Of a stretch of 64,000 nt of DNA, positions 1 through 64,000 are shown in pieces. Under the pieces are notes generated by a model. That model made no database searches. It saw nothing but the letters and a program-made list of their open reading frames with translations, and was not told the DNA's origin. The stretch spans positions 1,426,001 to 1,490,000 of the forward strand of contig OY282430.1 in the NCBI GenBank assembly GCA_958296025.1, written 5' to 3'. Position 1 is the stretch's first letter; the number at the start of each line of letters is the position of its first letter. A program made the translations under genes and the position numbers. The DNA comes from an uncultured Pseudomonadales bacterium. GTDB lineage: Bacteria > Pseudomonadota > Gammaproteobacteria > Pseudomonadales > Azotimanducaceae.

Positions 1-164
1 TCGGCAGGAGCTCGCTGGCTTCGGTCACGGTTGGGTCGGGTAGTGGCACGGGATTGCAAACTCGGCGGTTGTCGGCGCAACAGGCCACGCCTTGCCCCAG
101 GGTGCCGACGCCTTCGCGGCCAACCCCAGGGGCGTTGCTCAGTTCCCCATTGCGTTAAGGAGAA

Positions 165-728
165 CTAGCGGCTGGGCTTGCCCGCTGCGGCTCTTGGCGC
201 GGGACCGGTCCCCGGTTTGCTGGGGGCGGCGGGCCGATTGACGGCGGCCGGCGCTGCCGGCAGGGGCTTGCTGGGTGCCGGTTGCGCCGCCGGATCCTCG
301 GCAGGGTGCATGTCGATGCTGCCCTTGAACTTGGCGCCGTCCTCCAGATTGACTCTGGGGGCGGTAATGTTGCCCTGCACCCGTGCGTTAGCGCTCAGAA
401 TCACTTTCTTGCTGCCGACGATGTCGCCCTTGACGCGGCCTTGGATGGAGACTATGGCGGCGGAGATGTTGGCTTTGACGACGCCGGACCTGCCGACCGA
501 CACCGCATGGTTGGGCAGGTTGATCGTGCCGTCCACGGCACCTTCGATGGTCAATCCCTCCTCGCCGGAGATTTCGCCGGAAATCTTGATTGCTGGGCCG
601 ATAAGCGCTCGGGTGGGATCCTTTTGAGGCGCCGGCCGAGTTGCCTCGAACGCCGTCCCTTGACCTTGCGACAGCTTGGTTTGGCCTTCCGTTTGGGCGC
701 CGGTGTTGCGTTTTTCAAACATTGACAT
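165..728 (-). CDS. Bactofilin (polymer-forming cytoskeletal protein)
   Basis: This 187-residue protein has the single central domain of bactofilins, at about residues 42-142. The core is a run of short beta-helix turns, for example GEISGEEGLTIEGAVDG followed by SVGRSGVVKANISA, VSIQGRVKGDIVG and KKVILSANARVQGNI, with little hydrophobic sequence outside it. Bactofilins polymerise without nucleotide into filaments that act in cell shape or envelope organisation. The N-terminal 40 residues and the Pro/Ala-rich tail of about 45 residues look disordered, as is usual in the family. The start is the ATG giving MSMFEKR; a longer upstream frame exists but only overlaps the M50 protease gene in another frame. 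It lies 83 bp downstream of the M50 gene on the same strand and may be co-transcribed with it. Confidence 0.9.
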   Translation of the reverse strand: MSMFEKRNTGAQTEGQTKLSQGQGTAFEATRPAPQKDPTRALIGPAIKISGEISGEEGLTIEGAVDGTINLPNHAVSVGRSGVVKANISAAIVSIQGRVKGDIVGSKKVILSANARVQGNITAPRVNLEDGAKFKGSIDMHPAEDPAAQPAPSKPLPAAPAAVNRPAAPSKPGTGPAPRAAAGKPSR

Positions 729-811
729 TGGATGTCTTCCTATGCTCCGAGGTTTTTGGGGGGCCTTATCATAATGGTTTTTCCCCGAAAATGCTCTTTC
801 TGTACAGCCGC

Positions 812-1444
812 TCACATCCAGGTGATCCAGCGGAGCAGGGCGAATGAGAACTCCGCCAAGTAGCGAAATATGGGCAGGCCGACCAGGCCAAGCACGATCA
901 GCACCAGAAACGCCCCCGTGCCATAGCGGGCGTTGAAGTAGCGGTAGCGTTGGGCAAGATGCTTGGGCAGGAAGTGCGGCAGGATGTAGTGGCCGTCCAA
1001 GGGGCCAAGGGGGATCAGGTTGAAGATCATCAGCAGCAGGTTGATCTGCGCCAGCAGGGCGAAAAAGACTTCCCCGCCGGGATTGTCCCAGCCTAGGCCG
1101 CGCAGCCACAGGTAGAAGTTCCACGTCACCACGGCCAGCAGCAGGTTCATCAGCGGCCCGGCGGCGGCCACCCAGAGGTCCGAAGTCCTCGAGCGGAAGT
1201 TGCGCGGGTCCGTGGGCACCGGCTTGGCGTAACCGAAGCCGACCAGCACCACCATCAACAGCCCCACGGGATCGATGTGCGCCAAGGGGTTGACGGTCAG
1301 CCGCCCGGCTCGCTCGGCGGTGTCGTCGCCGTGCCACTTGGCTACCAAGGCGTGGCCGAACTCATGGAAGGACAGGGAGATGACCAGAGCGACCAGCAAT
1401 AAAATGAAGACGAAATAACGCCCGTCCAGCAGGAGCGCGTACAT
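812..1444 (-). CDS. Site-2 protease family (M50) membrane metalloprotease
   Basis: The 210-residue polytopic membrane protein carries the zinc motif HEFGH at residues 27-31 in its first membrane segment. It also has the family's NPLAHIDPVG stretch and a second motif, NLIPLGPLDGHY, near residue 150, whose Asp is the third metal ligand. These are the hallmarks of compact M50 (site-2 protease-like) enzymes, which cleave substrates within the membrane. No PDZ or CBS domain is present, so it belongs to the short type. The ATG at 1444 is preferred to the TTG one codon upstream. The substrate is unknown. The neighbouring bactofilin gene suggests an envelope role, but this is inference. Confidence 0.9.
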   Translation of the reverse strand: MYALLLDGRYFVFILLLVALVISLSFHEFGHALVAKWHGDDTAERAGRLTVNPLAHIDPVGLLMVVLVGFGYAKPVPTDPRNFRSRTSDLWVAAAGPLMNLLLAVVTWNFYLWLRGLGWDNPGGEVFFALLAQINLLLMIFNLIPLGPLDGHYILPHFLPKHLAQRYRYFNARYGTGAFLVLIVLGLVGLPIFRYLAEFSFALLRWITWM

Positions 1445-1659
1445 CAACCGGCCCGCCCGGCCAACCGAAGGCGCTCCTGCATGAAAGCCAGAGTCATGCC
1501 CGCAGCGCCGGTGTGTGCAGGCATGGGTGGGGCGCGGCCTACCAAACCCGGACCCATGTATCGTCCCGTTCCCTGTGCGAGCTCCGCTTGGCGACCACCC
1601 ACAATCCCCTCTCTAACCAACCATGAATGGACGAGCCAATCGACCGGCCGTTCCGCCGC

Positions 1660-2457
1660 CTATCTGCCCTGGAAATTGGGTTTGCGCTTCTCCATGAAGG
1701 CGCGGGGGCCCTCCCTGGCGTCCTCGGTTTGCATCACCGGCGCGGACAGCTTGGTTTCCATTCTCAGCGCCTCCTGCTCCGGCAGCCCGAGGCAGGCGCG
1801 AACGGAGCGGCGTATGACGCGTACGGCGATGGGGCCGTTGGCGGCGATCTTCTCGGCGATTTCCCAGGCCTTCGCCAGCGGGTCATCCACCACATGGTTT
1901 AGAAAGCCGAGTTCCAGCGCCGCCTCCGCGGTGATCAGGTCCCCGGTCAGCAGCAGCTCCATGGCCTTGGCGAAGGGCAGTTGCGCGGGCATGCGCACAG
2001 TGGAGCCGCCGGACGGAATCAGGGCCCACTTGACTTCCTGCACACCGAATTTGGCCCTAGGGACGGCAACGCGGATGTCCGTGCCTTGGACGATCTCCAT
2101 GCCGCCGGCGATGGCGTGGCCGTTGATGGCGGCAATGACGGGCTTTTCCGTATCGAAGTTGCGCAGCAGGGCGCGGCTGGTGGTGCGCCGGTCTGCAAGC
2201 AGGCGCTCATCCCACTCGTCCTCCGCTGGCCGTGCCCCGGAGAACAGGGGGATCAGCCGCCCAAGGTCGGCACCGGCGCAAAAGACGGCGCCGGCGCCGG
2301 TCAGCACGGCGACGCGCACCGCCGCATCGTCGCGCACCCGCTGCCAAGCCTCGTCAAGACGGATGGACATTTCCGGGTTGATGGCGTTGCGCACCTCTGG
2401 ACGGTTGAGGGTGATGAGGGCGATGTGCCCCCGCCGTTCAAAATCGACCACCGACAT
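1660..2457 (-). CDS. Enoyl-CoA hydratase/isomerase (crotonase) family protein
   Basis: The 265-residue protein is of normal crotonase length. It begins MSVVDFERRGHIALITLNRP and contains the oxyanion-hole segments GAVFCAGADLG and AINGHAIAGGMEIV, followed by GVQEVKWALIPSGG. Crotonases hydrate or isomerise enoyl-CoA thioesters in fatty-acid or related acyl-CoA catabolism. The exact substrate cannot be read from the sequence. The open frame extends 23 codons upstream, but the start at 2457 matches the family's N-terminus. It stands alone between the M50 gene and the lytic transglycosylase, both on the same strand. Confidence 0.9.
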   Translation of the reverse strand: MSVVDFERRGHIALITLNRPEVRNAINPEMSIRLDEAWQRVRDDAAVRVAVLTGAGAVFCAGADLGRLIPLFSGARPAEDEWDERLLADRRTTSRALLRNFDTEKPVIAAINGHAIAGGMEIVQGTDIRVAVPRAKFGVQEVKWALIPSGGSTVRMPAQLPFAKAMELLLTGDLITAEAALELGFLNHVVDDPLAKAWEIAEKIAANGPIAVRVIRRSVRACLGLPEQEALRMETKLSAPVMQTEDAREGPRAFMEKRKPNFQGR

Positions 2458-2670
2458 GGGCTGTCTCCAAAATTCCGTGCAAGGGGCGCATTCTGTCAGA
2501 ATGCGCCGCCGCCGCAAAGCCGCCAACCTGGCATCGACAGGCTGAACTGAGACCCCGTTGGCTTGGCCGGCGGGGCCTCGGTTGGGCTCCCACCGCCATT
2601 GTTCGCTTAACGCTTCAGACCAGGAAACGGTTGCATGGCGAGGAAGCCCTGTGCGTGGTTTGCCGCCCTG

Positions 2671-4188
2671 TTAAGCTGCCGCCGCCGTCGTTACGGCCTT
2701 GGTCAGCTGCTCCCGGCTAAGGCCGTAGGCGATCCAATACTTGTAGATGTTGCTGACGTAATCCACTGGCTCCCGGCCGATGCGCTGCGCGGCCAGCACC
2801 TCCACGTTGTCGAACCACAGGTTCGGGTCCAGGCCTTGGGCGGCGGCTTCCCGGCGCAGCCCGGCGATGCGGGCCGGGCCGGCATTGTAGGCGGCGAAGG
2901 AGAACAGGATCTTGTTCAGGTCGTCCATGGCTTGGTCTTCAAAGTAACGATCGCGGATGAAGCGCAGATACTTGTTGCCGGCGTGGATGTTGTTCTCCAG
3001 TTCCTTGATGTTCGCTACGTTGACGTTCCTATCCGCCGCCGTGCTGGGCAGCAACTGCATGATGCCGACGGCGCCGGCCTTGCTGACCACGCTGTTGTCC
3101 AACCGGGATTCCTGGTAGGCCTGGGACATGATCATCAGCCAGTCGAAGTCGTACTGGTCGGCGTAGCGCTGAAAGAGATGGGCGGTGGCCCGGAACTTGC
3201 GCATCTCCGAGGATTGCAGCGCGTTGGCCAAATGGTCGGTCTCCTTCAGGTAGCGGGTGAACAGCAGGTTGCCGAGCAGGGACCCTTCGCGGTTTTGGGC
3301 CAGAAACTCGTTGACCACCTTCTTCAGCTCGGGGCTGTTCTTGCGCAGTGCCCAGGCGATGTCGGCGCCGGTGCGCAGGGCGATGTCCTCGCGCAGTTCG
3401 ATGTCGTTGAAGATCTGCGCCCAGAACGCCGCCTTGTGGGAGTCCACCACGATGGCGGGAATGAGACCCGCCTGCACCATCTCCAGCAGCCCTTCGTCCT
3501 CGATGTGCTCATCCGCGACCTGAATGTCCACCGGCGCCCTGCCCTGCTTCCTAAGCCGTTCATCCAGGGCGATCAAGCTCTCGTAGTAGCTGCTAGAGGT
3601 GCGCGCATGGAGCCGCTTGCCGGCAAGGTCCTCAAGGGATTCGATGGCTGGACTGGCTGGCCCGGTCACCAAAATCTCGCTGACATCGCGCCAAACCGGG
3701 ATGGAGAAATCGACCTGCTCTTGGCGGGCGGGGGTGATGGTGAGATTAGCCACCGCCAAATCCCCGTAGCCGGCGGTGAGCGCCGGCAGCAGTTGATCCC
3801 GCATGACCGGTATGAACACCACACTTATCTTCAGCGCCCCGGTGTTCAGCTTGTCGTTCAGGAACTGCTCGAAGGCCTTGAGCATCTCATAGGCCAAGCC
3901 CCGCTGCACGGCGCCGTCGAAAAAGTAGAAGGTCCGGCTGCGCACCACCAAGGCCCGCACCAAGCGCCGTTCGGCTATGCCGTCGAAGTCCTCAAAATGC
4001 GGTTTGCTGACCAAAGCCAGATGGTCAAGGGTCTGGGGCGCGTTGACATCGGCGATGAGGTGGGCTGGAGCGGGGGCCGGCTTGGCTGCGCCGCCGAACA
4101 GGTGCAGCAGGGCAGCCGTGGCCAAGGCGAAAAGGACGATCGCCACGGGGATTAGGGCGGGATGTCGGCGGGAGATGAGTTGCTGCAT
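2671..4188 (-). CDS. mltF: MltF-like membrane-bound lytic murein transglycosylase
   Basis: The 505-residue protein starts with one membrane anchor (residues about 10-30, a hydrophobic run after MQQLISRRHP). A periplasmic type 3 solute-binding domain follows (about 75-310), with motifs such as DLAVANLTITPARQEQVDFS. The C-terminal SLT lysozyme-like domain (about 330-480) carries AYQESRLD with the catalytic Glu, GAVGIMQLLPSTA and AYNAG. This order is that of MltF, which cleaves the MurNAc-GlcNAc bond of peptidoglycan to give 1,6-anhydromuropeptides. Length fits the family. A long open frame on the opposite strand (2635-4155) is its shadow. The ATG at 4188 gives a clean signal anchor. Confidence 0.9.
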   Translation of the reverse strand: MQQLISRRHPALIPVAIVLFALATAALLHLFGGAAKPAPAPAHLIADVNAPQTLDHLALVSKPHFEDFDGIAERRLVRALVVRSRTFYFFDGAVQRGLAYEMLKAFEQFLNDKLNTGALKISVVFIPVMRDQLLPALTAGYGDLAVANLTITPARQEQVDFSIPVWRDVSEILVTGPASPAIESLEDLAGKRLHARTSSSYYESLIALDERLRKQGRAPVDIQVADEHIEDEGLLEMVQAGLIPAIVVDSHKAAFWAQIFNDIELREDIALRTGADIAWALRKNSPELKKVVNEFLAQNREGSLLGNLLFTRYLKETDHLANALQSSEMRKFRATAHLFQRYADQYDFDWLMIMSQAYQESRLDNSVVSKAGAVGIMQLLPSTAADRNVNVANIKELENNIHAGNKYLRFIRDRYFEDQAMDDLNKILFSFAAYNAGPARIAGLRREAAAQGLDPNLWFDNVEVLAAQRIGREPVDYVSNIYKYWIAYGLSREQLTKAVTTAAAA

Positions 4189-4224
4189 GGCGGCAAGACT
4201 AACACAGGGCCTGGCTGCGCCGGC

Positions 4225-4644
4225 TCATCTTTGCCGCGCCAATCCAACGCGGGTCAGGTCGCGGTTGCGGCGTTCATAAGCCACCGGCACGGGACTGTGC
4301 GCATCGCTCCCCAACAACGCCTGATGCTCGGCCGTGGGAATGTTGCCGCCGGCGTCCACCAATTGCTTGATCGGGCCTAAAATCTGCGGCGCGTACTGAA
4401 TTTCATCAATCACGAACGGCGGCTCAAGTTCACGCACGAACAGAGCTGGGTCTCGATTGGCGCGTTCCCGAGCGCCCAAGTCATCCAAGTTGACGTAAGC
4501 GTGGCCAGCCGCGCACTTGTGCAGCAGGGAGCTCTTGCCGACTTGCCGAGGGCCGATCAGTAGCCAAACCGGAAACAGCCGCAGGTGTTCCGCCGGTTCA
4601 GTCAAAATGGACTGAAAAGTCCTGTTAATCCAATGGGTTGGCAT
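4225..4644 (-). pseudogene. Truncated AAA ATPase fused to a fragment of a type III mod gene
   Basis: The first 95 or so residues are the start of an AAA_14/DUF4143-type ATPase: Walker A GPRQVGKSSLL at about residues 31-41, then VNLDDL and the Walker B-like FVIDEIQYAPQI. That family is normally about 400 residues long. Here the frame switches abruptly after KQLVDAGG into NIPTAEHQALLGSDAH and PVPVAYERRNRDL, which matches residues 23-51 of the intact type III Mod protein encoded at 8432-11527. The result is a chimera of two unrelated gene starts left by a deletion or recombination. Loss of most of the ATPase makes function unlikely. Confidence 0.75.
4230..4344 (-). repeat. Diverged copy of the 5' part of the type III mod gene
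   Basis: About 115 bp here match 11345-11461 near the 5' end of the intact mod gene, in the same orientation, with scattered mismatches and a small indel. Shared stretches include CATAAGCCACCGGCACGGGA and CATCGCTCCCCAACAACGCC. The indel throws the copy out of frame after RNRDL. The two copies are direct repeats about 7.1 kb apart, flanking the C5 methyltransferase/GHKL pair and the mod gene. Confidence 0.85.
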
Positions 4645-5433
4645 ATCGGAACCATACTTCGGATCTGCCGCTAAGGCAATCTAGCGCAGCTAACCGGAAA
4701 CCATCTGGAGCGCTACGACTGCTTGGTGCCGGATTCCTGAGTGGTGACAGCCTTGGGCGACAGTCGAGAAGTTGCGCCTACCCACCGGAAGGGGCTGCTG
4801 TCGCATGGAGTCAATTACGGACGAATGCCTTGGCAAAACCAATGCCGAAGACGCGGGCAGCGCCATGACGAATCAAATAGCAAGCAATGCGCCGCGCATC
4901 CCTTTGCGCGGCCGCCCTGTCGCCTGGCGTAAAAGGGGGTTGGCGAATGCGGTCTAGGAAGAGCTGGTGGTCCATGAATGGGCATATAGGGAGTAGGGCG
5001 ACGCTCTTCAACATCGACCATCCATGGGAAACCACAGCCCGCCGTTCGGAACCAAACCTACGCTCAAAGAAGCACCAGACCTGAAGTGGCCGTTAGTCGC
5101 CTTGCCAACACCCATGAAGACCGGCAAGTTGGACCATTGCGCCCAGCGCTCCCTTATTCCCGCCGCATGCGGTCGCAGGCTGCTTAGGGTGTCGCCAGTA
5201 GGCCACAATTTCCTCTATTATTTCAATCAGTTAAGAAAAAACTTTGTCCGCCGGTTCCGAGGTGTTAAGGTTCACCCGAAACGGCGAGGCGCAAAGCGTC
5301 ATCGCCCGGTCGGCGTTACCGAAGGCACTGAGCGACAGAGGACGGGCGGGCAAGTGAGGCTGTGTTGCAGGCTATCCGATTGGCTGTTGGATCAGGTGCG
5401 GGAACGACCACACCAAGCCAAAAAGAGCGCACA
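4645..5433. other. Stretch without a recognisable gene
   Basis: About 790 bp between the chimeric ATPase remnant and the C5 methyltransferase. Only short overlapping frames in several registers are present and none has a motif or a convincing ribosome site. No tRNA cloverleaf, tandem repeat or terminator hairpin was recognised. It is probably the decayed left edge of the defence island. Confidence 0.5.
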
Positions 5434-6471
5434 GTGATCAAAGCCATTGACTTCTGCTGTGGCGCGGGCGGCCTAACACGCGGCCTGCTTGACGCAGGCA
5501 TCTCTGTTGTTGCAGGGGTGGACAACGACAAACGCCTCCGCAAGACCTACGAACACAACAACAGGCCAAGCCGTTTTATTGCCGAAAACATTGCCGATGT
5601 TCGCATCAACGAACTCCGGGCCGAACTAGGCGTCCAGTCGACTGACACGATATTGTACGCCGCATGCACGCCGTGTCAGCCCTTCTCCACCCTCAATGCA
5701 GCCAAGAGCGACGACGGCAAAAAATCGCTGTTGCTGGAATTCGCTAGGATCGTCGCCCAGTGCCCACCCGACTTCATCATCGTGGAGAACGTTCCCGGCC
5801 TGCACAACGCCATCGGTCAAAATATCTATCAGCAGTTTATGTTCGTATTGAAGAAAAACGGCTTCTTGGCTGAATCGGATCTCTTGGATGCAAAACACTT
5901 TGGCGTTCCCCAGACCCGCAAGCGCTTCATTCTCATAGCCTCTAAACATGGACAGCCTCGACTCCCGGCACCAACGACTAGGGAAAACCCAACCACGGTG
6001 AGAGAATGCATTGCAAAGTATCCTCCTCTAGCCGCTGGCGAAGAATCAACGAAATTTCCCAATCATGCCTCGCGGAAGCTGCCACCGCATCATAGACGTA
6101 TCGTTAAAGCCATCCCCTTGGATGGAGGAAGCAGAAATGATGTGCCCGACACATCAATTCTTCTCAAATGCCACCAAAGACATCCCAAAGCGCACAAGGA
6201 TGTATTCGGCCGCATGGCTTGGAACGAACCAAGCCCCACACTGACCTGTCGCTGCACTGATGTTTATTGCGGTCGCTTCATACACCCGGAACAACACCGC
6301 GGCATTTCACTACGGGAGGCCGCTGCACTGCAGACTTTTAGGGACAATTACGAATTTTTCGGTAAATCGTTCCTAGAAAAGTCCGGGCAGATTGGCAACG
6401 CCGTTCCCGTCCAGCTAGCTAGAGAGCTTGGAGCCGTCGCTATCCGGTTCCTGCGGGACTTTAGCCGTTAG
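5434..6471 (+). CDS. DNA (cytosine-5)-methyltransferase, Dcm family
   Basis: From the GTG at 5434 this is a 345-residue m5C methyltransferase with all the main motifs in order. These are motif I AIDFCCGAGGLTRG, which binds AdoMet; motif IV ACTPCQPFS with the catalytic Cys of PCQ at about residue 81; motif VI VENVPG; motif VIII QTRKRFILIAS; motif IX RCTDVYCGRFIHPEQHR and LREAAALQTF; and motif X GQIGNAVPV. The recognition sequence cannot be read. An alternative GTG at 5362 adds 24 residues, but these lack family similarity and the domain normally begins just before motif I. Only 14 bp separate it from the GHKL-nuclease gene, so the two form one unit, probably restriction-modification. The pair is richer in A+T than its surroundings. 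Confidence 0.9.
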   Translation: MIKAIDFCCGAGGLTRGLLDAGISVVAGVDNDKRLRKTYEHNNRPSRFIAENIADVRINELRAELGVQSTDTILYAACTPCQPFSTLNAAKSDDGKKSLLLEFARIVAQCPPDFIIVENVPGLHNAIGQNIYQQFMFVLKKNGFLAESDLLDAKHFGVPQTRKRFILIASKHGQPRLPAPTTRENPTTVRECIAKYPPLAAGEESTKFPNHASRKLPPHHRRIVKAIPLDGGSRNDVPDTSILLKCHQRHPKAHKDVFGRMAWNEPSPTLTCRCTDVYCGRFIHPEQHRGISLREAAALQTFRDNYEFFGKSFLEKSGQIGNAVPVQLARELGAVAIRFLRDFSR

Positions 6472-6485
6472 CTACTGAGGCAGCC

Positions 6486-8408
6486 ATGTCCACCAAAGAA
6501 CCATTCGGACTAGACTTCGACATAGCTACGATTAAACATCTCGGCTTGCAGATGTATTCCACCCTGCCTCCTGTTATTGGCGAATTGGTTGCCAATGCCT
6601 GGGATGCAAACGCTACCAAAGTGATGATTGCAATACCAGAAACGGCAATAGATGAACGGACGTCCGAGATCGTCATCTGCGACGACGGCTTGGGCATGCT
6701 GGACATTGATATACGCGAAAAATACCTCATAGTCGGTCGAGACCGCCGAGAAAAAGAAGGATCGGATGAAACGGCAGCACCATATCGTCGTAAGCTCATG
6801 GGGCGGAAGGGCATTGGCAAATTCTCCGCATTTGGTATCGCTAAGGAAATTGAGATAGAAAGCATAAAGGAGGGGGAGACCAGCCATTTCATCATGAACT
6901 ACGACAGGATGCTGGAAAGTGCGCATCGCCGTCATGTTGAGTTCCCTTCGCTACCCCCAAGCAAAACGATCTCAAAGGGGACAAAAGTGACACTTAAGCG
7001 GATCACCAAATACAAGACTCGAAGCATTTCCTTGAAATTGCTTCGCAGGGGATTGGCGAGACGCTTCTCAGTCATCGCTTCGCAAAACGATTTTCAGGTA
7101 GTCGTTAATGGTAGCCCTATTTCCTTGGATGAGCGCGACATGCACCGGCTGCTTGACAAGGATAGGGAGGGCCAACCTTATCTTTGGACATTCCAAGACG
7201 AGGAAATTGCCCCTGCAACCGGGTGGACGGTCTCCGGTTGGATTGGCGCTTTGAGCCGAACGACCTCGGATCTCGACGGTATAGATCGCGGCATCTCCAT
7301 CATGGCGCGTGGCAAGCTTGTTCAGGAGCCATTTTTATTCAATGCCGTAGTTGGGCAGCAATATGCGCTTTCCTATATTGTTGGCGAGCTTCACGCTGAG
7401 TTTGTTGACGAAGCTGAGGACACCGTTGGCACGAATCGAAATGTCTTGGTGTGGGACACTGATGCCAACATGGACCTTATGGCGTGGGGCAAGCAGCAAG
7501 TGAACCGGATTGCGCGCGAATGGGCAGAAAAGCGTAGCAAAGACAATCAAGACCGATTGGACAACAACCAGTTATATCAGGACTTTAGAGTGCGCGCGAC
7601 CGAAAGTGGCAATAAGCGAGCCTTGGATCTTGCCGACAAGCTCGTGCGCCAAGCGATCACCAAAAACCCGACCGCTGAAGTAGGCGAAATCGAGCCGATA
7701 ATCAAGACATCCCTAGATTTCTTGGAATTTGACGCTTTTTGGGAGATTACCAAAGACTTGGCGGAATCGGGATTGGAAGATATAGGGACGATTTTTGATT
7801 TGTTCAGAGAGTGGGAAATCGTTGAGGCGAAGGAGATGTCCCGCGTTACTGAGGGGAGAATAGCGACCATAGAGAAGCTACAGCGCCTCATTGATACAGA
7901 CGCGTTGGAGGTTCCCACTCTGCATAACTTCCTCAAGGAGTTTCCTTGGGTTATAGATCCTCGCTGGACATTGGTAGATGACGAGATTAGGTACAGCGAT
8001 ATTCTAAGGGGGAAGTTTCCTGAAGCGGACGATCTGCCAGATAGGGACAGACGGATCGACTTTCTGTGCGTTAGGGAGAGTACCAATTTGGTCGTGGTCG
8101 AGATAAAGCGCCCCAACGCTAGAGCTTCGCACAGGGAGCTCGATCAGATTGAAGAATATGTTTCGTTCATGAGAGACCATATACAGAACGCAACTGATCC
8201 TGAAATGTCATATCAGGAGGTGGTGGGGTATCTGCTTTGCGGGGACTTGGTTAATACTTGGAGGGTCAGGCAAAAGAAGAAAATCTTGGAGCAGTCGAAA
8301 ATATATGTAAGAAGATATGTGGAACTTCTCGACATGGTGACGAGAATGCACCGAGATTTTATCGAGCGGTATGATCAACTAAAAAGGCGCGGACAGGGCA
8401 ACACCTAG
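6486..8408 (+). CDS. GHKL ATPase fused to a C-terminal PD-(D/E)XK nuclease-like domain
   Basis: The 640-residue protein has an N-terminal HSP90/MutL-type (GHKL) ATP-binding domain. Its N box is ELVANAWDANAT (residues 33-44), G1 is CDDGLGM (65-71) and G2 is GRKGIGKFSAFGIA (106-119). The middle is largely helical. The C-terminal part (about 470-620) has a PD-(D/E)XK pattern: RIDFLCV (D525), VVVEIKRP (E539, K541) and a downstream RELDQIEEY with Q554. The Q in that position and the EIKRP motif resemble the Shedu/DUF4263 nuclease fold. The ATG follows a GAGG ribosome site and a 14-bp gap after the C5 methyltransferase. GHKL-containing restriction enzymes of the HgiDII/BbrUII type accompany C5 methyltransferases, so a restriction role is the leading inference. 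Cleavage and specificity are unproven. Confidence 0.8.
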   Translation: MSTKEPFGLDFDIATIKHLGLQMYSTLPPVIGELVANAWDANATKVMIAIPETAIDERTSEIVICDDGLGMLDIDIREKYLIVGRDRREKEGSDETAAPYRRKLMGRKGIGKFSAFGIAKEIEIESIKEGETSHFIMNYDRMLESAHRRHVEFPSLPPSKTISKGTKVTLKRITKYKTRSISLKLLRRGLARRFSVIASQNDFQVVVNGSPISLDERDMHRLLDKDREGQPYLWTFQDEEIAPATGWTVSGWIGALSRTTSDLDGIDRGISIMARGKLVQEPFLFNAVVGQQYALSYIVGELHAEFVDEAEDTVGTNRNVLVWDTDANMDLMAWGKQQVNRIAREWAEKRSKDNQDRLDNNQLYQDFRVRATESGNKRALDLADKLVRQAITKNPTAEVGEIEPIIKTSLDFLEFDAFWEITKDLAESGLEDIGTIFDLFREWEIVEAKEMSRVTEGRIATIEKLQRLIDTDALEVPTLHNFLKEFPWVIDPRWTLVDDEIRYSDILRGKFPEADDLPDRDRRIDFLCVRESTNLVVVEIKRPNARASHRELDQIEEYVSFMRDHIQNATDPEMSYQEVVGYLLCGDLVNTWRVRQKKKILEQSKIYVRRYVELLDMVTRMHRDFIERYDQLKRRGQGNT

Positions 8409-8431
8409 CTAACCCTAGCAGAAGGAACCCC

Positions 8432-11400
8432 TCATACCCGAAACACCTTCATCACTTCATCCCCTAGATGGTTGATGACCTTCACCGCGATACGGCCCGA
8501 TTTCGGCTTCTCAAAGGGGCGGGAGGTGTCGCTGTGGAGGGTGGCCCAAGCGTCGGGGTTGATTTCGGCCTTTAGGGTGGTCTTCAAGGATTTGTAGGGG
8601 TCGGCGGCGCCTAGGAAGTAGGCGTGGCGGACGAAGAAGCTCTCTTCGTTGTAGTCCGTGTCGATGAACCAGCAGGCGATGCCTTCGGGGCCGTCGCTGC
8701 GGATTTCGCCGGTGTTGGGGTGGAAGACGTCCACGCCGTTGACTTTAACTTGAATCTGGCCGCGGTTCGCGCTGTCCTGTTCTACCGGCAGGATGTCGAT
8801 GTCCGGTTCGCCGAAGATGACGAACAGGTTGCCCTTGCCGGTGTTCTTGAGGTCCTCGGCCATGTGCAGGTCGGCATTCATGCGCGCCTTGAGGACGGGG
8901 ACGCGGCCCAGCTTGCTGAGTTCCGATGCGTGGGCCTCGTAGTTGAAGGCGCAGGCGATCAGCAGGTCGAAGCCGGCGTCCGCGGCCTCCCGGGCGGCGA
9001 CCACCAAGTCGGGACGGGTGACGGTGCCGAACTCCGGGCCGATGAAGATGCCGGCCCGCTGTTCGGTTCCAAACCGCTCGCCTCCCGCGTGTTCGCCAAC
9101 AGCCTTCCCGCCGTGGGTCTGCCCGCTTCCATTGGCGTAGCGGCCCTCCGCGCACACCAGCTCGCCCTGCCAAGGGACGATGGACGAGAACGCGATCTTG
9201 TCCGCCTTGTGCGCCTGCTGCACACCGGCGGTGCGCAGGTTCTCCAGAATGGTGGCGGTGAAATCCTGCTGCCGGTTGTAGCCGAGGCGGGTGTCCGCCA
9301 CCCGGTCGATCAGTTCGTCGTTCTCATCCACGCCGAGGATGCGGTGCGGCGACAGGCTCTCCACGGTGAAGGGGCCGGCCACGCGCACCTTCTTGCCGTC
9401 TTGATAGGGTTTGTCGTACAGGTATTCGTAGTCCGCCTTGGCGGCAATGGAGGCGTCGATCTCCTGCTGGCGGGCGATGCGCTGCCGCCACCACTCCCCA
9501 TGCACGGCGGTTGGTGTCTGCTCCCAAGGATCGGCGGGACGGGGCGGAAGCGCATCCAGGGTGTAACTGCGCTTGAGGGTCGCATTGAGGTCGCGCATAA
9601 GGCGCTGCACTTTGCTGTCGTCGCGGGGCTTCCCTGTCCGCAACGCGGCATCCGGATGATTGCGTCCTTCGCTTGCTGTATCGGCGGATCCTCCGGGGGG
9701 GCCATCCAACTCGGTGCGCAGTTTTGCGAACAACTTCTGCGCCGCTGGATTCCACGGCGTTTCGGCATGGCGGGGGATTTCCCATTCCTCCCAGTTAGAC
9801 TGCATTGTCTCGTTGAGCTTCTGGCGCAGGGGTTCCAACTCTTGCTGGTGCTTCTCCCAGATGACGTCGATTTCCGCGTTGTTGGCGATGGACTTCAGGG
9901 TGACGTGCGGCACCCGCTCACAGACGAAGCCTTGGCGGATGTCCCCTTGGGCGGGTGCCTCGGAGGGTGCCTTGCGGGAGAGCTCCGCTTCCTTGGCCTG
10001 GCCTTCGGGCGAATCCGCCAGCAGATAGTAGGGATAGCGGGCGCCCATGACGCGGGCGCGAGCCAAGGCGAGGGCCACGCGGCTGGTGTCGATGGTGATC
10101 CAGCGGCGGCCCCATTGCTCAGCGACGTAGGCGGTGGTTCCTGAGCCGCAGGTGGGGTCTAGGACGAGGTCGCCGGGGTCGGTGGTCATGAGAAGACAAC
10201 GTGCTATTACTTGAGTGGAGGTTTGAACAACGTAGCGTTTGGGATCTGATCGTGACTGAACTCCCCATGTATCATCCCAGAAGGAAGAAATAGGGAACAC
10301 AGGGAAGTCATCCAGATATCTTATGTACGCTATGGATATTCCCTCACTGATAATACGATTGCTTCGTGTCAATCGATCAATTCCAACTTGGTTAGTTTTC
10401 CAAAAGCCAGTTCTTGGATGTCGAGTTGTTCCTTGGAAAATATAGGGAAACCGACTTGTTTCCCCGCCGCTCTGCGAAACCAACGGACTCGGTCGGAAAT
10501 ATTTGGTGCCAACAGGAATTTTACCTCTTTCCGTCAACGTTTTTCTCGTCATTCGCTCGCCCGAAGGCAGCTCAACACTATTGTACTTTGTACCTCCTTC
10601 AGCCCCTACAGCTTTTGATTTGTACAGTTTTCTGAATTTAACCATTGCCCGATTCTTCGCATACCACAACAAAAAGTCGAATGTTGAGGATAGAAGTTCA
10701 CTCGTCTGGCTGCTAGTCGTCACAAACGGAATGATTGAACATGCATTGTCCTCCCCAAACACCTCATCCATCACCGCCCGCACCCGATGCACATTCTCAT
10801 CCCCAATCTGCACAAACACCGAGCCGCTGTCCGTCAGCAAGTCCCTTGCCACCGTCAGCCGGTCGCGCAGATAGGTCAGGTACGAGTGAATCCCGTCCCG
10901 CCAAGTGTCCCGAAACGCCTTAACCTGCTCCGGTTCCCGGGTGATGTGCTCGGCCTTGCCGTCCTTCACGTCCCGACTGGTGGTGGACCACTGAAAGTTG
11001 GAGTTGAACTTGATGCCGTAGGGCGGGTCGATGTAGATGCACTGCACCTTGCCGCGCAGCCCCTCCCGCTCCGCTAAGGACGCCATCACCTGCAGGCTGT
11101 CCCCCAGAATCATCCGGTTCGACCAGTTGGCGTCATGCTGATAGAACTCCGCACGGGCGTCGTCGCTCGGCAGGCCATTGAAGTCCGCGAACAGATCCAC
11201 CTGACCAACCGCCTCGCCAGCGGCCTCCGCATCCGCCTCCCTGCTGCGCCGCAACAAATCATCGATCAGCACCTTCGGATGTAGCTTTTCCTGAATGAAC
11301 AAGGGCGGCGCCGGCACCACCAAGTCCGACCAGTCCTGCTCGTCCTTGCCGCGCCAAACCAACTGCGGGTCCAAGTCTCGATTGCGCCGCTCATAAGCCA

Positions 11401-11527
11401 CCGGCACGGGACTCCGCGCATCGCTCCCCAACAACGCCTGATACTCCGCCGTGGGAATGTTCCTGCGCGACGCCTCCGCATGGGTCAGCGTCGAAACTTG
11501 CTTGGACTGTTTGGGCCTGCGGGGCAT
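8432..11527 (-). CDS. mod: Type III restriction-modification DNA methyltransferase (Mod)
   Basis: This 1,031-residue N6-adenine methyltransferase has the type III (beta class) motif order. The catalytic motif IV is IYIDPPYGIKF with DPPY at 167-170, and the AdoMet motif I follows as VLDPTCGSGTTAYVAE at about 455-470. The N-terminus has the conserved NIPTAEYQALL and LDPQLVWRGKDEQDW segments typical of this Mod group. The C-terminal third is long and specific to this group. Two in-frame Gly/Ser-rich stretches, near nt 9620-9700 and 9050-9150, look like inserted loops. It is the last gene of the minus-strand cluster that begins with res at 18668, and sits 12 bp downstream of the DUF1828 gene. It modifies the host recognition site and, with Res, forms the type III enzyme. 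Confidence 0.92.
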   Translation of the reverse strand: MPRRPKQSKQVSTLTHAEASRRNIPTAEYQALLGSDARSPVPVAYERRNRDLDPQLVWRGKDEQDWSDLVVPAPPLFIQEKLHPKVLIDDLLRRSREADAEAAGEAVGQVDLFADFNGLPSDDARAEFYQHDANWSNRMILGDSLQVMASLAEREGLRGKVQCIYIDPPYGIKFNSNFQWSTTSRDVKDGKAEHITREPEQVKAFRDTWRDGIHSYLTYLRDRLTVARDLLTDSGSVFVQIGDENVHRVRAVMDEVFGEDNACSIIPFVTTSSQTSELLSSTFDFLLWYAKNRAMVKFRKLYKSKAVGAEGGTKYNSVELPSGERMTRKTLTERGKIPVGTKYFRPSPLVSQSGGETSRFPYIFQGTTRHPRTGFWKTNQVGIDRLTRSNRIISEGISIAYIRYLDDFPVFPISSFWDDTWGVQSRSDPKRYVVQTSTQVIARCLLMTTDPGDLVLDPTCGSGTTAYVAEQWGRRWITIDTSRVALALARARVMGARYPYYLLADSPEGQAKEAELSRKAPSEAPAQGDIRQGFVCERVPHVTLKSIANNAEIDVIWEKHQQELEPLRQKLNETMQSNWEEWEIPRHAETPWNPAAQKLFAKLRTELDGPPGGSADTASEGRNHPDAALRTGKPRDDSKVQRLMRDLNATLKRSYTLDALPPRPADPWEQTPTAVHGEWWRQRIARQQEIDASIAAKADYEYLYDKPYQDGKKVRVAGPFTVESLSPHRILGVDENDELIDRVADTRLGYNRQQDFTATILENLRTAGVQQAHKADKIAFSSIVPWQGELVCAEGRYANGSGQTHGGKAVGEHAGGERFGTEQRAGIFIGPEFGTVTRPDLVVAAREAADAGFDLLIACAFNYEAHASELSKLGRVPVLKARMNADLHMAEDLKNTGKGNLFVIFGEPDIDILPVEQDSANRGQIQVKVNGVDVFHPNTGEIRSDGPEGIACWFIDTDYNEESFFVRHAYFLGAADPYKSLKTTLKAEINPDAWATLHSDTSRPFEKPKSGRIAVKVINHLGDEVMKVFRV

Positions 11528-11539
11528 CGTCCTTACTCG

Positions 11540-11974
11540 TCAAGCAGTGTCAGCGAAGGCGTGTTTGGCTTCCGGCCGAGGCAAAGCAGCCAACTGACAG
11601 ATTCCAGTCAGCCCCTGCCCGAATTGAAATGCTGCTTTCAGCAGTTGCTCTGGGGCAGTGTCCAAGCAGAACGCGCCACCCTCCCATTGCAGCCCCCTTT
11701 CAGCCATGATGCGTTCAAACTGCATTTTACCAGCACCTTCTATGAGAACATCCACATCGTGCTCGTAGCTGAGGTGCATGAGCGTATGGCCAAGGTCAGA
11801 CAGGCGCAACCCACCTGATTCCGTCGCCAAGATGTAGATCGGATAACTGTCCCCATCGGGAAACCGAAATGGCGTCTGGAGCATCAACGCCCCATCTGGC
11901 CGGTGGTCAATCCTTACCTGTTCGCAAAGATTCTCGCGCAACAACTGCCGCAGTGCGTCAGGATCAATGACCAT
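11540..11974 (-). CDS. DUF1828 domain protein
   Basis: From the ATG at 11974 the product is about 144 residues; a GTG at 11995 would add seven. The pattern PFRFPDGDSYPIYILATE followed by GGLRLSDLGHTLMHL matches the DUF1828 signature as I know it. This domain is found in small proteins linked to mobile and defence loci. No catalytic motif is obvious and no function is assigned. It lies between the nucleotidyltransferase and mod, only 12 bp before mod, so it is almost certainly co-transcribed with the R-M genes. A role as an accessory or anti-restriction/regulatory protein is possible but not shown. Confidence 0.7.
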   Translation of the reverse strand: MVIDPDALRQLLRENLCEQVRIDHRPDGALMLQTPFRFPDGDSYPIYILATESGGLRLSDLGHTLMHLSYEHDVDVLIEGAGKMQFERIMAERGLQWEGGAFCLDTAPEQLLKAAFQFGQGLTGICQLAALPRPEAKHAFADTA

Positions 11975-12028
11975 AGCCGTGCTTGCGCTGCCCACTAGCC
12001 GGCGGCTTGCGGAGCACTTGACTGGTTT

Positions 12029-12319
12029 CTAGACATGGACCGCCTCCTGTTCCACATAGGGACGCAGCTCCGGGCGCAACGCTTTGTCGGTGACCAGATC
12101 GACTGGGCGACCTATCAGGTCTTCCAAGTAGAACTGAGTGCCGAAGTAATTCTTCGAGGTGGTCGGCCCGTTAAAACGGACCAAAATATCGACATCGCTG
12201 TCTGCGGACGCTTGGTTGCGGGCAACGGAACCAAACAAAGCGAGAGCGGCCACTCCAAACCGATTGGAAAGGGTTGGTTGGTGTTCCTGAAGCAGATTCA
12301 GAGCTTCATCCTTAGTCAT
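12029..12319 (-). CDS. MNT-type minimal nucleotidyltransferase
   Basis: The 96-residue protein has the minimal nucleotidyltransferase core: LALFGSVARNQA followed by SDSDVDILVRF, giving the GS-x-AR and D-x-D metal-binding motifs, and DLIGRPVDLVTDKAL near the end. Proteins of this kind (MntA) usually act as antitoxins that adenylylate a partner HEPN ribonuclease encoded next door. No HEPN gene is visible on either side; the neighbours are a DUF1828 gene and the TOPRIM-like gene. It may be an orphan or may act within this cluster. It is in the same orientation as the R-M cluster. Confidence 0.85.
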   Translation of the reverse strand: MTKDEALNLLQEHQPTLSNRFGVAALALFGSVARNQASADSDVDILVRFNGPTTSKNYFGTQFYLEDLIGRPVDLVTDKALRPELRPYVEQEAVHV

Positions 12320-12403
12320 GGGCTTGCTTTGTGGTTTTGTTCTTGAATCGTTGTTGGCGTCGAGATCGACATTGAGACCGTCGGCAACCTCCTGAGTTTC
12401 CTG

Positions 12404-13267
12404 TCAAGCCACGTCGGCCGCTTCGGGCGGCGCATTCCAGGGCGTGGCCTCAAGGAATTCAACAAGCGCTTGGCTTGCGGCTGACTCCTCGAACTGCACA
12501 TCGGGAAGGCCGTTGCGTGCGATCATGGTGTCCAAGGGATTCCCGGGATGCCTGAACTGCCCAGCCGTCGTGATAATGGCTTTAAGCCGCGTCGCGTCAT
12601 TGCGCGAGGCTTTGTCATCGGACTTCCTGTTGTCGTCTATGAAACGCAGCGCATTGGCATATCTATCTGGCCATGCAGACTTCACCATTGGCTCCAGGTG
12701 ATCCTCAAGGGTGCCTGTTTCCTGAGCACCCTTATGAAATATGTACACGCCAACGGGAATGCTATTGGTCTTGGTCCATTGGCCGTGTTCAGTGTTTACC
12801 AAACCGCCAAAATATGTGCCGTACGCTTTCCGAAACTTTTCCAGCGTTGCACCTACTCCTTCAGCATTCGCGTCGAATAAGAAGGCGGCGCCGTGTTCAG
12901 TCACGTCGAACTCGCCCTCGCTCATTAGAGCGCCCACATGCTGGATCAGCTTAAGTGTCGCTTTTGCCTGTGTCTTGCCTCCCGCACGAATCAACAAGAA
13001 CATTCTATCCTTCACAACGCTTTGCACGGCGGACTCGAAGTGTGGCGAGGGTTGATAGGAGGAGGCTCGGAGCGCAAAATCCTCAAAAGGCCGCTCAGCA
13101 AGGCGTGTGGCTATCAAGCCCTTTGGCAGTGACTTGCCGGCCCCGAAGGGGGAAGGCAAGTCCCTAATGGAGCTTTGCAATCGCTCGTAGCCACCGAGTG
13201 CGCTCAAGCTCCGCTCCACGAACACAACATCAGAAGTGCCTTCGCAGAATACCAATACCGCCTTCAC
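12404..13267 (-). CDS. TOPRIM/DUF3226-like protein, partner of the ParB-AAA ATPase
   Basis: The GTG at 13267 overlaps the stop of the ATPase gene (GTGA, 4-bp overlap), which points to translational coupling and gives 287 residues. The N-terminus VLVFCEGTSDVVFVERSL carries the TOPRIM-type acidic motif (E9, D13). A second motif, AAFLFDANAEGVGATLEKF, with D132 and a degenerate D-x-N, and GTLEDHLEPM at about 185-194 fit the DUF3226/DUF4435-like TOPRIM arrangement. TOPRIM domains paired with ABC-type ATPases form nuclease effectors in systems such as PARIS, Gabija and other OLD-like pairs. Nuclease activity is inferred; the changed D-x-D could alter catalysis. Extending the frame upstream to 13375 only reads through the neighbouring gene. 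Confidence 0.72.
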   Translation of the reverse strand: MKAVLVFCEGTSDVVFVERSLSALGGYERLQSSIRDLPSPFGAGKSLPKGLIATRLAERPFEDFALRASSYQPSPHFESAVQSVVKDRMFLLIRAGGKTQAKATLKLIQHVGALMSEGEFDVTEHGAAFLFDANAEGVGATLEKFRKAYGTYFGGLVNTEHGQWTKTNSIPVGVYIFHKGAQETGTLEDHLEPMVKSAWPDRYANALRFIDDNRKSDDKASRNDATRLKAIITTAGQFRHPGNPLDTMIARNGLPDVQFEESAASQALVEFLEATPWNAPPEAADVA

Positions 13268-15450
13268 TGAATCCCCCTTACGTCGAAGTCCGCCGCTTCG
13301 TGCAGCAAAAGGAGCTTTTCGCCCCCAAAGCGCCGGACGCTGGCCCCCTTTTCGCTGCGACGGATCGCATAGCAAGCGATGTCGTCAGTTTTATAGTTGT
13401 TCACTATGAAGGCGTCCAGCGCCTCTTTGCTGTGCGTTGTGAGGAAGACCTGCACATTAAGCTCGGCAGCGAGTTCTTGAACCGACCGCGTAAAGGGGAC
13501 AAGAAGATCCCTGTGGATTGCAGTCTCGAACTCGTCAATGAGCAGTACGCCGCCCCGGGCCCCGGCAAACAACGACCCAATCTCGAACACTCTTCGCAGA
13601 CCCTCGCCAAAAGCAGACAGATCGACGCCGCCATCGAAGTCAAGGTGGCTAACCAGGAAGCGATTGAATCGGTCTGCTAACTCAATGTTCGTGATGTCGG
13701 CGTCGATATGACTCCTGATGAACTCGATCACCTTTCCCTTTGTCCCTGCTTCCAAACTGGCTTTGTTGGATTCAGCAAGCGCATCGGAGCGGTTGGTCCA
13801 GAACGGGCTACTGAAAGCGGACCGACACAGCCAATGGCGCCCGTCAAAGTTGGTGCGCCACGGACGGTCGCCGAACAGCGCTACGTCGGTGGCCTGGACC
13901 TCACCGCCGTAGCTGGACTGGATGGCGATCTTGGCAAGGAATGTTGTTTGATCTTCGATGTCCTCATCCGGTTCGGATATGCGCTGCATCTTAAGGCTAG
14001 CGGAATTGTCGGGCACGTCATCAAAACAACCCGATATCTGGATGGCGGGCTGAATTTGCTGGATGAGCCAGAACGGATCGAGCTCGCCCTCGATTCGTCC
14101 TCGCCAACGGTTTACGTCCACAAGCGCTCGCTCGTCGTTCTGACGGGTAAGCAAATAGATGGCTTCCAGCAGAGAGGTTTTGCCGGCATTGTTGACGCCG
14201 GCGATCAGATTAACGCGGCTAAGATCGTCGAGGACTAGCCCGCTTATACCGCGGTATTTCCGAACGCTGATGGAGGAGAACTGGGATTTGGTCAACTCGT
14301 TGAACGGCTCCCAAGGCAGTCGCGCAACAGAGCCGGGCGGACGCCGCTTGCGCGCCAGCGCCAAGCCCTGAAGTTTGCCTATCAGTTGCTCCACCCGGTC
14401 GAGGTCGCCCGGATTGAGCTCGCCAACCTTGCTGCCCAATTTTTGAACACCGCTATCGCAGGATCCGAATGCGCGGTCAATTTCATTTTTTACCAAAAGG
14501 CTGCTGGAAAGAGTGGCCTCCTGCAGGCTGCGCGTTTCATCTAGACGCTTAACCGCGGCTGGATCGTCAATCATTTTGGCGAGTTCCCGAACATGGCCGA
14601 CCGTGGTGATTACAGGGCTGTATTCCGTTTGTGCGTCGGGATTGTCGCTGTCGCCATCATCGTCGGGTTCGACCTCTTTTGATATCCAAGAGAACAACCG
14701 ATTGAGGTTCGCTTGGTCGCCGGCGATGTACTCCGCGTCGTCCCAATTGAGCCAGTCGCGCATGGTTGGCCTAGCAAGAACTTCCCTAAACAAATTGTAC
14801 TGGTCCGACTGGAACTGGTCGCCATAGTCGCTCTCCTTGTATTTCTCCACCAAAGTCAGAGTTTTCATCGACAGATTGAACTCGCGCTTGGTTACGCCAA
14901 GGGCGCGGCACACGGCATCCGAGTCTTTATCGAAATGCTGCAGCAGTTCCTTCATCGCCATAGCCCGACTGACTGCCGGCCAGCGGCGCTTGCCGGTGAT
15001 GTGGTGCAGCCCCATCATCACCGTGTGCTGCCGTTTGTCGGCATCGTGGATAACGACCGGCATCCGGGTGAACAATGCCGGGTCTAGACGCCCTAGGTCG
15101 ATAGACTCCGCTTCGTGGCGAGCCTGTAAATGCTTCAGCGTGGCCACCCGCCGATTGCCTTCAACGACGATGTATCGGCCCTTGTTTGGTGCCTGCACAA
15201 GGATGGGGTCGATATCCAGCCAACCATTCTCCTTAATGCTGGCGATAAGGTCCCTAACCTGTTCCTGAGATCGACCCAAGATGAAGGTCGCCGTTCGTCG
15301 CTGCACGTCCTTGTTGAATACTTTCTCTGGCCCTATGGGCTGGTAGTCGGCTTTGTCCACAAACCGAAAGTTGTTCGGGTCGAGATAAAGCCGGGCAAGG
15401 GATACCGTCTGCCGCCTGCCGCGTACCTTTTCAGCCAGTTCTTCACTCAT
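13264..15450 (-). CDS. ParB-like domain fused to an OLD-like AAA/ABC ATPase
   Basis: This 728-residue fusion has a ParB/Srx-like domain at about residues 15-130 with IVVEGNRRVATLKHLQA (94-110), preceded by SIKENGWLDIDPILVQAP. A helical middle region (about 150-380) includes a patch resembling a helix-turn-helix, CRALGVTKREFNLSMK. The C-terminal ABC-type ATPase (about 390-728) has Walker A AGVNNAGKTSLLEAI (417-431), a signature-like SAFGEGLRR (612-620), Walker B GVLLIDEFE (634-642) and the switch His in VFLTTHSKEALD. AAA_15/OLD-like ATPases of this type drive TOPRIM effectors in phage defence. The ribosome site AGGTGA precedes the ATG. It is followed by the overlapping TOPRIM-like gene and preceded, 113 bp away, by res. 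Confidence 0.82.
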   Translation of the reverse strand: MSEELAEKVRGRRQTVSLARLYLDPNNFRFVDKADYQPIGPEKVFNKDVQRRTATFILGRSQEQVRDLIASIKENGWLDIDPILVQAPNKGRYIVVEGNRRVATLKHLQARHEAESIDLGRLDPALFTRMPVVIHDADKRQHTVMMGLHHITGKRRWPAVSRAMAMKELLQHFDKDSDAVCRALGVTKREFNLSMKTLTLVEKYKESDYGDQFQSDQYNLFREVLARPTMRDWLNWDDAEYIAGDQANLNRLFSWISKEVEPDDDGDSDNPDAQTEYSPVITTVGHVRELAKMIDDPAAVKRLDETRSLQEATLSSSLLVKNEIDRAFGSCDSGVQKLGSKVGELNPGDLDRVEQLIGKLQGLALARKRRPPGSVARLPWEPFNELTKSQFSSISVRKYRGISGLVLDDLSRVNLIAGVNNAGKTSLLEAIYLLTRQNDERALVDVNRWRGRIEGELDPFWLIQQIQPAIQISGCFDDVPDNSASLKMQRISEPDEDIEDQTTFLAKIAIQSSYGGEVQATDVALFGDRPWRTNFDGRHWLCRSAFSSPFWTNRSDALAESNKASLEAGTKGKVIEFIRSHIDADITNIELADRFNRFLVSHLDFDGGVDLSAFGEGLRRVFEIGSLFAGARGGVLLIDEFETAIHRDLLVPFTRSVQELAAELNVQVFLTTHSKEALDAFIVNNYKTDDIACYAIRRSEKGASVRRFGGEKLLLLHEAADFDVRGIQ

Positions 15451-15563
15451 TGTTCACCTTTGGACCTCTGCGCTGAGTTCTGGCGATAGCCAGATTGCAC
15501 CTCCGCATCTTACAACCAAAAAACTCGTTTTCTTTACTTCGTGAGCAGGCCGTCATCGCTCAT

Positions 15564-18500
15564 TCATCTCTTCCCGCGTGAGCCTTCGCCCACTTGCACC
15601 ATCCCGTCGAACTGCGCCCCAATCTCCGCCTCCAAGCCCCCCTCCAGTTCATAAACGTCCCGCAGTTCGGCGAAGGCCCAGCGGCCGTAGGCGCCTAGGT
15701 GGTTGACTGCGGGAATCCAGTAGCGGTCCATGGTCGCCTTCTTGTCCTTGGCGTCTTCGCGGCGGTAGCCCTTTATTTCGACGACTAGGCGCAGCAGGTC
15801 GTCCTCGCCGCGGCCGTCCTCCACCAGCACGATGAAGTCCGGCAAGTAGATGCGGGATTCGGTGCCGAAGCGATAGGGTACTTGCAGGCCCAAGCCTTGG
15901 TTCTTGACGTAGGCCCGCACTGAGGGATGGGCTTCCAGAACGCGGCAGAACTCCGCCTCCCAATCGCTGTCGCAGATCGCCCAGTTGACATGGCAGCGGT
16001 TCGGGGCGGTTTGCCAGCGGGTTTTCTTGGACGTGGCGAAGCGGACGTTGGCGGTGCTGCCGCTGGGGTTGTAGGGGTCCAGCACGGCGGTGATGGGGCG
16101 TTCGCCCTCGTGCCGGGCGACGATGCCTTGGGTGATCCGCTCGCAGGCCAGGTCGGCAAGCTCCTGATACATCAGTTGCGCGGGATAGGTGTCGCCCTTG
16201 CATTGCAGATGGTGGTTCAGCCATTGGCGGGTGATCTGCTTGAGTTGGCCGAACAGGTGCAGCTTGGGCGCTTCGTTCGGGTCCCGCCACTTGGTTTCCA
16301 GAAGCCGCTTGGTCAGGTGGAACAGCAGGGTGGAGGGGCGCAGGTTCTTGGTATGCACTAAGTTGAGGTTAACGCCTTCGCCGATGATGCCTTGGTTGCG
16401 GGTGATGGAGGGGCCGACAATTTTCGGCGTCAGCACTAGGGTGGCGTCCTCGTTGAAGGTGGCGGCAAGGCGCTCCTCCGGCAGTTCCACGCGGTAGCCC
16501 TGCACCCGCGGAAAGCGGATTTCGCAGGCGTTCCGCTCCGGGGAGACGGCCCGCACCTGCACAGTCTCCCGGGGCGGCTGCGGCGGGATTGAGACGGGTT
16601 CGGCGGTGAAGTCGAAGGGGATGCCCAGCACATCGGCGTACTCCACGTCGAACAGGCCATGCTCGTTCAGGTCGTAGGACTGGCGGCGCAGCGCCCGGCC
16701 CACTACCTGCTCGCACAGCAGTTGGGTACCGAAGGCGCGCACCCCCAGCACATGGGTGACGGTGCTGGCGTCCCAGCCCTCGGTCAGCATGGAGACGGAC
16801 ACCACGCAGCGGGTGGCGCCGCCCAGCCGCCCCTCCTTGCCCACGGTGTTCATCACCTCCCGCAGCAGGGCTTGGTCGGAGAGGTTTTCCGCCTGCCGAC
16901 GGTCGCCGGTGCGCACCACGATTTCCCGTCGAAAGCGATCTATCTCATCGGCGGCCAAGGTGCGGAATTTCCTGTCCAAGGCTTCGCCGGACTCCAGTTG
17001 CTCGCTGTCGATCAGCAGGGTGTTGGGGCGGGGCAGGGGGTTGCCGCCGTCATTGAAGTTGCGAAACAGCGGCAGGCGCCCGTTCTCCAATGCTTTGGCG
17101 CCGTTCTCGCCCTGCCGGTGGAAGCCGGAGATGTAGTCATAGACCAGCTTGGAGGTGGAGGTGTTGTTGCACACCACGATGAAGCAGGGCGGCACTGCTA
17201 TGCCCGCCTGCTGCCAGAGATCGAAGGTTGTGACGTAGTGGCCGTACAGGGCCTCCAAGGCGGTTTGCAGTTCGACGGGGATGCTCAGGGGATCCAGGCT
17301 GGGCGCCTTGGCCGCCCCCTTGCCGTCGGGGTCGGCGGCGGCGCGGGCGCGGCCCCGCCCCGCCTTGGGCATCTTCTTGCCGATGTGCTCCCAGAGGTTG
17401 CGAAAGCGGGGCATGTCCTCGCCGGGGATGTTGTCCGCCACCGGCACCCTAGGCAGCTTGACGATGCCGCATTCGATGGCGTCCATCAGGGAGAAATCGC
17501 TCATCGTCCAGGGGAACAGGGTGCCCTCCGCATAGCCGGAGCCGCGCAGGAAGAAGGGCGTGGCGGAAAGATCGATCACCCGGCTTAGACCCAGCTTGCG
17601 CCCCACGGCCTCCAGCCCGGAAATCCACACGCGGGCCGCCTCTTGGTTCTTCTTCGCCTCGGCCCGGTCTTCGCCCTTGAGGGCGCCTTCCTCGTCCTCG
17701 TCCGGGGGCCGCTCCCGGTAGCAGTGGTGGGCCTCGTCGTTCAGGGCCATGATGTTCCTCATGCCCAACAATTCCGGCATCACCCGCTTGAGCATTTGGC
17801 CTTCGCTTTCCTGGGTTCGCAGGTCCGGCCCCCGCCCGCGCAGCAGGGCGCGCCCACCCTTGGAAAGCTCCAGCACCTCGCGGCGCATGAAGGCGTGGTA
17901 GTTGGTGATGCGGATCTTCGCCCGCTCCAAGTCGCCCAACATGTCTTGGGGGACCAGTTCCCGGCTGGCGTAGTAGCTGTCTGGATCGTTGGGTTGCAAA
18001 ACCCGCAGCCGGTCGCGGATGGTGATGCCCGGCGTCACCACCAGAAAGCCCCGGGTGAAGCGGCGGCTGCCGGGATGGCGCACCGCGTTGACGGTCTGCC
18101 AAGCGATCAACATGGCCATGACGGTGGTTTTGCCGGCGCCCGTGGCCAGCTTCAGGGCCAGCCGAGCGAGGTCGGGATTGGCTTGGTCGTTGGCTCCCTG
18201 CAAGTGGTCTAGATAGCGTTTGCCCTTGCGCCCCAAATTAGGCGCCGCCTCGGTCAGCCAGATGACCGCTTCCGCGGCCTCCACTTGGCAGAAGAAGGGC
18301 CGGATGCCGCTGAATTGATGTTGCCGCCAATGCCGCAGCAGGCGGGCGGTTTCCGGAGTCACCCGCCATTGGTTGGGGTCCGGCAGGTTTCGCCAAGCCT
18401 CCACTTCCAAGCGGAGGCCGTTGATGATGGGCGTTAGGTCATATTGCTGGCTGGCGGTGCCGAGATCCTCCGCCGCCTTGTCGAAGACCAGCTGGCGCTG

Positions 18501-18668
18501 AGTGCGCCCGCGCTTCTTGGGTTGGGGAATGGGCGAGACGAAATCGACGGCGCGGCGGGCGGCGATGCGCTTGTTGGTGGGCTGGCCGTCCCCGTCCAGC
18601 TCCCAGTGCTGCGCTGGGGGCTCGTATGGAGAATTGAGGATGGGCTGCTCGAAGAAGGCGCTGCTCAT
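15564..18668 (-). CDS. res: Type III restriction endonuclease Res subunit
   Basis: The 1,034-residue protein combines an SF2 helicase with a nuclease domain. Motif I is LATGAGKTTVMAML at about residue 175, motif II is LNDEAHHCY near 310, motif III is LSATPFF near 366, and the second RecA domain contains TEGWDASTVTHVLG and QVVGRALRR. The C-terminus has a PD-(D/E)XK motif: YLPDFIVLVEDG (about 940) then LRLVVEIKGYRRED. This is the architecture of type III Res subunits, which translocate on DNA and cut with Mod. It is the first gene of the minus-strand cluster and starts 40 bp after the dihydroorotase stop, so it could be read from the pyrC promoter. Four cargo genes separate it from mod. Confidence 0.93.
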   Translation of the reverse strand: MSSAFFEQPILNSPYEPPAQHWELDGDGQPTNKRIAARRAVDFVSPIPQPKKRGRTQRQLVFDKAAEDLGTASQQYDLTPIINGLRLEVEAWRNLPDPNQWRVTPETARLLRHWRQHQFSGIRPFFCQVEAAEAVIWLTEAAPNLGRKGKRYLDHLQGANDQANPDLARLALKLATGAGKTTVMAMLIAWQTVNAVRHPGSRRFTRGFLVVTPGITIRDRLRVLQPNDPDSYYASRELVPQDMLGDLERAKIRITNYHAFMRREVLELSKGGRALLRGRGPDLRTQESEGQMLKRVMPELLGMRNIMALNDEAHHCYRERPPDEDEEGALKGEDRAEAKKNQEAARVWISGLEAVGRKLGLSRVIDLSATPFFLRGSGYAEGTLFPWTMSDFSLMDAIECGIVKLPRVPVADNIPGEDMPRFRNLWEHIGKKMPKAGRGRARAAADPDGKGAAKAPSLDPLSIPVELQTALEALYGHYVTTFDLWQQAGIAVPPCFIVVCNNTSTSKLVYDYISGFHRQGENGAKALENGRLPLFRNFNDGGNPLPRPNTLLIDSEQLESGEALDRKFRTLAADEIDRFRREIVVRTGDRRQAENLSDQALLREVMNTVGKEGRLGGATRCVVSVSMLTEGWDASTVTHVLGVRAFGTQLLCEQVVGRALRRQSYDLNEHGLFDVEYADVLGIPFDFTAEPVSIPPQPPRETVQVRAVSPERNACEIRFPRVQGYRVELPEERLAATFNEDATLVLTPKIVGPSITRNQGIIGEGVNLNLVHTKNLRPSTLLFHLTKRLLETKWRDPNEAPKLHLFGQLKQITRQWLNHHLQCKGDTYPAQLMYQELADLACERITQGIVARHEGERPITAVLDPYNPSGSTANVRFATSKKTRWQTAPNRCHVNWAICDSDWEAEFCRVLEAHPSVRAYVKNQGLGLQVPYRFGTESRIYLPDFIVLVEDGRGEDDLLRLVVEIKGYRREDAKDKKATMDRYWIPAVNHLGAYGRWAFAELRDVYELEGGLEAEIGAQFDGMVQVGEGSRGKR

Positions 18669-18708
18669 TCGATTGAATTAGCCATTGGCCGCCCCGTTGC
18701 CGCCGCTC

Positions 18709-20031
18709 TCAACGCACGAACTGCAGCGGCTGGCCGTAGGGGCCGGGCAGCAGCTTGCCGTCCTGGAAGCGCAGCGCCCCGTTGACCCAAGTGGCCTTGA
18801 TGCGGTGCCCGAAATTGATGCCGGCGAAAGGGCTCCAGCCGCACTTGGCGAACAGGTTGGCGCCGCCGTCGGTCTTGCCCTTTTCCACCAGCACCAAGTC
18901 GGCGTGGTAGCCCTCACGCAGGAAGCCGCGCTCCCGCACGCCGAACAGTTGGGCGGGGGCGTGGGCGGTTTTTTGCACGATGGTGGGCAGGCTCAGCAGG
19001 CCGTTTTGATGGTGTTCAAAGAGGCTCAGCAAGGCGTGCTGCACCAGGGGTAGGCCGGCCGGCGCCTGCAGGGTGGGGCGGGCCTTCTCCTCCTTGGTGT
19101 GCGGCGCATGGTCGGTGGCGACGACGTCGATGCGCCCTTCGTTGACGGCCTTGAGCAGCGCCTCCCGGTCCGCAGCGGTTTTGATGGCTGGGTTGCACTT
19201 GATGTCCGCGCCCTTTTCAGCATACCAAGTGTCGTCGAAGAACAGATGATGCACGCAGGCTTCGGCGGTGATGCGCTTGCCGACGGTTTCGCCCGGCGTG
19301 AACAGGGCCATCTCCCGGGCCGTGGTCAGGTGCAGCACATGCAGCTTGGCGCCGTGCCGCTTGGCCAGCTCCACGGCGAGGCTGGAGGATTGGTAGCAGG
19401 CTTCGGCGGAGCGGATGCGCGGATGCTCCGTCATGGGGATGGCCTCCCCGAAGCGCTGCCGGGCGGCGGCCTCGTTGGCGCGAATGCTGGGGGTGTCTTC
19501 GCAGTGGGTGGCGATCAACAGAGGCGCATGGGCGAAGATGCTCTCCAGGGTTTGTGGGTCATCGACCAGCATGTTGCCGGTGCTTGCCCCCATGAACACC
19601 TTGACGCCGCAGGCGGTGGCCGGGTCAACGGACTTGATGGCCTCCAGATTGTCGTTGGTGGCGCCCAAGTAAAAGGCGTAGTTGGCTTGGGAACGGCCTT
19701 GCGCCCGCTGCCGTTTGGCGTGCAGGGCCGCTTGGCTGGTGGTCTGCGGGTTGCTGTTGGGCATCTCCATGTAGCTGGTGACGCCGCCGGCCACCGCCGC
19801 CGCGGATTCACTGGCGATGTCCCCCTTGTGGGTGAAGCCCGGCTCCCGGAAATGCACTTGGTCGTCGATCATGCCGGGCAGCAGATAGGCGCCGGCGACG
19901 TCGAAGGTGGGGCAGTCCCGGCTTGGCGTCCGGCCCACCGCGGCGATGCGGCCGCTGTCGATCAGAAGATCCCCATCCCGGACCGCGCCTTCGTTGACAA
20001 GGCGGGCGTTGACGATGCGCAGCTTACTCAC
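18709..20031 (-). CDS. pyrC: Dihydroorotase (class I type)
   Basis: The 440-residue amidohydrolase has PGMIDDQVHFREPGFTHKG with the metal-binding H-x-H variant of this group, KVFMGASTGNM with the likely carbamylated Lys, IATHCEDT, KLHVLHLTTARE and VVATDHAPHTKEEK with the catalytic Asp. These are the motifs of class I dihydroorotases, which cyclise N-carbamoyl-aspartate to dihydroorotate in pyrimidine synthesis. A GTG start is preceded by AGGA at a suitable distance. Upstream on the same strand is a RidA gene. Downstream the type III res gene begins after only 40 bp, so the defence island was inserted directly behind pyrC. Confidence 0.92.
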   Translation of the reverse strand: MSKLRIVNARLVNEGAVRDGDLLIDSGRIAAVGRTPSRDCPTFDVAGAYLLPGMIDDQVHFREPGFTHKGDIASESAAAVAGGVTSYMEMPNSNPQTTSQAALHAKRQRAQGRSQANYAFYLGATNDNLEAIKSVDPATACGVKVFMGASTGNMLVDDPQTLESIFAHAPLLIATHCEDTPSIRANEAAARQRFGEAIPMTEHPRIRSAEACYQSSSLAVELAKRHGAKLHVLHLTTAREMALFTPGETVGKRITAEACVHHLFFDDTWYAEKGADIKCNPAIKTAADREALLKAVNEGRIDVVATDHAPHTKEEKARPTLQAPAGLPLVQHALLSLFEHHQNGLLSLPTIVQKTAHAPAQLFGVRERGFLREGYHADLVLVEKGKTDGGANLFAKCGWSPFAGINFGHRIKATWVNGALRFQDGKLLPGPYGQPLQFVR

Positions 20032-20291
20032 TATTTCCTGCTAGTGTCCTGCCTGGTGCCCTGCGCCGCAGACAAAATCGGCGGAAACCTCCACCCACTC
20101 AGCGGGATAATCAGGCCGAAAACGGAATTTGAATTTCCACATCGGTCCGATTCTTCCTCGATTCCCAAGTATCCTTTCCCACCGATTCGTCCGGGGAACG
20201 TTCTGCGCCGCTGGCTTCCAGCGTAGGTTGGCGACGGTAATTGAAGCGAGCGTTTTGCCCGGCTGCCTGCCCGTCGGACCGCCGCTTGGTG

Positions 20292-20768
20292 TCATTGGTA
20301 AATGACAACCTCGCCCTCCACCTCCACCGGCACCCCAAAGGGTAGCTCAGCCAGCCCCACGGCGGAGCGGGCATGGGCGCCCAGCTCCGGGCCGAACACC
20401 TCAAGGATCAGTTCGGAGCAGCCGTTGACTACCGAGGGCAGGGCGTTGAACCCAGGCGCGGCGTTGACCATGCCCAACAGCTTCACCCAGCCGGCCACCC
20501 GGTCCAGGCTGCCGAGAGCTTGCTGCAGGCTGGCCAGCAGCCCTAGGCCCACCTTGCGGGCCGCCGCGTAGCCTTCCTCCATGCTGACTTCGGCACCCAC
20601 CTTGCCGAGGGGCTTGGCCACCTTGCCGTCCGCGTCCAAGGGCAGGTGCCCGGACAGAACCGCCCGCCGCCCGTGAATGCGCACCAACTCGAAGGGCAGG
20701 GGGCCGATGTTCATCGGCTTGGGCAGTAGGATGCCCAATTCCTCCAGACGTTTTTCGATTTGTCCCAT
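20292..20768 (-). CDS. RidA/YjgF-type family protein
   Basis: The 158-residue protein is of usual length for the longer RidA-like subgroup. It has LVRIHGRRAVLSGHLPLD near the N-terminus, LGSLDRVAGWVKLLGMVN in the middle, and HARSAVGLAELPFGVPVEVE at the end, where the conserved Arg binds substrate in RidA. RidA proteins hydrolyse reactive 2-aminoacrylate or related imines; members of this subgroup are less well characterised. It is transcribed away from glcD and toward pyrC. The 260 bp between it and pyrC hold no convincing gene. Confidence 0.85.
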   Translation of the reverse strand: MGQIEKRLEELGILLPKPMNIGPLPFELVRIHGRRAVLSGHLPLDADGKVAKPLGKVGAEVSMEEGYAAARKVGLGLLASLQQALGSLDRVAGWVKLLGMVNAAPGFNALPSVVNGCSELILEVFGPELGAHARSAVGLAELPFGVPVEVEGEVVIYQ

Positions 20769-20953
20769 TTGCTTGCTGCCTAAATCATGCCGCGTCCAGG
20801 TTGCGGCGCTTGGTGGAGGCTTCGCGTTGGACTGCCAAGAAAGTTGAACTCAGGGCTTCGCAGGGTATCACGCCGCGCCTCCATTGCGCTAACCGGCAGC
20901 GCGATCATCGGCACTCGGTGAAATTTCTGAGCCATTGGTGTCATACTGCGCTC

Positions 20954-22408
20954 ATGAACGAAACTGCGGTTCTTGAACGGCTGCGCACCGCCTTGCCCAC
21001 CGGCGCCCTGATTACGCAGCCGGCGGCCATGCGGCCCTACGAGGCCGATGGCTTGACGGCGCTGCGCGAGATGCCTTGGGCGGTGGCGCTGCCTGGCACT
21101 GAGGATGAGGTGCGGGCCGCGTTGCGCATTTGCCGCACCGAGGGGGTGCCCTTGGTGCCCCGCGGGGCCGGCACTGGGCTTTCCGGCGGGGCGCGGCCGG
21201 TGCGTGGTGGCTTGGTGCTGGGGCTGTCGAAGCTGAACCGCATCTTGGAAGTGGATGTACACAACTGCGTCGCCCGGGTGCAGCCGGGGGTGCGCAACCT
21301 CGCCATCAGCGAGGCGGTGGCGGAGCATGGCCTGTACTACGCGCCTGACCCGTCTTCGCAGTTGGCATGCAGCATCGGCGGCAACGTGGCGGAGAACTCC
21401 GGCGGCGTGCATTGCCTGAAATACGGGCTGACGGTCCACAACGTCCTGGGCCTTAAGGTGGAGACCATCGAAGGGCGCACCCTGGAGCTTGGCGGCAAGG
21501 GCTTCGACTATCCGGGCTACGATCTGTTGGCCTTGCTCTGCGGAAGCGAGGGCATGTTGGGGGTGGTCACCGAGGTGACCGTGCGCCTGCTGCCGCAACC
21601 GCCGGAGAAGGTGGTGCTGCTGGCCGCCTTCCGCAGCCTGGAAGCCGCCGCCGGGGCCGTGGCGCGGATGATCGGAGAGGGGGTCATTCCCGCCGGGTTG
21701 GAGATGATGGACGCCTTGGCCGTTCAGGCGACGGAGGACTTCGCGCAGGCCGGCTATCCGCGGGACGCCGCCGCCATCCTGCTGTGCGAATTGGATGGCG
21801 ATGCGGACGAAGTGCGCACCTTGCAGGCGTATGCGCGGCGCCTGTTCGAGGAGGCCGGCGCTTACCAGATTCAACAGGCGGACGACGCCGAAGAGCGGGA
21901 GCGCCTGTGGCGGGGCCGCAAGGCCGCCTTTCCCGCCATGGGGCGTATCGCCGCGGACTACTACTGCATGGACGGCACCATTCCGCGGACGGCTTTGGTG
22001 GAGGTGCTCAACGGCGTTTCCGCCCTCTCCAAACGCTTCGGGCTGGCGGTGGCTAACGTCTTCCATGCCGGGGACGGCAACCTGCATCCGCTGATTCTCT
22101 ATGACGCCAGCCAGGCAGGGCAGTTGGAGTCTGCGGAAGCCCTAGGTGGCGAGATCCTCAAGCTGTGCGTCAAAGCCGGCGGCACCGTGACTGGGGAGCA
22201 CGGCGTCGGCGCGGAGAAGCTGAACCAGATGTGCGTGCAGTTCGGGCCGGATGAACTGGCCCAGTTCGAGCGGGTGAAGGAAGCCTTCGACCCGAAGCGG
22301 CTGCTGAACCCCGGCAAGGCCATCCCCACCCTGAGCCGCTGCGCCGAGGTCGGCGGAATGCACGTCCACGGCGGCGAACTGCCCTTCCCGAAGATGGAGA
22401 GGTTTTAA
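20954..22408 (+). CDS. glcD: Glycolate oxidase subunit GlcD (FAD-linked oxidase)
   Basis: The 484-residue flavoprotein begins at the ATG giving MNETAVLERL; the upstream extension in frame lacks similarity. The FAD-binding PCMH domain has PLVPRGAGTGLSGGA and QLACSIGGNVAENSGG. The C-terminal FAD-oxidase domain ends with the conserved VFHAGDGNLHP, GTVTGEHGVGAEK and FDPKRLLNPGK. This is the GlcD family, the substrate-oxidising subunit of glycolate (or D-lactate-like 2-hydroxyacid) dehydrogenase, delivering electrons via GlcE and GlcF to the quinone pool. It is the first gene of glcDEF and is divergent from the RidA gene. Confidence 0.93.
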   Translation: MNETAVLERLRTALPTGALITQPAAMRPYEADGLTALREMPWAVALPGTEDEVRAALRICRTEGVPLVPRGAGTGLSGGARPVRGGLVLGLSKLNRILEVDVHNCVARVQPGVRNLAISEAVAEHGLYYAPDPSSQLACSIGGNVAENSGGVHCLKYGLTVHNVLGLKVETIEGRTLELGGKGFDYPGYDLLALLCGSEGMLGVVTEVTVRLLPQPPEKVVLLAAFRSLEAAAGAVARMIGEGVIPAGLEMMDALAVQATEDFAQAGYPRDAAAILLCELDGDADEVRTLQAYARRLFEEAGAYQIQQADDAEERERLWRGRKAAFPAMGRIAADYYCMDGTIPRTALVEVLNGVSALSKRFGLAVANVFHAGDGNLHPLILYDASQAGQLESAEALGGEILKLCVKAGGTVTGEHGVGAEKLNQMCVQFGPDELAQFERVKEAFDPKRLLNPGKAIPTLSRCAEVGGMHVHGGELPFPKMERF

Positions 22409-22553
22409 TGCGCCGCCTGATGCTGGGCGCTGGGTTGTCCGTCCGCTAGGATTGTCATGTGCTCTGGGCAGAGAACGTTCCCATCCCGATAAGCCGCTGG
22501 GACGTCTTTCGTTCCGATGGCTGCGGCGCTTAGGCTGTTCGGGACGCTTGGCG

Positions 22554-23747
22554 ATGCGTGATGAAGCGGTTCGGCTGGTGGAGACGGTGCGTCGCGCCGG
22601 GGCGGAGGGGCGGCGGCTGGTGATCGTCGGGTCCGGCAGCAAGGCGGGGAAAGGGCAGGGGGTTCGCGGATCATTCGCATCAGGGCAGCCGATGGCCAGT
22701 GCGCAACCGGCCGTTTTGGCCAGTGGATCGGATGCCCCGGACGCCTTGGAAACCATGCCCGTTGGCGACCACGCCGGCATCATCGACCATCGCCCGGAGG
22801 AATTGGTGCTGACTGCCCGTTGCGGCACGGCGCTTAAGGACGTCGATGCGCTGCTGGCGCAACACCGCCAGCATTTGCCCTTTGAGCCGCCCATGCTCGA
22901 CGGTGGCGGCACCCTGGGCGGGGCGGTGGCCACGGGCTGGTCCGGTCCCGGTCGGCCTTGGCGCGGCTCGGTGCGCGATGCGGTGTTGGGCGTGGAAATG
23001 GTTAACGGCTTGGGACAGCGCCTGAAGTTCGGCGGCCAAGTGATGAAGAACGTGGCCGGCTACGACCTCTCGCGCCTGCAGGCGGGCGCTTGGGGCAGCT
23101 TGGGCGCCCTGCTGTCGGTGAGCCTGCGTCTCAGTCCGATGCCTTATGTGGAGCGCAACTGCCGCTTGCCGTGCAGCGCCGACCAAGCCTTGGCCTGGAT
23201 GCGCACCTGGGCGCGCGGCTTCTCCCCGATATCGGCGACCTGTTATCAGGACGGCCTGCTGGACGTTCGGCTGTCCGGCCCGGAGGCGGCGGTGCAGGCG
23301 GCGGCGGCCCGCATCGGCGGTGAACTGTCTTCCGACTTGGGCCATTGGAGCGCCCTGCGGGACTGGGCTCTGCCCATTTTCCACGGGGTTGGTGATGGAG
23401 GCGCCGCCCAGAGGCGCGGGGGCAAGGGTGCTGCGGAGAAGGGTGTGGGGGGCGGCGTCGCCCGAGAGGCCGAGGACGGCGCTGCCCTTTGGCGCATCCA
23501 CTGTGCGCCGGCCGCCCCCCTGCCGCCTGGACGCTGCTTGGTTGAATGGGCCGGCGCCCGCCGTTGGTGGCGGACGAATGCACCGCCGGAAGCCGTGCAT
23601 GCCTACGCCAAAACCGCCGCCGGCGTCGCTGTCCTCGCCCACTGCGCGCCAGACTTCAATGCGCCCATCATGGCGCGGCTAAAGCAGGCGTTTGACCCAA
23701 ACAGGGTGCTGAACCCGCATCTGTCGCATGGAAACCCAGTTCAGTAG
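22554..23747 (+). CDS. glcE: Glycolate oxidase subunit GlcE (FAD-binding)
   Basis: The 397-residue protein starts at MRDEAVRLVE and has the shorter FAD-binding domain of GlcE, with LPFEPPMLDGGGTLGGAVAT, FGGQVMKNVAGYDLSRLQ and the terminal FDPNRVLNPHL. Two low-complexity stretches interrupt the expected sequence: one rich in Ala/Ser/Gly near residues 30-70 and one Gly-rich near residues 280-310. Typical GlcE proteins are about 350 residues, so these account for the excess. The gene lies between glcD and glcF and overlaps glcF by 20 bp, which indicates one operon. Confidence 0.9.
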   Translation: MRDEAVRLVETVRRAGAEGRRLVIVGSGSKAGKGQGVRGSFASGQPMASAQPAVLASGSDAPDALETMPVGDHAGIIDHRPEELVLTARCGTALKDVDALLAQHRQHLPFEPPMLDGGGTLGGAVATGWSGPGRPWRGSVRDAVLGVEMVNGLGQRLKFGGQVMKNVAGYDLSRLQAGAWGSLGALLSVSLRLSPMPYVERNCRLPCSADQALAWMRTWARGFSPISATCYQDGLLDVRLSGPEAAVQAAAARIGGELSSDLGHWSALRDWALPIFHGVGDGGAAQRRGGKGAAEKGVGGGVAREAEDGAALWRIHCAPAAPLPPGRCLVEWAGARRWWRTNAPPEAVHAYAKTAAGVAVLAHCAPDFNAPIMARLKQAFDPNRVLNPHLSHGNPVQ

Positions 23748-25113
23748 GGCGGCCTTGGCCACGGCTTCGGGCCGCCGCGCCAACGAGATTCTGCGCAGCT
23801 GCGTCCACTGCGGCCTGTGCAACGCCACCTGCCCCACCTATCAGCTGTTGGGCGACGAACTCGACGGCCCCCGGGGCCGCATCTACCTCATCAAATCCTT
23901 GTTGGAGGCGCCGGAGCCGGGCCGCGCCAAGGTGGCGCAGACCCACTTGGACCGCTGCCTGACCTGCCGTGCTTGCGAAACCACCTGTCCCTCGGGCGTG
24001 GCCTACGGCGAACTGCTGGAAATCGGCCGCGACGCCGCCGATGAGCAGGCCGCCAGAACGCTCTGGCAAAGGATGATGCGCCAATGGTTGGGGCTTGTGG
24101 TGCCCAGCATCCGTTGGTTTCCCCGCTGGGTTGCCTTGGGCCGCTTGCTGCGTTGGGTGCTGCCGGCCCGGCTGAAGGCGGCCTTGCCCGGATCGCCGGC
24201 GGCATCCGTTGCGCCATCTAAGCTGTCCAAGCCCGTTTTGCCACCCGTCAAGCCATCCAGTCGCCGGGCGCTGCTGCTGCAAGGCTGTGTGCAGCGCGCA
24301 GCCACCCCGGAGGTTAACGCCGCCGTCATCCGCTTCTTCAACAACCAGGGCGTGGAGACGGTTTTGGCGGATGGGGAGGGCTGCTGCGGCGGTCTCAACC
24401 TGCATTTGGGCCAAGCGGCGCCGGCGCGTCAGGCGATGCGCCGCAATCTGGACGCGCTGACGCCCCTGCTCGATCAAGTGCAGTGGGTGGTGTCCAGCGC
24501 TAGCGGCTGCGGCGTGACGGTGAAGGACTATGGCCGTCTGCTGGCCGATGACCCCGAGTACGCGGCCGCGGCATCCCGGCTGGCGTCGATGACGCGGGAT
24601 CTAGCGGAAGTGGCGGCGGAGCTGGTAGGCAGGGATGCGCCCGCCCTTGCCTCGGTACAGGGGAAGCCCGTCAACGCTGCCGGGCCGGTGCCCGCCGTCA
24701 AGCAGATGACGCCATCGCCCACTTTCCCAGGGAGTACGCCCGCTGCGCGGGACGAACCGGCCGATGTCCTTGGCCCGCCGCCACGAAAGGTCGCTTGGCA
24801 TCCGCCCTGCACCCTGCAGCACGGTCAGCGCATTAGCGGCCTTGTGGAAGGGATGTTGGCCGCTGCCGGCTACGAGCTGGCGCCGGTGAAGGATGCGCAT
24901 CTTTGCTGCGGTGCCGCCGGAACCTACGCACTCCTGCAGCCGGAACTGGCCGATCAGTTGAAGCGCAACAAGCTGGCCAACCTCACCGTCGCCCAGCCCC
25001 AGGTCATCGCCACCGCCAACGTCGGCTGCCAGATGCACTTGGCCTCCGCCGCCCACCGCCCGGTGGTGCATTGGATTCAACTGCTGTCTCGAAGCGTTTC
25101 TGATGTGGCATAA
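23728..25113 (+). CDS. glcF: Glycolate oxidase iron-sulfur subunit GlcF
   Basis: The 461-residue protein has two 4Fe-4S motifs near the N-terminus, CVHCGLCNATCPTY and CLTCRACETTCPSG. Two Cys-rich CCG domains of the heterodisulfide-reductase type follow, marked by GEGCCGG and HLCCGAAGTYALLQPEL. GlcF carries electrons from GlcD/GlcE to the membrane. Two Pro/Ala/Ser-rich insertions, near residues 150-175 and 305-350, lie between conserved blocks and make it longer than the usual 400 or so residues. It overlaps the 3' end of glcE, and its stop codon is one base before the TPP riboswitch. Confidence 0.92.
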   Translation: METQFSRAALATASGRRANEILRSCVHCGLCNATCPTYQLLGDELDGPRGRIYLIKSLLEAPEPGRAKVAQTHLDRCLTCRACETTCPSGVAYGELLEIGRDAADEQAARTLWQRMMRQWLGLVVPSIRWFPRWVALGRLLRWVLPARLKAALPGSPAASVAPSKLSKPVLPPVKPSSRRALLLQGCVQRAATPEVNAAVIRFFNNQGVETVLADGEGCCGGLNLHLGQAAPARQAMRRNLDALTPLLDQVQWVVSSASGCGVTVKDYGRLLADDPEYAAAASRLASMTRDLAEVAAELVGRDAPALASVQGKPVNAAGPVPAVKQMTPSPTFPGSTPAARDEPADVLGPPPRKVAWHPPCTLQHGQRISGLVEGMLAAAGYELAPVKDAHLCCGAAGTYALLQPELADQLKRNKLANLTVAQPQVIATANVGCQMHLASAAHRPVVHWIQLLSRSVSDVA

Positions 25114-25114
25114 T

Positions 25115-25242
25115 CGCTACCGCCTAAGGGGTGGTTTCTCCTGAGACGCCGATTTCGCTGGCTGGCTTTAGGGCCGTTGCCGGGGTGATTGGTGGACCCT
25201 TTGAACCTGATCCGGGTAACGCCGGCGTAGGAATAGGTAGCG
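25115..25242 (+). promoter_or_regulatory. TPP (thiamin pyrophosphate) riboswitch
   Basis: The THI-box landmarks are present in order: AAGGGGTGG, CTGAGA at 25141-25146, then ACCCTTTGAACCTGATC, GGGTAAC and GCCGGCGTAGGAA. The closing P1 helix is a perfect 7-bp pair, CGCTACC (25115-25121) with GGTAGCG (25236-25242). About 50 nt between CTGAGA and ACCC form an enlarged P3-side arm. TPP binding should repress the downstream TonB-dependent receptor. The element starts one base after the glcF stop. Confidence 0.93.
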
Positions 25243-25292
25243 GCGCTCCTTGGGCTTGATGCACAACCCAACCGGATCATGAAGGAGCCGCC
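25242..25292 (+). promoter_or_regulatory. Hairpin able to sequester the receptor's ribosome site
   Basis: GGCGCTCCTT (25242-25251), directly after the riboswitch P1 strand, can pair with AAGGAGCCGCC (25282-25292), which contains the Shine-Dalgarno sequence AAGGAG just before the ATG at 25293. An inner helix GGG...CCC closes the loop. There is no U-run, so control is probably at translation initiation and not by termination. Confidence 0.7.
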
Positions 25293-27554
25293 ATGCGCAT
25301 CGCCGGCCTTGCCTCTTTCCAGCGGGCGTTTCGCCGCACTGTCCAAGGTGCGAGGAAATTCCCTAAATTTCAAATAGTTACTTCCTTACTTCGCTCAGAA
25401 AGCCGCGTCCGACCGGCGGCCTTTGATAGTGTGCCGGGGTGGCTTCTCGCCCTGCCGTTAGCCCTTGCTAACCTCGCTGCCTTTGCCGAGGAGGTGGCCG
25501 ACGATGGTGCCCTCGTCGAGGAGGTGGTGGTCACCGCCCACTTTCGGGACACCGCCCTGCAGGCCGCGCCGGTCAGCGTCAGCGTGCTGTCGGCGCAGAG
25601 CATCGAACTGCGCGCCGCCCAGCATTTGGAGCAGGTGTTGGGCATGGCGCCCAACCTGAACTACGCCGCCGGCGCTTCCCGGGGGCGCTTCCTGCAGGCC
25701 CGTGGGGTGGGGGAGCGCAGTCAGTTCAAGGACCCGCTGGACGCCTCCGTGGGCATGGTCATCGACGGCGTGGACTTCAGCGGCATCGGCTTGGCGGCTG
25801 TGCTGCATGACGTGCAGCAAGTGGAGGTGCTGCGCGGCCCCCAAGGCACGGTCTTCGGCGCCAACGCGTTGGGCGGCATGGTGCTGGTGAAGACCAAGGA
25901 TCCCACCGAGCGGTTCGAGGGCAGCCTGACCACTGGCGTTGGCAACTACGGTGCTTGGCGCACCGGGGCGGTGCTGAGCGGCCCCTTGGGGGACAGCTTG
26001 GCGGGACGCCTGGCGGTGCATCGCTTCGAGGGGGATGGCTACATTGAGAACGACTTCTTGAACGCGGACGACACCAACGACTATCAGGAGCTCAGCCTGC
26101 GCGGCAAGCTGCGCTGGCAACTGGGCGAGGCCACGCGCCTCGACTTGGCCGGCCTGTACGTGGATGCGGACAACGGCTATGACGCCTTCTCCTTGGAGAA
26201 CCGCCGCCGCACCGGTTCCGACGAGCCGGGCCATGACCGGCAGGAGAGCCTGGGCCTGTCCCTAAGCCTAACCCACGACGGCATGGACGCCTTCCGAGTC
26301 GAAGGCAGCCTGTTCTGGGAGGGCAGCGACCTCGCCTATGGCTTTGATTGGGATTGGTCCAACTTAGCCACTGGTGGCGTGCGCGGCGGCGAGGACAATG
26401 TTCGGCAACGAGACGCCGTCGGCGTTGACCTGCGCATGCTTTCCCGCAACCGTGCGGGGGTTGATGGCCCGCTGTCTTGGGTGGCCGGTGCCTACATCGC
26501 TCGTCGCGAGGTGGCGCTGGACTATGAGGATCATTGGCAGGACAGCTCCGGCACCTATCCTTCGTCCTTCAGCAGCGCATTCACCACCGAGCGCCAAGCC
26601 CTCTACGGCCAAGTCGATTGGGCCTTGGCACAAGGCTGGGTGCTGAGCCTCGGCGGGCGCTTCGAAGGCTACGACAACCGCTATGCGGACAGCGCCGGCG
26701 TTGCCGCCAAACCGAACGACGACCTTTGGGGCGGGCGCATCAGCCTACAGCGCGACCTAAGCGACGACCTGATGGCTTACGTTTTGATCTCCCGGGGCTT
26801 CAAGACCGGCGGCGTCAACGGTCAGGCCGTGGCGGCGGCGGATCCGGCCGAGGACCCGGAAATCGCCGCCTTCCTCAACGAGCGCATCGCCTTCGCCGCC
26901 GAGACCCTCACCAACTACGAGGCCGGCCTGAAGGGTCGCATCCTGGACGGGGGCCTCCAATTGGCCCTTTCGGTGTTTTACATGCAGCGCGACGACATGC
27001 AGGCCAACGCCTGGGTGCTGTTCCCCCCGGCGGATTGGAAATCCTATCTGGACAATGTGGACAAGGGCAAGAACGCCGGCCTGGAGGCGGAGGCCGTTTG
27101 GCAGGCCACGGAGCGGCTGCGCCTGTCGGCGGGCTTGGGCTTGCTCGGGACGGAACTCGGCGAACTGCGGGTGCGCGATGTGGATACCTACGAACTGCTG
27201 CGGCAAAGGGGCCGCAGCCAAGCCCATGCGCCGAGCTACCAATTCCATGTGTCGGCACACTTCGACCTGCATCCCGACTATTTCGTCAACGTGCAGTTGG
27301 AGGGCAAGGACGCCTTCTACTTCTCCAACAGCCACGATCAACGCTCGGGCAGCTACGCAACCCTGCACCTGTGCGCCGGCTACCGCACCGAGCGCCTGGA
27401 GCTCACCGCCTGGGGCCGCAACCTCACCGATGTGGACACCGAGGTGCGTGGCTTCTACTTCGGCAACAATCCGCTGAAGGGCTGGATCAACGAAGCCTAC
27501 TACCAATACGGGGAACCGCGCACCTTTGGGGTGACGGCGCAGTTGCGGTTCTAA
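25293..27554 (+). CDS. TonB-dependent outer-membrane receptor under TPP control
   Basis: The 753-residue protein has an unusually long N-terminal lead: about 47 polar residues precede the hydrophobic signal segment WLLALPLALANLAAFAEE. A TonB-box-like VEEVVVTA follows, then the plug domain (about 80-190) with VEVLRGPQGTVFGANALGG and a 22-strand-type barrel ending in the C-terminal Phe of VTAQLRF. The start at 25293 has AAGGAG at ideal spacing inside the riboswitch-controlled hairpin. TPP control implies import of thiamin or a thiamin precursor or breakdown product across the outer membrane; this is inference from regulation, and the ligand is not read from the barrel. Confidence 0.92.
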   Translation: MRIAGLASFQRAFRRTVQGARKFPKFQIVTSLLRSESRVRPAAFDSVPGWLLALPLALANLAAFAEEVADDGALVEEVVVTAHFRDTALQAAPVSVSVLSAQSIELRAAQHLEQVLGMAPNLNYAAGASRGRFLQARGVGERSQFKDPLDASVGMVIDGVDFSGIGLAAVLHDVQQVEVLRGPQGTVFGANALGGMVLVKTKDPTERFEGSLTTGVGNYGAWRTGAVLSGPLGDSLAGRLAVHRFEGDGYIENDFLNADDTNDYQELSLRGKLRWQLGEATRLDLAGLYVDADNGYDAFSLENRRRTGSDEPGHDRQESLGLSLSLTHDGMDAFRVEGSLFWEGSDLAYGFDWDWSNLATGGVRGGEDNVRQRDAVGVDLRMLSRNRAGVDGPLSWVAGAYIARREVALDYEDHWQDSSGTYPSSFSSAFTTERQALYGQVDWALAQGWVLSLGGRFEGYDNRYADSAGVAAKPNDDLWGGRISLQRDLSDDLMAYVLISRGFKTGGVNGQAVAAADPAEDPEIAAFLNERIAFAAETLTNYEAGLKGRILDGGLQLALSVFYMQRDDMQANAWVLFPPADWKSYLDNVDKGKNAGLEAEAVWQATERLRLSAGLGLLGTELGELRVRDVDTYELLRQRGRSQAHAPSYQFHVSAHFDLHPDYFVNVQLEGKDAFYFSNSHDQRSGSYATLHLCAGYRTERLELTAWGRNLTDVDTEVRGFYFGNNPLKGWINEAYYQYGEPRTFGVTAQLRF

Positions 27555-27701
27555 TGGATCTCGGCAACGGGGTCGTCCCAAATCCATGAGAGTGAGGGCG
27601 CAAACCCGAAAACAAGCGGCTGCGCGACCGGACACTAGGCAGGAACCGGGCGTCTCTGTTAACTTCCATGCGCTCACAAGGCCCCTGTGATGAGGTTCCG
27701 C

Positions 27702-30700
27702 ATGAAGACCGCCTCGCTCCTCTTGCTGTCGCTTGGCTTGGCCGCGCCCTGGGCGCACGGCTGGGATGTACACGACATGCCCGGCCCCAAGCGCAGCATC
27801 GAACTCGATGTGGAAGAAGGCACCTGGATCAGCCTGGACGTAAGCCCCGATGGGGAATCCATCGCCTTCGACCTGTTGGGGGACATCTTCCTGCTGCCCA
27901 TCGCCGGCGGCGAGGCCATCCCCCTCACCAGCGGCCCGGCTTGGGACATGCAGCCGCGCTTCTCGCCGGACGGCGCCCGCATCGCCTTCACGTCGGACCG
28001 CGGCGGCGCCGCCAACGTCTGGGTGATGAATGCGCAAGGCAGCGCCCCCCGGGCGGTCAGCAAGGAGCAGTTCCGCACCCTCAACAACCCCACCTGGAGC
28101 GCCGACGGGCGCTTCATCGCGGCGCGCAAGCACTACACCACTTGGCGCTCCATGGGCAGCGGCGAAATCTGGCTTTACCACAGCACTGGCGGCAAGGGAG
28201 CGCCCTTAGTCGAACGGCGCAGCGAGACCGTGCAAAAGGAGTTGGGCGAGCCGATCTTCTCAGCGGATGGCCAAGCCCTCTACTACACCGAAAACGTCAC
28301 CCCAGGCGACCTGTTCGTCTATGGCCAGGACTCTAACGCGGAGACCTTTCAGATCAAGCGCTACGACTTGGCCAGCGGCCAGGTCAGCGTGGCGGTTGGC
28401 GGCAACGGCGGTGCGGTGCGCGCTACGCCCTCGCCGGACGGCCGGCGCTTGGCCTTTGTGCGCCGCCTGCGGGAGCGCAGCGCCCTGTTCGTGAAGGACT
28501 CGGCCAGCGGTGCGCTGCAGCTGCTGTTCGAAGGCTTGGACCGGGACATGCAGGAGGGCTGGGCCATCCAAGGCCTGTATCCGAACATGGACTGGACAGC
28601 GGATTCGCAGTCCATCCTGTTTTGGGCCGGCGGCAAGATCCAGCGGCTGTTTCTGGCCGATCGGTCGGTGGTTGAAATCCCCTTCCGGGTGCGCCAAACC
28701 CGCAGGGTGTCGGTGCCGCCGCGCTTCCCGGTGGCGGTGGCGCCGGAGCGCTTCCGCACCAAGATGATCCGCTGGCCGGTGCTGTCCCCGGACGGAACCA
28801 AGGTGGTTTACGAATCCTTGGGGCGCCTCTACGTCAAACCCTTGCCCGACGGTGCCCCGCGGCTGTTGACCCAGGACGGCGCAGGCCGCTTCGAGTTGTT
28901 TCCAAGCTGGTCCCGGGACGGCCGCTCCATCGTCTTCGTCGGCTGGAGCGATGCGGCCTTGGGTTCGGTGCGCACGGTGCCGGCCAACGGCGGCCAATCC
29001 AAGGCGCTGACGCAGGCCCCCGGCTACTACCGTTGGCCCCGCTTCAGCCCGGACGGCCGGTTGGTCGTGTTGGAGAAAGGCACCGCTGGAGACTTGACCT
29101 CGCCTCTGTGGTCCGAAAATCCGGGCATCTACCTGTTGCCGGCCAAGGGCGGCGAACTGCGCCTGGTCACCGAGAATGGCCGGGATCCCCACTTTGGCCG
29201 CACCTCGGAGCGCATCTTTCTGACCCGAACCAAGAACGCCTCGGCCATCCCCGGTGCCCGGGACGTCGGTGGCGAGGAGCATTTGGTTAGCATTGGCCTG
29301 CGCGGGGAGGAGGAGCGCAGCCACGCCTACTCGGACTTGGCCGCCCGTCTGCTGATCTCCCCGGACGAGCGCTGGCTGGCCTTGCGCGAGAACTATAATG
29401 TTTATCGAATGCCCATGCCGCCGGCGCCGATGATGCTGAAGGTGGGGGTGCCGGAGCGGGCCAAGGGCGATGCGCACGAGGCCTTCCCCCTCCGCCGGCT
29501 GAGCGCCGACGGCGGCCACTTCCCAGCTTGGTTCGGCGCGAACCGTTTGTCCTGGAGCCTCGGGCCGACGCTGTGGCGGATGGATGGGGATGCGGCAACC
29601 CCTCCTGCCGAGGGCGCCGACCTGTCCATCGCCGCCGCCGCCGACAAGCCTTCCGGCGCCCTGGCGCTGATCGGCGCCCGCATCATCACCATGAACGAGG
29701 CGCACGAGGTGATCGAAAACGGCGTCCTGCTGGTGCGGGACAACCGCATCGCCGACCTGGGCGCGGCGGCGGAGGTGGCCATTCCGGAGGACGCCCGGCG
29801 CATCAGCGTCCAGGGCCAGACCCTCATGCCGGGGCTGATCGACGCCCACGCCCACGGCCCGCAAGGGGAGAACGGGCTGGTGCCGCAACAGAACTGGCTG
29901 AATTTGGCCTATCTGGCGCTGGGGGTGACGACCATCCACGACCCCGCCAACCGGGCCAGCCACATCTTCGCCGCCGCCGAAATGCAGCGGGCCGGCCTGC
30001 TGCTGGGGCCGCGCATCTTCTCCACCGGCGAGATCATCTACGGTGCCCGTAGCGGCCTCTATGCCGTCATCGACAGCTTGGATGACGCCCGCGGCCATGT
30101 GCGGCGGCTGAAGGCGCAAGGGGCGGTCAGCGTCAAGAACTACAATCAACCGCGGCGGGAACAGCGTCAGCAGGTCAACGTGGCCGCACGGGAGGCGGGG
30201 CTGATGGTGGTGGCGGAGGGCGCTTCCCTTTACCACTTGGACATGAGCCTCATCACCGACGGCGTGACCGGCATTGAGCACAACGTCCCGGTGGCGCCCC
30301 TTTATGAAGACGTGATGCAGCTCTGGTCCGGTACGCCGGTCGGCTACACCCTGACCCTGAACGTCACCTACGGCGGCCTGTTTGGGGAGAACTACTGGTA
30401 TCAGCACACGGACGTGTGGCGGCATCCGCTGCTGTCCCGCTTCGTGCCGCCCCGGGTGCTGCAACCCCGTTCCATTCGTCGCCTGATGGCGCCGGACTCC
30501 GAGTATCAAGCCACGGTGGACAGCGCCGCCGCCGCCAAGCGCTTGGCCGAACGGGGCCTGCCCGTCAACATCGGCGGCCATGGCCAACGGGAGGGCTTGG
30601 GCGTTCACTGGGAGTTGTGGAGCCTGGCCAGAGGCGGCATGACGCCGATGCAGGCCCTCGTCGCCGGTACCCGCGCCCCGGCCCGTCACTTGGGCATGGA

Positions 30701-30926
30701 TGCGGACATCGGCGCCCTGGAGGTGGGCAAACTGGCGGACTTGGTGATCCTCAACAGCAACCCCTTGCAGGACATCCGCAACTCCGACGACATCGACAAG
30801 ATCATGCTCAACGGCCGCCTCTACGCGGCGGCCACCTTGGATGAAATCGCCACTGGCGACGGCAGGATCCAAGATCCTTACTGGTGGAACCAACCACAGG
30901 CGCGGTTGCTTGAGGGGAGGCCCTAG
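27702..30926 (+). CDS. TolB-like beta-propeller fused to an amidohydrolase
   Basis: From the ATG at 27702, which has GAGG (27692-27695) six bases upstream, the product is 1,074 residues with a clear signal peptide (MKTASLLLLSLGLAAPWAHG). Residues about 30-600 are WD40/PD40 TolB-like propeller repeats with FSPDG and WSADG signatures. Residues about 640-1,074 are an amidohydrolase with GARIITMNEAHEVIENG, the metal motif GLIDAHAHG (about 713) and TRAPARHLGMDADIGAL-like sequence near the end. Alternative starts at 27687 and 27690 exist. It is predicted periplasmic. It lies 147 bp after the TPP-controlled receptor on the same strand, so processing of an imported compound is possible. Substrate unknown. 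Confidence 0.88.
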   Translation: MKTASLLLLSLGLAAPWAHGWDVHDMPGPKRSIELDVEEGTWISLDVSPDGESIAFDLLGDIFLLPIAGGEAIPLTSGPAWDMQPRFSPDGARIAFTSDRGGAANVWVMNAQGSAPRAVSKEQFRTLNNPTWSADGRFIAARKHYTTWRSMGSGEIWLYHSTGGKGAPLVERRSETVQKELGEPIFSADGQALYYTENVTPGDLFVYGQDSNAETFQIKRYDLASGQVSVAVGGNGGAVRATPSPDGRRLAFVRRLRERSALFVKDSASGALQLLFEGLDRDMQEGWAIQGLYPNMDWTADSQSILFWAGGKIQRLFLADRSVVEIPFRVRQTRRVSVPPRFPVAVAPERFRTKMIRWPVLSPDGTKVVYESLGRLYVKPLPDGAPRLLTQDGAGRFELFPSWSRDGRSIVFVGWSDAALGSVRTVPANGGQSKALTQAPGYYRWPRFSPDGRLVVLEKGTAGDLTSPLWSENPGIYLLPAKGGELRLVTENGRDPHFGRTSERIFLTRTKNASAIPGARDVGGEEHLVSIGLRGEEERSHAYSDLAARLLISPDERWLALRENYNVYRMPMPPAPMMLKVGVPERAKGDAHEAFPLRRLSADGGHFPAWFGANRLSWSLGPTLWRMDGDAATPPAEGADLSIAAAADKPSGALALIGARIITMNEAHEVIENGVLLVRDNRIADLGAAAEVAIPEDARRISVQGQTLMPGLIDAHAHGPQGENGLVPQQNWLNLAYLALGVTTIHDPANRASHIFAAAEMQRAGLLLGPRIFSTGEIIYGARSGLYAVIDSLDDARGHVRRLKAQGAVSVKNYNQPRREQRQQVNVAAREAGLMVVAEGASLYHLDMSLITDGVTGIEHNVPVAPLYEDVMQLWSGTPVGYTLTLNVTYGGLFGENYWYQHTDVWRHPLLSRFVPPRVLQPRSIRRLMAPDSEYQATVDSAAAAKRLAERGLPVNIGGHGQREGLGVHWELWSLARGGMTPMQALVAGTRAPARHLGMDADIGALEVGKLADLVILNSNPLQDIRNSDDIDKIMLNGRLYAAATLDEIATGDGRIQDPYWWNQPQARLLEGRP

Positions 30927-30942
30927 AGGCGTCTTGCGCCCA

Positions 30943-31695
30943 TTAGGGCTGCGAAACGGGGACTCCGCCGGTCTGTTCACCGCCACTGCGCACCAAGCCG
31001 ATCAATTGGCTGGCCACCTCCAGGGCGCGACGGCGACCCACGTTCATGTTGACCACATAGGCGTCGGCAACCGCCAGGCTCGGCACCGAGGTAACGCCCA
31101 GTTGCCGTTGGCGGGCTTCGTTGCGGGCTAGGGTGCGGCGCACGGCGGAGGAGTTGAAGGCGTCCAGAAAGGCTTGCCGGGTGACGCCGTTACCGTCCAC
31201 GAAGTCCGCGATTTGGTTGGCGGTTAGGAAGGTGCGGCCGTTGTCGTGGATGGCGCGGAAGATGCGCTCGTGGTTGGCCGCCAACGCGCCGGTTTCCACC
31301 AAGGCCAGATAGGCTTGGCCGAGCACCGCCCACTCCACAGAAAAGGCCACCGGCGCCCGTTCAAAGACAGCGTCTTCGGGGAGGCTGCCGCGCCAGTCCT
31401 CGATGAGGGGGTCGAAGGCGCGGCAGTGGATGCAGCCGTAGGAGAAGAACTCCGTGACGACGATGGGATCATCGGGGCGGCGGCGGGGCGGATCTTCCAC
31501 CACCCGGTAGTCGTCGTCCTCGGCGATGCCGCCGCCGTCGCCGGCACCCGAGCTGTAGAGCACCCCCCAGATCAGCAAAGCGCCGACGATGGCGGCGGCG
31601 GCGGCGAGGATGCCGTAACGAATGGTGACAAGCTGACGCTCCCGTGCGCCGCGCCTGCCGCTTCGGGTTTTGCCTTGACGATGTTTCTTAGCCAT
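30943..31695 (-). CDS. DsbA-like thioredoxin-fold protein, membrane anchored
   Basis: From the ATG at 31695 the product is 250 residues. A basic N-terminus leads into one membrane helix (GILAAAAAIVGALLIWGVLY), so the domain is periplasmic. The thioredoxin fold has the redox motif FFSYGCIHCRAFDP, with active-site CIHC, and the cis-proline segment GVTSVPSLAV. Helical insert sequence between them is typical of DsbA. It probably oxidises or shuffles disulfides in exported proteins. It is convergent with the amidohydrolase gene, with a 16-bp gap. An in-frame 36-codon upstream extension is not favoured. Confidence 0.88.
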   Translation of the reverse strand: MAKKHRQGKTRSGRRGARERQLVTIRYGILAAAAAIVGALLIWGVLYSSGAGDGGGIAEDDDYRVVEDPPRRRPDDPIVVTEFFSYGCIHCRAFDPLIEDWRGSLPEDAVFERAPVAFSVEWAVLGQAYLALVETGALAANHERIFRAIHDNGRTFLTANQIADFVDGNGVTRQAFLDAFNSSAVRRTLARNEARQRQLGVTSVPSLAVADAYVVNMNVGRRRALEVASQLIGLVRSGGEQTGGVPVSQP

Positions 31696-32101
31696 GCTTC
31701 CGCTTCCGTTCCGAGGTGAGGCCGGACCTAGGCGAACAAGGGGCCAGCCCAACGTGAAGCGCGGGCCGTGCAGTCGCAGCAGGATTTGCCTCAGGAGCGG
31801 CACGATAGCACGGCAGCCGTCGGCCTTGCGTCAACAGCCCTCAATCCGTGGTTGACGGGGGCACTGATTGCATTGAACCACGACCAAAGCCGCCCCATGC
31901 ACGCGCACTGGCGCTGGGCAACGCCGCCCGGGTTGTCACCACCGCCGATGGTTGCTATCTTGCGCCGCTTGGCGACCTAGGGCGCTGCTGTTGTCCGTCC
32001 GCCTCAGTGAAGCGCCGCACGGGGAACGCCAAGAGGTTGGGAATGTTGGCTGATTATTGCTGTGTGCAGAGGTTGCCTTAGGGACGGATAGGAGGAAGCG
32101 A
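31696..32101. other. Intergenic region between divergent genes
   Basis: About 400 bp separate the DsbA-like gene (leftward) and the LLM oxidoreductase gene (rightward). Both promoters must lie here. Short frames are present but none has recognisable similarity. The only clear signal is the ribosome site AGGAGG near 32091, ahead of the ATG at 32102. Confidence 0.5.
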
Positions 32102-33103
32102 ATGGCGCCAAGAAAGCGCATGGCGGTGACCTTGCCGGCCGGGCCGGGCATCCACCACACCATTGAGCGGCTGCGTTGGGCGCAAGAGCACGGCTATCCC
32201 GACGCTTGGTTCAGCGACTCCGGCGCCCCCGACACCCTCACTCAGGTGGCGGCGGTGGCGCAGCACACGCAATCCATCCGCATCGGCGTGGCCGTCACTC
32301 CGGTGTACACCCGTACGCCGGCCGTCATCGCCGCCAGCGTCAACGTTTTGGGGCAGTTGCTGCCGGGGCGCTTCGTCATGGGTCTCGGATCCTCCAGCCA
32401 GACCATCATGGGGGCTTGGAACGGCATCCCTTTGGACAAGCCTCTCACCCGCGTCAAGGAGACCGCCCTCTTGGTGCGCACCATGCTCGCTGGGGAGAAG
32501 TCGGACTTCTCCGGGGCCACCCTGCGCAGCCGCGGCTACCGCCAGGCCCCCTTGGTGGATCCGCCGCCCATTTACATCGCCGCCCTACGCCCGAAGATGA
32601 TCGAGATGGCGGCGGAGGTGGGGGACGGCGTGATCTTCAATCTCTGGCCGCGCAGCGCCCTGCCGAAGATGATGGAGCATGTGCGCGTCGGTGCCGAGCG
32701 GGCCGGCAAGGACTGGCGCGAAGTCGAGATCGTCAACCGCGCCATGGTGTTGGCCACGGACGACAAGCCGGCCGCTCGCAACCTGTTTCGGGCCGCCTTC
32801 GCTCCCTACTACGCCACGCCGGTTTACAACCGCTTCCTCGCCTGGGCCGGGCACGGGGACGTGGCGGCGACCATCGCGGAGGGTTGGGCGGCCAAGGACC
32901 GGGCCAAGACCACCGGCGCCTTGAGCGATGAACTGATCGACGAAATCGCCGTCATCGGCACCGAGGACGAAATCCGCGCCCGCATTCAGGAGGCCGCCGC
33001 CGGCGGCGTGCATACCCACATCGTCGCGCCCATCGGCCCGTCCGCCGCAATGGTGCAGCGCACCTTCGACGCTTTCACCGCCGAGCGCTTTCAGTTTGCC
33101 TAA
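32102..33103 (+). CDS. LLM-class flavin-dependent oxidoreductase
   Basis: The 333-residue protein has the bacterial-luciferase-like TIM-barrel pattern: HTIERLRWAQEHGYPDAWFSD, IRIGVAVTPVYTRTPAVIA, LPGRFVMGLGSSS and PPIYIAALRPKMIEMAAEVGD. Members use FMN or coenzyme F420 for hydride transfer or monooxygenation. Sequence alone does not decide which cofactor is used here. The start at 32102 has a strong AGGAGG ribosome site; the upstream extension does not. It begins a rightward catabolic group with a crotonase, a CoA-transferase and a dehalogenase. Confidence 0.9.
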   Translation: MAPRKRMAVTLPAGPGIHHTIERLRWAQEHGYPDAWFSDSGAPDTLTQVAAVAQHTQSIRIGVAVTPVYTRTPAVIAASVNVLGQLLPGRFVMGLGSSSQTIMGAWNGIPLDKPLTRVKETALLVRTMLAGEKSDFSGATLRSRGYRQAPLVDPPPIYIAALRPKMIEMAAEVGDGVIFNLWPRSALPKMMEHVRVGAERAGKDWREVEIVNRAMVLATDDKPAARNLFRAAFAPYYATPVYNRFLAWAGHGDVAATIAEGWAAKDRAKTTGALSDELIDEIAVIGTEDEIRARIQEAAAGGVHTHIVAPIGPSAAMVQRTFDAFTAERFQFA

Positions 33104-33319
33104 GCCGTAGTGCGTCATCTCCCATCAAACCCGCCGTTGGCCGGGCCTTGGGTTTTCGCCTTTGGCCCGTGGGCCAAGGGTATTGATGCAGCGCATTCGT
33201 TTCGCGCAGCGCCTGCCGCCCAACGCATTGGCGGTTCGCCGGAATTCAGCCGAGCCCCGGTATTGGCATGAACAGCCATTGGGATGGGGCGGCGTAGGAA
33301 ACCACTAGGAGCACCACCC

Positions 33320-34153
33320 ATGGACTATCAAAAAATCATCGTGGACGAGCCGCGCCCGCGTCTGCGGCGCATCACCCTGAACCGCCCGGACAAGCGCAAC
33401 CCCCTCTCCAACGCGCTGCGCGGCGAGTTGTTCAACGCCTTGGAGTCGGCGGACCGGGAAGATTCCGTTCGGGTGACGATCATTCGCGGCGCCGGCAGTT
33501 GCTTCTCCTCCGGCTACGACCTCAAGTCCAACGTGGCCAAGGATCAGCCCTTCCACACCGCCGGCGGTCTCGGCAATTGGCCGCGCCATGTGGTGGAGGG
33601 CTTCTTCAAGATTTGGGACTTGGCCAAGCCGGTCATCGCCCAGGTGCATGGCTACTGCCTAGCCGGGGGCACGGAACTGGCCACCGCCTGCGACCTGGTC
33701 TATGTGGCGGAGGACGCCAAGATCGGCTACCCTGTGGTGCGCGCCATCAGCCCGCCGGACAATCAGTTCTACCCGTGGATCGTCGGCCTGCGCCGGGCCA
33801 TGGAACTGATGCTCACCGGGGACCACATGTCCGGCGCGGAGGCGGTGGAATGCGGCTTCGCCAACCGCGCCTTCGCCATCGGCGAACTGGAGGCGCGGGT
33901 GCTGGACATCGCCGAACGGGTGGCCATGACGCCTTCCGACCTGCAGCAGATCAACAAACGGGCGGTGCATCGGCAGATGGACGCCATGGGCATCCGCGCC
34001 GGCATCCGCGCCGGCACCGAGATGCAGCAACTCGCCACCTTCACCCAATCCACCCAAGCCCACTTGGCGGAGATGCGCAAGGGTCTCACCCAAGCCCTAA
34101 GCCAGCGCGACGCCGCCTACGGCGACTACCGCACGGCTTCGGAGAGGAAATAG
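33320..34153 (+). CDS. Enoyl-CoA hydratase/isomerase family protein
   Basis: The 277-residue crotonase starts MDYQKIIVDEP after AGGAG at good spacing. It has RRITLNRPDKRNPLS, the oxyanion-hole motif GSCFSSGYDLKS, HGYCLAGGTELATACDLVYV and KIGYPVVRAISPPDN. The insert FHTAGGLGNWPRHVVEG is of the kind seen in crotonases acting on larger acyl-CoAs. The substrate is unknown. It is distinct from the crotonase at 1660-2457. It is convergent with the ferredoxin gene. Confidence 0.9.
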   Translation: MDYQKIIVDEPRPRLRRITLNRPDKRNPLSNALRGELFNALESADREDSVRVTIIRGAGSCFSSGYDLKSNVAKDQPFHTAGGLGNWPRHVVEGFFKIWDLAKPVIAQVHGYCLAGGTELATACDLVYVAEDAKIGYPVVRAISPPDNQFYPWIVGLRRAMELMLTGDHMSGAEAVECGFANRAFAIGELEARVLDIAERVAMTPSDLQQINKRAVHRQMDAMGIRAGIRAGTEMQQLATFTQSTQAHLAEMRKGLTQALSQRDAAYGDYRTASERK

Positions 34154-34251
34154 AGAGAGGGTAGCTCCGAATTCAGGAGCATTAACAGGCTTTCAGTTGA
34201 ACGGGCGGGAGGCATATCCCCGGGAGGCCAAGCGGGGCCGTTTTCCGAAGG

Positions 34252-34572
34252 CTACATCTGGAATTCCGGCAGATTCACCACTAGGCCGTCCAAGGCGTCG
34301 GTGACCTCTATTTGGCAGGACAGGCGGGAGTTGGCTTCCCGCTCTGGGTTTAGGTCCAGCATGGACTCCTCCGCCTCGCCGGGTGGCCCCACCGCGCCCA
34401 TCCATTCGTCGGCGACGATGACGTGGCAGGTGGCGCAGGAGCACTCGCCGCCGCAGTCGGCGTCGATGCCGGGCACGCCGTTGTCGATGGCGCCGCGCAT
34501 GACGGAGATGCCGTTCGCGGCCTCAATGACGTGTTTTTCGCCGCCGAATTCCATGTAGGTGATGGTGGGCAT
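34252..34572 (-). CDS. 2Fe-2S ferredoxin
   Basis: The 106-residue protein is an adrenodoxin/ISC-type ferredoxin with CGGECSCATCHV, giving three cluster Cys, and the fourth in RLSCQIEV. The family motif VGPPGEAEESMLD is present. Such ferredoxins supply electrons to cytochrome P450s, Rieske oxygenases or iron-sulfur assembly. No such partner enzyme is encoded immediately adjacent, though the surrounding genes are catabolic. The start MPTITYMEFGG is unambiguous. Confidence 0.93.
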   Translation of the reverse strand: MPTITYMEFGGEKHVIEAANGISVMRGAIDNGVPGIDADCGGECSCATCHVIVADEWMGAVGPPGEAEESMLDLNPEREANSRLSCQIEVTDALDGLVVNLPEFQM

Positions 34573-34650
34573 GAAATGGCCTCGCAGTTGAGCAGGGGTG
34601 GCGTTGCGCCGCCTATGATACCGAAGGCGGGTGCAGCCACCAAACGCCCT

Positions 34651-34809
34651 CTAAAGGGGTGCCGGCAGCGCCTTGAGCATGCGCTTCAGCGCAGAGTGGT
34701 AGTAGCTGTCCGAGGCTAGGGCCTCCAGTTCCGCCCGGTCGGCGTAGTCCTCCGCGTCCAGTTCCATCCAGCCGTTGTGCCCGATGTAGGCTGGAATTCG
34801 GTACGATGG
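34651..34809 (-). pseudogene. C-terminal fragment resembling MmcQ/YjbR family proteins
   Basis: About 50 residues, RIPAYIGHNGWMELDAEDY then DSYYHSALKRMLKAL, resemble the end of MmcQ/YjbR-like proteins, which typically read PAYVGH.GW and DAYR..APKRL there. Upstream the frame runs into Arg/Ser-rich, repeat-containing sequence with no domain. The N-terminal half is missing, so this is most likely a decayed fragment. Family assignment from such a short stretch is tentative. Confidence 0.4.
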
Positions 34810-34829
34810 ACTAAAATGCGCAGCCTTGT

Positions 34830-34849
34830 CGCCGCTTGGCGAAGCGGCG
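34830..34849. repeat. Perfect 8-bp inverted repeat with 4-nt loop
   Basis: CGCCGCTT (34830-34837) and AAGCGGCG (34842-34849) form a strong GC-rich hairpin with loop GGCG. A short tandem repeat of GAGCCGTTGGC follows at about 34850-34880. There is no U-run on either strand. It may be a structural remnant or part of a small interspersed repeat. Confidence 0.5.
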
Positions 34850-34943
34850 GGCCGTTGGCGAGCCGTTGGCGAGCCGTTCCGCTTCCTCAAACAGTGGCGG
34901 GAATTGGGGTGCGTTTTATGAGTTCGGTGATTAGGAGTCTTTG

Positions 34944-36143
34944 ATGGGGCCTTTGGCGGGGGTTCGGGTGGTGGACTTCACCGCCATGGTGTCGGGGCCG
35001 ATGGCGGCGGCGATGCTGGCGGACCAAGGCGCCGAGGTCATCAAGGTGGAACCCCCGGCCGGAGATGAGTCGCGGCGCATCGGCCAGCGGCGCAACGGCC
35101 TGACCGCGGGCTTCTTCGCCTGCAACCGGGGCAAGCGCTCCCTGTGCATCGACTTGAAAAGGCCGGAGGCCGCAGCGCCGGTGCGCAAACTCATCGAATC
35201 CGCCGATGTGCTCATGCAGAACTTCCGCCCCGGCGCCATGCAGCGTCTTGGCTTGGGCGCGGAGGCGCTGCGGGCGTTGTCGCCGAAGCTGATCTACGTT
35301 TCCATCAGCGGCTTCGGCGAGCGCGGCCCCTACGCTCACCAGCGGGTCTATGATCCGGTCATTCAGGCTCTGTCCGGGGCCACGGACATTCAGGCGGACC
35401 GGGGAACCAACCGCCCGAAGATGTTCCGCATCATCATCGCCGACAAGGTCACCGCCCTAACCGCCGCCCAAGCCGTGTCCGCCGCCCTGTTCGCCCGGGA
35501 AAGAAGCGGCGCGGGACAGCACATCCGCCTGTCCATGCTCGATGCCATGGTCGCCTTCTTCTGGCCGGAAGGCATGTCCGGGTTGGTGTTCGTTGGCGAT
35601 GAAGCGGACGTGGCCAGGCAATCCGGCAGCATGGACCTGATCTACGAGACCCGCAACGGCTACATCACCGCCGGGGCTGTCTCCGACCAGGAGTGGCGCG
35701 GCCTGTGCCGAGCCTTGCGCAAGCCGGAGTGGATCGAGGACCCGCGCTTCGCCACCACAGCGAACCGCTTCCGCAACGTTGAGGAGCGCAAGAAGCTGAC
35801 CGCGGCGGAGCTTCGGCACTGGGAGCGGGATGAGATTCTGGCCCGCTTGGACGCCGAAGGCGTGCCCTCAGCCCCTCTGCTGACCCGTATGGATCTGCTG
35901 GATCATGAACAGGTCGCCGTCAACGACACCATCGGCATCTACGAGTTTGCCGGCCACGGCCAGATCCGCTTGGCCCGCCCGCCCGCCAGCTTTGAAGACA
36001 CTCCAAGCGGCATCAGGGCCGCGGCGCCCCTTTTGGGCGAGCATTCCGAGGAGGTGCTGCAAGGGCTGGGCTACTCCGCCGCCGATGTGCGGCTGTTGGT
36101 GGACCAAGGCGTCGTAGTAGGCGGAGGCGAGGCGGCCAATTGA
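34944..36143 (+). CDS. CaiB/BaiF family III CoA-transferase
   Basis: The 399-residue protein starts MGPLAGVRVVDFTAMVSGP after TAGGAG. It has the family pattern MLADQGAEVIKVEPPAGDES, CNRGKRSLCIDLKRPEA, ADVLMQNFRPGAMQRLGLG, and VSISGFGERGPYAHQRVYDP. The catalytic Asp of family III transferases lies in the region IQADRGTNRPKMFRI-like or just before it and cannot be fixed without alignment. These enzymes move CoA between acids, here probably to activate a catabolic substrate for the nearby crotonases. It is followed 107 bp later by the dehalogenase gene. Confidence 0.92.
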   Translation: MGPLAGVRVVDFTAMVSGPMAAAMLADQGAEVIKVEPPAGDESRRIGQRRNGLTAGFFACNRGKRSLCIDLKRPEAAAPVRKLIESADVLMQNFRPGAMQRLGLGAEALRALSPKLIYVSISGFGERGPYAHQRVYDPVIQALSGATDIQADRGTNRPKMFRIIIADKVTALTAAQAVSAALFARERSGAGQHIRLSMLDAMVAFFWPEGMSGLVFVGDEADVARQSGSMDLIYETRNGYITAGAVSDQEWRGLCRALRKPEWIEDPRFATTANRFRNVEERKKLTAAELRHWERDEILARLDAEGVPSAPLLTRMDLLDHEQVAVNDTIGIYEFAGHGQIRLARPPASFEDTPSGIRAAAPLLGEHSEEVLQGLGYSAADVRLLVDQGVVVGGGEAAN

Positions 36144-36250
36144 CAACCGAGTGGGCGCTGCTGGCCTAGAGGTCCACCGCAGCGGCCTTGACCGTGGCGG
36201 GCCAAGGCGTGAAGATGCCGAATCCTCATCACCATTGCGGTGAGCGCCTC

Positions 36251-37270
36251 ATGCAAACCCTACGCACCCCTGATGACCGCTTTGCGCAGCTTGAAGGCCA
36301 TCCCTTCGCCCCGCACTACGTTGACGTGCCGGCCGGGGACGGCGATGTTTTGCGCATGCACTACTTGGACGAAGGCCCGCGCAACGGGGAGCTCATCCTG
36401 TGCCTGCATGGCCAGCCCACTTGGTCCTACCTGTACCGCAAGATGATTCCGCTGTTCGCGGCGGCCGGCCATCGGGTGGTGGCGCCGGACTTCATCGGCT
36501 TCGGCAGGTCGGACAAGCCCGCCGAGCGCTCCAGCTACACCTACGCCAACCATGTGGGCTGGCTGAAGGCCCTGATTGAGAAGCTGGACCTCAAGGACAT
36601 CACTCTGGTGTGCCAGGACTGGGGCGGCCTCATCGGCCTGCGGGCGGCGGCGGAGTTGCCGCAGCGCTTCGCTCGCATCGTCGCCGCCAACACCGGCCTG
36701 CCCGACGCCCAAGGTTTGGAGGGGGACGCCGCCCAAGCCGTCAACGATGCGATGACGGCGCATTACGAATCCCTGCCGGTGCATGGCGGCGTGCCGGAGA
36801 TGGGCATGGCGATGGTTGGCGACAGGTCCGGCATGGGCTTCCTGCATTGGGTGAAGTTCTGCGCCGAAAGTCCGGGCTTCAGCGTCAGCGGCGTGGTCAA
36901 CTTTTCCTGCAACGGCATGCTCAGCGAGGGCGAGGTTGCCGCCTATGACGCCCCTTTCCCGGACGAAAGCTACAAGGCCGGTGCCCGTCAATTCCCAAGC
37001 CTCGTGCCCATTCGCCCGGACAACCCAGCCATTCCCGCCAATCGCGCCGCTTGGAAGCGATTTGAGGCTTGGGGAAAACCCTTCCTAACCGCGTTCAGCG
37101 ACAGCGACCCGGTCACCGCTGGTGCGCATAAGCGGTTTCAGCAGCGAGTGCCGGGGGCGCAGGGCCAGCAGCACGTCACCATCAAGGGCGCTGGCCACTT
37201 CCTGCAGGAGCAGGCGCCGGGGCCGTTGGCCGAAGCCGCGCTCAAGTTCATGGCGGACAATCCGCTGTAA
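36251..37270 (+). CDS. Haloalkane dehalogenase-like alpha/beta hydrolase
   Basis: The 339-residue protein starts MQTLRTPDDRF, the usual beginning of subfamily I haloalkane dehalogenases. It has LCLHGQPTWSYLYRKMIP, the nucleophile elbow LVCQDWGGLIGL (Asp nucleophile followed by the halide-binding Trp), the acid in FSDSDPVTAGA and the catalytic His in KGAGHFLQEQAP. These enzymes hydrolyse carbon-halogen bonds to alcohol plus halide without cofactors. Chlorinated or brominated substrates are plausible, but an epoxide-hydrolase-like or other activity cannot be excluded. Upstream in-frame ATGs lack a better ribosome site. Confidence 0.9.
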   Translation: MQTLRTPDDRFAQLEGHPFAPHYVDVPAGDGDVLRMHYLDEGPRNGELILCLHGQPTWSYLYRKMIPLFAAAGHRVVAPDFIGFGRSDKPAERSSYTYANHVGWLKALIEKLDLKDITLVCQDWGGLIGLRAAAELPQRFARIVAANTGLPDAQGLEGDAAQAVNDAMTAHYESLPVHGGVPEMGMAMVGDRSGMGFLHWVKFCAESPGFSVSGVVNFSCNGMLSEGEVAAYDAPFPDESYKAGARQFPSLVPIRPDNPAIPANRAAWKRFEAWGKPFLTAFSDSDPVTAGAHKRFQQRVPGAQGQQHVTIKGAGHFLQEQAPGPLAEAALKFMADNPL

Positions 37271-37300
37271 AAGAGCTGGCTTCGCGCACCCTTGTCCCTG

Positions 37301-37654
37301 CTAGTTGCTCTCCTCGTTGCGAACGAAGGAGTTTACGGCCCAGCTGACGACGCTGACGATAATGGCGCCGAACAGGGCGCTGAAAAAGCCTTGCACATGC
37401 AGCCCATCCACGAACCAGTCCGCCAGTTTCAGCATGGCGGCGTTGATGACGAGCAGAAAGCCGCCCAAGGTCACCACGCTGACCGGTAGTGTCAGCAGCA
37501 CGAGCAGCGGGCGCACCAGCGTGTTGACAATGCCCAGCGCAATCGCCGCCCAGATGAAGGCGCCGGGGCTGTCCGCCTCAATGCCGGGTACGAGCGCCGC
37601 CGCCATGTAGAGGCCCAAGGCGGTGATGAGAACGCGAACGACTATCTGGGCCAT
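37301..37654 (-). CDS. Phage-holin-family small membrane protein (YvlD-like)
   Basis: The 117-residue protein has about four membrane segments, with the family motif GIVNTLVRPLLVLLTLPV followed by VTLGGFLLVINAAMLKLADW. This matches PF04020-type proteins, named phage holin family but widespread on chromosomes and of unknown function. The ATG at 37654 gives MAQIVVRVLI. It is convergent with the dehalogenase gene, 30 bp apart. Confidence 0.88.
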   Translation of the reverse strand: MAQIVVRVLITALGLYMAAALVPGIEADSPGAFIWAAIALGIVNTLVRPLLVLLTLPVSVVTLGGFLLVINAAMLKLADWFVDGLHVQGFFSALFGAIIVSVVSWAVNSFVRNEESN

Positions 37655-37801
37655 AACCCTATTTTGCAGCATTTCGGCTGCCATCCCGCAGTTTTGGCTG
37701 GGCCGTTCCGGCGAATCGCCAAGCTGCTTATCGCATGGGTGATTATGGACTTTCGATCATTCCTGCACATGAGTGGCTTGTCCCTAGCGCCCAGCGGCCC
37801 C

Positions 37802-39028
37802 TCAGCTCAGCCACTCCGCGGGGATGTTGTCCTCGATGAGTTGCTTTAAGCTGAAGTAGTTGATGCCCCGCTCGGCGCCGATCTCCAAGGCGAGGCTGGA
37901 GGCGTCGTCGGTGCGGGCGAACACCAGCGCATTGGGATGCCGCTGCTTGAGCCAGATGGCGGCGCGCAGGTTTTCCTCGATGTCCCCGGTGCCGAAGATC
38001 ACCGTCGGCTGGGCGGAGTTAAGGTCAACCACATCCCCAAGCCGCCACCATAGCTCTGGGTGGGAGATTTCCCCCTGCAGAATCTCCTTGCGGTAGGTGC
38101 CGCCGATCTTCTGCTGCTCCTCCGCCACCTGCACCCGCCGGTACGCATCCTGATCGATCAGCGCCACGACGGAAAGCAGATCTTGGGCGTGGCTTTGCAG
38201 CTCCTCCAGCACCGACTGCCCGAAACGGCCGAAGCCGGCGATGACCACTGCATCCGGCGCCTTGGTTTTGCGGAAGTGGGTGATGAGCCGTTCCCGCACC
38301 AGCCCCTCCGCCGCCAAGTGGTAGGCGTTGAAGACGACCAGCCGGCGGGCCAGGTCGGTCTCGTTCATGGTGCGCATGAAGCGCAGGTTGTGGCAGCGCA
38401 GCACCACGTTGTTGGCCAGTTGAGGGAATTGCGCCAGTATCTTGCTGGCGGCTTCATAGGCGTGAAAGTCCCTCTCGCCCAGCAGGACCACTTTGCTGGC
38501 GTAGGCGAGGCGCAGCGCCTTGAACATGAAGTCATGGGTGAGGTCGCCTATGACCACGGTGACGTCGTAGGTTTGCTCCAGTTCCTGGCGGCGCACGAAC
38601 TCAGTGCGCTCCTGCACCACCACCACCCGCTTGCGCGGGAATTGCTTGCGCAGCACCCGCAGGTAGCTATCCGTCAGGCCGCCCCCGCCCATCACCACGA
38701 TGTGGTTGCTGATGCGCCGCAACTGCCAGTGGCCGGGGGAAAGCACCCGGGCCAAGGTGTCGATCACCGCCGACGCCGTGAGGATCGGAGCACCGAAATA
38801 GGCGCTCCACAGCAGGATGCGGCCAATCAGAGGCCCGCCCGTTGGGGTGCCGATGTCCAAGCCGCCGACCACGAACAGCCCCAAGCTGTAGTAAACCTTG
38901 GTCAGGAAGCTGGCGTTGACCACCTCGGGCCGCTCCGTGAGCGACACGCCCAAGCTGAAGCCCAACAACGCCGCGCCCATCACCGCCAGCGCCATGATCC
39001 AGCGCCGGTTGCCGAAGGCGTCCTGCAT
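37802..39028 (-). CDS. RCK/TrkA-N domain ion-channel-like protein
   Basis: The 408-residue protein has an N-terminal membrane region (about 10-90) with two hydrophobic helices and a short re-entrant-like stretch, LGLFVVGGLDIGTPTGG. Two NAD-binding RCK/TrkA-N units follow, starting NHIVVMGGGGLTDSYLRVL and DAVVIAGFGRFGQSVLEEL. The layout is that of RCK-gated potassium channels, but the selectivity filter T-V-G-Y-G is not recognisable; VGGLDIGTP stands in its place. It may conduct another ion or act as a regulatory protein. The ATG at 39028 gives MQDAFGNRRW. Confidence 0.8.
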   Translation of the reverse strand: MQDAFGNRRWIMALAVMGAALLGFSLGVSLTERPEVVNASFLTKVYYSLGLFVVGGLDIGTPTGGPLIGRILLWSAYFGAPILTASAVIDTLARVLSPGHWQLRRISNHIVVMGGGGLTDSYLRVLRKQFPRKRVVVVQERTEFVRRQELEQTYDVTVVIGDLTHDFMFKALRLAYASKVVLLGERDFHAYEAASKILAQFPQLANNVVLRCHNLRFMRTMNETDLARRLVVFNAYHLAAEGLVRERLITHFRKTKAPDAVVIAGFGRFGQSVLEELQSHAQDLLSVVALIDQDAYRRVQVAEEQQKIGGTYRKEILQGEISHPELWWRLGDVVDLNSAQPTVIFGTGDIEENLRAAIWLKQRHPNALVFARTDDASSLALEIGAERGINYFSLKQLIEDNIPAEWLS

Positions 39029-39220
39029 CCTGTTCCGAGCCCTTTGCCTGAAAGGGCGGCATGTTAACTTATGCCTCCCTGAAGTTCGCCGAAAGCGGCC
39101 CAACTAGCCCGATGGGCGCATGAATCCCCAGCAGGACGGTTCGGGATCGTTCAGCTCAGAGGACGGTGGACGGGTGCGGAACTTGACTCATTCGGCAGCC
39201 TTCCGCTGCGTTCAAGAAAA

Positions 39221-40327
39221 CTAGTACGCACCTTCGCCATGCAATACGCCGTCCCGAATCAGGGCCTGCACATGGCCCAACATGAGGTGCTTTAGGTCTT
39301 TTCGAGCGCCGTATTTGGCCTGCATGGTGGCCAATACCTGATCGGACACCGCTTGGGACCAGTTGACCAGTGCGCCGATGGGATGGTCCTCGGGGTTGAT
39401 GAACTTGGTGAAATCCACGGCCTGCATGGCCTGCAGAGCGGCCGCGGTGATGTCTTCGGTGTACTCCAGGTAGAACTCCGCATCGGCGCGGTTGCCGACG
39501 TCGCCGTGCCCGCCGTTTAGATGCCGCCAGTCCAATTCCAGCAGGCTTTGCACGGCGCCGGCAAAGGACTTGACGCTCATCGCGCTGTTGAAGTTCAGGA
39601 ACGGGAGGTTGCCCGGTTCGACCATATCCGTGCAGTGCGCGAATTGCTCGGCGGCGAAGTGGAATGTGGAGCTGTCGATGCTGTGCCCGTAGTCCGGCGG
39701 AGTATGCACCCGCCACGCCATGCCTTCGAATTCAAAGGCGCCCACCGGCGTGGCGATCACCTCCGTTGGCGCCGGCACGTCCTTGCTGTAGTAAGCGATT
39801 TGCTGCACGGTCTTGTCGGTGGCCAGAATCCGCAGCGGCCTTCCGCTTTCCGTCACCTTGGCCACGAAATCCGGGGCGTCGCTGATGTGGTCCATGTGGC
39901 TGTGCGAATAGACCAGGGCGGTGACCGGCAGGTCGGAAATGCTCGCCACCGCCGCCAGCAGCCTCTCCGCCCGGCCTTCTGAAAGCGGATCAATGACTAG
40001 GACGCCTTCCTCGCCGACCACCACGGTCGAGTTGAAACTATCCACGGCAACCCAATAGACATGCTCAGTCAGCCGCTGCACGATGTAGGGATCGGTGTGC
40101 TTCCTCGCATCGTAATCCGCAACGCGCTGGCCCGCCTTCAGGGGCGTCATGGATGCGTCGGCCCAAGCCACGGACGCACCGAGCGTCGCCATACCCGCCA
40201 GCAAGGCCAAGCAAGCCCCGATGCCTCTGCACGGACTCGCAGGGGAAGTGGGCGGGCAGTGCGCTGTGGAAGCGGAAACGCGGTTGTTCGCTTGGCGCCG
40301 CGGTCGTTTTGATAAGAATGTCGCCAT
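39221..40327 (-). CDS. Exported MBL-fold metallo-hydrolase
   Basis: The 368-residue protein has an extended N-terminus with a hydrophobic segment (ACLALLAGMATLGASVAWA), which suggests export. The metallo-beta-lactamase fold carries the zinc motif YSHSHMDHISD, followed by GHGDVGNRA-type sequence where a later metal His is expected. GGAGG precedes the ATG at a suitable distance. The C-terminal 100 residues resemble those of uncharacterised MBL hydrolases. Substrate unknown. The gene ends near a stretch of about 190 bp that separates it from the RCK gene. Confidence 0.85.
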   Translation of the reverse strand: MATFLSKRPRRQANNRVSASTAHCPPTSPASPCRGIGACLALLAGMATLGASVAWADASMTPLKAGQRVADYDARKHTDPYIVQRLTEHVYWVAVDSFNSTVVVGEEGVLVIDPLSEGRAERLLAAVASISDLPVTALVYSHSHMDHISDAPDFVAKVTESGRPLRILATDKTVQQIAYYSKDVPAPTEVIATPVGAFEFEGMAWRVHTPPDYGHSIDSSTFHFAAEQFAHCTDMVEPGNLPFLNFNSAMSVKSFAGAVQSLLELDWRHLNGGHGDVGNRADAEFYLEYTEDITAAALQAMQAVDFTKFINPEDHPIGALVNWSQAVSDQVLATMQAKYGARKDLKHLMLGHVQALIRDGVLHGEGAY

Positions 40328-40411
40328 AAAAGCCGGCCTCCTACAGTTCTCGAATCAGCTACGGGTGCAATATAACTAATATTTCACTGTGAGGTCAATT
40401 GGGCGTCTTGT

Positions 40412-41003
40412 CCAATGAGAAGTGAGCCTGAAGCGGGAAGGCGATTCCAACGAGAAATGAGCCTGAAGGGGGCCGATCCGGGATCATCGGAGGATGATCG
40501 TGACAATGGCCACCGAGCGGCTGGAGAGCTTGGAGCAGGTTCGCGTCTTCGTCGAAGGTTTGGACTTCGTCGGGTCGGACCGGAGCTCGCGGAACGACTT
40601 CGTGCGGGTGGATTCCGTTCACCAGGGCGACCTCGACGGGCGCAAGGGCGTCCACGAGATCAACTTGGTCGACGAGGTCACGCAGTACGAGTTCGTGGGC
40701 GCGGTCGAGGTCATCTCGGAGCGCTTCCTGATCCCGGTGCTGGAGGGCCTCCTGGACCTTTTTCCCTTTGTGATCAAGGGGTTCCACGCCGACAACGGCT
40801 CCGAGTACGTCAACCGCAAGGTCGCCGCATCAACCCGGCGAACCGCCAGCCCGCCTCCAAGCCCTTTGTCGGCTGTCGCACGGCCCTCCGAAGACTTGCT
40901 CTTCGAAAGCGCCAACGGCATCATCGCCCACCATCTCAACCAATTCCCGACTCGGCCCCAGGCACGGAACATCGCCCTTCGTTCAGGCTCATTTCGGTAT
41001 TGG
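40412..41003 (+). mobile_element. Degraded insertion sequence with inverted ends
   Basis: The left end CCAACGAGAAATGAGCCTGA (from 40447) is matched in inverted orientation by the right end near 40978-41003, which reads CCAATACCGAAATGAGCCTG on the minus strand. The left end is itself present twice in tandem (period 35 bp, 40412-40446 and 40447-40481). The interior holds a decayed integrase-type transposase. The element lies between the MBL gene and the 3' end of the giant Calx-beta gene. Confidence 0.75.
40494..40960 (+). pseudogene. Remnant of an integrase-core (DDE) transposase
   Basis: The translation contains pieces of an rve-type catalytic core: GVHEINLVDEVTQYEFVGA with the first Asp, then FPFVIKGFHADNGSEYVNRKVA with the second Asp, and further on a displaced LLFESANGIIAHHL resembling the ESKNG segment around the catalytic Glu. 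The N-terminal DNA-binding part is absent, and the sequence between the core motifs has been replaced by Pro/Ser/Arg-rich sequence. A functional transposase is not possible. Confidence 0.75.
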
Positions 41004-41046
41004 AATTGACTGGAGAGGGACTCATTGAGGTCCCAGTCCGCTTGGG

Positions 41047-44000
41047 CTACTGGCTCGCCTCGCCCAGGGTTCGCATCCACTGCAGGCGCCAGTTGGGGGT
41101 GGCGGTTGGGGCGAACTCGACGGTGACGGTGAGGGTTAGGGAGGCGGAGAGGCCGTCGGGGTCGGTCGCGGTGACGGTGACGATGGCCGTTCCCTCCAGG
41201 CCGTCCTCGTTGGCGTCGAGCACCAGCCGGCCGTCGGCGATGCGCACGGCGAGCAGGTCCGGGCGGTGGGAGCGGGCCGCGTAGGCCAGCCGGCCGCCGG
41301 CCTCGGCGGGGTCGAACAGGCCGTCCAGGGCGAGCGACGCCCGGTCCCCGTTGGCGGAGAGCGCCGGGGCCGGGGGCTGTCCGGTCGGCCTCGGCGGCGG
41401 CTTGAACAGGACCAAGGGCGGGCCGGCCTGCGGGGCTAGGCCGCGGAAGCAGGGGTATTGGCCGTCCTGCACGTCGCCGCAGACGTCATCGGGAACGGCG
41501 GGGTCGGCGGCCAGGGACAGGCGGGCGGCCCCCGGGCCGGCTTGCGCGGCCTGGAGCGGCGGGCCGGCGGTCGCGCCGGCCGGCACGGACGCCTGCGTTG
41601 CGGACAGTTCGGCGCCCTGCGCCAGCAGCGCCGCGGACAGCGGGAAGGGGGCGCCCTCGGCGACCCGCGCCTCCACCCGCGCCGGGCCGGGCGCCCAGGA
41701 CTCGGCGTCCGTTCGCGCCAGGCGCACGACCAGCGGGAACGGGGCGCCGGGGTTACCCGAAAGGTTCAGCTCCGCAAGGCCCGCCACGCCGGCGAACAGG
41801 CCCGCCGGCAGCGATTCGATGCGGTTGCCGCCCAGGTCCAGCAGGGAAAGCCGCGGCGCCCCCGCCAGCAGGCCGGCCGGCAGTTCCGCCAGCCGGTTGC
41901 CGTCCAGGCGCAGGCGCTCCAGCGCGCCTAGGCCGGCGAACAGGCCCTCCGGCAGGGCGGCCAGCCGGTTGCCGTGCAGGTGCAGGACGCGCAGCCCGGA
42001 AAGCCCCAGAAGGTCCTTCGGGCGCAGCGCCGCGATCCCCTTGCGGTGCAGGCTCAGGTAGCCCCGCCCCGCCAACTCCGCAGGCGTCGGCGCCCAGCAG
42101 GCCCGCGACCCGCGCAGGGCGTCGCGAACCGCCGGCGAGCGGTCGCAAACGCCCTCCTGGACCGCAAGCGTCGCTTCGGACAGGCGGCCCAGCGCCCAGC
42201 CCGCCCCCGTCGGCGGGGCCGCCAGCGCCGCCGTCAGGAACTCCCGGGCCGGCTCGATGTCGCCGTCGTCGCGCACCGGGATTTCGACGAGCGCCTCCGT
42301 CCCCCCGGGCGCGAACGCGGCGGTCCCGCGCAGGGACCCCAGGTCGGCAGCGTCCGCGTCGGCGGTGGCCGGGTCCCCGTCGGGCCGGGCGGTCCAGGCG
42401 ACGGACAGCGCCGCGCTCGCCGGGCGGCTCAGCGCCAGCGCTAGGCGCAGCACCCCGCCCTCCGGCGCCGAGGCCGAGGGCGCCGCGAACGACAGCACCC
42501 GCCCCACCGACGCCCGGAAGCTCCGACGGGCGCTCAGGCCGCCGCGGTCCGTCGCCGTCACCGTAACCGTCGCCAGCCCCGCCGACAGGCCCTCCACCCG
42601 CAACGCGGCGTCGTCCGAAACCCTCGCCGAGGCCACCGACGGGTCCGACGACTCCGCCTGGTGGGTCAGCGGCCCGTCGTCCGCAAACAAGTCGCCCAGA
42701 TCCAGCGACGCCGACTCCCCCACGTCCAGCTCCAGGTCCGGGAGCGAACCCACCGCCCGCGGCGGCTGGTTGGCCGGCGGCGGCGGCGACGGCGGCGACG
42801 GAGGCGGAGGCGGAGGCGGATCCGCCGGCGTGTCGTCCAAAACCCGAACCGGAAGGGACGCCGACACCCCGCCGTAGCCCCCGCCGGACGTCGCGTGGCG
42901 CAGCGACGCCGTCTCGCTCACCGCGTCCGCGTCCGCAACCGCCCGCACCGCCACCGACTGCGGCGTGTCCCAGTTCGACCCGTCGAACGTCAGCGTCAGC
43001 GTCCGCGGCGTGCCGTCCGTGTCCACCTCCACCCCGGCGTCGTCGCTCGACACCTCCACCGTCACCGAACCCGTCGGCTGCGTCGCCAGGCGCACCGCGT
43101 AAGTCCCCGAGGACGTCGCCGGATCGATCCCCGGCGCCGGCTCTGACAGCGACAGGCCCCCCGCCGGAGCGAACGCGAAGCCCGGCGCGTCGTCGTCCTC
43201 CACCGTCACCGCCACGCTCGGCCGCGGCGCCCCAACGGCCAGCCCCGTGTAGTCGCCGCCGTTCGCCGCGTGGCTCAGCGTCAGCGTCTCGTTGGTGGCG
43301 TCGTCGTCGTCCGCCGCGCTCACCCTCACCTCCCGGTCCGTGCCCCAGTCCGTCGTCGTGAACGCCAGCGTCGTCTGGTTGCCGATCGCGTCGCCGTCCG
43401 TGTCCACGGTCACCTCGGTCGTCGCGCCGCCCACCGTCACCGTCACGTCGGCGCTCGGCTGCGTGTTCAGCCGCACCCGGTAGGCGGCGCCGCTCCCCTC
43501 CTCCACCGTCAGCATGGTCGGACTCACCCGCAGGCTCTGCGTGTCGTCGTCCGTCACCGTCGCCACGAGCTCCGCCGCCGCCGCCACGCCGTCGTAGTCC
43601 GCCCCGGTTGGCGTGTGCGTCAGCGTCACGCTCTCGTTGGTCGTGTTCAGGTCGTCCGACGCGCTCACCGTCACCGTCCGCGCCGCGCTCCAGGTCGTCG
43701 CCGTGAACGTCAGCGTCGTCGGACTGGCCGTCAAGCCGCCGCCGGCGCCCGTTATCGTGACGGTCACGTCGCCGCCCACCGGCTGCGTGTCCAGCTTGAC
43801 CGTGTACGCGGCGCTGCCGCTCTCCGGCACCGAGAGCGTCGAGGCGCTGACCGCCAGCCCCGGCGCGTCACCGTCACGCACCTCGAACGAGAACGCCGGC
43901 GCGGACACGCCCCCGTAGTCCGACCTGGACGCCGAATGCCCCAGCGCCGCCGTCCCGGCCGCCGCGTCCGCGTCCCGCAGCGCCCGAACCCTCACCGCCT

Positions 44001-47000
44001 TCGGGACGTTCCAGTCCGCCCCGTCGAAGCGCAGGGAGCCCTGGTCCCCGGCCTGGTCCCCGTCCGCGTCCACCGACACGCCCCCCGAGACCGACACCGA
44101 CACCCGAACCGGCCCCGTCGGCTCCGTCGCCAGGCGCACCGTGTACGTCCCCGAAGCGCCCTCCGCCAGCCCCGCAGCCGTCAGCGCCGAGGCGTCCACC
44201 ACCAGCTTCGGCTCGTCGTCGTCAACCGTCGTCACCGTCAGCGACGCCTTCACCTCTTGGTAGTCGCCGCCGGTCGCCGAATGCGCAATCGTCACGGTCT
44301 CGTTCGAGGCGTCGTCGTCCTGGGCCGCGGTCGCCGTCACCGTCTGCGGCGACGACCAGTTCGTCGTCGTGAACGCCAGCGTCCGCGTCCGCGGCGTCAT
44401 GTCCGTGTCCACCGACACCGCCCGGTCGCCGCTCGTGATCCCCACCGTCACCGCCGTCGTCGGCTCCGTCGCCAGCCGCACCGTGTAGCTCTTCGAGTTC
44501 GCCGGGTCCGTGGACAGCTCGTTCAGCGCCAGCGGGCCGGTTTCGTCCACGTTGGTCGTGGACGGATCGGCGTCGATCACGATGGTTGGCGTGTCGTCGT
44601 CCTCCACCGTCACCGCCACGCTCGGCCTGGCCGAGCTGTCCAGCCCGGTGTAGTCGCCGCCGTTCGCCGTGTGGCCCAGCGTCAGCGTCTCGTTCGTCGC
44701 GTCGTCGTCCGCGGCGGCGCTCACCTTCACCTCCTGGTCGGTGCCCCAGTCCGTCGTCGTGAACGCCAGCGTCGTCTGGTTGCCGGTCGCGTCGTCGTCC
44801 GTGTCCACCGTCACCTCGGTCGTCGCGCCGCCCACCGTCACCGTCACGTTGGCGCTCGGCTGCGTGTTCAGGCGCACTTGGTAGGCGGCGCTGCCTCCCT
44901 CGGCCACCGTCAGCATGGTCGGACTCACCCGCAGGCTCGGCGTGTCGTCGTCCGTCGCCGTCGCCACGATCTCCGCCGCCACCCCCGCGCCGCCGCCGTA
45001 GTCCGCCCCGGTCGGCGTGTGCGTCAGCGTCACGACCTCGTTGGCCGTGTTCGCGTCCGACGCCGCGCTCACCGTCACGGTCCGCGCCGCGCTCCAGTTC
45101 GTCGTCGTGAACGTCAGCGTCGTCGGGTTCGCCGTGATGCCGCTGCCGGCGCCCGTGATCGTCACCGTCACGTTGCCGCCCACCGGCTGCGCGGCCAGCT
45201 TCGCGGTGTACATGGCGCTGCCGTTCTCCGGCACCGACAGGGTCGCGGCGCCCAGCGTCACGGCGCGGGTCTCGTCGTCGTCCACCGCGGCGGCGAGGCT
45301 GGCCGTGACGCCGGTGTACTCGCTCGTCGTGGCGGTGCTCGCGGCCGCGCCCAGGGCCGCGGACTCGTCCGTGGCGTCGTCGTCGTTCGCCGCCCGCGCG
45401 GTGACGGTCTGCGCCGTCTCCCAGGTGGAGGAGGTGAAGGTCAGGGTGTTCTGCACGCCGTTCGAGTTGTCGCCGTCGGTGTCGTCGATGGACACGGCGC
45501 CCGTGTCGGCGCTGGTCAGGGTGACCGTCACGGTTTGGGTCGGCTCCGTCGCGAGCCGCACCGAGTACGTCTTGGCCGCGTTCGAGGCGTGGCCCTCGGT
45601 GAGCGTCAGCGGGCCGGCTTCGTCCACGTTGGCCGTGGAGGGGTCCGCGTCGATCACCACCGCCGGAGTCTCGTCGTCGTCCACCGTCGCCGTCAGGCTC
45701 GCCGACTCGCCCGTGTACTCGCTGTTCGAGGCCGTGCTGGCCGCGTGCGTCACCGCCACGCTCTCGTCCGCGCCGTCGTCGTCCTCCGCGGCCGTCAGCG
45801 TCACCGTCCGCGCCGCGCTCCAGTTCTGCGCCGTGAACGTCAGCGTGTTCTGCACGCCGTTCGTGTTGTCGCCGTCGGTGTCGTTGACCGTCACCGCCCC
45901 GGTGTCGCCGCTGGTGATCGTCACCGTCGCGGTTTGCGTCGGCGGCGTCGCCAGCCGCACCGAGTAGCTCTTCGAGTTCGCCGAGTCCGTGGACAGCTCC
46001 TTCAGCGCCAGCGGCCCCGGGTCGGCCACGTTGGCCGTCGTCGGGTCCGCGTCCAGCACGATCAGCGACGTCCCGTCGTCGTCCACGATCGTCCCCACCC
46101 CGGTCGCCGCCGTGCCGAGCGTCGCGTTCGTCGGGCCGCTCAGCGTCAGCCGCACCGTCTTGTCCGGCTCCTCCACCGCGTCCCCGGTCACCGACACCGT
46201 GACGGTCTGCGACGTGGTCCCCGCCGCGAACGTCAGCGTCCCGGACGAGACTGGCGCGTAGTCTGTCCCGCTGGTCGCCGTCCCTGGGTCTGTGCTGTCC
46301 ACCGCGTAGTCCACCGTCACTTGCCGGCCGCTGGCCGCGGACAGCGTCACCGTGAACGTCATGTCTTTGGCGCCGGCGTTCCCCTCCGCCACGATCGGCG
46401 AGTCGATCGACAGCGACGGCGTCGCGTCGTCGTCCGCCAGCGTGATCGTGGCCGAGTTCACCGTCAGGCTGCCCGACGACCCGCTCACCGTGATCGTCTC
46501 GTCGGTCTCGTCCAACGCGTCGTTAGTCGGCGTCAGCGTGAAGGTGTCGTTGTCGCTCGCCGCCTCGGCGGCGATCTCGATGTCGAAGTCCGCCACAGCG
46601 GCGAAGTCCACCGCCCCCGCCGTACCGCTGCCCGCCACGCTCACCGTCACCGTCGTGGCTTCGGCGAACCGGGTCGTGCCGTCCACCGTAGCCGTCACCG
46701 TGATCAGGGTGGCCCCGTCGCTCTCGCCCACACTGCTGTCATCCACCGTCAACGTGATCGAGGGCGTCGGGTCGTCGTCAGTGATGGTCAGCGAGGCCCC
46801 CGTCACCGAGCCCGCTTCGTGGCTGTTGGCCGCCGACCCCGTCACCGTCACCGAACGGTCCGGCTCGTCCCAGGTGTTGTTCACCGCCGTGATCGACACC
46901 GTGTCCGAACTGTTCTCAGTCTCCCCCGCCGCGATCGTGATGGTCGCGTCCGAACCCACCGTGTACGCCCCCGGCACCGCCGTCACCGTGATCGTCGTGT

Positions 47001-50000
47001 CTTCGCTCGAGGCATGGCTCAGCGTCGCCGACACCGTGGTCATCGTCTCGCTCGCCGTGCCGCTGTTCTCCTTAATCGTGTTGTCCGCCACCGCCAGCGT
47101 CACCGTCGGCGCATCGTCGTCGTCCTCCAAGGTCAGTTCCGCCCCCACCACCTCTGCCTGTGGGCTGCTGATCCCGCGCACCGTCCCCGAACGGTCCGGC
47201 GAATCCGTCGTGTTGTCCACCGCCGTCAGTGTCACCCGATCCGCGCTTTTCGTCTCCCCCGCCTCGATCGTGATCGTGTTCGCATCCGGCGGCACCGTGT
47301 ACGCGTCCGTCGCATCGCTGAACGTGATCGTCACCGTCTGGTGCGACACTTCGGTCAGCGCCGCCGACACTTCGGTCGTGCCGCCGTTCTCCGAAATCGA
47401 ATCGTCCGACAGCGACAGCTTCACCTCCGGATCATCGTCATCCAAGTTCACGCCCGACATTCTCAAACTTTGACCGTGGTACCTCGTGTCCGCGCTCGCC
47501 GCCGTCATCGTGATCGCGAAAGGCTGATGGTTGTCATCCTCCAGATCATCCACTCCCCTCACCGTCACCTCTCGCCGGACGTTCCACTCGTACACCGGAT
47601 CATCCAAATCGCGGATGTCCGCCACCGCCGCGAATTTCAGGGTCGATGGGGTCACCGTCGCCTCGCTCGTGTCGCTGCTGCGGATCGACAGCGTCACCGT
47701 CGCCGTCGGCTCCGACTGCAGGCGCACCCGTATGCTGACCGGCGGCCCGGCCGCCTCGGAGGTTCTCAGGGGTAACCGGACCGTCGTCGCCTCCAGGCCC
47801 GGGGTGTCGTCGTCGTCGGTGATCGTCAGCGACACCCCCGCCGGGCCCGACACGACCGCGCTATTGGTCGCCGTGCCGGTCACCGTCACCACGCGGTCCG
47901 GCGCGTCGAAGCCGTTGTCCACCGCCCTGAGCGTCAGCTGCCGGTGCGCTGCCGTGTCCGCAGAAGAGCTCGAGAACTCGTCCGCGTCGATCGTCAGCGT
48001 GTCGAGCGTCAGCAGCGTCTCGCCCATCCTCGTATCGCTCAGCGTCGTTCCCGGCGGCGCCGTCACCTTGATCGTCGTCGGAGCCGTCGATACCCGGTCC
48101 AGAAACGCCGTGATCGTGGTCGAATTGAACTCCCCGCTTTCGGCGATCTCGGTCTTGCTCAGCACCAGCGTCACCCTCGGCACATCGTCGTCCGCATTCA
48201 AACCCGACACCGTCTTGCTCAGGGCGTTGTAGTTCGCGTCCGCGCTCGCCGCCGCCATCGTGATCGTGTACGAGCGGTCGCCGTCCGACGCGGTGTCATC
48301 CTGGCCCGTCACCGTCACCTGCCGCGGATCGTCCCACTTGAACTCGTTGTTGCCGCTGTTCGCCTCCGCCGCGAACTTCAGGGTCGTCGGACTCACCGTC
48401 GCCTCGTCCGTGTCGCCGCCGGTGACGCCGATGGTGACCGTCACCGTCGCCGTCGGTTCAGTGTCCAGCTGCACCGTGAACGAATCCCTCCCGTTGGGCT
48501 CGCTGGTTGACACCGAGCTCTTCGACACCGTCAGTCCCGCCGTGTCGTCGTCGGCGATCGTCAGCGAAACGGGCGCCGGGTCCGCCACGGCCACGGCGTT
48601 GCTCGCCGACCCCGTGACTGACACCATGCGGTCCGCCGCGTCGACGTCGTTGTCCACCGCCGTAAGCGTCACCTGCCGGTGCGCCGCCGTGTCCGCGTCC
48701 GCGCTCGAAGTCTCGCCCGCGTCGATCGTCAGCCTCGTCGCGTCCAGCGATGTCCCCGCCGGCGCCGTCAGCGTGATCGCCGTCGGGGCCGTCGATGCCC
48801 GGCTCAGTCGCGCCGAGACCGTGGTCGAATTGCCCGTCCCGCTCTCGTTGATCGAGGTACTGCCCAGCGCCAGCGTCACTTTCGGCGCATCGTCGTCCGC
48901 ATTCGAACCCGATACCGTCTCGTCCGGAACTTTCGCGTTGTCGTTGTAGATCGCATCGCCGCTCGCCGCCGCCACCGTGATCGTGTACGAGCGGTCACCG
49001 TCCGACACGCTGTCATCCTGGCCCGTCACCGTCACCTGCTGCGGATCGTCCCACTTGAACTCATTGTTGCCGCTGTTCGCCATCGCCGCGAACTTCAGAG
49101 TTTGCGGATTTACCATGGCTTCGTCCGTGTCGCCGCCGGTGACGCCGATGGTGACCGTCACCGTCGCCGTCGGTTCAGTGTCCAGCTGCACCGTAAACGT
49201 GTCCGTGCGCCCGCCGCCGGCCGCTTCCGTGGTCGCCACCGAATTCTTCGATACCGTCAGGCCCGCCTCGTCGTCGTCGGTGATCGTCAGCGCGGCTCCC
49301 GTCACCGCGCCCGCCCCGCGGCTGTTCTGCGCCGTGCCCGTCACCGTCACTATCCGGCTCGCGCCGACGTCGATGCCATCGTCCACCGCCGTGATGGACG
49401 CCGTGTCCGAACTGTTCTCGGTCTCCCCCGCAGCGATCGTGATGGTCGCGTCCGCGCCCACCGCGTACGCCCCCGACACCGCCGCCACGGTCACCGTCGT
49501 CGCCTCGCTCGAGGGATTGCTCAGCGTCGCCGACACCGTGGCCGTCCCGCCGTTTTCCGAGATCGATGGGTTCGACAGCGACAGCGTCACCGTCGGCGCA
49601 GCGTCGTCGTCGGCGATCGTCAGCGGCGCTCCCGTCACCATTCCCACTCCCTGGCTGTTCTGCGCCGAGGCCGTCACCGTCCCCGAGCGGTTCGGCTCGT
49701 CCTTCGCGTTGTTCACCGCCGCGATGGATGCCGTGTCCGAACTGTTCGCGGTCTCTCCCGCCGCGATCGTGATGGTCGCATCGGCGCCTACCGTGTACAG
49801 CCCCGACGCCGCCTGCACCGTCACCGTCGTCGCTTCGCTCGAGGGATTGCTCAGCGTCGCCGACACCGTGGCCGTCCCGCCGTTCTCCGAGAGCGATGCG
49901 CTCGACAGCGACAGCGTCACCGTCGGCGCATTGTCGTCGTCGGCGATCGTCAGCGAAACGGGCGCCGGGTCCGCCACGACCGCGGCGTTGCTCGCCGACC

Positions 50001-52233
50001 CCGTCACAGACACCATGCGGTTCGGCGCGTCCGTCGTGTTGTCCACCGCCGTGAGCGTCACCTGCCGGTGCGCCGTCGTGTCCGCGTCCGCGCTCGAGGT
50101 CTCGCCCGCGTCGATCGTCAGCCTCGTCGCGTCCAGCGATGTCCCCGCCGGCGCCGTCAGCGTGATCGCCGTCGAGTCCGTCGATGCCTGGCTCAGCCGC
50201 GCCGAGATCGTGGTTGAATTGCCCGCCCCGCTCTCGTTGAGCGAGGTACTTCCCAGCACCAACGTCACCCTCGACGCATCGTCGTCCACATTCAAACCCG
50301 ACAGCGTCTTGTCCGGAACTTTCGTGTTGTCGTTATAGATCGCATCGCCGCTCGCCGCCGCCACCGTGATCGTGTACGAGCGGTCGCTGTCCTGCACGTT
50401 TTCGTCCACGCCCGTCACCGTCACCGTCTGCGGATCGTCCCACTTGAACTCGTTGTTGCCGCTGTTCGCCGTCGCCGCGAACTTCAGGGTCGCCGGACTC
50501 ACCGTCGCCTCGTCCGTGTCGCCGCCGGTGACGCCGATGGTGACGGTCACCGCCGCTGTCGGCTCGCTCGCCAGATGCACCGTGAACGTGTCCGTGCGCC
50601 CGTCGCCGGCCGCCTCCGTTGTCGCCACCGAATTCTTCGATACCGTCAGGCCCGCCTCGTCGTCGTCGGTGATCGTCAGCGGCGCTCCCGTCACCATTCC
50701 CACTCCCTGGCTGTTCCGCGCCGAGGCCGTCACCGTCACTATCCGGCTCGCGCCGACGTCGATGTCGTTGTCCACCGCCGTGATGGACGCCGTGTCCGAA
50801 CTGTTCGCGGTCTCTCCCGCCGCGATCGTGATGGTCGCGTCCGCGCCCACCGCGTACGCCCCCAACACGGGCGTCACCGTGATCGTCGTCGCCTCGCTCG
50901 AGGGATTGCTCAGCGTCGCCGACACCGTGGTCATCGTCTCGCTCGCCGTGCCGCTCGACTCCTCGATCGTGGTATCCGCCACCGCCAGCGTCACCGTCGG
51001 CGTAGCGTCGTCGTCGGTGATCGTCAGCGCGGCCCCCGACACCGCGCCCGCTCCCTGGCTGTTCTGCGCCGTGCCCGTCACCGTCACCGAGCGGTGCGGC
51101 TCGTCCTTCGTATTGTTCACCGCCGTGATGGAGACCGTGTCCGAACTGTTCGTGGTGTCCCCCGCCGCGATCGTGATGGTCGCGTCCGAACCCACCGTGT
51201 ACAGCCCCGACGCCGCCTGCACCGTCACTGTGGTCGCTTCGCTGGAGGGGTGGCTCAGCGTCGCCGACACCGCGCTCGTCCCGCCGTTTTCCGAGATCGA
51301 TGAGTCCGCCGCCGCTAGCGTCACCGTCGGCGCATCGTCGTCGTCGGCGATCGTCAGCGAAGCGATCAGCGGCGGCGGCTCGCCCGTGAGGCTCGACGTC
51401 CCCGTCACGCTCACCATCCGGTCCGGCGCGTCCGTCGTGTTGTCCACCGCCGTGAGCGTCACCTGCCGGTGCGCCGCCGTGGCCGCGTCCGCGCTCGAGG
51501 TGTCGCCCGCGTCGATCGTCAGCGTCGTCCCGCTCAGCGATGTCCCCGCCGGCGCCGCCAGCGTGATCGTCGTCGCCGTCGTCACCGCTCGGCTCAGCCG
51601 CGCCTCGACCGTGGTCGAATTGCCCGCCCCGCTCTCGTTGATCGAGTTCTCGCCCAGCGCCAGCGTCGCCGCCGGAGGCTCGTCGTCCTGCACCGTCAGC
51701 GTGGCGGAGGTGACGACAGGGGTTGCGTCACTGGTGCTATACCAGTAATCGCTGCCTCTGCTCGGGTGGTAGGGAACCGAACCCGTTATCGTCACTTTCC
51801 GGTCGCCGTTGCTCAGCCCGTCGTCCGTGACCCTGATCGTCACTGTTCCACTGGACATGCGCGGCAGATCGACAGTATTTCCGGTAGTGAAAGTCAATCG
51901 CTTATTGGCGCTCAGAACGGCGCCGCCTGCTTGGAGTTCTCCGCCGACGATGAAGATATCTATATACGCGCCCTGATTGGTCGCCGGATCCGGATGGGCG
52001 AATAATTGGCGGCATTCTGCAGATGTGCAGTTGGCGGTAACGGTAATGGTGTCCCCTGAATTCTCCGCAATCGTGTCCGAAGACAACTTGATCTCGAAAT
52101 GATAGTGTGCGTCGTAATCGGGCAATAGGACATGCGCTTTCGCCAGAGACGCCGCGAACAGCAGCGGCGCAGCCAGCAGCGCCGCGAAAACAACGCCTGC
52201 ACTCCAACTTTTATTGTCAGCTTCGGGTCGCAT
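41047..52233 (-). CDS. Giant secreted Calx-beta repeat protein with leucine-rich repeats
   Basis: One uninterrupted frame encodes 3,728 residues. A signal peptide (LLAAPLLFAASLAKA, cleavage likely near residue 33) is followed by roughly thirty Calx-beta-like modules of about 90-120 residues up to about residue 3,130. Their hallmarks are LTIADDDDAPTVTL and LTVSKNSVATTEA-type strands and Asp clusters expected to bind calcium. Several modules are near-identical at the DNA level. A Pro-rich linker (about 3,144) leads to a cadherin-like domain (DLFADDGPLTHQAESSDPSV), another Calx-beta-like unit, leucine-rich repeats at about 3,390-3,495 (LHLHGNRLAALPEGLFAGLG) and a final Ig/cadherin-like domain. 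No LPXTG motif, GlyGly-CTERM tail or adjacent secretion gene is visible. An adhesion or matrix role is inferred. Confidence 0.88.
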   Translation of the reverse strand: MRPEADNKSWSAGVVFAALLAAPLLFAASLAKAHVLLPDYDAHYHFEIKLSSDTIAENSGDTITVTANCTSAECRQLFAHPDPATNQGAYIDIFIVGGELQAGGAVLSANKRLTFTTGNTVDLPRMSSGTVTIRVTDDGLSNGDRKVTITGSVPYHPSRGSDYWYSTSDATPVVTSATLTVQDDEPPAATLALGENSINESGAGNSTTVEARLSRAVTTATTITLAAPAGTSLSGTTLTIDAGDTSSADAATAAHRQVTLTAVDNTTDAPDRMVSVTGTSSLTGEPPPLIASLTIADDDDAPTVTLAAADSSISENGGTSAVSATLSHPSSEATTVTVQAASGLYTVGSDATITIAAGDTTNSSDTVSITAVNNTKDEPHRSVTVTGTAQNSQGAGAVSGAALTITDDDATPTVTLAVADTTIEESSGTASETMTTVSATLSNPSSEATTITVTPVLGAYAVGADATITIAAGETANSSDTASITAVDNDIDVGASRIVTVTASARNSQGVGMVTGAPLTITDDDEAGLTVSKNSVATTEAAGDGRTDTFTVHLASEPTAAVTVTIGVTGGDTDEATVSPATLKFAATANSGNNEFKWDDPQTVTVTGVDENVQDSDRSYTITVAAASGDAIYNDNTKVPDKTLSGLNVDDDASRVTLVLGSTSLNESGAGNSTTISARLSQASTDSTAITLTAPAGTSLDATRLTIDAGETSSADADTTAHRQVTLTAVDNTTDAPNRMVSVTGSASNAAVVADPAPVSLTIADDDNAPTVTLSLSSASLSENGGTATVSATLSNPSSEATTVTVQAASGLYTVGADATITIAAGETANSSDTASIAAVNNAKDEPNRSGTVTASAQNSQGVGMVTGAPLTIADDDAAPTVTLSLSNPSISENGGTATVSATLSNPSSEATTVTVAAVSGAYAVGADATITIAAGETENSSDTASITAVDDGIDVGASRIVTVTGTAQNSRGAGAVTGAALTITDDDEAGLTVSKNSVATTEAAGGGRTDTFTVQLDTEPTATVTVTIGVTGGDTDEAMVNPQTLKFAAMANSGNNEFKWDDPQQVTVTGQDDSVSDGDRSYTITVAAASGDAIYNDNAKVPDETVSGSNADDDAPKVTLALGSTSINESGTGNSTTVSARLSRASTAPTAITLTAPAGTSLDATRLTIDAGETSSADADTAAHRQVTLTAVDNDVDAADRMVSVTGSASNAVAVADPAPVSLTIADDDTAGLTVSKSSVSTSEPNGRDSFTVQLDTEPTATVTVTIGVTGGDTDEATVSPTTLKFAAEANSGNNEFKWDDPRQVTVTGQDDTASDGDRSYTITMAAASADANYNALSKTVSGLNADDDVPRVTLVLSKTEIAESGEFNSTTITAFLDRVSTAPTTIKVTAPPGTTLSDTRMGETLLTLDTLTIDADEFSSSSADTAAHRQLTLRAVDNGFDAPDRVVTVTGTATNSAVVSGPAGVSLTITDDDDTPGLEATTVRLPLRTSEAAGPPVSIRVRLQSEPTATVTLSIRSSDTSEATVTPSTLKFAAVADIRDLDDPVYEWNVRREVTVRGVDDLEDDNHQPFAITMTAASADTRYHGQSLRMSGVNLDDDDPEVKLSLSDDSISENGGTTEVSAALTEVSHQTVTITFSDATDAYTVPPDANTITIEAGETKSADRVTLTAVDNTTDSPDRSGTVRGISSPQAEVVGAELTLEDDDDAPTVTLAVADNTIKENSGTASETMTTVSATLSHASSEDTTITVTAVPGAYTVGSDATITIAAGETENSSDTVSITAVNNTWDEPDRSVTVTGSAANSHEAGSVTGASLTITDDDPTPSITLTVDDSSVGESDGATLITVTATVDGTTRFAEATTVTVSVAGSGTAGAVDFAAVADFDIEIAAEAASDNDTFTLTPTNDALDETDETITVSGSSGSLTVNSATITLADDDATPSLSIDSPIVAEGNAGAKDMTFTVTLSAASGRQVTVDYAVDSTDPGTATSGTDYAPVSSGTLTFAAGTTSQTVTVSVTGDAVEEPDKTVRLTLSGPTNATLGTAATGVGTIVDDDGTSLIVLDADPTTANVADPGPLALKELSTDSANSKSYSVRLATPPTQTATVTITSGDTGAVTVNDTDGDNTNGVQNTLTFTAQNWSAARTVTLTAAEDDDGADESVAVTHAASTASNSEYTGESASLTATVDDDETPAVVIDADPSTANVDEAGPLTLTEGHASNAAKTYSVRLATEPTQTVTVTLTSADTGAVSIDDTDGDNSNGVQNTLTFTSSTWETAQTVTARAANDDDATDESAALGAAASTATTSEYTGVTASLAAAVDDDETRAVTLGAATLSVPENGSAMYTAKLAAQPVGGNVTVTITGAGSGITANPTTLTFTTTNWSAARTVTVSAASDANTANEVVTLTHTPTGADYGGGAGVAAEIVATATDDDTPSLRVSPTMLTVAEGGSAAYQVRLNTQPSANVTVTVGGATTEVTVDTDDDATGNQTTLAFTTTDWGTDQEVKVSAAADDDATNETLTLGHTANGGDYTGLDSSARPSVAVTVEDDDTPTIVIDADPSTTNVDETGPLALNELSTDPANSKSYTVRLATEPTTAVTVGITSGDRAVSVDTDMTPRTRTLAFTTTNWSSPQTVTATAAQDDDASNETVTIAHSATGGDYQEVKASLTVTTVDDDEPKLVVDASALTAAGLAEGASGTYTVRLATEPTGPVRVSVSVSGGVSVDADGDQAGDQGSLRFDGADWNVPKAVRVRALRDADAAAGTAALGHSASRSDYGGVSAPAFSFEVRDGDAPGLAVSASTLSVPESGSAAYTVKLDTQPVGGDVTVTITGAGGGLTASPTTLTFTATTWSAARTVTVSASDDLNTTNESVTLTHTPTGADYDGVAAAAELVATVTDDDTQSLRVSPTMLTVEEGSGAAYRVRLNTQPSADVTVTVGGATTEVTVDTDGDAIGNQTTLAFTTTDWGTDREVRVSAADDDDATNETLTLSHAANGGDYTGLAVGAPRPSVAVTVEDDDAPGFAFAPAGGLSLSEPAPGIDPATSSGTYAVRLATQPTGSVTVEVSSDDAGVEVDTDGTPRTLTLTFDGSNWDTPQSVAVRAVADADAVSETASLRHATSGGGYGGVSASLPVRVLDDTPADPPPPPPPSPPSPPPPANQPPRAVGSLPDLELDVGESASLDLGDLFADDGPLTHQAESSDPSVASARVSDDAALRVEGLSAGLATVTVTATDRGGLSARRSFRASVGRVLSFAAPSASAPEGGVLRLALALSRPASAALSVAWTARPDGDPATADADAADLGSLRGTAAFAPGGTEALVEIPVRDDGDIEPAREFLTAALAAPPTGAGWALGRLSEATLAVQEGVCDRSPAVRDALRGSRACWAPTPAELAGRGYLSLHRKGIAALRPKDLLGLSGLRVLHLHGNRLAALPEGLFAGLGALERLRLDGNRLAELPAGLLAGAPRLSLLDLGGNRIESLPAGLFAGVAGLAELNLSGNPGAPFPLVVRLARTDAESWAPGPARVEARVAEGAPFPLSAALLAQGAELSATQASVPAGATAGPPLQAAQAGPGAARLSLAADPAVPDDVCGDVQDGQYPCFRGLAPQAGPPLVLFKPPPRPTGQPPAPALSANGDRASLALDGLFDPAEAGGRLAYAARSHRPDLLAVRIADGRLVLDANEDGLEGTAIVTVTATDPDGLSASLTLTVTVEFAPTATPNWRLQWMRTLGEASQ

Positions 52234-52237
52234 GGCT

Positions 52238-52690
52238 CTATCGAATACTCCTAGGTGGGAGGGGGGTGATCGTCCCCGTCCCGCTCGCCGTCACGAGCGT
52301 CGCGTTCGTCGGGCTGCTCAGGGTCACCACGATGGTCTCGTTCACCTCATCCAGGACATCGCCTGTCACCTCTACCGCGAAGGCCTGGGCGGTCTCCCCC
52401 GCCCCGAAGGACAGCGTGGTACCGATGATCGCCCCGTAGTCCGTCCCTGACGTGGCGGTACCGGTCTCGGCGTCGGCGTAGGCCACTGTCACCTACTTGC
52501 CGCTCGCCGCGCTCAACGTCCCCGTGAACGTCAGGTTCGTCGTGCCGCTGTCCCCCTCCGTCACGCTCGGTGAGTTGATGAAAATCGACGGATTCGGGGT
52601 CTGCGCGGCGGCATCGGGCGCGGCGGGGGGGTACAGTCGGCTTGCGAGCAGCAGCCACCTTAGCGGTTCAATTATCCGTGCCCTTCTCAT
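52238..52690 (-). pseudogene. Broken secreted Calx-beta protein (nonsense codon)
   Basis: The frame starts MRRARIIEPLRWLLLASRL, a signal-like segment, and continues into a Calx-beta unit, IFINSPSVTEGDSGTTN and GTLSAASGK. It meets a TAG at 52493-52495 where the family has Gln (SGK-Q-VTVAYA). Beyond the stop the same frame resumes perfectly as VTVAYADAETGTATSGTDYG through LSSPTNATLVTASGTG and ends five bases before the giant gene. A single C-to-T change explains the break. It is a paralogue or former N-terminal relative of the giant protein. Confidence 0.8.
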
Positions 52691-53349
52691 GCCTGTGATT
52701 TTCTTTGGGATCTCATCGGATGTCTATCCCTGTGTTAAGGACAAATAAAGTGTCCGGTTTCACTGTCGCCCGGTTTTGCGACTGGAGCGCATTGGCATGG
52801 GCAAGGCGAGCTTGGCTCAGGAGAAGCGGGACATGGTGTTCGAGGAGGGTTGCGGGGCTTGACCGCGAAGGCCTGGGCGGTCTCCCCCGCCCCGAAGGAC
52901 AGCGTGGTACCGATGATCGCCCCGTAGTCCGTCCCTGACGTGGCGGTACCGGTCTCGGCGTCGGCGTAGGCCACTGTCACCTACTTGCCGCTCGCCGCGC
53001 TCAACGTCCCCGTGAACGTCAGGTTCGTCGTGCCGCTGTCCCCCTCCGTCACGCTCGGTGAGTTGATGAAAATCGACGGATTCGGGGTCTGCGCGGCGGC
53101 ATCGGGCGCGGCGGGGGGGTACAGTCGGCTTGCGAGCAGCAGCCACCTTAGCGGTTCAATTATCCGTGCCCTTCTCATGCCTGTGATTTTCTTTGGGATC
53201 TCATCGGATGTCTATCCCTGTGTTAAGGACAAATAAAGTGTCCGGTTTCACTGTCGCCCGGTTTTGCGACTGGAGCGCATTGGCATGGGCAAGGCGAGCT
53301 TGGCTCAGGAGAAGCGGGACATGGTGTTCGAGGAGGGTTGCGGGGCTTG
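52374..53349. repeat. Perfect 488-bp tandem duplication
   Basis: Positions 52374-52861 and 52862-53349 read identically wherever I compared them, a head-to-tail duplication with a unit of 488 bp. The unit spans part of the broken Calx-beta frame including its TAG codon, the promoter side of that gene and the left end of an IS-like remnant. Identity implies a recent event or an assembly artefact. Confidence 0.9.
52862..53178 (-). pseudogene. Second copy of the broken Calx-beta gene start
   Basis: The duplicated unit repeats the MRRARII... start, the Calx-beta segment and the same internal TAG, here at 52981-52983. The frame after the stop runs only to the duplication junction at 52862, then enters unrelated sequence from the first copy. 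It therefore lacks the end of the Calx-beta domain. Confidence 0.8.
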
Positions 53350-53555
53350 GTCGTGACGACGGACGGCGCAGCGACCGCAGCCCGAGGCGCAAAGCCCGAC
53401 CAAGACCCGAACGGCACCGGCTTCAGGCCGGCCGTCGGGATGCAAACTTGCGCTGCGGGAAGCGTCAAAGCCTTGCCCGCGCCCACCGCAGCCAAACCGG
53501 ACAGTTTATTTACTCTATTTACTCTAAAACCGAACACTTCTATTTGTTGCTAACA
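53221..53555. mobile_element. Short IS-derived remnant with TGT...ACA ends
   Basis: The left end TGTTAAGGACAAATAAAGTG (53221) is matched by the inverted right end at 53555, TGTTAGCAACAAATAGAAGT on the minus strand, and both continue with a CGGTTT block. An extra copy of the inner end motif occurs near 53490-53510. The 335-bp interior has a short frame starting MGKASLAQEKRDMVFEEG but no transposase core. TGT...ACA ends of this kind occur in the IS481 group, which is a tentative placement. The left 129 bp are also present at 52733-52861 because of the tandem duplication. Confidence 0.65.
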
Positions 53556-53572
53556 GGAATTAGGGTATCTCC

Positions 53573-53600
53573 TTGACATCCCCCAATCAGCGACCATACT
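53573..53600 (+). promoter_or_regulatory. Sigma-70-like promoter, possibly giving a leaderless message
   Basis: TTGACA (53573-53578) is a perfect -35 box. CATACT (53595-53600) lies 16 bp later and matches four of six -10 positions. The ATG of the following broken gene is at 53607, about where transcription would start, so the message would have little or no leader. It lies just outside the IS remnant. Confidence 0.4.
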
Positions 53601-53606
53601 TACCGC

Positions 53607-54358
53607 ATGGATCAAAGCTGCCCTCCGAAAAACGGCTCCCAAACCACAGTTGCCTTGGCTGACCTAGGCCTTCACGAGCGTCGCGGCTTTTCGGACATTA
53701 AACGTTTACTATCACGTTATGTCGAGGCATACCCAGATGATAGATCGGCTATAGTAAAGCTAGGGCAAGCTCATTTGAGCAAGCGAAGGCGCTGGCAAGA
53801 ATGTATCTGGGAGCAAATAGCGAAGCGGAAGTTTTGAACGGAGACCCAGGCTATCGTATAGCAGACGGGCTTATTCGGGCTCATTTAGGCTTGCATGAAT
53901 TGGATGATGCTGTTTCTTTAGCAACTCAATAGATTGAGGAAGAAGTGCATCCCAACTTCCGCATTGATTTAGCGGAGACGCTTACTTGCTATTTCTCTTT
54001 GCATAAGCGGCAAATGGGAAGGGCCTATCATTTCGCGGCCGAAGCTTACAATATGCAGGCGCGGTTCGACAGTCGGCAACCGAACCCGGCGGAGCAACCG
54101 ATGCTGCTCGGTTGGGTTTTGGGCGGCACCATGCCTAGTCAGCTTACCGGATGTGTTGGCGAATCCTGGGTTTGGATTGCCCACCAGTCAACGTTGGCCT
54201 TCTATCATTTGATAGATGGATTGACGGCCAAGCAAAGTCGGCCTAGCATTTCCGATCATGCCGAAGCCAGATTCCGTTCGCCTCAAGCCGCCGATGGACG
54301 GCCCGCACATTCGTCGCCTGCGCATGCAGATGGGCCTGACCCAGCAGCAGTTCGCTGA
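53607..54358 (+). pseudogene. Broken gene of unknown function (frameshift and nonsense)
   Basis: The start MDQSCPPKNGSQTTVALADL reads in one frame to about 53770. The coding pattern then continues in another frame as SFEQAKALARMYLGANSEAE and ADGLIRAHLGLHELDDAVS, meets TAG at 53930-53932, and resumes as IEEEVHPNFRIDLAETLTCY and onward through WIAHQSTLAFYHLIDGLTA. One indel and one stop therefore break a protein of about 215 residues. The helical, Leu/Ala-rich character suggests TPR-like repeats, but no family is recognised. The last 100 bp of the frame overlap the start of the helicase gene and are probably not original coding sequence. Confidence 0.6.
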
Positions 54359-57300
54359 GCATTTGCACGTCACCCCATTGACCGTGCTGCGTTGGGAGGC
54401 CCGCCAATCCACGCCTAGACGCTTGGCCGTCAAGCGGCTGCAGGAGCTTGAAGAGGCGGCATCCGTGCAGGCCGCCAAAGGCGGCGCAGCGCCGGCATCG
54501 TTGCTGTCAGCCGCTCCGCCCACTCTGGACTTCGCCGGCAACCCAGACGCGGTTGCGGCGGTGGCGGAAGCCCATCGGCTGGCCTTCGGGCATCAGTTCA
54601 ACCCCGCCTTCGCCAGCGAAATTTCCCGCATCGACCCGCTGCCCCACCAGCGCATCGCGGTTTACGAGCACATCCTGGCCCAGGAGCCGGTGCGCTTCCT
54701 GCTGGCCGACGACGCCGGCGCCGGCAAGACCATCATGACTGGCCTGGCCGTGCGGGAAATGCTGGGCCGGGGGCGCATCCGGCGAGTGCTCATCGTGCCG
54801 CCGGCCGGCTTGGTGGGCAATTGGGAGCGGGAGCTGCGCACCCTGTTCCAGCTGTCGTTCCGCATCCTCAGCGGCGCGGACGCCCGCGCAGGCAATCCCT
54901 TCTGCGGCGAGGGCAGCGACCTAGTGATCGTCTCCTTGGACACCTTGGCGGGGGAAGGCGTCTTCAACCGGCTGTGCAGCGCCGACGTCCCCGCCTACGA
55001 CTTGGTGGTTTTCGACGAGGCGCACAAGCTGGCGGCGACCACGGAAAACCATCGGACCCGCAAGACCCGGCGCTATCAATTGGCGGAGGCGTTGGCCGGC
55101 TGCGCCGCGCCCGATGGCGACTACGCCGGGCTGCGCTGGTGCGCCCGCCATCTGCTGCTGCTGACGGCCACCCCGCACATGGGCAAGGATTCCCCCTACC
55201 ACCACCTGTGGCGCTTGCTGGATCCCTTGGTGTTCGCCACCGGGGAAGCCTGCCGCCGCTTCCCGCAGCAAGACCGGGGCCGCCATTTCATCCGGCGCAC
55301 CAAGGAGGAGATGGTTGGGTTGGATGGCCAACCGCTCTACCGGCAGCGCTTCTGCGACACCTTCAGCTACCAACTGAGCGCCGGCCCCGACGGAGAGCAA
55401 GCGCTGTACGACGCCGCCAGCGCCTATCTGAGCGATCTCTATGACCGGGCGCTGGGCAATCCGGGCGCGGCGCGGCTGGCCACGGGCGTCTTTCAGCGGC
55501 GTCTTGCCAGTTCCTCCTGGGCGCTGCTGCGCTCCCTGCAGCGGCGCATGGAGAAGCTGCGGCAAACCATCTCCCAACTGCAGGACGGCAGCCTGAGCGC
55601 CAGCGACCTGCGCCGCCGCCAGCGCGACCTGGACCGCCGCTACCGAACGGACTACTTTGACGAGCACGGCGCGGACGAGGACGCCAGCGGCGAAGGCGGC
55701 CGGGAAGCCAGCGAGGACTTTGAAACCGAGGTGCTCGGCGCTGTGGTGGCGGCCACCATCGAGGACTTGCAAAGCGAGTTGCAGACTCTTGAAGACCTAG
55801 GCGCCAGGGCGCGGGCCATTCTGGATTCCGGCAACGAATCCAAGTTCGAGAGGCTGCGCGAGGTGCTGGAGGATCCGCGCTACGCCCAGGAAAAGTGGCT
55901 GATCTTCACCGAGCATCGGGATACCTTGGACTATCTGGTCCGCCGCTTGGAGGGGCTGGGCCACGCCGGGCGGGTGGCGCAAGTCCACGGCGGCATGGCT
56001 TGGCCGGAGCGGGAGCGGCAGGTGCAGCGCTTTCGGCAAACCGACGGCGCCCGCTATCTAGTGGCCACGGACGCGGCGGGGGAGGGCATCAACCTCCAGT
56101 TCTGCGCCCTGATGGCCAACTACGACATCCCCTGGAATCCGGCCCGCTTGGAGCAGCGCATGGGCCGCATCCACCGCTACGGCCAGCAGCGGGATGTACG
56201 AATCGTCAATCTGGTGGCCGCCAGCACCCGGGAGGGCCGGGTGCTGCAGGTGCTGCTGGAAAAGCTCGAGGCGATTCGCCGGGAAATGCATTCGGACAAG
56301 GTGTTCGACGTGATCGGTCGGCTGTTCGACAACGCCTCCCTTAAGGACTACATGATCGAGGCGTTGACCGATAAAGGGGAGCGCAGCGCCAAGACCCGCA
56401 TCGGCGAGGCGCTGGCCGGCGAACGGGTGGCCGGCATCAGGGCGGCTGAGGAAAGGGTTTACGGCGGCGGGGGCGAGGTGGCGGCCCGCTTGGAGGCCCT
56501 GCAAGGCGACTTGCAGCGGGAGCGCTACCTGCAACTGCTGCCCGGCTATGTGCGGCGGTTCGTGGAGAAAAGCGCCGCCCTGTTGGGCTTGCACATCCGC
56601 GGCGACTTGGACGGTCATTTCTCCTTGGTGCCGCAGCGCCCAGGCGCCCTCGACGGCCTGCTGCCGGCGTTGGAGCGCTATTCCGCAACGGCCCAAGCCT
56701 GCCTTTGCGTCCACCGCACGGAGCAGGACACGGAGTGCATCTGGCTGCATCCCGGCGAACCGGTGTTCGATGCGCTGGCCGGGCAGGTCCTCTCCCGTTT
56801 CTCCCAAGACGCCTTGCGCGGCGCCATCTTCATCGACCCCAAGGCGGATGCGCCCTATCTGTTTCACTTGGCAATCGCGGCGGTGCAGTTGGACGCCGGC
56901 GAACCCACCTCGCAAGCCTTGGAGCACCGGCTGTTGGCTTTGCGCCAGGAAGCGGACAGCGAACCCGTGGAGAGCGCCATCGAACCCTTGCTCCTGCTGC
57001 ACAGCGCCGCTCATATCGCACCGGGCGCGGTGCCGCTGGCCAGCCGGGGCATCGGCATGAGGGCGGATGCCGCCTGTTTCCTCAACCGACTGGCGGAGAC
57101 CCAGTCCGCCGAGGAACGCCGCAACGCCCTGCGCACCGAGTTGCCGGAACGCCGCCGCCGCTTGGCCGCCGGCTTCGACCTGCGGGCCGCGGAGCTAGCC
57201 GCCCGCCGCACCCAGCTGGCCCAGGCATTGGCCAAGAGTGACGATGCGGACGCCGACGATCTTGAAGCAGTGAAGCAAGAGCAGCGGGCGCTTGCCACCG

Positions 57301-57824
57301 AGCGGTCAGAGGCGTTCGCGGCCTTGGCAACCGCGCCGGAGCGCATCGCGCTGGGCGAGGTTCGGTTCCTGCTCCACGCCTTGGCGGTGCCGGCGGCGGC
57401 TGCGGACGAAGTGCAGCGCTACGACGAGCGCATTGAGGAAATGGCTGTGCGCATCGCCAGCGCCTGGGAGCGGCAGCGGGGTGCGGAAGTGCAGGACGTC
57501 TCCAATCCGGCGCTGTCCCGCGCCGCCGGCCTGCCGAACTGGCCCGGCTTCGACCTGCTGAGCACCCAACCCGACGGCGCCCGGCGCTGCATTGAGGTCA
57601 AGGGCCGCGCCGGACAAAGCGCGGTGCAGATGGAGGCCAACGAATGGAAGCAGGCCTGCAATCTTGGCGAGAGCTACTGGCTCTATGTGGTTTTCGATTG
57701 CGCCACCCCGTCCCCGCAGCTAGTGCGGGTGCGCAACCCGTTCCACCAACTGCTAGCCACCAACCGGGGAACTTCGGCATACTCCATTTCAGCGAAGTCG
57801 CTGCTGGAGGCGGCGGATGGTTAG
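54258..57824 (+). CDS. SNF2/DEAD-like helicase with N-terminal XRE domain and C-terminal DUF3883
   Basis: The 1,188-residue protein begins with an XRE helix-turn-helix (about 15-60, LRMQMGLTQQQFAEHLHVTP). The SF2 helicase core follows: LLADDAGAGKTIMTGLA (149-165), LVVFDEAHKLAAT (about 250), LLTATPHMGKD, and the second RecA domain with ATDAAGEGINLQF and RLEQRMGRIHRYGQQRD (about 630). Coiled-coil-rich sequence fills the middle. The C-terminus (about 1,085-1,188) has PNWPGFDLLS, RRCIEVKGRAG and NEWKQACNLGESYWLYVV, typical of DUF3883, a domain related to restriction-type folds. Such helicases occur in phage-defence clusters, including DrmD-like roles in DISARM. The XRE domain at the front is unusual and suggests self-regulation or DNA targeting. 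Confidence 0.87.
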   Translation: MPKPDSVRLKPPMDGPHIRRLRMQMGLTQQQFAEHLHVTPLTVLRWEARQSTPRRLAVKRLQELEEAASVQAAKGGAAPASLLSAAPPTLDFAGNPDAVAAVAEAHRLAFGHQFNPAFASEISRIDPLPHQRIAVYEHILAQEPVRFLLADDAGAGKTIMTGLAVREMLGRGRIRRVLIVPPAGLVGNWERELRTLFQLSFRILSGADARAGNPFCGEGSDLVIVSLDTLAGEGVFNRLCSADVPAYDLVVFDEAHKLAATTENHRTRKTRRYQLAEALAGCAAPDGDYAGLRWCARHLLLLTATPHMGKDSPYHHLWRLLDPLVFATGEACRRFPQQDRGRHFIRRTKEEMVGLDGQPLYRQRFCDTFSYQLSAGPDGEQALYDAASAYLSDLYDRALGNPGAARLATGVFQRRLASSSWALLRSLQRRMEKLRQTISQLQDGSLSASDLRRRQRDLDRRYRTDYFDEHGADEDASGEGGREASEDFETEVLGAVVAATIEDLQSELQTLEDLGARARAILDSGNESKFERLREVLEDPRYAQEKWLIFTEHRDTLDYLVRRLEGLGHAGRVAQVHGGMAWPERERQVQRFRQTDGARYLVATDAAGEGINLQFCALMANYDIPWNPARLEQRMGRIHRYGQQRDVRIVNLVAASTREGRVLQVLLEKLEAIRREMHSDKVFDVIGRLFDNASLKDYMIEALTDKGERSAKTRIGEALAGERVAGIRAAEERVYGGGGEVAARLEALQGDLQRERYLQLLPGYVRRFVEKSAALLGLHIRGDLDGHFSLVPQRPGALDGLLPALERYSATAQACLCVHRTEQDTECIWLHPGEPVFDALAGQVLSRFSQDALRGAIFIDPKADAPYLFHLAIAAVQLDAGEPTSQALEHRLLALRQEADSEPVESAIEPLLLLHSAAHIAPGAVPLASRGIGMRADAACFLNRLAETQSAEERRNALRTELPERRRRLAAGFDLRAAELAARRTQLAQALAKSDDADADDLEAVKQEQRALATERSEAFAALATAPERIALGEVRFLLHALAVPAAAADEVQRYDERIEEMAVRIASAWERQRGAEVQDVSNPALSRAAGLPNWPGFDLLSTQPDGARRCIEVKGRAGQSAVQMEANEWKQACNLGESYWLYVVFDCATPSPQLVRVRNPFHQLLATNRGTSAYSISAKSLLEAADG

Positions 57825-57930
57825 CGCAGCGCCACGCCTCGAAAACTGAACGGGCGAACAGGGATACTGCTAGCTAGGCGGCTTAAGGAAAATCGGCACG
57901 GACAGCAACTGGAGTAGGTAGGAGTTTGCA

Positions 57931-59097
57931 ATGGCCGACGAGAACGCACCCAAGACCTTGACCTTCTGCTTTGACGGCACCAGCAATGATCCGGGCGATG
58001 CCGGCGGCTTCAAGGAGGATGAGAGCATCACCAACATCTTGAAGCTGCACATATTGATGGGCGGCGGCGTTGCGGAAGACCGCTCGCCCACGGCCACGCC
58101 TGGTGGGCAGCCACAGAGGGCCTTTTACTACAACGGCATTGGCGCTAGGGAGGGCAAAAGCCGGATTCCGCTGTTGGGCAAGCTGTATCACTCTGGCAGA
58201 TCCCTGCTGAACATGATGGTTGCGCCGAGCTTCGGGGACGCCAAGCGCATACTCGATGATGCCAAGGAGGACTTCGACGGCGCGGATTACCAAGAGGGAG
58301 ACACTCTGGTTATCTTCGGCTACAGCCGCGGCGCTGCTTTAGCCCGGAAGTTCGCCAGCATCCTTCTGCGCGACCATCAGGACTGCAAGGTGTCGTTCCT
58401 AGGCGTGTTCGACACCGTAGCCGCCATGAACGGCATTCATCGCCAAGGCGACAAGATCAGCAGCGATGTGGTGTTCGAGGACGGCACCTTGAATCCCCGC
58501 ATCAAGAGGGCGGTGCATTTGGTCGCAGTCGATGAGGACCGGGTGAGCTTCACCCCAACCTTGATGAACAAGGATGCCGACAACCCGGACCGCATTCTGG
58601 AGGTTTGGTTTCCTGGAGTTCACGGCGATGTTGGCGGCGGCTGTTGGGCGGACGGGCTTTCTGACAACGCCCTTGCCTATATGATCGACCGCTGCAAAGA
58701 GACGCTCGGCGACGCCATCGCCATAGCTGATGGTGACCCGGACAGCATCCGCAAGCTGCTTGCGGAACAAGACGACGCTCTTGCCGGCCTCGATGCGGAC
58801 GACATTGCCGTCAATCCGCTTATCAACGGCCGCCTGCACGCCCACACTGGCGCCATGGCCGCAATGCTTGACCAAGATGTGCGGTCCATATACGTCAGCG
58901 ACAACGACCGGCCCAGCAAGGCGGATGGAGACCTGCCAGTCTTACATGCATCCGTTGGGCAACGGTTTGCCCAGGTGCCGGACTACCGGCCAGCGGCTTT
59001 GCGCGGCCTTAGGTTCCGGCTTTGGGAGAACGGCAAGGTTAGCGAAAAGGAGATCCAAGGTGTCAGCGGCCTGCGTGCGCATTGCCGCACTAACTAA
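57931..59097 (+). CDS. DUF2235 alpha/beta hydrolase
   Basis: The 388-residue protein has LTFCFDGTSNDPGD at the N-terminus, the G-x-S-x-G-type nucleophile motif IFGYSRGAALARKFA (Ser near residue 133), VSFLGVFDTVAAM and EVWFPGVHGDVGGG, which together define DUF2235. Related proteins include type VI secretion phospholipases (Tle group) and uncharacterised hydrolases. No T6SS gene, VgrG or PAAR is nearby. It lies between the DUF3883 helicase and the retropepsin-like gene on the same strand, so a defence or effector role is a fair guess but unproven. The start MADENAPKTL has a usable GGAG region upstream. Confidence 0.88.
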   Translation: MADENAPKTLTFCFDGTSNDPGDAGGFKEDESITNILKLHILMGGGVAEDRSPTATPGGQPQRAFYYNGIGAREGKSRIPLLGKLYHSGRSLLNMMVAPSFGDAKRILDDAKEDFDGADYQEGDTLVIFGYSRGAALARKFASILLRDHQDCKVSFLGVFDTVAAMNGIHRQGDKISSDVVFEDGTLNPRIKRAVHLVAVDEDRVSFTPTLMNKDADNPDRILEVWFPGVHGDVGGGCWADGLSDNALAYMIDRCKETLGDAIAIADGDPDSIRKLLAEQDDALAGLDADDIAVNPLINGRLHAHTGAMAAMLDQDVRSIYVSDNDRPSKADGDLPVLHASVGQRFAQVPDYRPAALRGLRFRLWENGKVSEKEIQGVSGLRAHCRTN

Positions 59098-59139
59098 ATT
59101 TTTCGGTGAAAAAAACGCAACCACAGGAGCAATTGAAGC

Positions 59140-59592
59140 ATGGGCGCCATTCACATCAACGCCACCATCCGCAATCCCGCAGACCGCAATAGAAGTTGGC
59201 AGGGCCGATTTCTGGTGGATACCGGCGCCACCGATTCGGTGGTGCCCAAGTGCCACTTGGAAGCCATCGGCTTGGAGCCGGAGGAACGGCGGCGGTACGA
59301 GCTAGCTGATGGCAGCGAAGTCGAAATGGGAATTGCAGGGGCTCGAATCGAGTTTATGGACACATTCACGCACGGCCTTGTCTTGTTTGGAGATGCGAGA
59401 GCCGAGCCCATTATCGGGGTAACCGCCTTGGAATCCGTGGGCGTTGAAATCGATCCGCGTAATCAGCGCCTGAAGCGGCTGCCGGCGGTGCGGCTGAAGG
59501 CATCCGCACAACGTGACGTTGGCACCGAACAACTCTTAGACAAAAGTGTTAGTATTATTTTTGAAGCCAATGGTTCACAATGCGGACACTAG
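59140..59592 (+). CDS. Retropepsin-like (clan AA) aspartic protease
   Basis: The 150-residue protein contains the active-site motif FLVDTGATDSVVP (D27-T-G-A) followed by YELADGSEVEMGIAG and AEPIIGVTALESVGVEID, the single-domain pattern of retropepsin-like bacterial proteases that act as dimers. It starts 43 bp after the DUF2235 stop and ends 61 bp before the SIR2-APAZ gene. The last 35 residues are not part of the protease core. The target is unknown. Its place directly upstream of the Argonaute pair raises the possibility of a linked role. Confidence 0.83.
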   Translation: MGAIHINATIRNPADRNRSWQGRFLVDTGATDSVVPKCHLEAIGLEPEERRRYELADGSEVEMGIAGARIEFMDTFTHGLVLFGDARAEPIIGVTALESVGVEIDPRNQRLKRLPAVRLKASAQRDVGTEQLLDKSVSIIFEANGSQCGH

Positions 59593-59652
59593 TTAATCCT
59601 ATTGTGATAGTACCCGCTAGTAGGAAGCCCTATTTCCTGGGATTTATTGGCG

Positions 59653-61374
59653 ATGATTGGTAGTAATCCTCCAACCATAGCGCTTGATGACTTCGTTCGC
59701 CGCTTTCCTCTTAGGGCGGGTAACTTAATGTGGTTCCTCGGAGCTGGCGCTTCCGCAGCGGCCGGTCTCCCGACTGCTTTAGATATGATATGGGAATTCA
59801 AGAAAAAGCTATTCGTGAGCCAACGTCATGGGTCCGGTGAGACTTTTATAGACCTATCCCAGCCTGCGGTTCGCCACAGAATCGATGCACATATAGAATC
59901 CTTGGAGAACCTACCGTCCACAGGTGACTCCGACGAGTATGCTGCCCTATTCGAGGCCGCATATCCTTCGGAAATGGACAGAAGTACTCTTATCGATGCC
60001 CGGATGAAAGGTGCCAAGCCATCCTACGGTCATTGCGCGCTCGCAACGCTAATGAAAAGCGACCTCGCTCGGCTTGTATGGACAACCAATTTTGATGCGC
60101 TAATTGCGGATGCCTGTGCAAAGATATTTGACACGACCAGTACACTAACCACAGTGACGCTTGATGCTCCAGATATGGCAGAACAAGCGATTTCTAATAG
60201 TCGTTGGCCCATTGAAATCAAGCTGCATGGAGATTTTCGTTCCCGCCGACTAAAGAATACAACCGACGAGTTGCGCCATCAAGATGCCCAATTACGCCGT
60301 CTTTTTCTTTTATCCTGTACCCAATACGGTCTTATAGTTGCAGGATATAGCGGAAGAGATGCTTCGATAATGGATACACTTGAAGATGCCATGGGTCACG
60401 ACAAGCCTTTTCCTTCCGGCCTATTTTGGTTGCATCGAGGTGACGTAGAGCCTCTACCTCGCGTGATATCGCTTCTAGAAAAGGGGGTTAAGGCTGGTGT
60501 TGAAGCCTTTCTCGTCCAAATTGAGAATTTTGACGAGGTGCTTCGGGATATGATCAGTCTTAATGAAGAAATAGATCAAGCCAAACTCAAGGAGTTTGCG
60601 ACGGCAAGGCATCGTTGGAGTGCCGCTCGGATTCCAAGCGGAAGGCGGGGCTGGCCTGTCGTGCGCTTTAACGCCCTGCCCATTATTTCTGCGCCAACTA
60701 CATGCCAACTCGTGGAATGTCAAATTGGCGGCACTGCTGAGGTGCGGAAAACTGTTGCAAAAACATCGTTAGACGTGCTTGCAGTTCGGTCCCAGGCCGG
60801 CGTTTTGGCATTTGGTGCCGACGCTGATGTCCAACGGATATTTGTTGATCACAATATTACCCGCCGTGATCTTCACTCACTAGATTGCCAGAGACCGGCG
60901 GAACTGGGTTTGCTAAGAGATGCTCTTGAGCGGGCGCTTATTAGGCAATGTGGTTTGAAGTTGGTGGCGGGTCACCGGGATCTTGTGCCAAGAAATCCGG
61001 AGGACAGCCTTTGGAATCCACTAAAGTCGGTGGTCAAGAGTATTACCGGAAGCGTCAGAGGTGATTCCAATTTGCGCTGGCATGAGGGTATCAAAATTCA
61101 CCTAGAGCGTACAGAAGAAAAACTATGGGTAGTATTTGAGCCAAGTACTTTCTTTGAGGGAAGTACCGAGGATAACTGGGCGATTTGCGTAGATTTTTCG
61201 AGAGAAAGAACAGTGAAACGTTACAATAGGGAACTAAATCGCCTAATTGACTTTTGGGCGAAACATTTAGCCCAAGCGGAAGAGGATCTTCGAGCTTTTG
61301 ATATTAGCGACGGCGTTGATGCTGTTTTTCGCATCGGTTCCACCACAGCCTTTTCTTGGAGGGCTATCTCGTGA
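59653..61374 (+). CDS. SIR2-APAZ protein of a short Argonaute (SPARSA-type) system
   Basis: From the ATG at 59653 the product is 573 residues. The N-terminal SIR2-like domain (about 1-280) has MWFLGAGASAAAGLPTA (NAD-binding, 26-42), LVWTTNFDALIADAC with the expected catalytic Asn, EIKLHGDFRS with the His, and YGLIVAGYSGRDASIMDTL. The C-terminal half (about 320-573) fits the APAZ domain that binds a short Argonaute. In SPARSA systems, guide-directed recognition of invading nucleic acid switches on NAD depletion and abortive infection. The next gene overlaps by 4 bp and encodes the Argonaute. The region is richer in A+T than its neighbours, which points to transfer. A TTG six bases upstream is a less likely start. 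Confidence 0.9.
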   Translation: MIGSNPPTIALDDFVRRFPLRAGNLMWFLGAGASAAAGLPTALDMIWEFKKKLFVSQRHGSGETFIDLSQPAVRHRIDAHIESLENLPSTGDSDEYAALFEAAYPSEMDRSTLIDARMKGAKPSYGHCALATLMKSDLARLVWTTNFDALIADACAKIFDTTSTLTTVTLDAPDMAEQAISNSRWPIEIKLHGDFRSRRLKNTTDELRHQDAQLRRLFLLSCTQYGLIVAGYSGRDASIMDTLEDAMGHDKPFPSGLFWLHRGDVEPLPRVISLLEKGVKAGVEAFLVQIENFDEVLRDMISLNEEIDQAKLKEFATARHRWSAARIPSGRRGWPVVRFNALPIISAPTTCQLVECQIGGTAEVRKTVAKTSLDVLAVRSQAGVLAFGADADVQRIFVDHNITRRDLHSLDCQRPAELGLLRDALERALIRQCGLKLVAGHRDLVPRNPEDSLWNPLKSVVKSITGSVRGDSNLRWHEGIKIHLERTEEKLWVVFEPSTFFEGSTEDNWAICVDFSRERTVKRYNRELNRLIDFWAKHLAQAEEDLRAFDISDGVDAVFRIGSTTAFSWRAIS

Positions 61375-62789
61375 AAAGCGAAATTTTGCCTCATTTGTGG
61401 TTGCCTGAACCCAAATTATCCTTTCATCCAGATAGGACATCGGATCAGTCGGGTCATCCGTTGGAAGGACTAAAACAATTTGGACCTTATTCTGCCGGAT
61501 TGGTTCCAGATCCTATTCGAGTAGCAACGATTGCGCCATATGGAGATCGCAGGAAACTATTTGATTTCATGCGTAGTGTAAAGTTAAGGCACTTGCCCAA
61601 AGAACGAAAAGGCTACTTACCTGAATGGCCTGGATTTAGAGAAACGTTTCGTGTCGATTTAAAACCGGCCAGCGAGATGTGTCTTGTTGAGCTTGACAAA
61701 AAATTTGAGGCTAGCTTCTGTTCGTCCCAGAAACCGCATGTAGTGTTAGCTGAACGACTATCGCGCACAATTCAGGGTCTCAATGCGCACCGAGCGCATT
61801 TCGAGGTTGTCTTTATCTATATTCCTAGGCGTTGGGAACCTGGCTACGTTGGTCCAAAGGGCGAGGATTTTGACTTGCACGATCATCTTAAGGCGTTCAC
61901 AGCCGGGTTAGGAATACCTATTCAGCTAGTTCGGGAGGATAGCGCTATCAGCTACTCTTGCCGAGCCAGTGTGATGTGGCGCATTGGGCTAGCTACCTAT
62001 GTGAAGGCGGGGGGAATTCCCTGGAAGTTGGCTGAGGCTGACGAAGAGACTGCGTATATTGGTATTTCCTATGCTGTTCGATCTGTAGATTCGGACAATC
62101 CAAAGTTTATTACTTGCTGTAGCCAGGTATTTGATTCAGAGGGGGCTGGGTTAGAGTTTCTAGCCTATGACGCCCACGAGTTTGAGGTTCATCGTGATAA
62201 TCCGTTTCTTTCAAGAACAGAGATGTTTCGGGTTATGACCCGGTCAATGGATTTATATCGTAGGCGGCATGCCGGGCGGACTCCTCGTCGCGTGATGGTG
62301 CATAAATCGACCGAGTTTAAAAGGGAAGAGATTGATGGATGCTTGGAGGCGTTTCATCTTTGCGAGTCTGTTGATCTTTTGCAGATCGTTGGGAATGCTC
62401 GGTGGAGGGGTGTCCGTATTGACGAAAGAGATGGCCAAACGAAAGGTGTGCCGGCGGCGTTTCCGGTATTGCGTGGTACCTTAGTTGGGCTTGGGCCTAG
62501 AGATGCGCTGTTGTGGACGCACGGTAATGTCCAAGGGGTTACGGGTCAATCTTACTTTCAAGGAAGTCGTAGTACACCCCGGCCTATTCGCTTGGTACGT
62601 CATGCCGGTCATGGGACTTGGGAGGATACTGTCAGAGCGATACTTGGCCTTTCAAAAATGAATTGGAATAACGATTCTCTGTATGATCCGCTGCCAGTCA
62701 CGATGAGGTATGCGAGTGTTCTGGCACGGGTTGTCAAGAGTATGCCGAATCTGGGTAGCAGACCCTATCAGTTTCGATTCTTTATGTGA
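61371..62789 (+). CDS. Short prokaryotic Argonaute (MID-PIWI), SPARSA partner
   Basis: The GTG at 61371 overlaps the SIR2-APAZ stop (GTGA) and follows GGAGGG at 61358-61363, so 472 residues are encoded and translation is coupled. The MID part carries HFEVVFIYIPRRWE and SRASVMWRIGLATYVKAGG. The PIWI part has AYIGISYAVRS at the position where active Argonautes have the first catalytic Asp, and RRVMVHKSTEFKREEI, TLVGLGPRDALLWTHGN and RHAGHGTWEDTVRAIL. Absence of the Asp indicates an inactive PIWI, as expected for short pAgos that only sense guide and target. The PAZ domain is missing. Function depends on the SIR2-APAZ partner. Confidence 0.92.
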   Translation: MKSEILPHLWLPEPKLSFHPDRTSDQSGHPLEGLKQFGPYSAGLVPDPIRVATIAPYGDRRKLFDFMRSVKLRHLPKERKGYLPEWPGFRETFRVDLKPASEMCLVELDKKFEASFCSSQKPHVVLAERLSRTIQGLNAHRAHFEVVFIYIPRRWEPGYVGPKGEDFDLHDHLKAFTAGLGIPIQLVREDSAISYSCRASVMWRIGLATYVKAGGIPWKLAEADEETAYIGISYAVRSVDSDNPKFITCCSQVFDSEGAGLEFLAYDAHEFEVHRDNPFLSRTEMFRVMTRSMDLYRRRHAGRTPRRVMVHKSTEFKREEIDGCLEAFHLCESVDLLQIVGNARWRGVRIDERDGQTKGVPAAFPVLRGTLVGLGPRDALLWTHGNVQGVTGQSYFQGSRSTPRPIRLVRHAGHGTWEDTVRAILGLSKMNWNNDSLYDPLPVTMRYASVLARVVKSMPNLGSRPYQFRFFM

Positions 62790-62831
62790 CCCATTTTCGG
62801 TGGGAATTCGTCTAGCAAGGACTATTGCCGT

Positions 62832-64000
62832 GTGAAAAATCGCCGTCTAATCGAAGCCGCCTTCCCCCTTAAGCAGGTCTCCTTGGACTCCGTCCACGAG
62901 AAGAATGTTCGCCACGGGCATATCTCCACCCTGCACATCTGGCCAGCGCGGCGGCCCTTGGCGGCTAGCCGGGCGGCTTTGCTGGCCACCTTGCTGCCTG
63001 ACCCCGGTACTCGCGAGGGGCGGGGGGACGTGTTGCGGCGCATGGCCGGAAAGGTGGTGGAGACGCCGGACGCCAAGGGCGAGCGGATGCGGGAGGAAAC
63101 TCGGGGCGGCATACTGCATTGGGGGCGGGAAGGTCTTGGGGATGGCGGCAAGTCCGCTGGTGGGGTCGAGGCTGGGGCTAGTTCCGGTGTTGGGATTGAG
63201 GCTTTCCGGGAAGAGATCAGGCAAGCCTTTGGCGGTCGGGTGCCCCGCGTTCTAGACCCGTTTGCCGGCGGTGGTGCCATTCCGCTAGAGGCTATGCGGT
63301 TGGGTTGCGAGGCGGTGGCGTCGGACCTCAACCCGGTGGCTTGGTTCATTCTGCGTTGCACCCTGCACTATCCCCGCCTGCTGGCCGGGCAGCGGCGGCC
63401 CCTGCCGGAATTTGCGCTGCGCGACCGGGCGTTTGTTGCTGCGTTCTTGAAGGGCTCAGGCGTTAAGGGGCAGAAGGCTTTGCGTCAGTGCTTGGCCGCG
63501 CTGGGGCACGGAGAGGGTGGTTCCGATATCGGCCAAAACACTGTGCATGACGGAATGCAAACCCTTTTGGCCCTTGGTCGCAGCCACGGAAGCCTGGGCG
63601 TTGGCCGCTCGCTGACGGGCGGAGCGGACCAAAGTGGTTCGGCGTTGGAGCAAGGCGGCGGAAGTTCGGGTGTTGGCCGCTTGGTTGCCGACGGGGCGGG
63701 CCAACGTCGTTCAATGCTTGGACAGCGGGGCCTATCAAAGCCATCGGGGATGCCGACATCTGCGGATTTGCTGGATGCGTCGGTTTCCGTGGAGGCGGAT
63801 TTCGCTTGGCATTTGCGGGCTTGGGGGCAGCGCATTCTGGAGCGGGCGCGGCGGGCGCTGGCGGCGCGTTATCCCACCTACGCGGAATTCGAGCCGGTGC
63901 GCCGCAAGGGGCGGGGGCGGCAACAGGTGCAGTTGGCAAGGCGGTATCGGCCCAGGCCGCCGCAACTGCTGGTGCCGGATGCCGAGGGGCGGATTTCCAC
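62832..64000 (+). CDS. DUF1156 DNA methyltransferase (partial, runs off the window)
   Basis: From the GTG at 62832 (AAGGA about 11 bases upstream) the frame is open to the window edge, 389 codons. The N-terminus RLIEAAFPLKQVSLDSVHEK, GHISTLHIWPARRPLAASRA is the DUF1156 signature. The AdoMet motif I RVLDPFAGGGAIPLEAMRLG (about 138) is followed by ASDLNPVAWFIL. The catalytic D-P-P-Y motif would lie beyond the edge. Two low-complexity Gly/Ser-rich insertions, near 63140-63200 and 63450-63780, interrupt it. DUF1156 methyltransferases occur in anti-phage clusters, so this gene probably belongs to the same island as the upstream helicase or begins another. Confidence 0.87.
   Translation, partial: MKNRRLIEAAFPLKQVSLDSVHEKNVRHGHISTLHIWPARRPLAASRAALLATLLPDPGTREGRGDVLRRMAGKVVETPDAKGERMREETRGGILHWGREGLGDGGKSAGGVEAGASSGVGIEAFREEIRQAFGGRVPRVLDPFAGGGAIPLEAMRLGCEAVASDLNPVAWFILRCTLHYPRLLAGQRRPLPEFALRDRAFVAAFLKGSGVKGQKALRQCLAALGHGEGGSDIGQNTVHDGMQTLLALGRSHGSLGVGRSLTGGADQSGSALEQGGGSSGVGRLVADGAGQRRSMLGQRGLSKPSGMPTSADLLDASVSVEADFAWHLRAWGQRILERARRALAARYPTYAEFEPVRRKGRGRQQVQLARRYRPRPPQLLVPDAEGRIS

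Follow-up and report, generated by a model that had tools for sequence, protein, structure and literature searches.

For defence systems that join an ATPase to a TOPRIM enzyme, it is often the trigger that is left to explain. PARIS has its ABC ATPase and its TOPRIM as separate proteins, AriA and AriB, the latter a DUF4435 protein. Gabija, of OLD class 2 (GajA with the helicase GajB), unites OLD-type ATPase and TOPRIM functions, and PtuA is the ATPase of Septu and of a retron effector. Menshen (NsnA, NsnB, NsnC) is described in a review as having a DUF262 protein, which is ParB/Srx-like, together with a predicted OLD nuclease (PMC10952713). ParB-type heads related to the one treated here occur in PD-Lambda-5 A and in gp98 of phage Wphi. 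PADLOC-DB 2.0.0 also lists a candidate pair, PDC-M38A/B, and the screen behind the PDC entries is reportedly a 2024 preprint by Payne et al. PDCs remain unvalidated according to PMC12988326. In the literature searched, with preprints outside its scope, we found no paper naming PDC-M38 or DUF3226, and no experiments on the PDC-M38 family.

The window, meaning the whole 64,000-nucleotide stretch of DNA that was analysed, contains a pair of this kind (Table 1). The original prediction had described a 728-residue fusion of a ParB-like part to an OLD-type ATPase, its stop overlapping by 4 bp the start of a 287-residue TOPRIM-type protein, and had proposed the two as a candidate defence system that could be a distinct variant. 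The open reading frames and their overlap agree with this description at the same positions. The novelty does not stand, since the pair is already catalogued in PADLOC-DB as PDC-M38A/B, ParB part included: the M38A model, of 715 positions, matches residues 10–726 at E 4e-228, the M38B model matches the partner at E 5e-23, and the architecture is the same. What goes beyond the catalogue is the near-obligate pairing, the match of the head to chromosomal ParB, the apparently swappable heads, the variable res–mod slot and a position in what looks like the defence slot of P2-like prophages.

Table 1. Features of the M38 locus and the surrounding slot, in window coordinates
Feature	Position	Strand	Support or remark
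M38A-like gene, ParB–HTH head fused to OLD/PtuA-type ABC ATPase, 728 aa (ATG at 15450, stop at 13264)	13264..15450	-	PDLC04607
ParB N-terminal (NTP-binding type) and helix-turn-helix part, residues 12–206	14833..15417	-	TIGR00180, hhalign
Invariant GNRR of the ParB part, M38A residues 98–101
Helical linker, residues 207–380	14311..14832	-
ABC ATPase domain, residues 390–728	13267..14283	-	AAA_21 and Foldseek
Walker A (GVNNAGKT), residues 418–425	14176..14199	-
Walker B (GVLLIDEFE), residues 634–642	13525..13551	-
Overlap (GTGA) between the M38A stop and the M38B start	13264..13267	-
M38B-like TOPRIM-type gene, 287 aa (GTG at 13267, end at 12404)	12404..13267	-	PDC-M38B, AlphaFold2 model, fold match
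TOPRIM motif 1 (CEGTSD), residues 8–13	13229..13246	-	Family H12 is S here
TOPRIM motif 2 (FLFDANAEG), residues 129–137	12857..12883	-	Family D-x-D is D-x-N here
Conserved GTLED motif of M38B, residues 185–189	12701..12715	-
BPTD_3080 family restriction endonuclease (res), upstream slot edge	15564..18668	-	NF046055, 1318 bits (cut-off 800)
Type III-like DNA methyltransferase (mod), downstream slot edge	8432..11527	-	N6_N4_Mtase E 5e-29; MTase_III PDLC03632, 1436 bits
MntA-like nucleotidyltransferase, further slot cargo	12029..12319	-	MntA_antitoxin E 2e-12, below cut-off
DUF1828 protein, recurrent slot cargo	11540..11995	-	Also in L022, L098 and L099

AriA is among the fold and PADLOC matches of M38A, but M38A carries a ParB–HTH head, and the partner is not of the DUF4435/AriB type, which led us to reject membership of PARIS; in Pfam, searched to E 1, M38B did not hit DUF4435. 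Comparing the M38B profile with those of RloB and DUF4435 yielded no match and says nothing, because the positive control, RloB against DUF4435, yielded none either. GajA is also among the fold matches. Gabija was nevertheless set aside: the TOPRIM is a separate open reading frame here, the genes downstream encode the nucleotidyltransferase and the DUF1828 protein, and the helicase GajB is not among the identified neighbours. PtuA provides the top Foldseek matches of the ATPase, but M38B is TOPRIM-type, neither an HNH protein nor PtuB, and the identified flanks (res, mod, DUF1828 and nucleotidyltransferase genes) include no reverse transcriptase, so Septu and an Ec78-type retron effector were rejected as well. 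The NsnB model of Menshen matches the M38A ATPase at E 4e-11, the sole Menshen name among PADLOC matches at E up to 10 in a library whose NsnA and NsnC content is unconfirmed; M38 differs in being two genes with the head fused. Phage gp98 matches PDC-M38A positions 58–342 (E 9e-25) but has 401 residues, and the match stops before the ATPase; gp96, encoded by the next gene, hits no PADLOC model at E 1e-5. The entire M38A ATPase domain matches AbiL (AbiLi, E 1e-34), whereas the AbiLi model, with its 340 positions, does not include a ParB part. Across PADLOC at E up to 10, M38B matched PDC-M38B models only, and hits of the head were confined to the models of PDC-M38A and PD-Lambda-5.

The ParB assignment of the head was borne out by profiles. 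It matches TIGR00180 at E 7e-9 and the ParB_N family of Pfam at E 4e-5, in both cases below the curated cut-off, and in profile-profile comparison (hhalign) residues 61–204 matched 24 chromosomal ParB proteins with a probability of 94.6% (E 6e-8 for that single comparison). The protein from residue 120 on, taken alone, gave 72% (E 3e-5). By these profiles, chromosomal ParB is matched through both the N-domain and the helix-turn-helix of the head, and there is moderate support for the latter being a ParB-like helix-turn-helix. The GxRR-type motif of the ParB/Srx superfamily is present as GNRR in 45/45 aligned M38A proteins (44 of the 52 long M38A frames plus the window, with L021, L023, L038, L053, L060, L065, L075 and L080 omitted by hand), a count that describes headed forms only because L075 and L080, with other heads, are among those omitted. 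ENxxR, which is part of the ParB CTP site, is missing from the same 45 proteins, its glutamate position being an invariant histidine (H150). Gating by CTP through the ParB part, as originally proposed, is thus somewhat weakened, with GNRR in its favour and H150 against it. Perfect palindromes and 10-base words 5' of M38A, possible binding sites for the head, were common to near relatives alone among 21 upstream regions.

The ATPase domain matches AAA_21 at E 5.5e-18. Both Walker motifs are present as described earlier, and G418, K424, D639, E640, E642 and H646 are identical in 45/45 aligned M38A proteins. Its fold matches are PtuA at the top, Rad50, AriA, OLD and GajA, and all 50 matches listed for the M38A model (pTM 0.52) among solved structures are ATPases. 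We built a tree of ATPase parts of at least 300 aa whose match reached the profile end, which admitted the window and 64 of the 71 loci and left aside L053, L056, L061, L079 (where the match starts at profile position 154), L083, L084 and L085. The ParB part is absent from 11 of its 65 tips, dispersed over the tree, and 10 Fitch changes are needed on this one FastTree topology, midpoint-rooted and free of support values. For this count the split loci L017, L059 and L067 were scored as ParB-bearing, and L063 as unknown because its contig starts within the gene. The head of L080 carries TPR repeats (E 1e-15), that of L075 an AAA domain (ATPase_2, E 1e-6, below cut-off), and some ParB-less relatives retain the helical linker in part. 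On this comparison the M38A heads look exchangeable, coming and going across relatives.

TOPRIM proteins carry a glutamate where strand 1 ends and a D-x-D where a later strand ends. In the alignment of long-form M38B (the window and 42 of the 45 proteins with 230 aa or more, short partners excluded), these are E9 and D132, each 43/43, and D134, 42/43; G10, G185, L187 and Q237 are likewise present in 43/43. The TOPRIM-type motifs of the original prediction are borne out across the family, and its degenerate D-x-N is real, which the window alone possesses; at position 12, H in 40/43, the window has S. Because these conserved motif positions are altered (D134N, H12S), the window M38B may be impaired or inactive, and an active nuclease is not to be presumed for this copy. 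The AlphaFold2 model (pLDDT 92) has a predicted TOPRIM-like fold, as anticipated. Its best PDB match is PH0156 (2p62, E 2e-7), an uncharacterised protein; known Toprim structures match weakly (OLD Toprim 6nk8, E 0.09), and sequence searches for a solved relative returned none that was convincing. The putative catalytic role of M38B rests on its motifs and on the similarity to PH0156.

The 71 loci came from a scan with two peptide patterns (ParB head and Walker B) that kept the best 80 of 113 relatives, and form a non-random sample that favours headed forms. Some of them are the same as loci from a separate genome search (L023 = L008; L030 = L009 = L098), others apparently so (L034/L010, L046/L012, L058/L013, L081/L014), and L036 and L038 are two contigs of one MAG. 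Counted frame by frame, an M38B match follows M38A in 67/71 loci, and the four other contigs stop within 41 bp. The pairing is far beyond chance and near-obligate, a conserved two-gene module. None of the three outcomes named at the start as refuting the original prediction was seen for the module: the pair is conserved, M38B has a predicted TOPRIM-like fold, and the head shows ParB homology. The frames overlap by at least 1 bp in 38/44 relatives, and by exactly 4 bp in 18, taking first possible starts from gene-picking that misses M38A or M38B under a longer antisense frame. Distances between ATPase parts correlate with those between M38B proteins (rho 0.64, 0/999 permutations as high, 52 pairs including the window), which shared inheritance alone would also explain. 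As a separate observation, some of the 67 M38B matches are fragments, L049 and L067 for example. No match was obtained in E. coli genomes by blastn, and 13 phage records matched partially, none spanning 80% of the query.

We consider it probable that the PDC-M38 pair is a self-contained two-gene anti-phage module, consisting of a DNA sensor, an ATPase switch and a TOPRIM effector. Beyond the computed domains, conserved residues, near-obligate pairing, changing heads, variable slot and prophage location, we infer the following course of DNA sensing, switching and nuclease activity, and also that the window copy still works. The exchangeable N-terminal sensor of M38A, here ParB-type with a helix-turn-helix, would read or load on invading DNA, either directly or via bound nucleotide. 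Sensing would alter how the OLD/PtuA-type ABC ATPase dimerises under ATP, and this switch would free or activate M38B, a TOPRIM-type enzyme that would cut nucleic acid and so halt either the phage or the cell it has infected. The pair is a widespread mobile module carried as cargo. In the window it sits within a type III-like restriction operon; elsewhere it adjoins genes of BREX or type III systems or housekeeping genes, and in prophage-like contigs it occupies the apparent P2 old/tin locus. Our neighbour scan took in 83 same-strand proteins with a length of 220 aa or more; they belong to 35 of the 52 loci in which the M38A frame is long. PglX was matched by three of them and PglZ by four. 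Among 10 neighbours in seven loci, seven are of housekeeping or transport type and one is unmatched; the remaining two, the AAA_21 ATPase of L018 and the DUF499-HEPN protein of L015, are defence-like. Because most of these 10 are housekeeping- or transport-type, location supports the proposed defence role in part of the loci only.

A different relation to restriction is conceivable, in which the pair, like PARIS, monitors host restriction or BREX and fires when an inhibitor such as Ocr blocks them. The pair does lie inside the mod–res operon in the window, type III mod genes adjoin it in L022, L030, L036 and L038, other relatives adjoin BREX-type genes, and the AriA fold match would fit. PARIS is described as detecting Ocr, and PARIS-like modules as recruited to BREX (PMC12839542). 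We nonetheless judge a guard function unlikely: there is no restriction gene among the scanned neighbours in three prophage-like contigs or in L016, L018, L023, L051 and L077, M38B does not match DUF4435 at E up to 1, and the ParB–HTH head would point to sensing of DNA, not protein. The pair might also be an accessory part of the type III-like enzyme, the head reading the Mod mark and M38B helping to cut unmodified DNA. Placement on the same strand between res and mod, seen in the window, L022 and L098, speaks for this. It is very unlikely, given that the slot varies across nine further places, mod coming straight after res in three (L096, L097, L102) and other cargo lying elsewhere, including a PD-T4-4-like pair in one, and that the window mod or res was matched in 4/71 loci only, in a single-sequence search over many short contigs. 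A type III subunit was rejected, since res runs directly into mod in those three places.

Compatible with the module reading for the family, yet bearing on the working state of the window copy, is decay: the family would be real and the window pair nonfunctional. Besides D134N and H12S, this is suggested by M38B being split or shortened in no fewer than eight relatives (L017, L019, L023, L035, L046, L049, L056 and L068), mostly beside an open M38A, and by the window nucleotidyltransferase, which is flanked by M38B and DUF1828 and not by a HEPN gene. Both window frames, however, are open at full length with the ATPase motifs intact and the overlap retained. M38A is split as well in L017, L059 and L067, and assembly errors are a possible source of the broken relatives. 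We regard decay as a doubtful but serious possibility. That the pair serves chromosome or plasmid maintenance through its ParB head, rather than defence, is highly improbable. TOPRIM proteins do occur in MksG-type systems too, but the pair is patchily present (3/390 genomes of the order and 6/398 of the phylum sample, the window's genome counted), it is found in viral contigs, a tblastn search of 72,556 plasmid records at E 1e-20 returned nothing, and its heads are variable.

Returning to the two-gene anti-phage module, a bolder form of it, which we put forward as speculation with little expectation that it holds, makes the M38 core a general ATPase–TOPRIM executioner with plug-in sensors. The ParB–HTH head would be a repurposed partition clamp; by loading on foreign DNA at particular sites or in particular states, it would license the separate TOPRIM effector, and TPR, AAA and other heads would serve other triggers. 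One core with a ParB–HTH, TPR, AAA or no recognisable head would amount to natural head swaps linking trigger to domain, and ParB-type DNA reading, part of the partition machinery, would, if this is true, be employed as an immune DNA sensor.

Three prophage-like contigs (L167, L168 and L174), a source of compact relatives for tests in E. coli, carry the pair between origin-nicking and portal genes. By gene order, this slot looks like the old/tin position of P2. According to a review, other anti-phage systems are encoded at the old locus of P2 (PMC10568477). In these contigs the pair looks to occupy a P2-like prophage defence slot.

The two genes lie exactly where the original prediction placed them, the 728-aa ParB-headed ATPase (M38A) and its 287-aa partner (M38B) sharing the GTGA at 13264-13267. 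The predicted fusion was likewise confirmed: the N-terminus of M38A matched TIGR00180 (E 7e-9) and Pfam ParB_N (E 4e-5), both under curated cut-offs, and its second half matched AAA_21/AAA_15 in Pfam. M38B gave a weak Pfam match to DUF3226 (E 4e-5, under cut-off). The decisive library match came from PADLOC-DB, where residues 10-726 of M38A matched PDC-M38A (E 4e-228) and M38B matched PDC-M38B (E 5e-23). Four further PDC-M38A models listed are just 362-383 positions long and cover the ATPase half, so headed and headless forms (with and without the ParB part) are already in the PADLOC catalogue. PDCs are described as putative candidates from a guilt-by-embedding screen, still unvalidated (PMC12988326). 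The name PDC-M38 was absent from papers in the literature searched.

Defence-type and large genes in the window
Feature	Position	Strand	Remark
C5 cytosine methylase + GHKL-ATPase restriction enzyme, BbrUII/HgiDII type	5362-8408	+	adjoins type III-like operon
Type III-like methyltransferase (mod)	8432-11527	-	one edge of slot
MntA-like nucleotidyltransferase antitoxin	12029-12319	-	flanked by M38B and DUF1828 gene
M38B	12404-13267	-	
M38A	13264-15450	-	
BPTD_3080 family restriction endonuclease (res)	15564-18668	-	other edge of slot
3728-aa ORF, leucine-rich repeats + Calx-beta domain	41047-52233	-	
SNF2-type helicase with NO VEIN C-terminal domain	54258-57824	+	best PADLOC match HmaA, E 1e-163
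SIR2-type protein, then short prokaryotic Argonaute	59647-62789	+	Aga_SIR2 E 1e-173, pAgo_I E 1e-190

When 84,980 species genomes were scanned with two peptide patterns derived from a seven-sequence alignment, 113 relatives were found, and the best 80 of these, representing 71 loci in several phyla, were retained. Frame-by-frame reading placed an M38B match after M38A in 67 of the 71 loci, which bears out the conservation of the pair across genomes; the remaining four (L037, L053, L065, L083) run out of contig within 41 bp. ParB and ATPase occupy one ORF in 50/71 loci and, from first possible starts, M38A and M38B overlap by at least 1 bp in 38 of 44 pairs and by exactly 4 bp in 18. Distances between ATPase parts correlate with M38B distances (rho 0.64, 52 pairs including the window; reached in 0/999 permutations), as shared descent alone would also give. 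The M38 module is real, conserved and already catalogued as a candidate. It is locally rare, occurring in 3/390 genomes of the order and 6/398 of a phylum-wide sample (E 1e-30; own genome counted in both).

Some partners are shorter (146-194 aa) and match just the ends of the M38B profile (L048, L054, L058, L071, L076, L077, L084, L085). At least eight relatives (L017, L019, L023, L035, L046, L049, L056, L068) have an M38B that is split or shortened at a place other than a contig end, and in three (L017, L059, L067) M38A is split; such broken copies fit a costly effector, and assembly error could explain part of them. The 15.4-kb L076 carries four consecutive M38A-like ATPases, each followed by a 191-194 aa gene, one of which belongs to the short-TOPRIM cluster. 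These may be ATPase and short-TOPRIM pairs repeated in tandem.

The M38A model (pLDDT 84.5, pTM 0.52, relative domain placement unsure) matched PtuA, Rad50, AriA, OLD and GajA. That of M38B (pLDDT 92, pTM 0.90) matched PH0156 (2p62, E 2e-7) and, weakly, retron Eco2 and the OLD Toprim domain 6nk8 (both E 0.09). Sequence searches gave no convincing solved relative of M38B: GMP reductase reached E 0.08 in one, and a second had a best E of 0.64, with PH0156 at 0.79. In TOPRIM domains a glutamate closes the first strand and D-x-D a later one; in the M38B model, E9 and D132-x-D134 are predicted to take these same places. The degenerate D-x-N flagged in the original prediction is real, position 134 being D in 42/43 sequences and N in the window alone. 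Position 12 is H in 40/43 and S in the window. Judged from these residues, the window M38B may be catalytically changed or dead.

In a profile-profile comparison (45 M38A against 24 chromosomal ParB), residues 61-204 of M38A matched ParB with a probability of 94.6% (E 6e-8), over the N-terminal domain as well as the helix-turn-helix; the part from residue 120 on, helix-turn-helix included, matched alone (72%, E 3e-5). In M38A, the linker and ATPase occupy the place of the ParB C-terminal part. GNRR is invariant (45/45), yet the equally invariant H150 (45/45) aligns to the glutamate of ENxxR, part of the ParB CTP site, which leaves CTP use by the head as a possibility. A related head (PDC-M38A positions 58-342, E 9e-25) occurs in gp98 of the P2-family phage Wphi (L161 96-2331), where it resembles those of M38A and PD-Lambda-5; the overlapping gp96 had no PADLOC match at E 1e-5. 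The window's own chromosome (G000:C1) also encodes a second M38A-like ATPase (3675481-3676560), a protein with a match to M38A's ParB part (3690354-3690836) and an RloB-family protein (2763573-2764112).

ParB-less tips (11/65) are scattered on the ATPase tree, with 10 changes by Fitch count on one FastTree topology without support values from a non-random sample. Since the first 150 positions of the head profile were unmatched in all six frames of 12 ParB-less loci, the absence of ParB there is not a mere frameshift. TPR repeats (E 1e-15) replace the head in L080 and an AAA domain (ATPase_2, E 1e-6, under cut-off) in L075; the N-terminal stretches of L071 and L082 had no Pfam match, and that of L071 (2850-3400) resembles EVE/PUA-type domains by eye. 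The natural reading is that the sensor is interchangeable and the ATPase-effector core fixed.

In the window, the M38 pair, the MntA-like gene and a DUF1828 gene all lie between res and mod on the minus strand. As a HEPN partner for the MntA-like gene, no minus-strand ORF of at least 80 aa was found between M38B and the DUF1828 gene. Across the order, the endonuclease turned up at 10 places in 9/390 genomes, and the nine other than the window were all fetched. There, mod directly follows res in L096, L097 and L102; L098 reads 181-aa ORF, DUF1828, M38A, M38B, mod; L099 holds DUF1828 together with small ORFs; other ORFs intervene in L100, L101 and L103; and L104 has a mod-like piece before res, with no mod after it within the fetched stretch. 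The cargo of L100 matches PDC-S13 (E 2e-113); that of L103 (7279-10505, minus strand) matches PD-T4-4 A (E 3e-94), PD-T4-4 B (E 4e-13) and the NsnB type of ATPase (E 7e-41). No match was found for the two L101 ORFs or for three of four other small slot ORFs scanned; the fourth is DUF1828-related. Outside this set, L022 reads res, DUF1828 pieces, M38A, M38B, mod. Because contents differ or are absent among relatives, the res-mod space is a slot of variable content that holds defence-type cargo, including the M38 pair.

Neighbours vary widely among M38 loci. Type III mods adjoin the pair in L022, L030, L036 and L038, and a scan of 83 neighbours in 35 loci gave three matches to PglX, presumably the three-member cluster of L029, L040 and L066, and four to PglZ. 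A further scan of ten proteins from seven loci found UvrB and polyphosphate kinase (L077), an ABC transporter (L023), a subtilase (L016), an acyl-CoA dehydrogenase (L051), a defence-like DUF499-HEPN protein (L015) and, in L018, a nucleotidyltransferase-transglutaminase protein, an ABC transporter and a defence-like AAA_21 ATPase; the L021 protein had no match. As these are mostly not restriction or defence genes, the pair seems not to need a restriction partner. The main rival reading, a PARIS-like guard model, is weakened by the loci whose scanned neighbours include no restriction gene. Most likely, judging from the domains and their relatives, the head would recognise DNA, or an infection state that is bound to DNA; the M38A ATPase would then rearrange in an ATP-dependent manner, and M38B would be released or activated to cut nucleic acid.

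A P2-like location is the best independent hint that the pair may act against phages on its own. Among 26 hits in viral contigs, 13 are full fusions, 12 of them with an M38B match next; the thirteenth contig ends at M38A. The M38B match of viral contig L163 is split in two. Flanking genes were scanned in four viral contigs: in L167, L168 and L174 an origin-nicking gene (phrog_91) stands on one side of the pair and a portal gene (phrog_68) on the other, a place which by P2 gene order we take to be the old/tin region, with a terminase gene past the portal gene in L167 and L168, where scanned; the single flanking protein scanned in L166 is of unknown function. According to a review, other anti-phage systems are encoded at the old locus of P2 (PMC10568477). 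For the M38 family, the ParB-HTH match, exchangeable heads, slot with empty relatives and P2-like location were undescribed in the literature found.

Elsewhere in the window, the GHKL-ATPase enzyme scored 351 bits where the family cut-off is 550, and the two ORFs after the SNF2-type helicase (57931-59097, 59140-59592) had no PADLOC match at E 1e-5. The SIR2 and short Argonaute genes are presumably a SPARSA-type defence pair.
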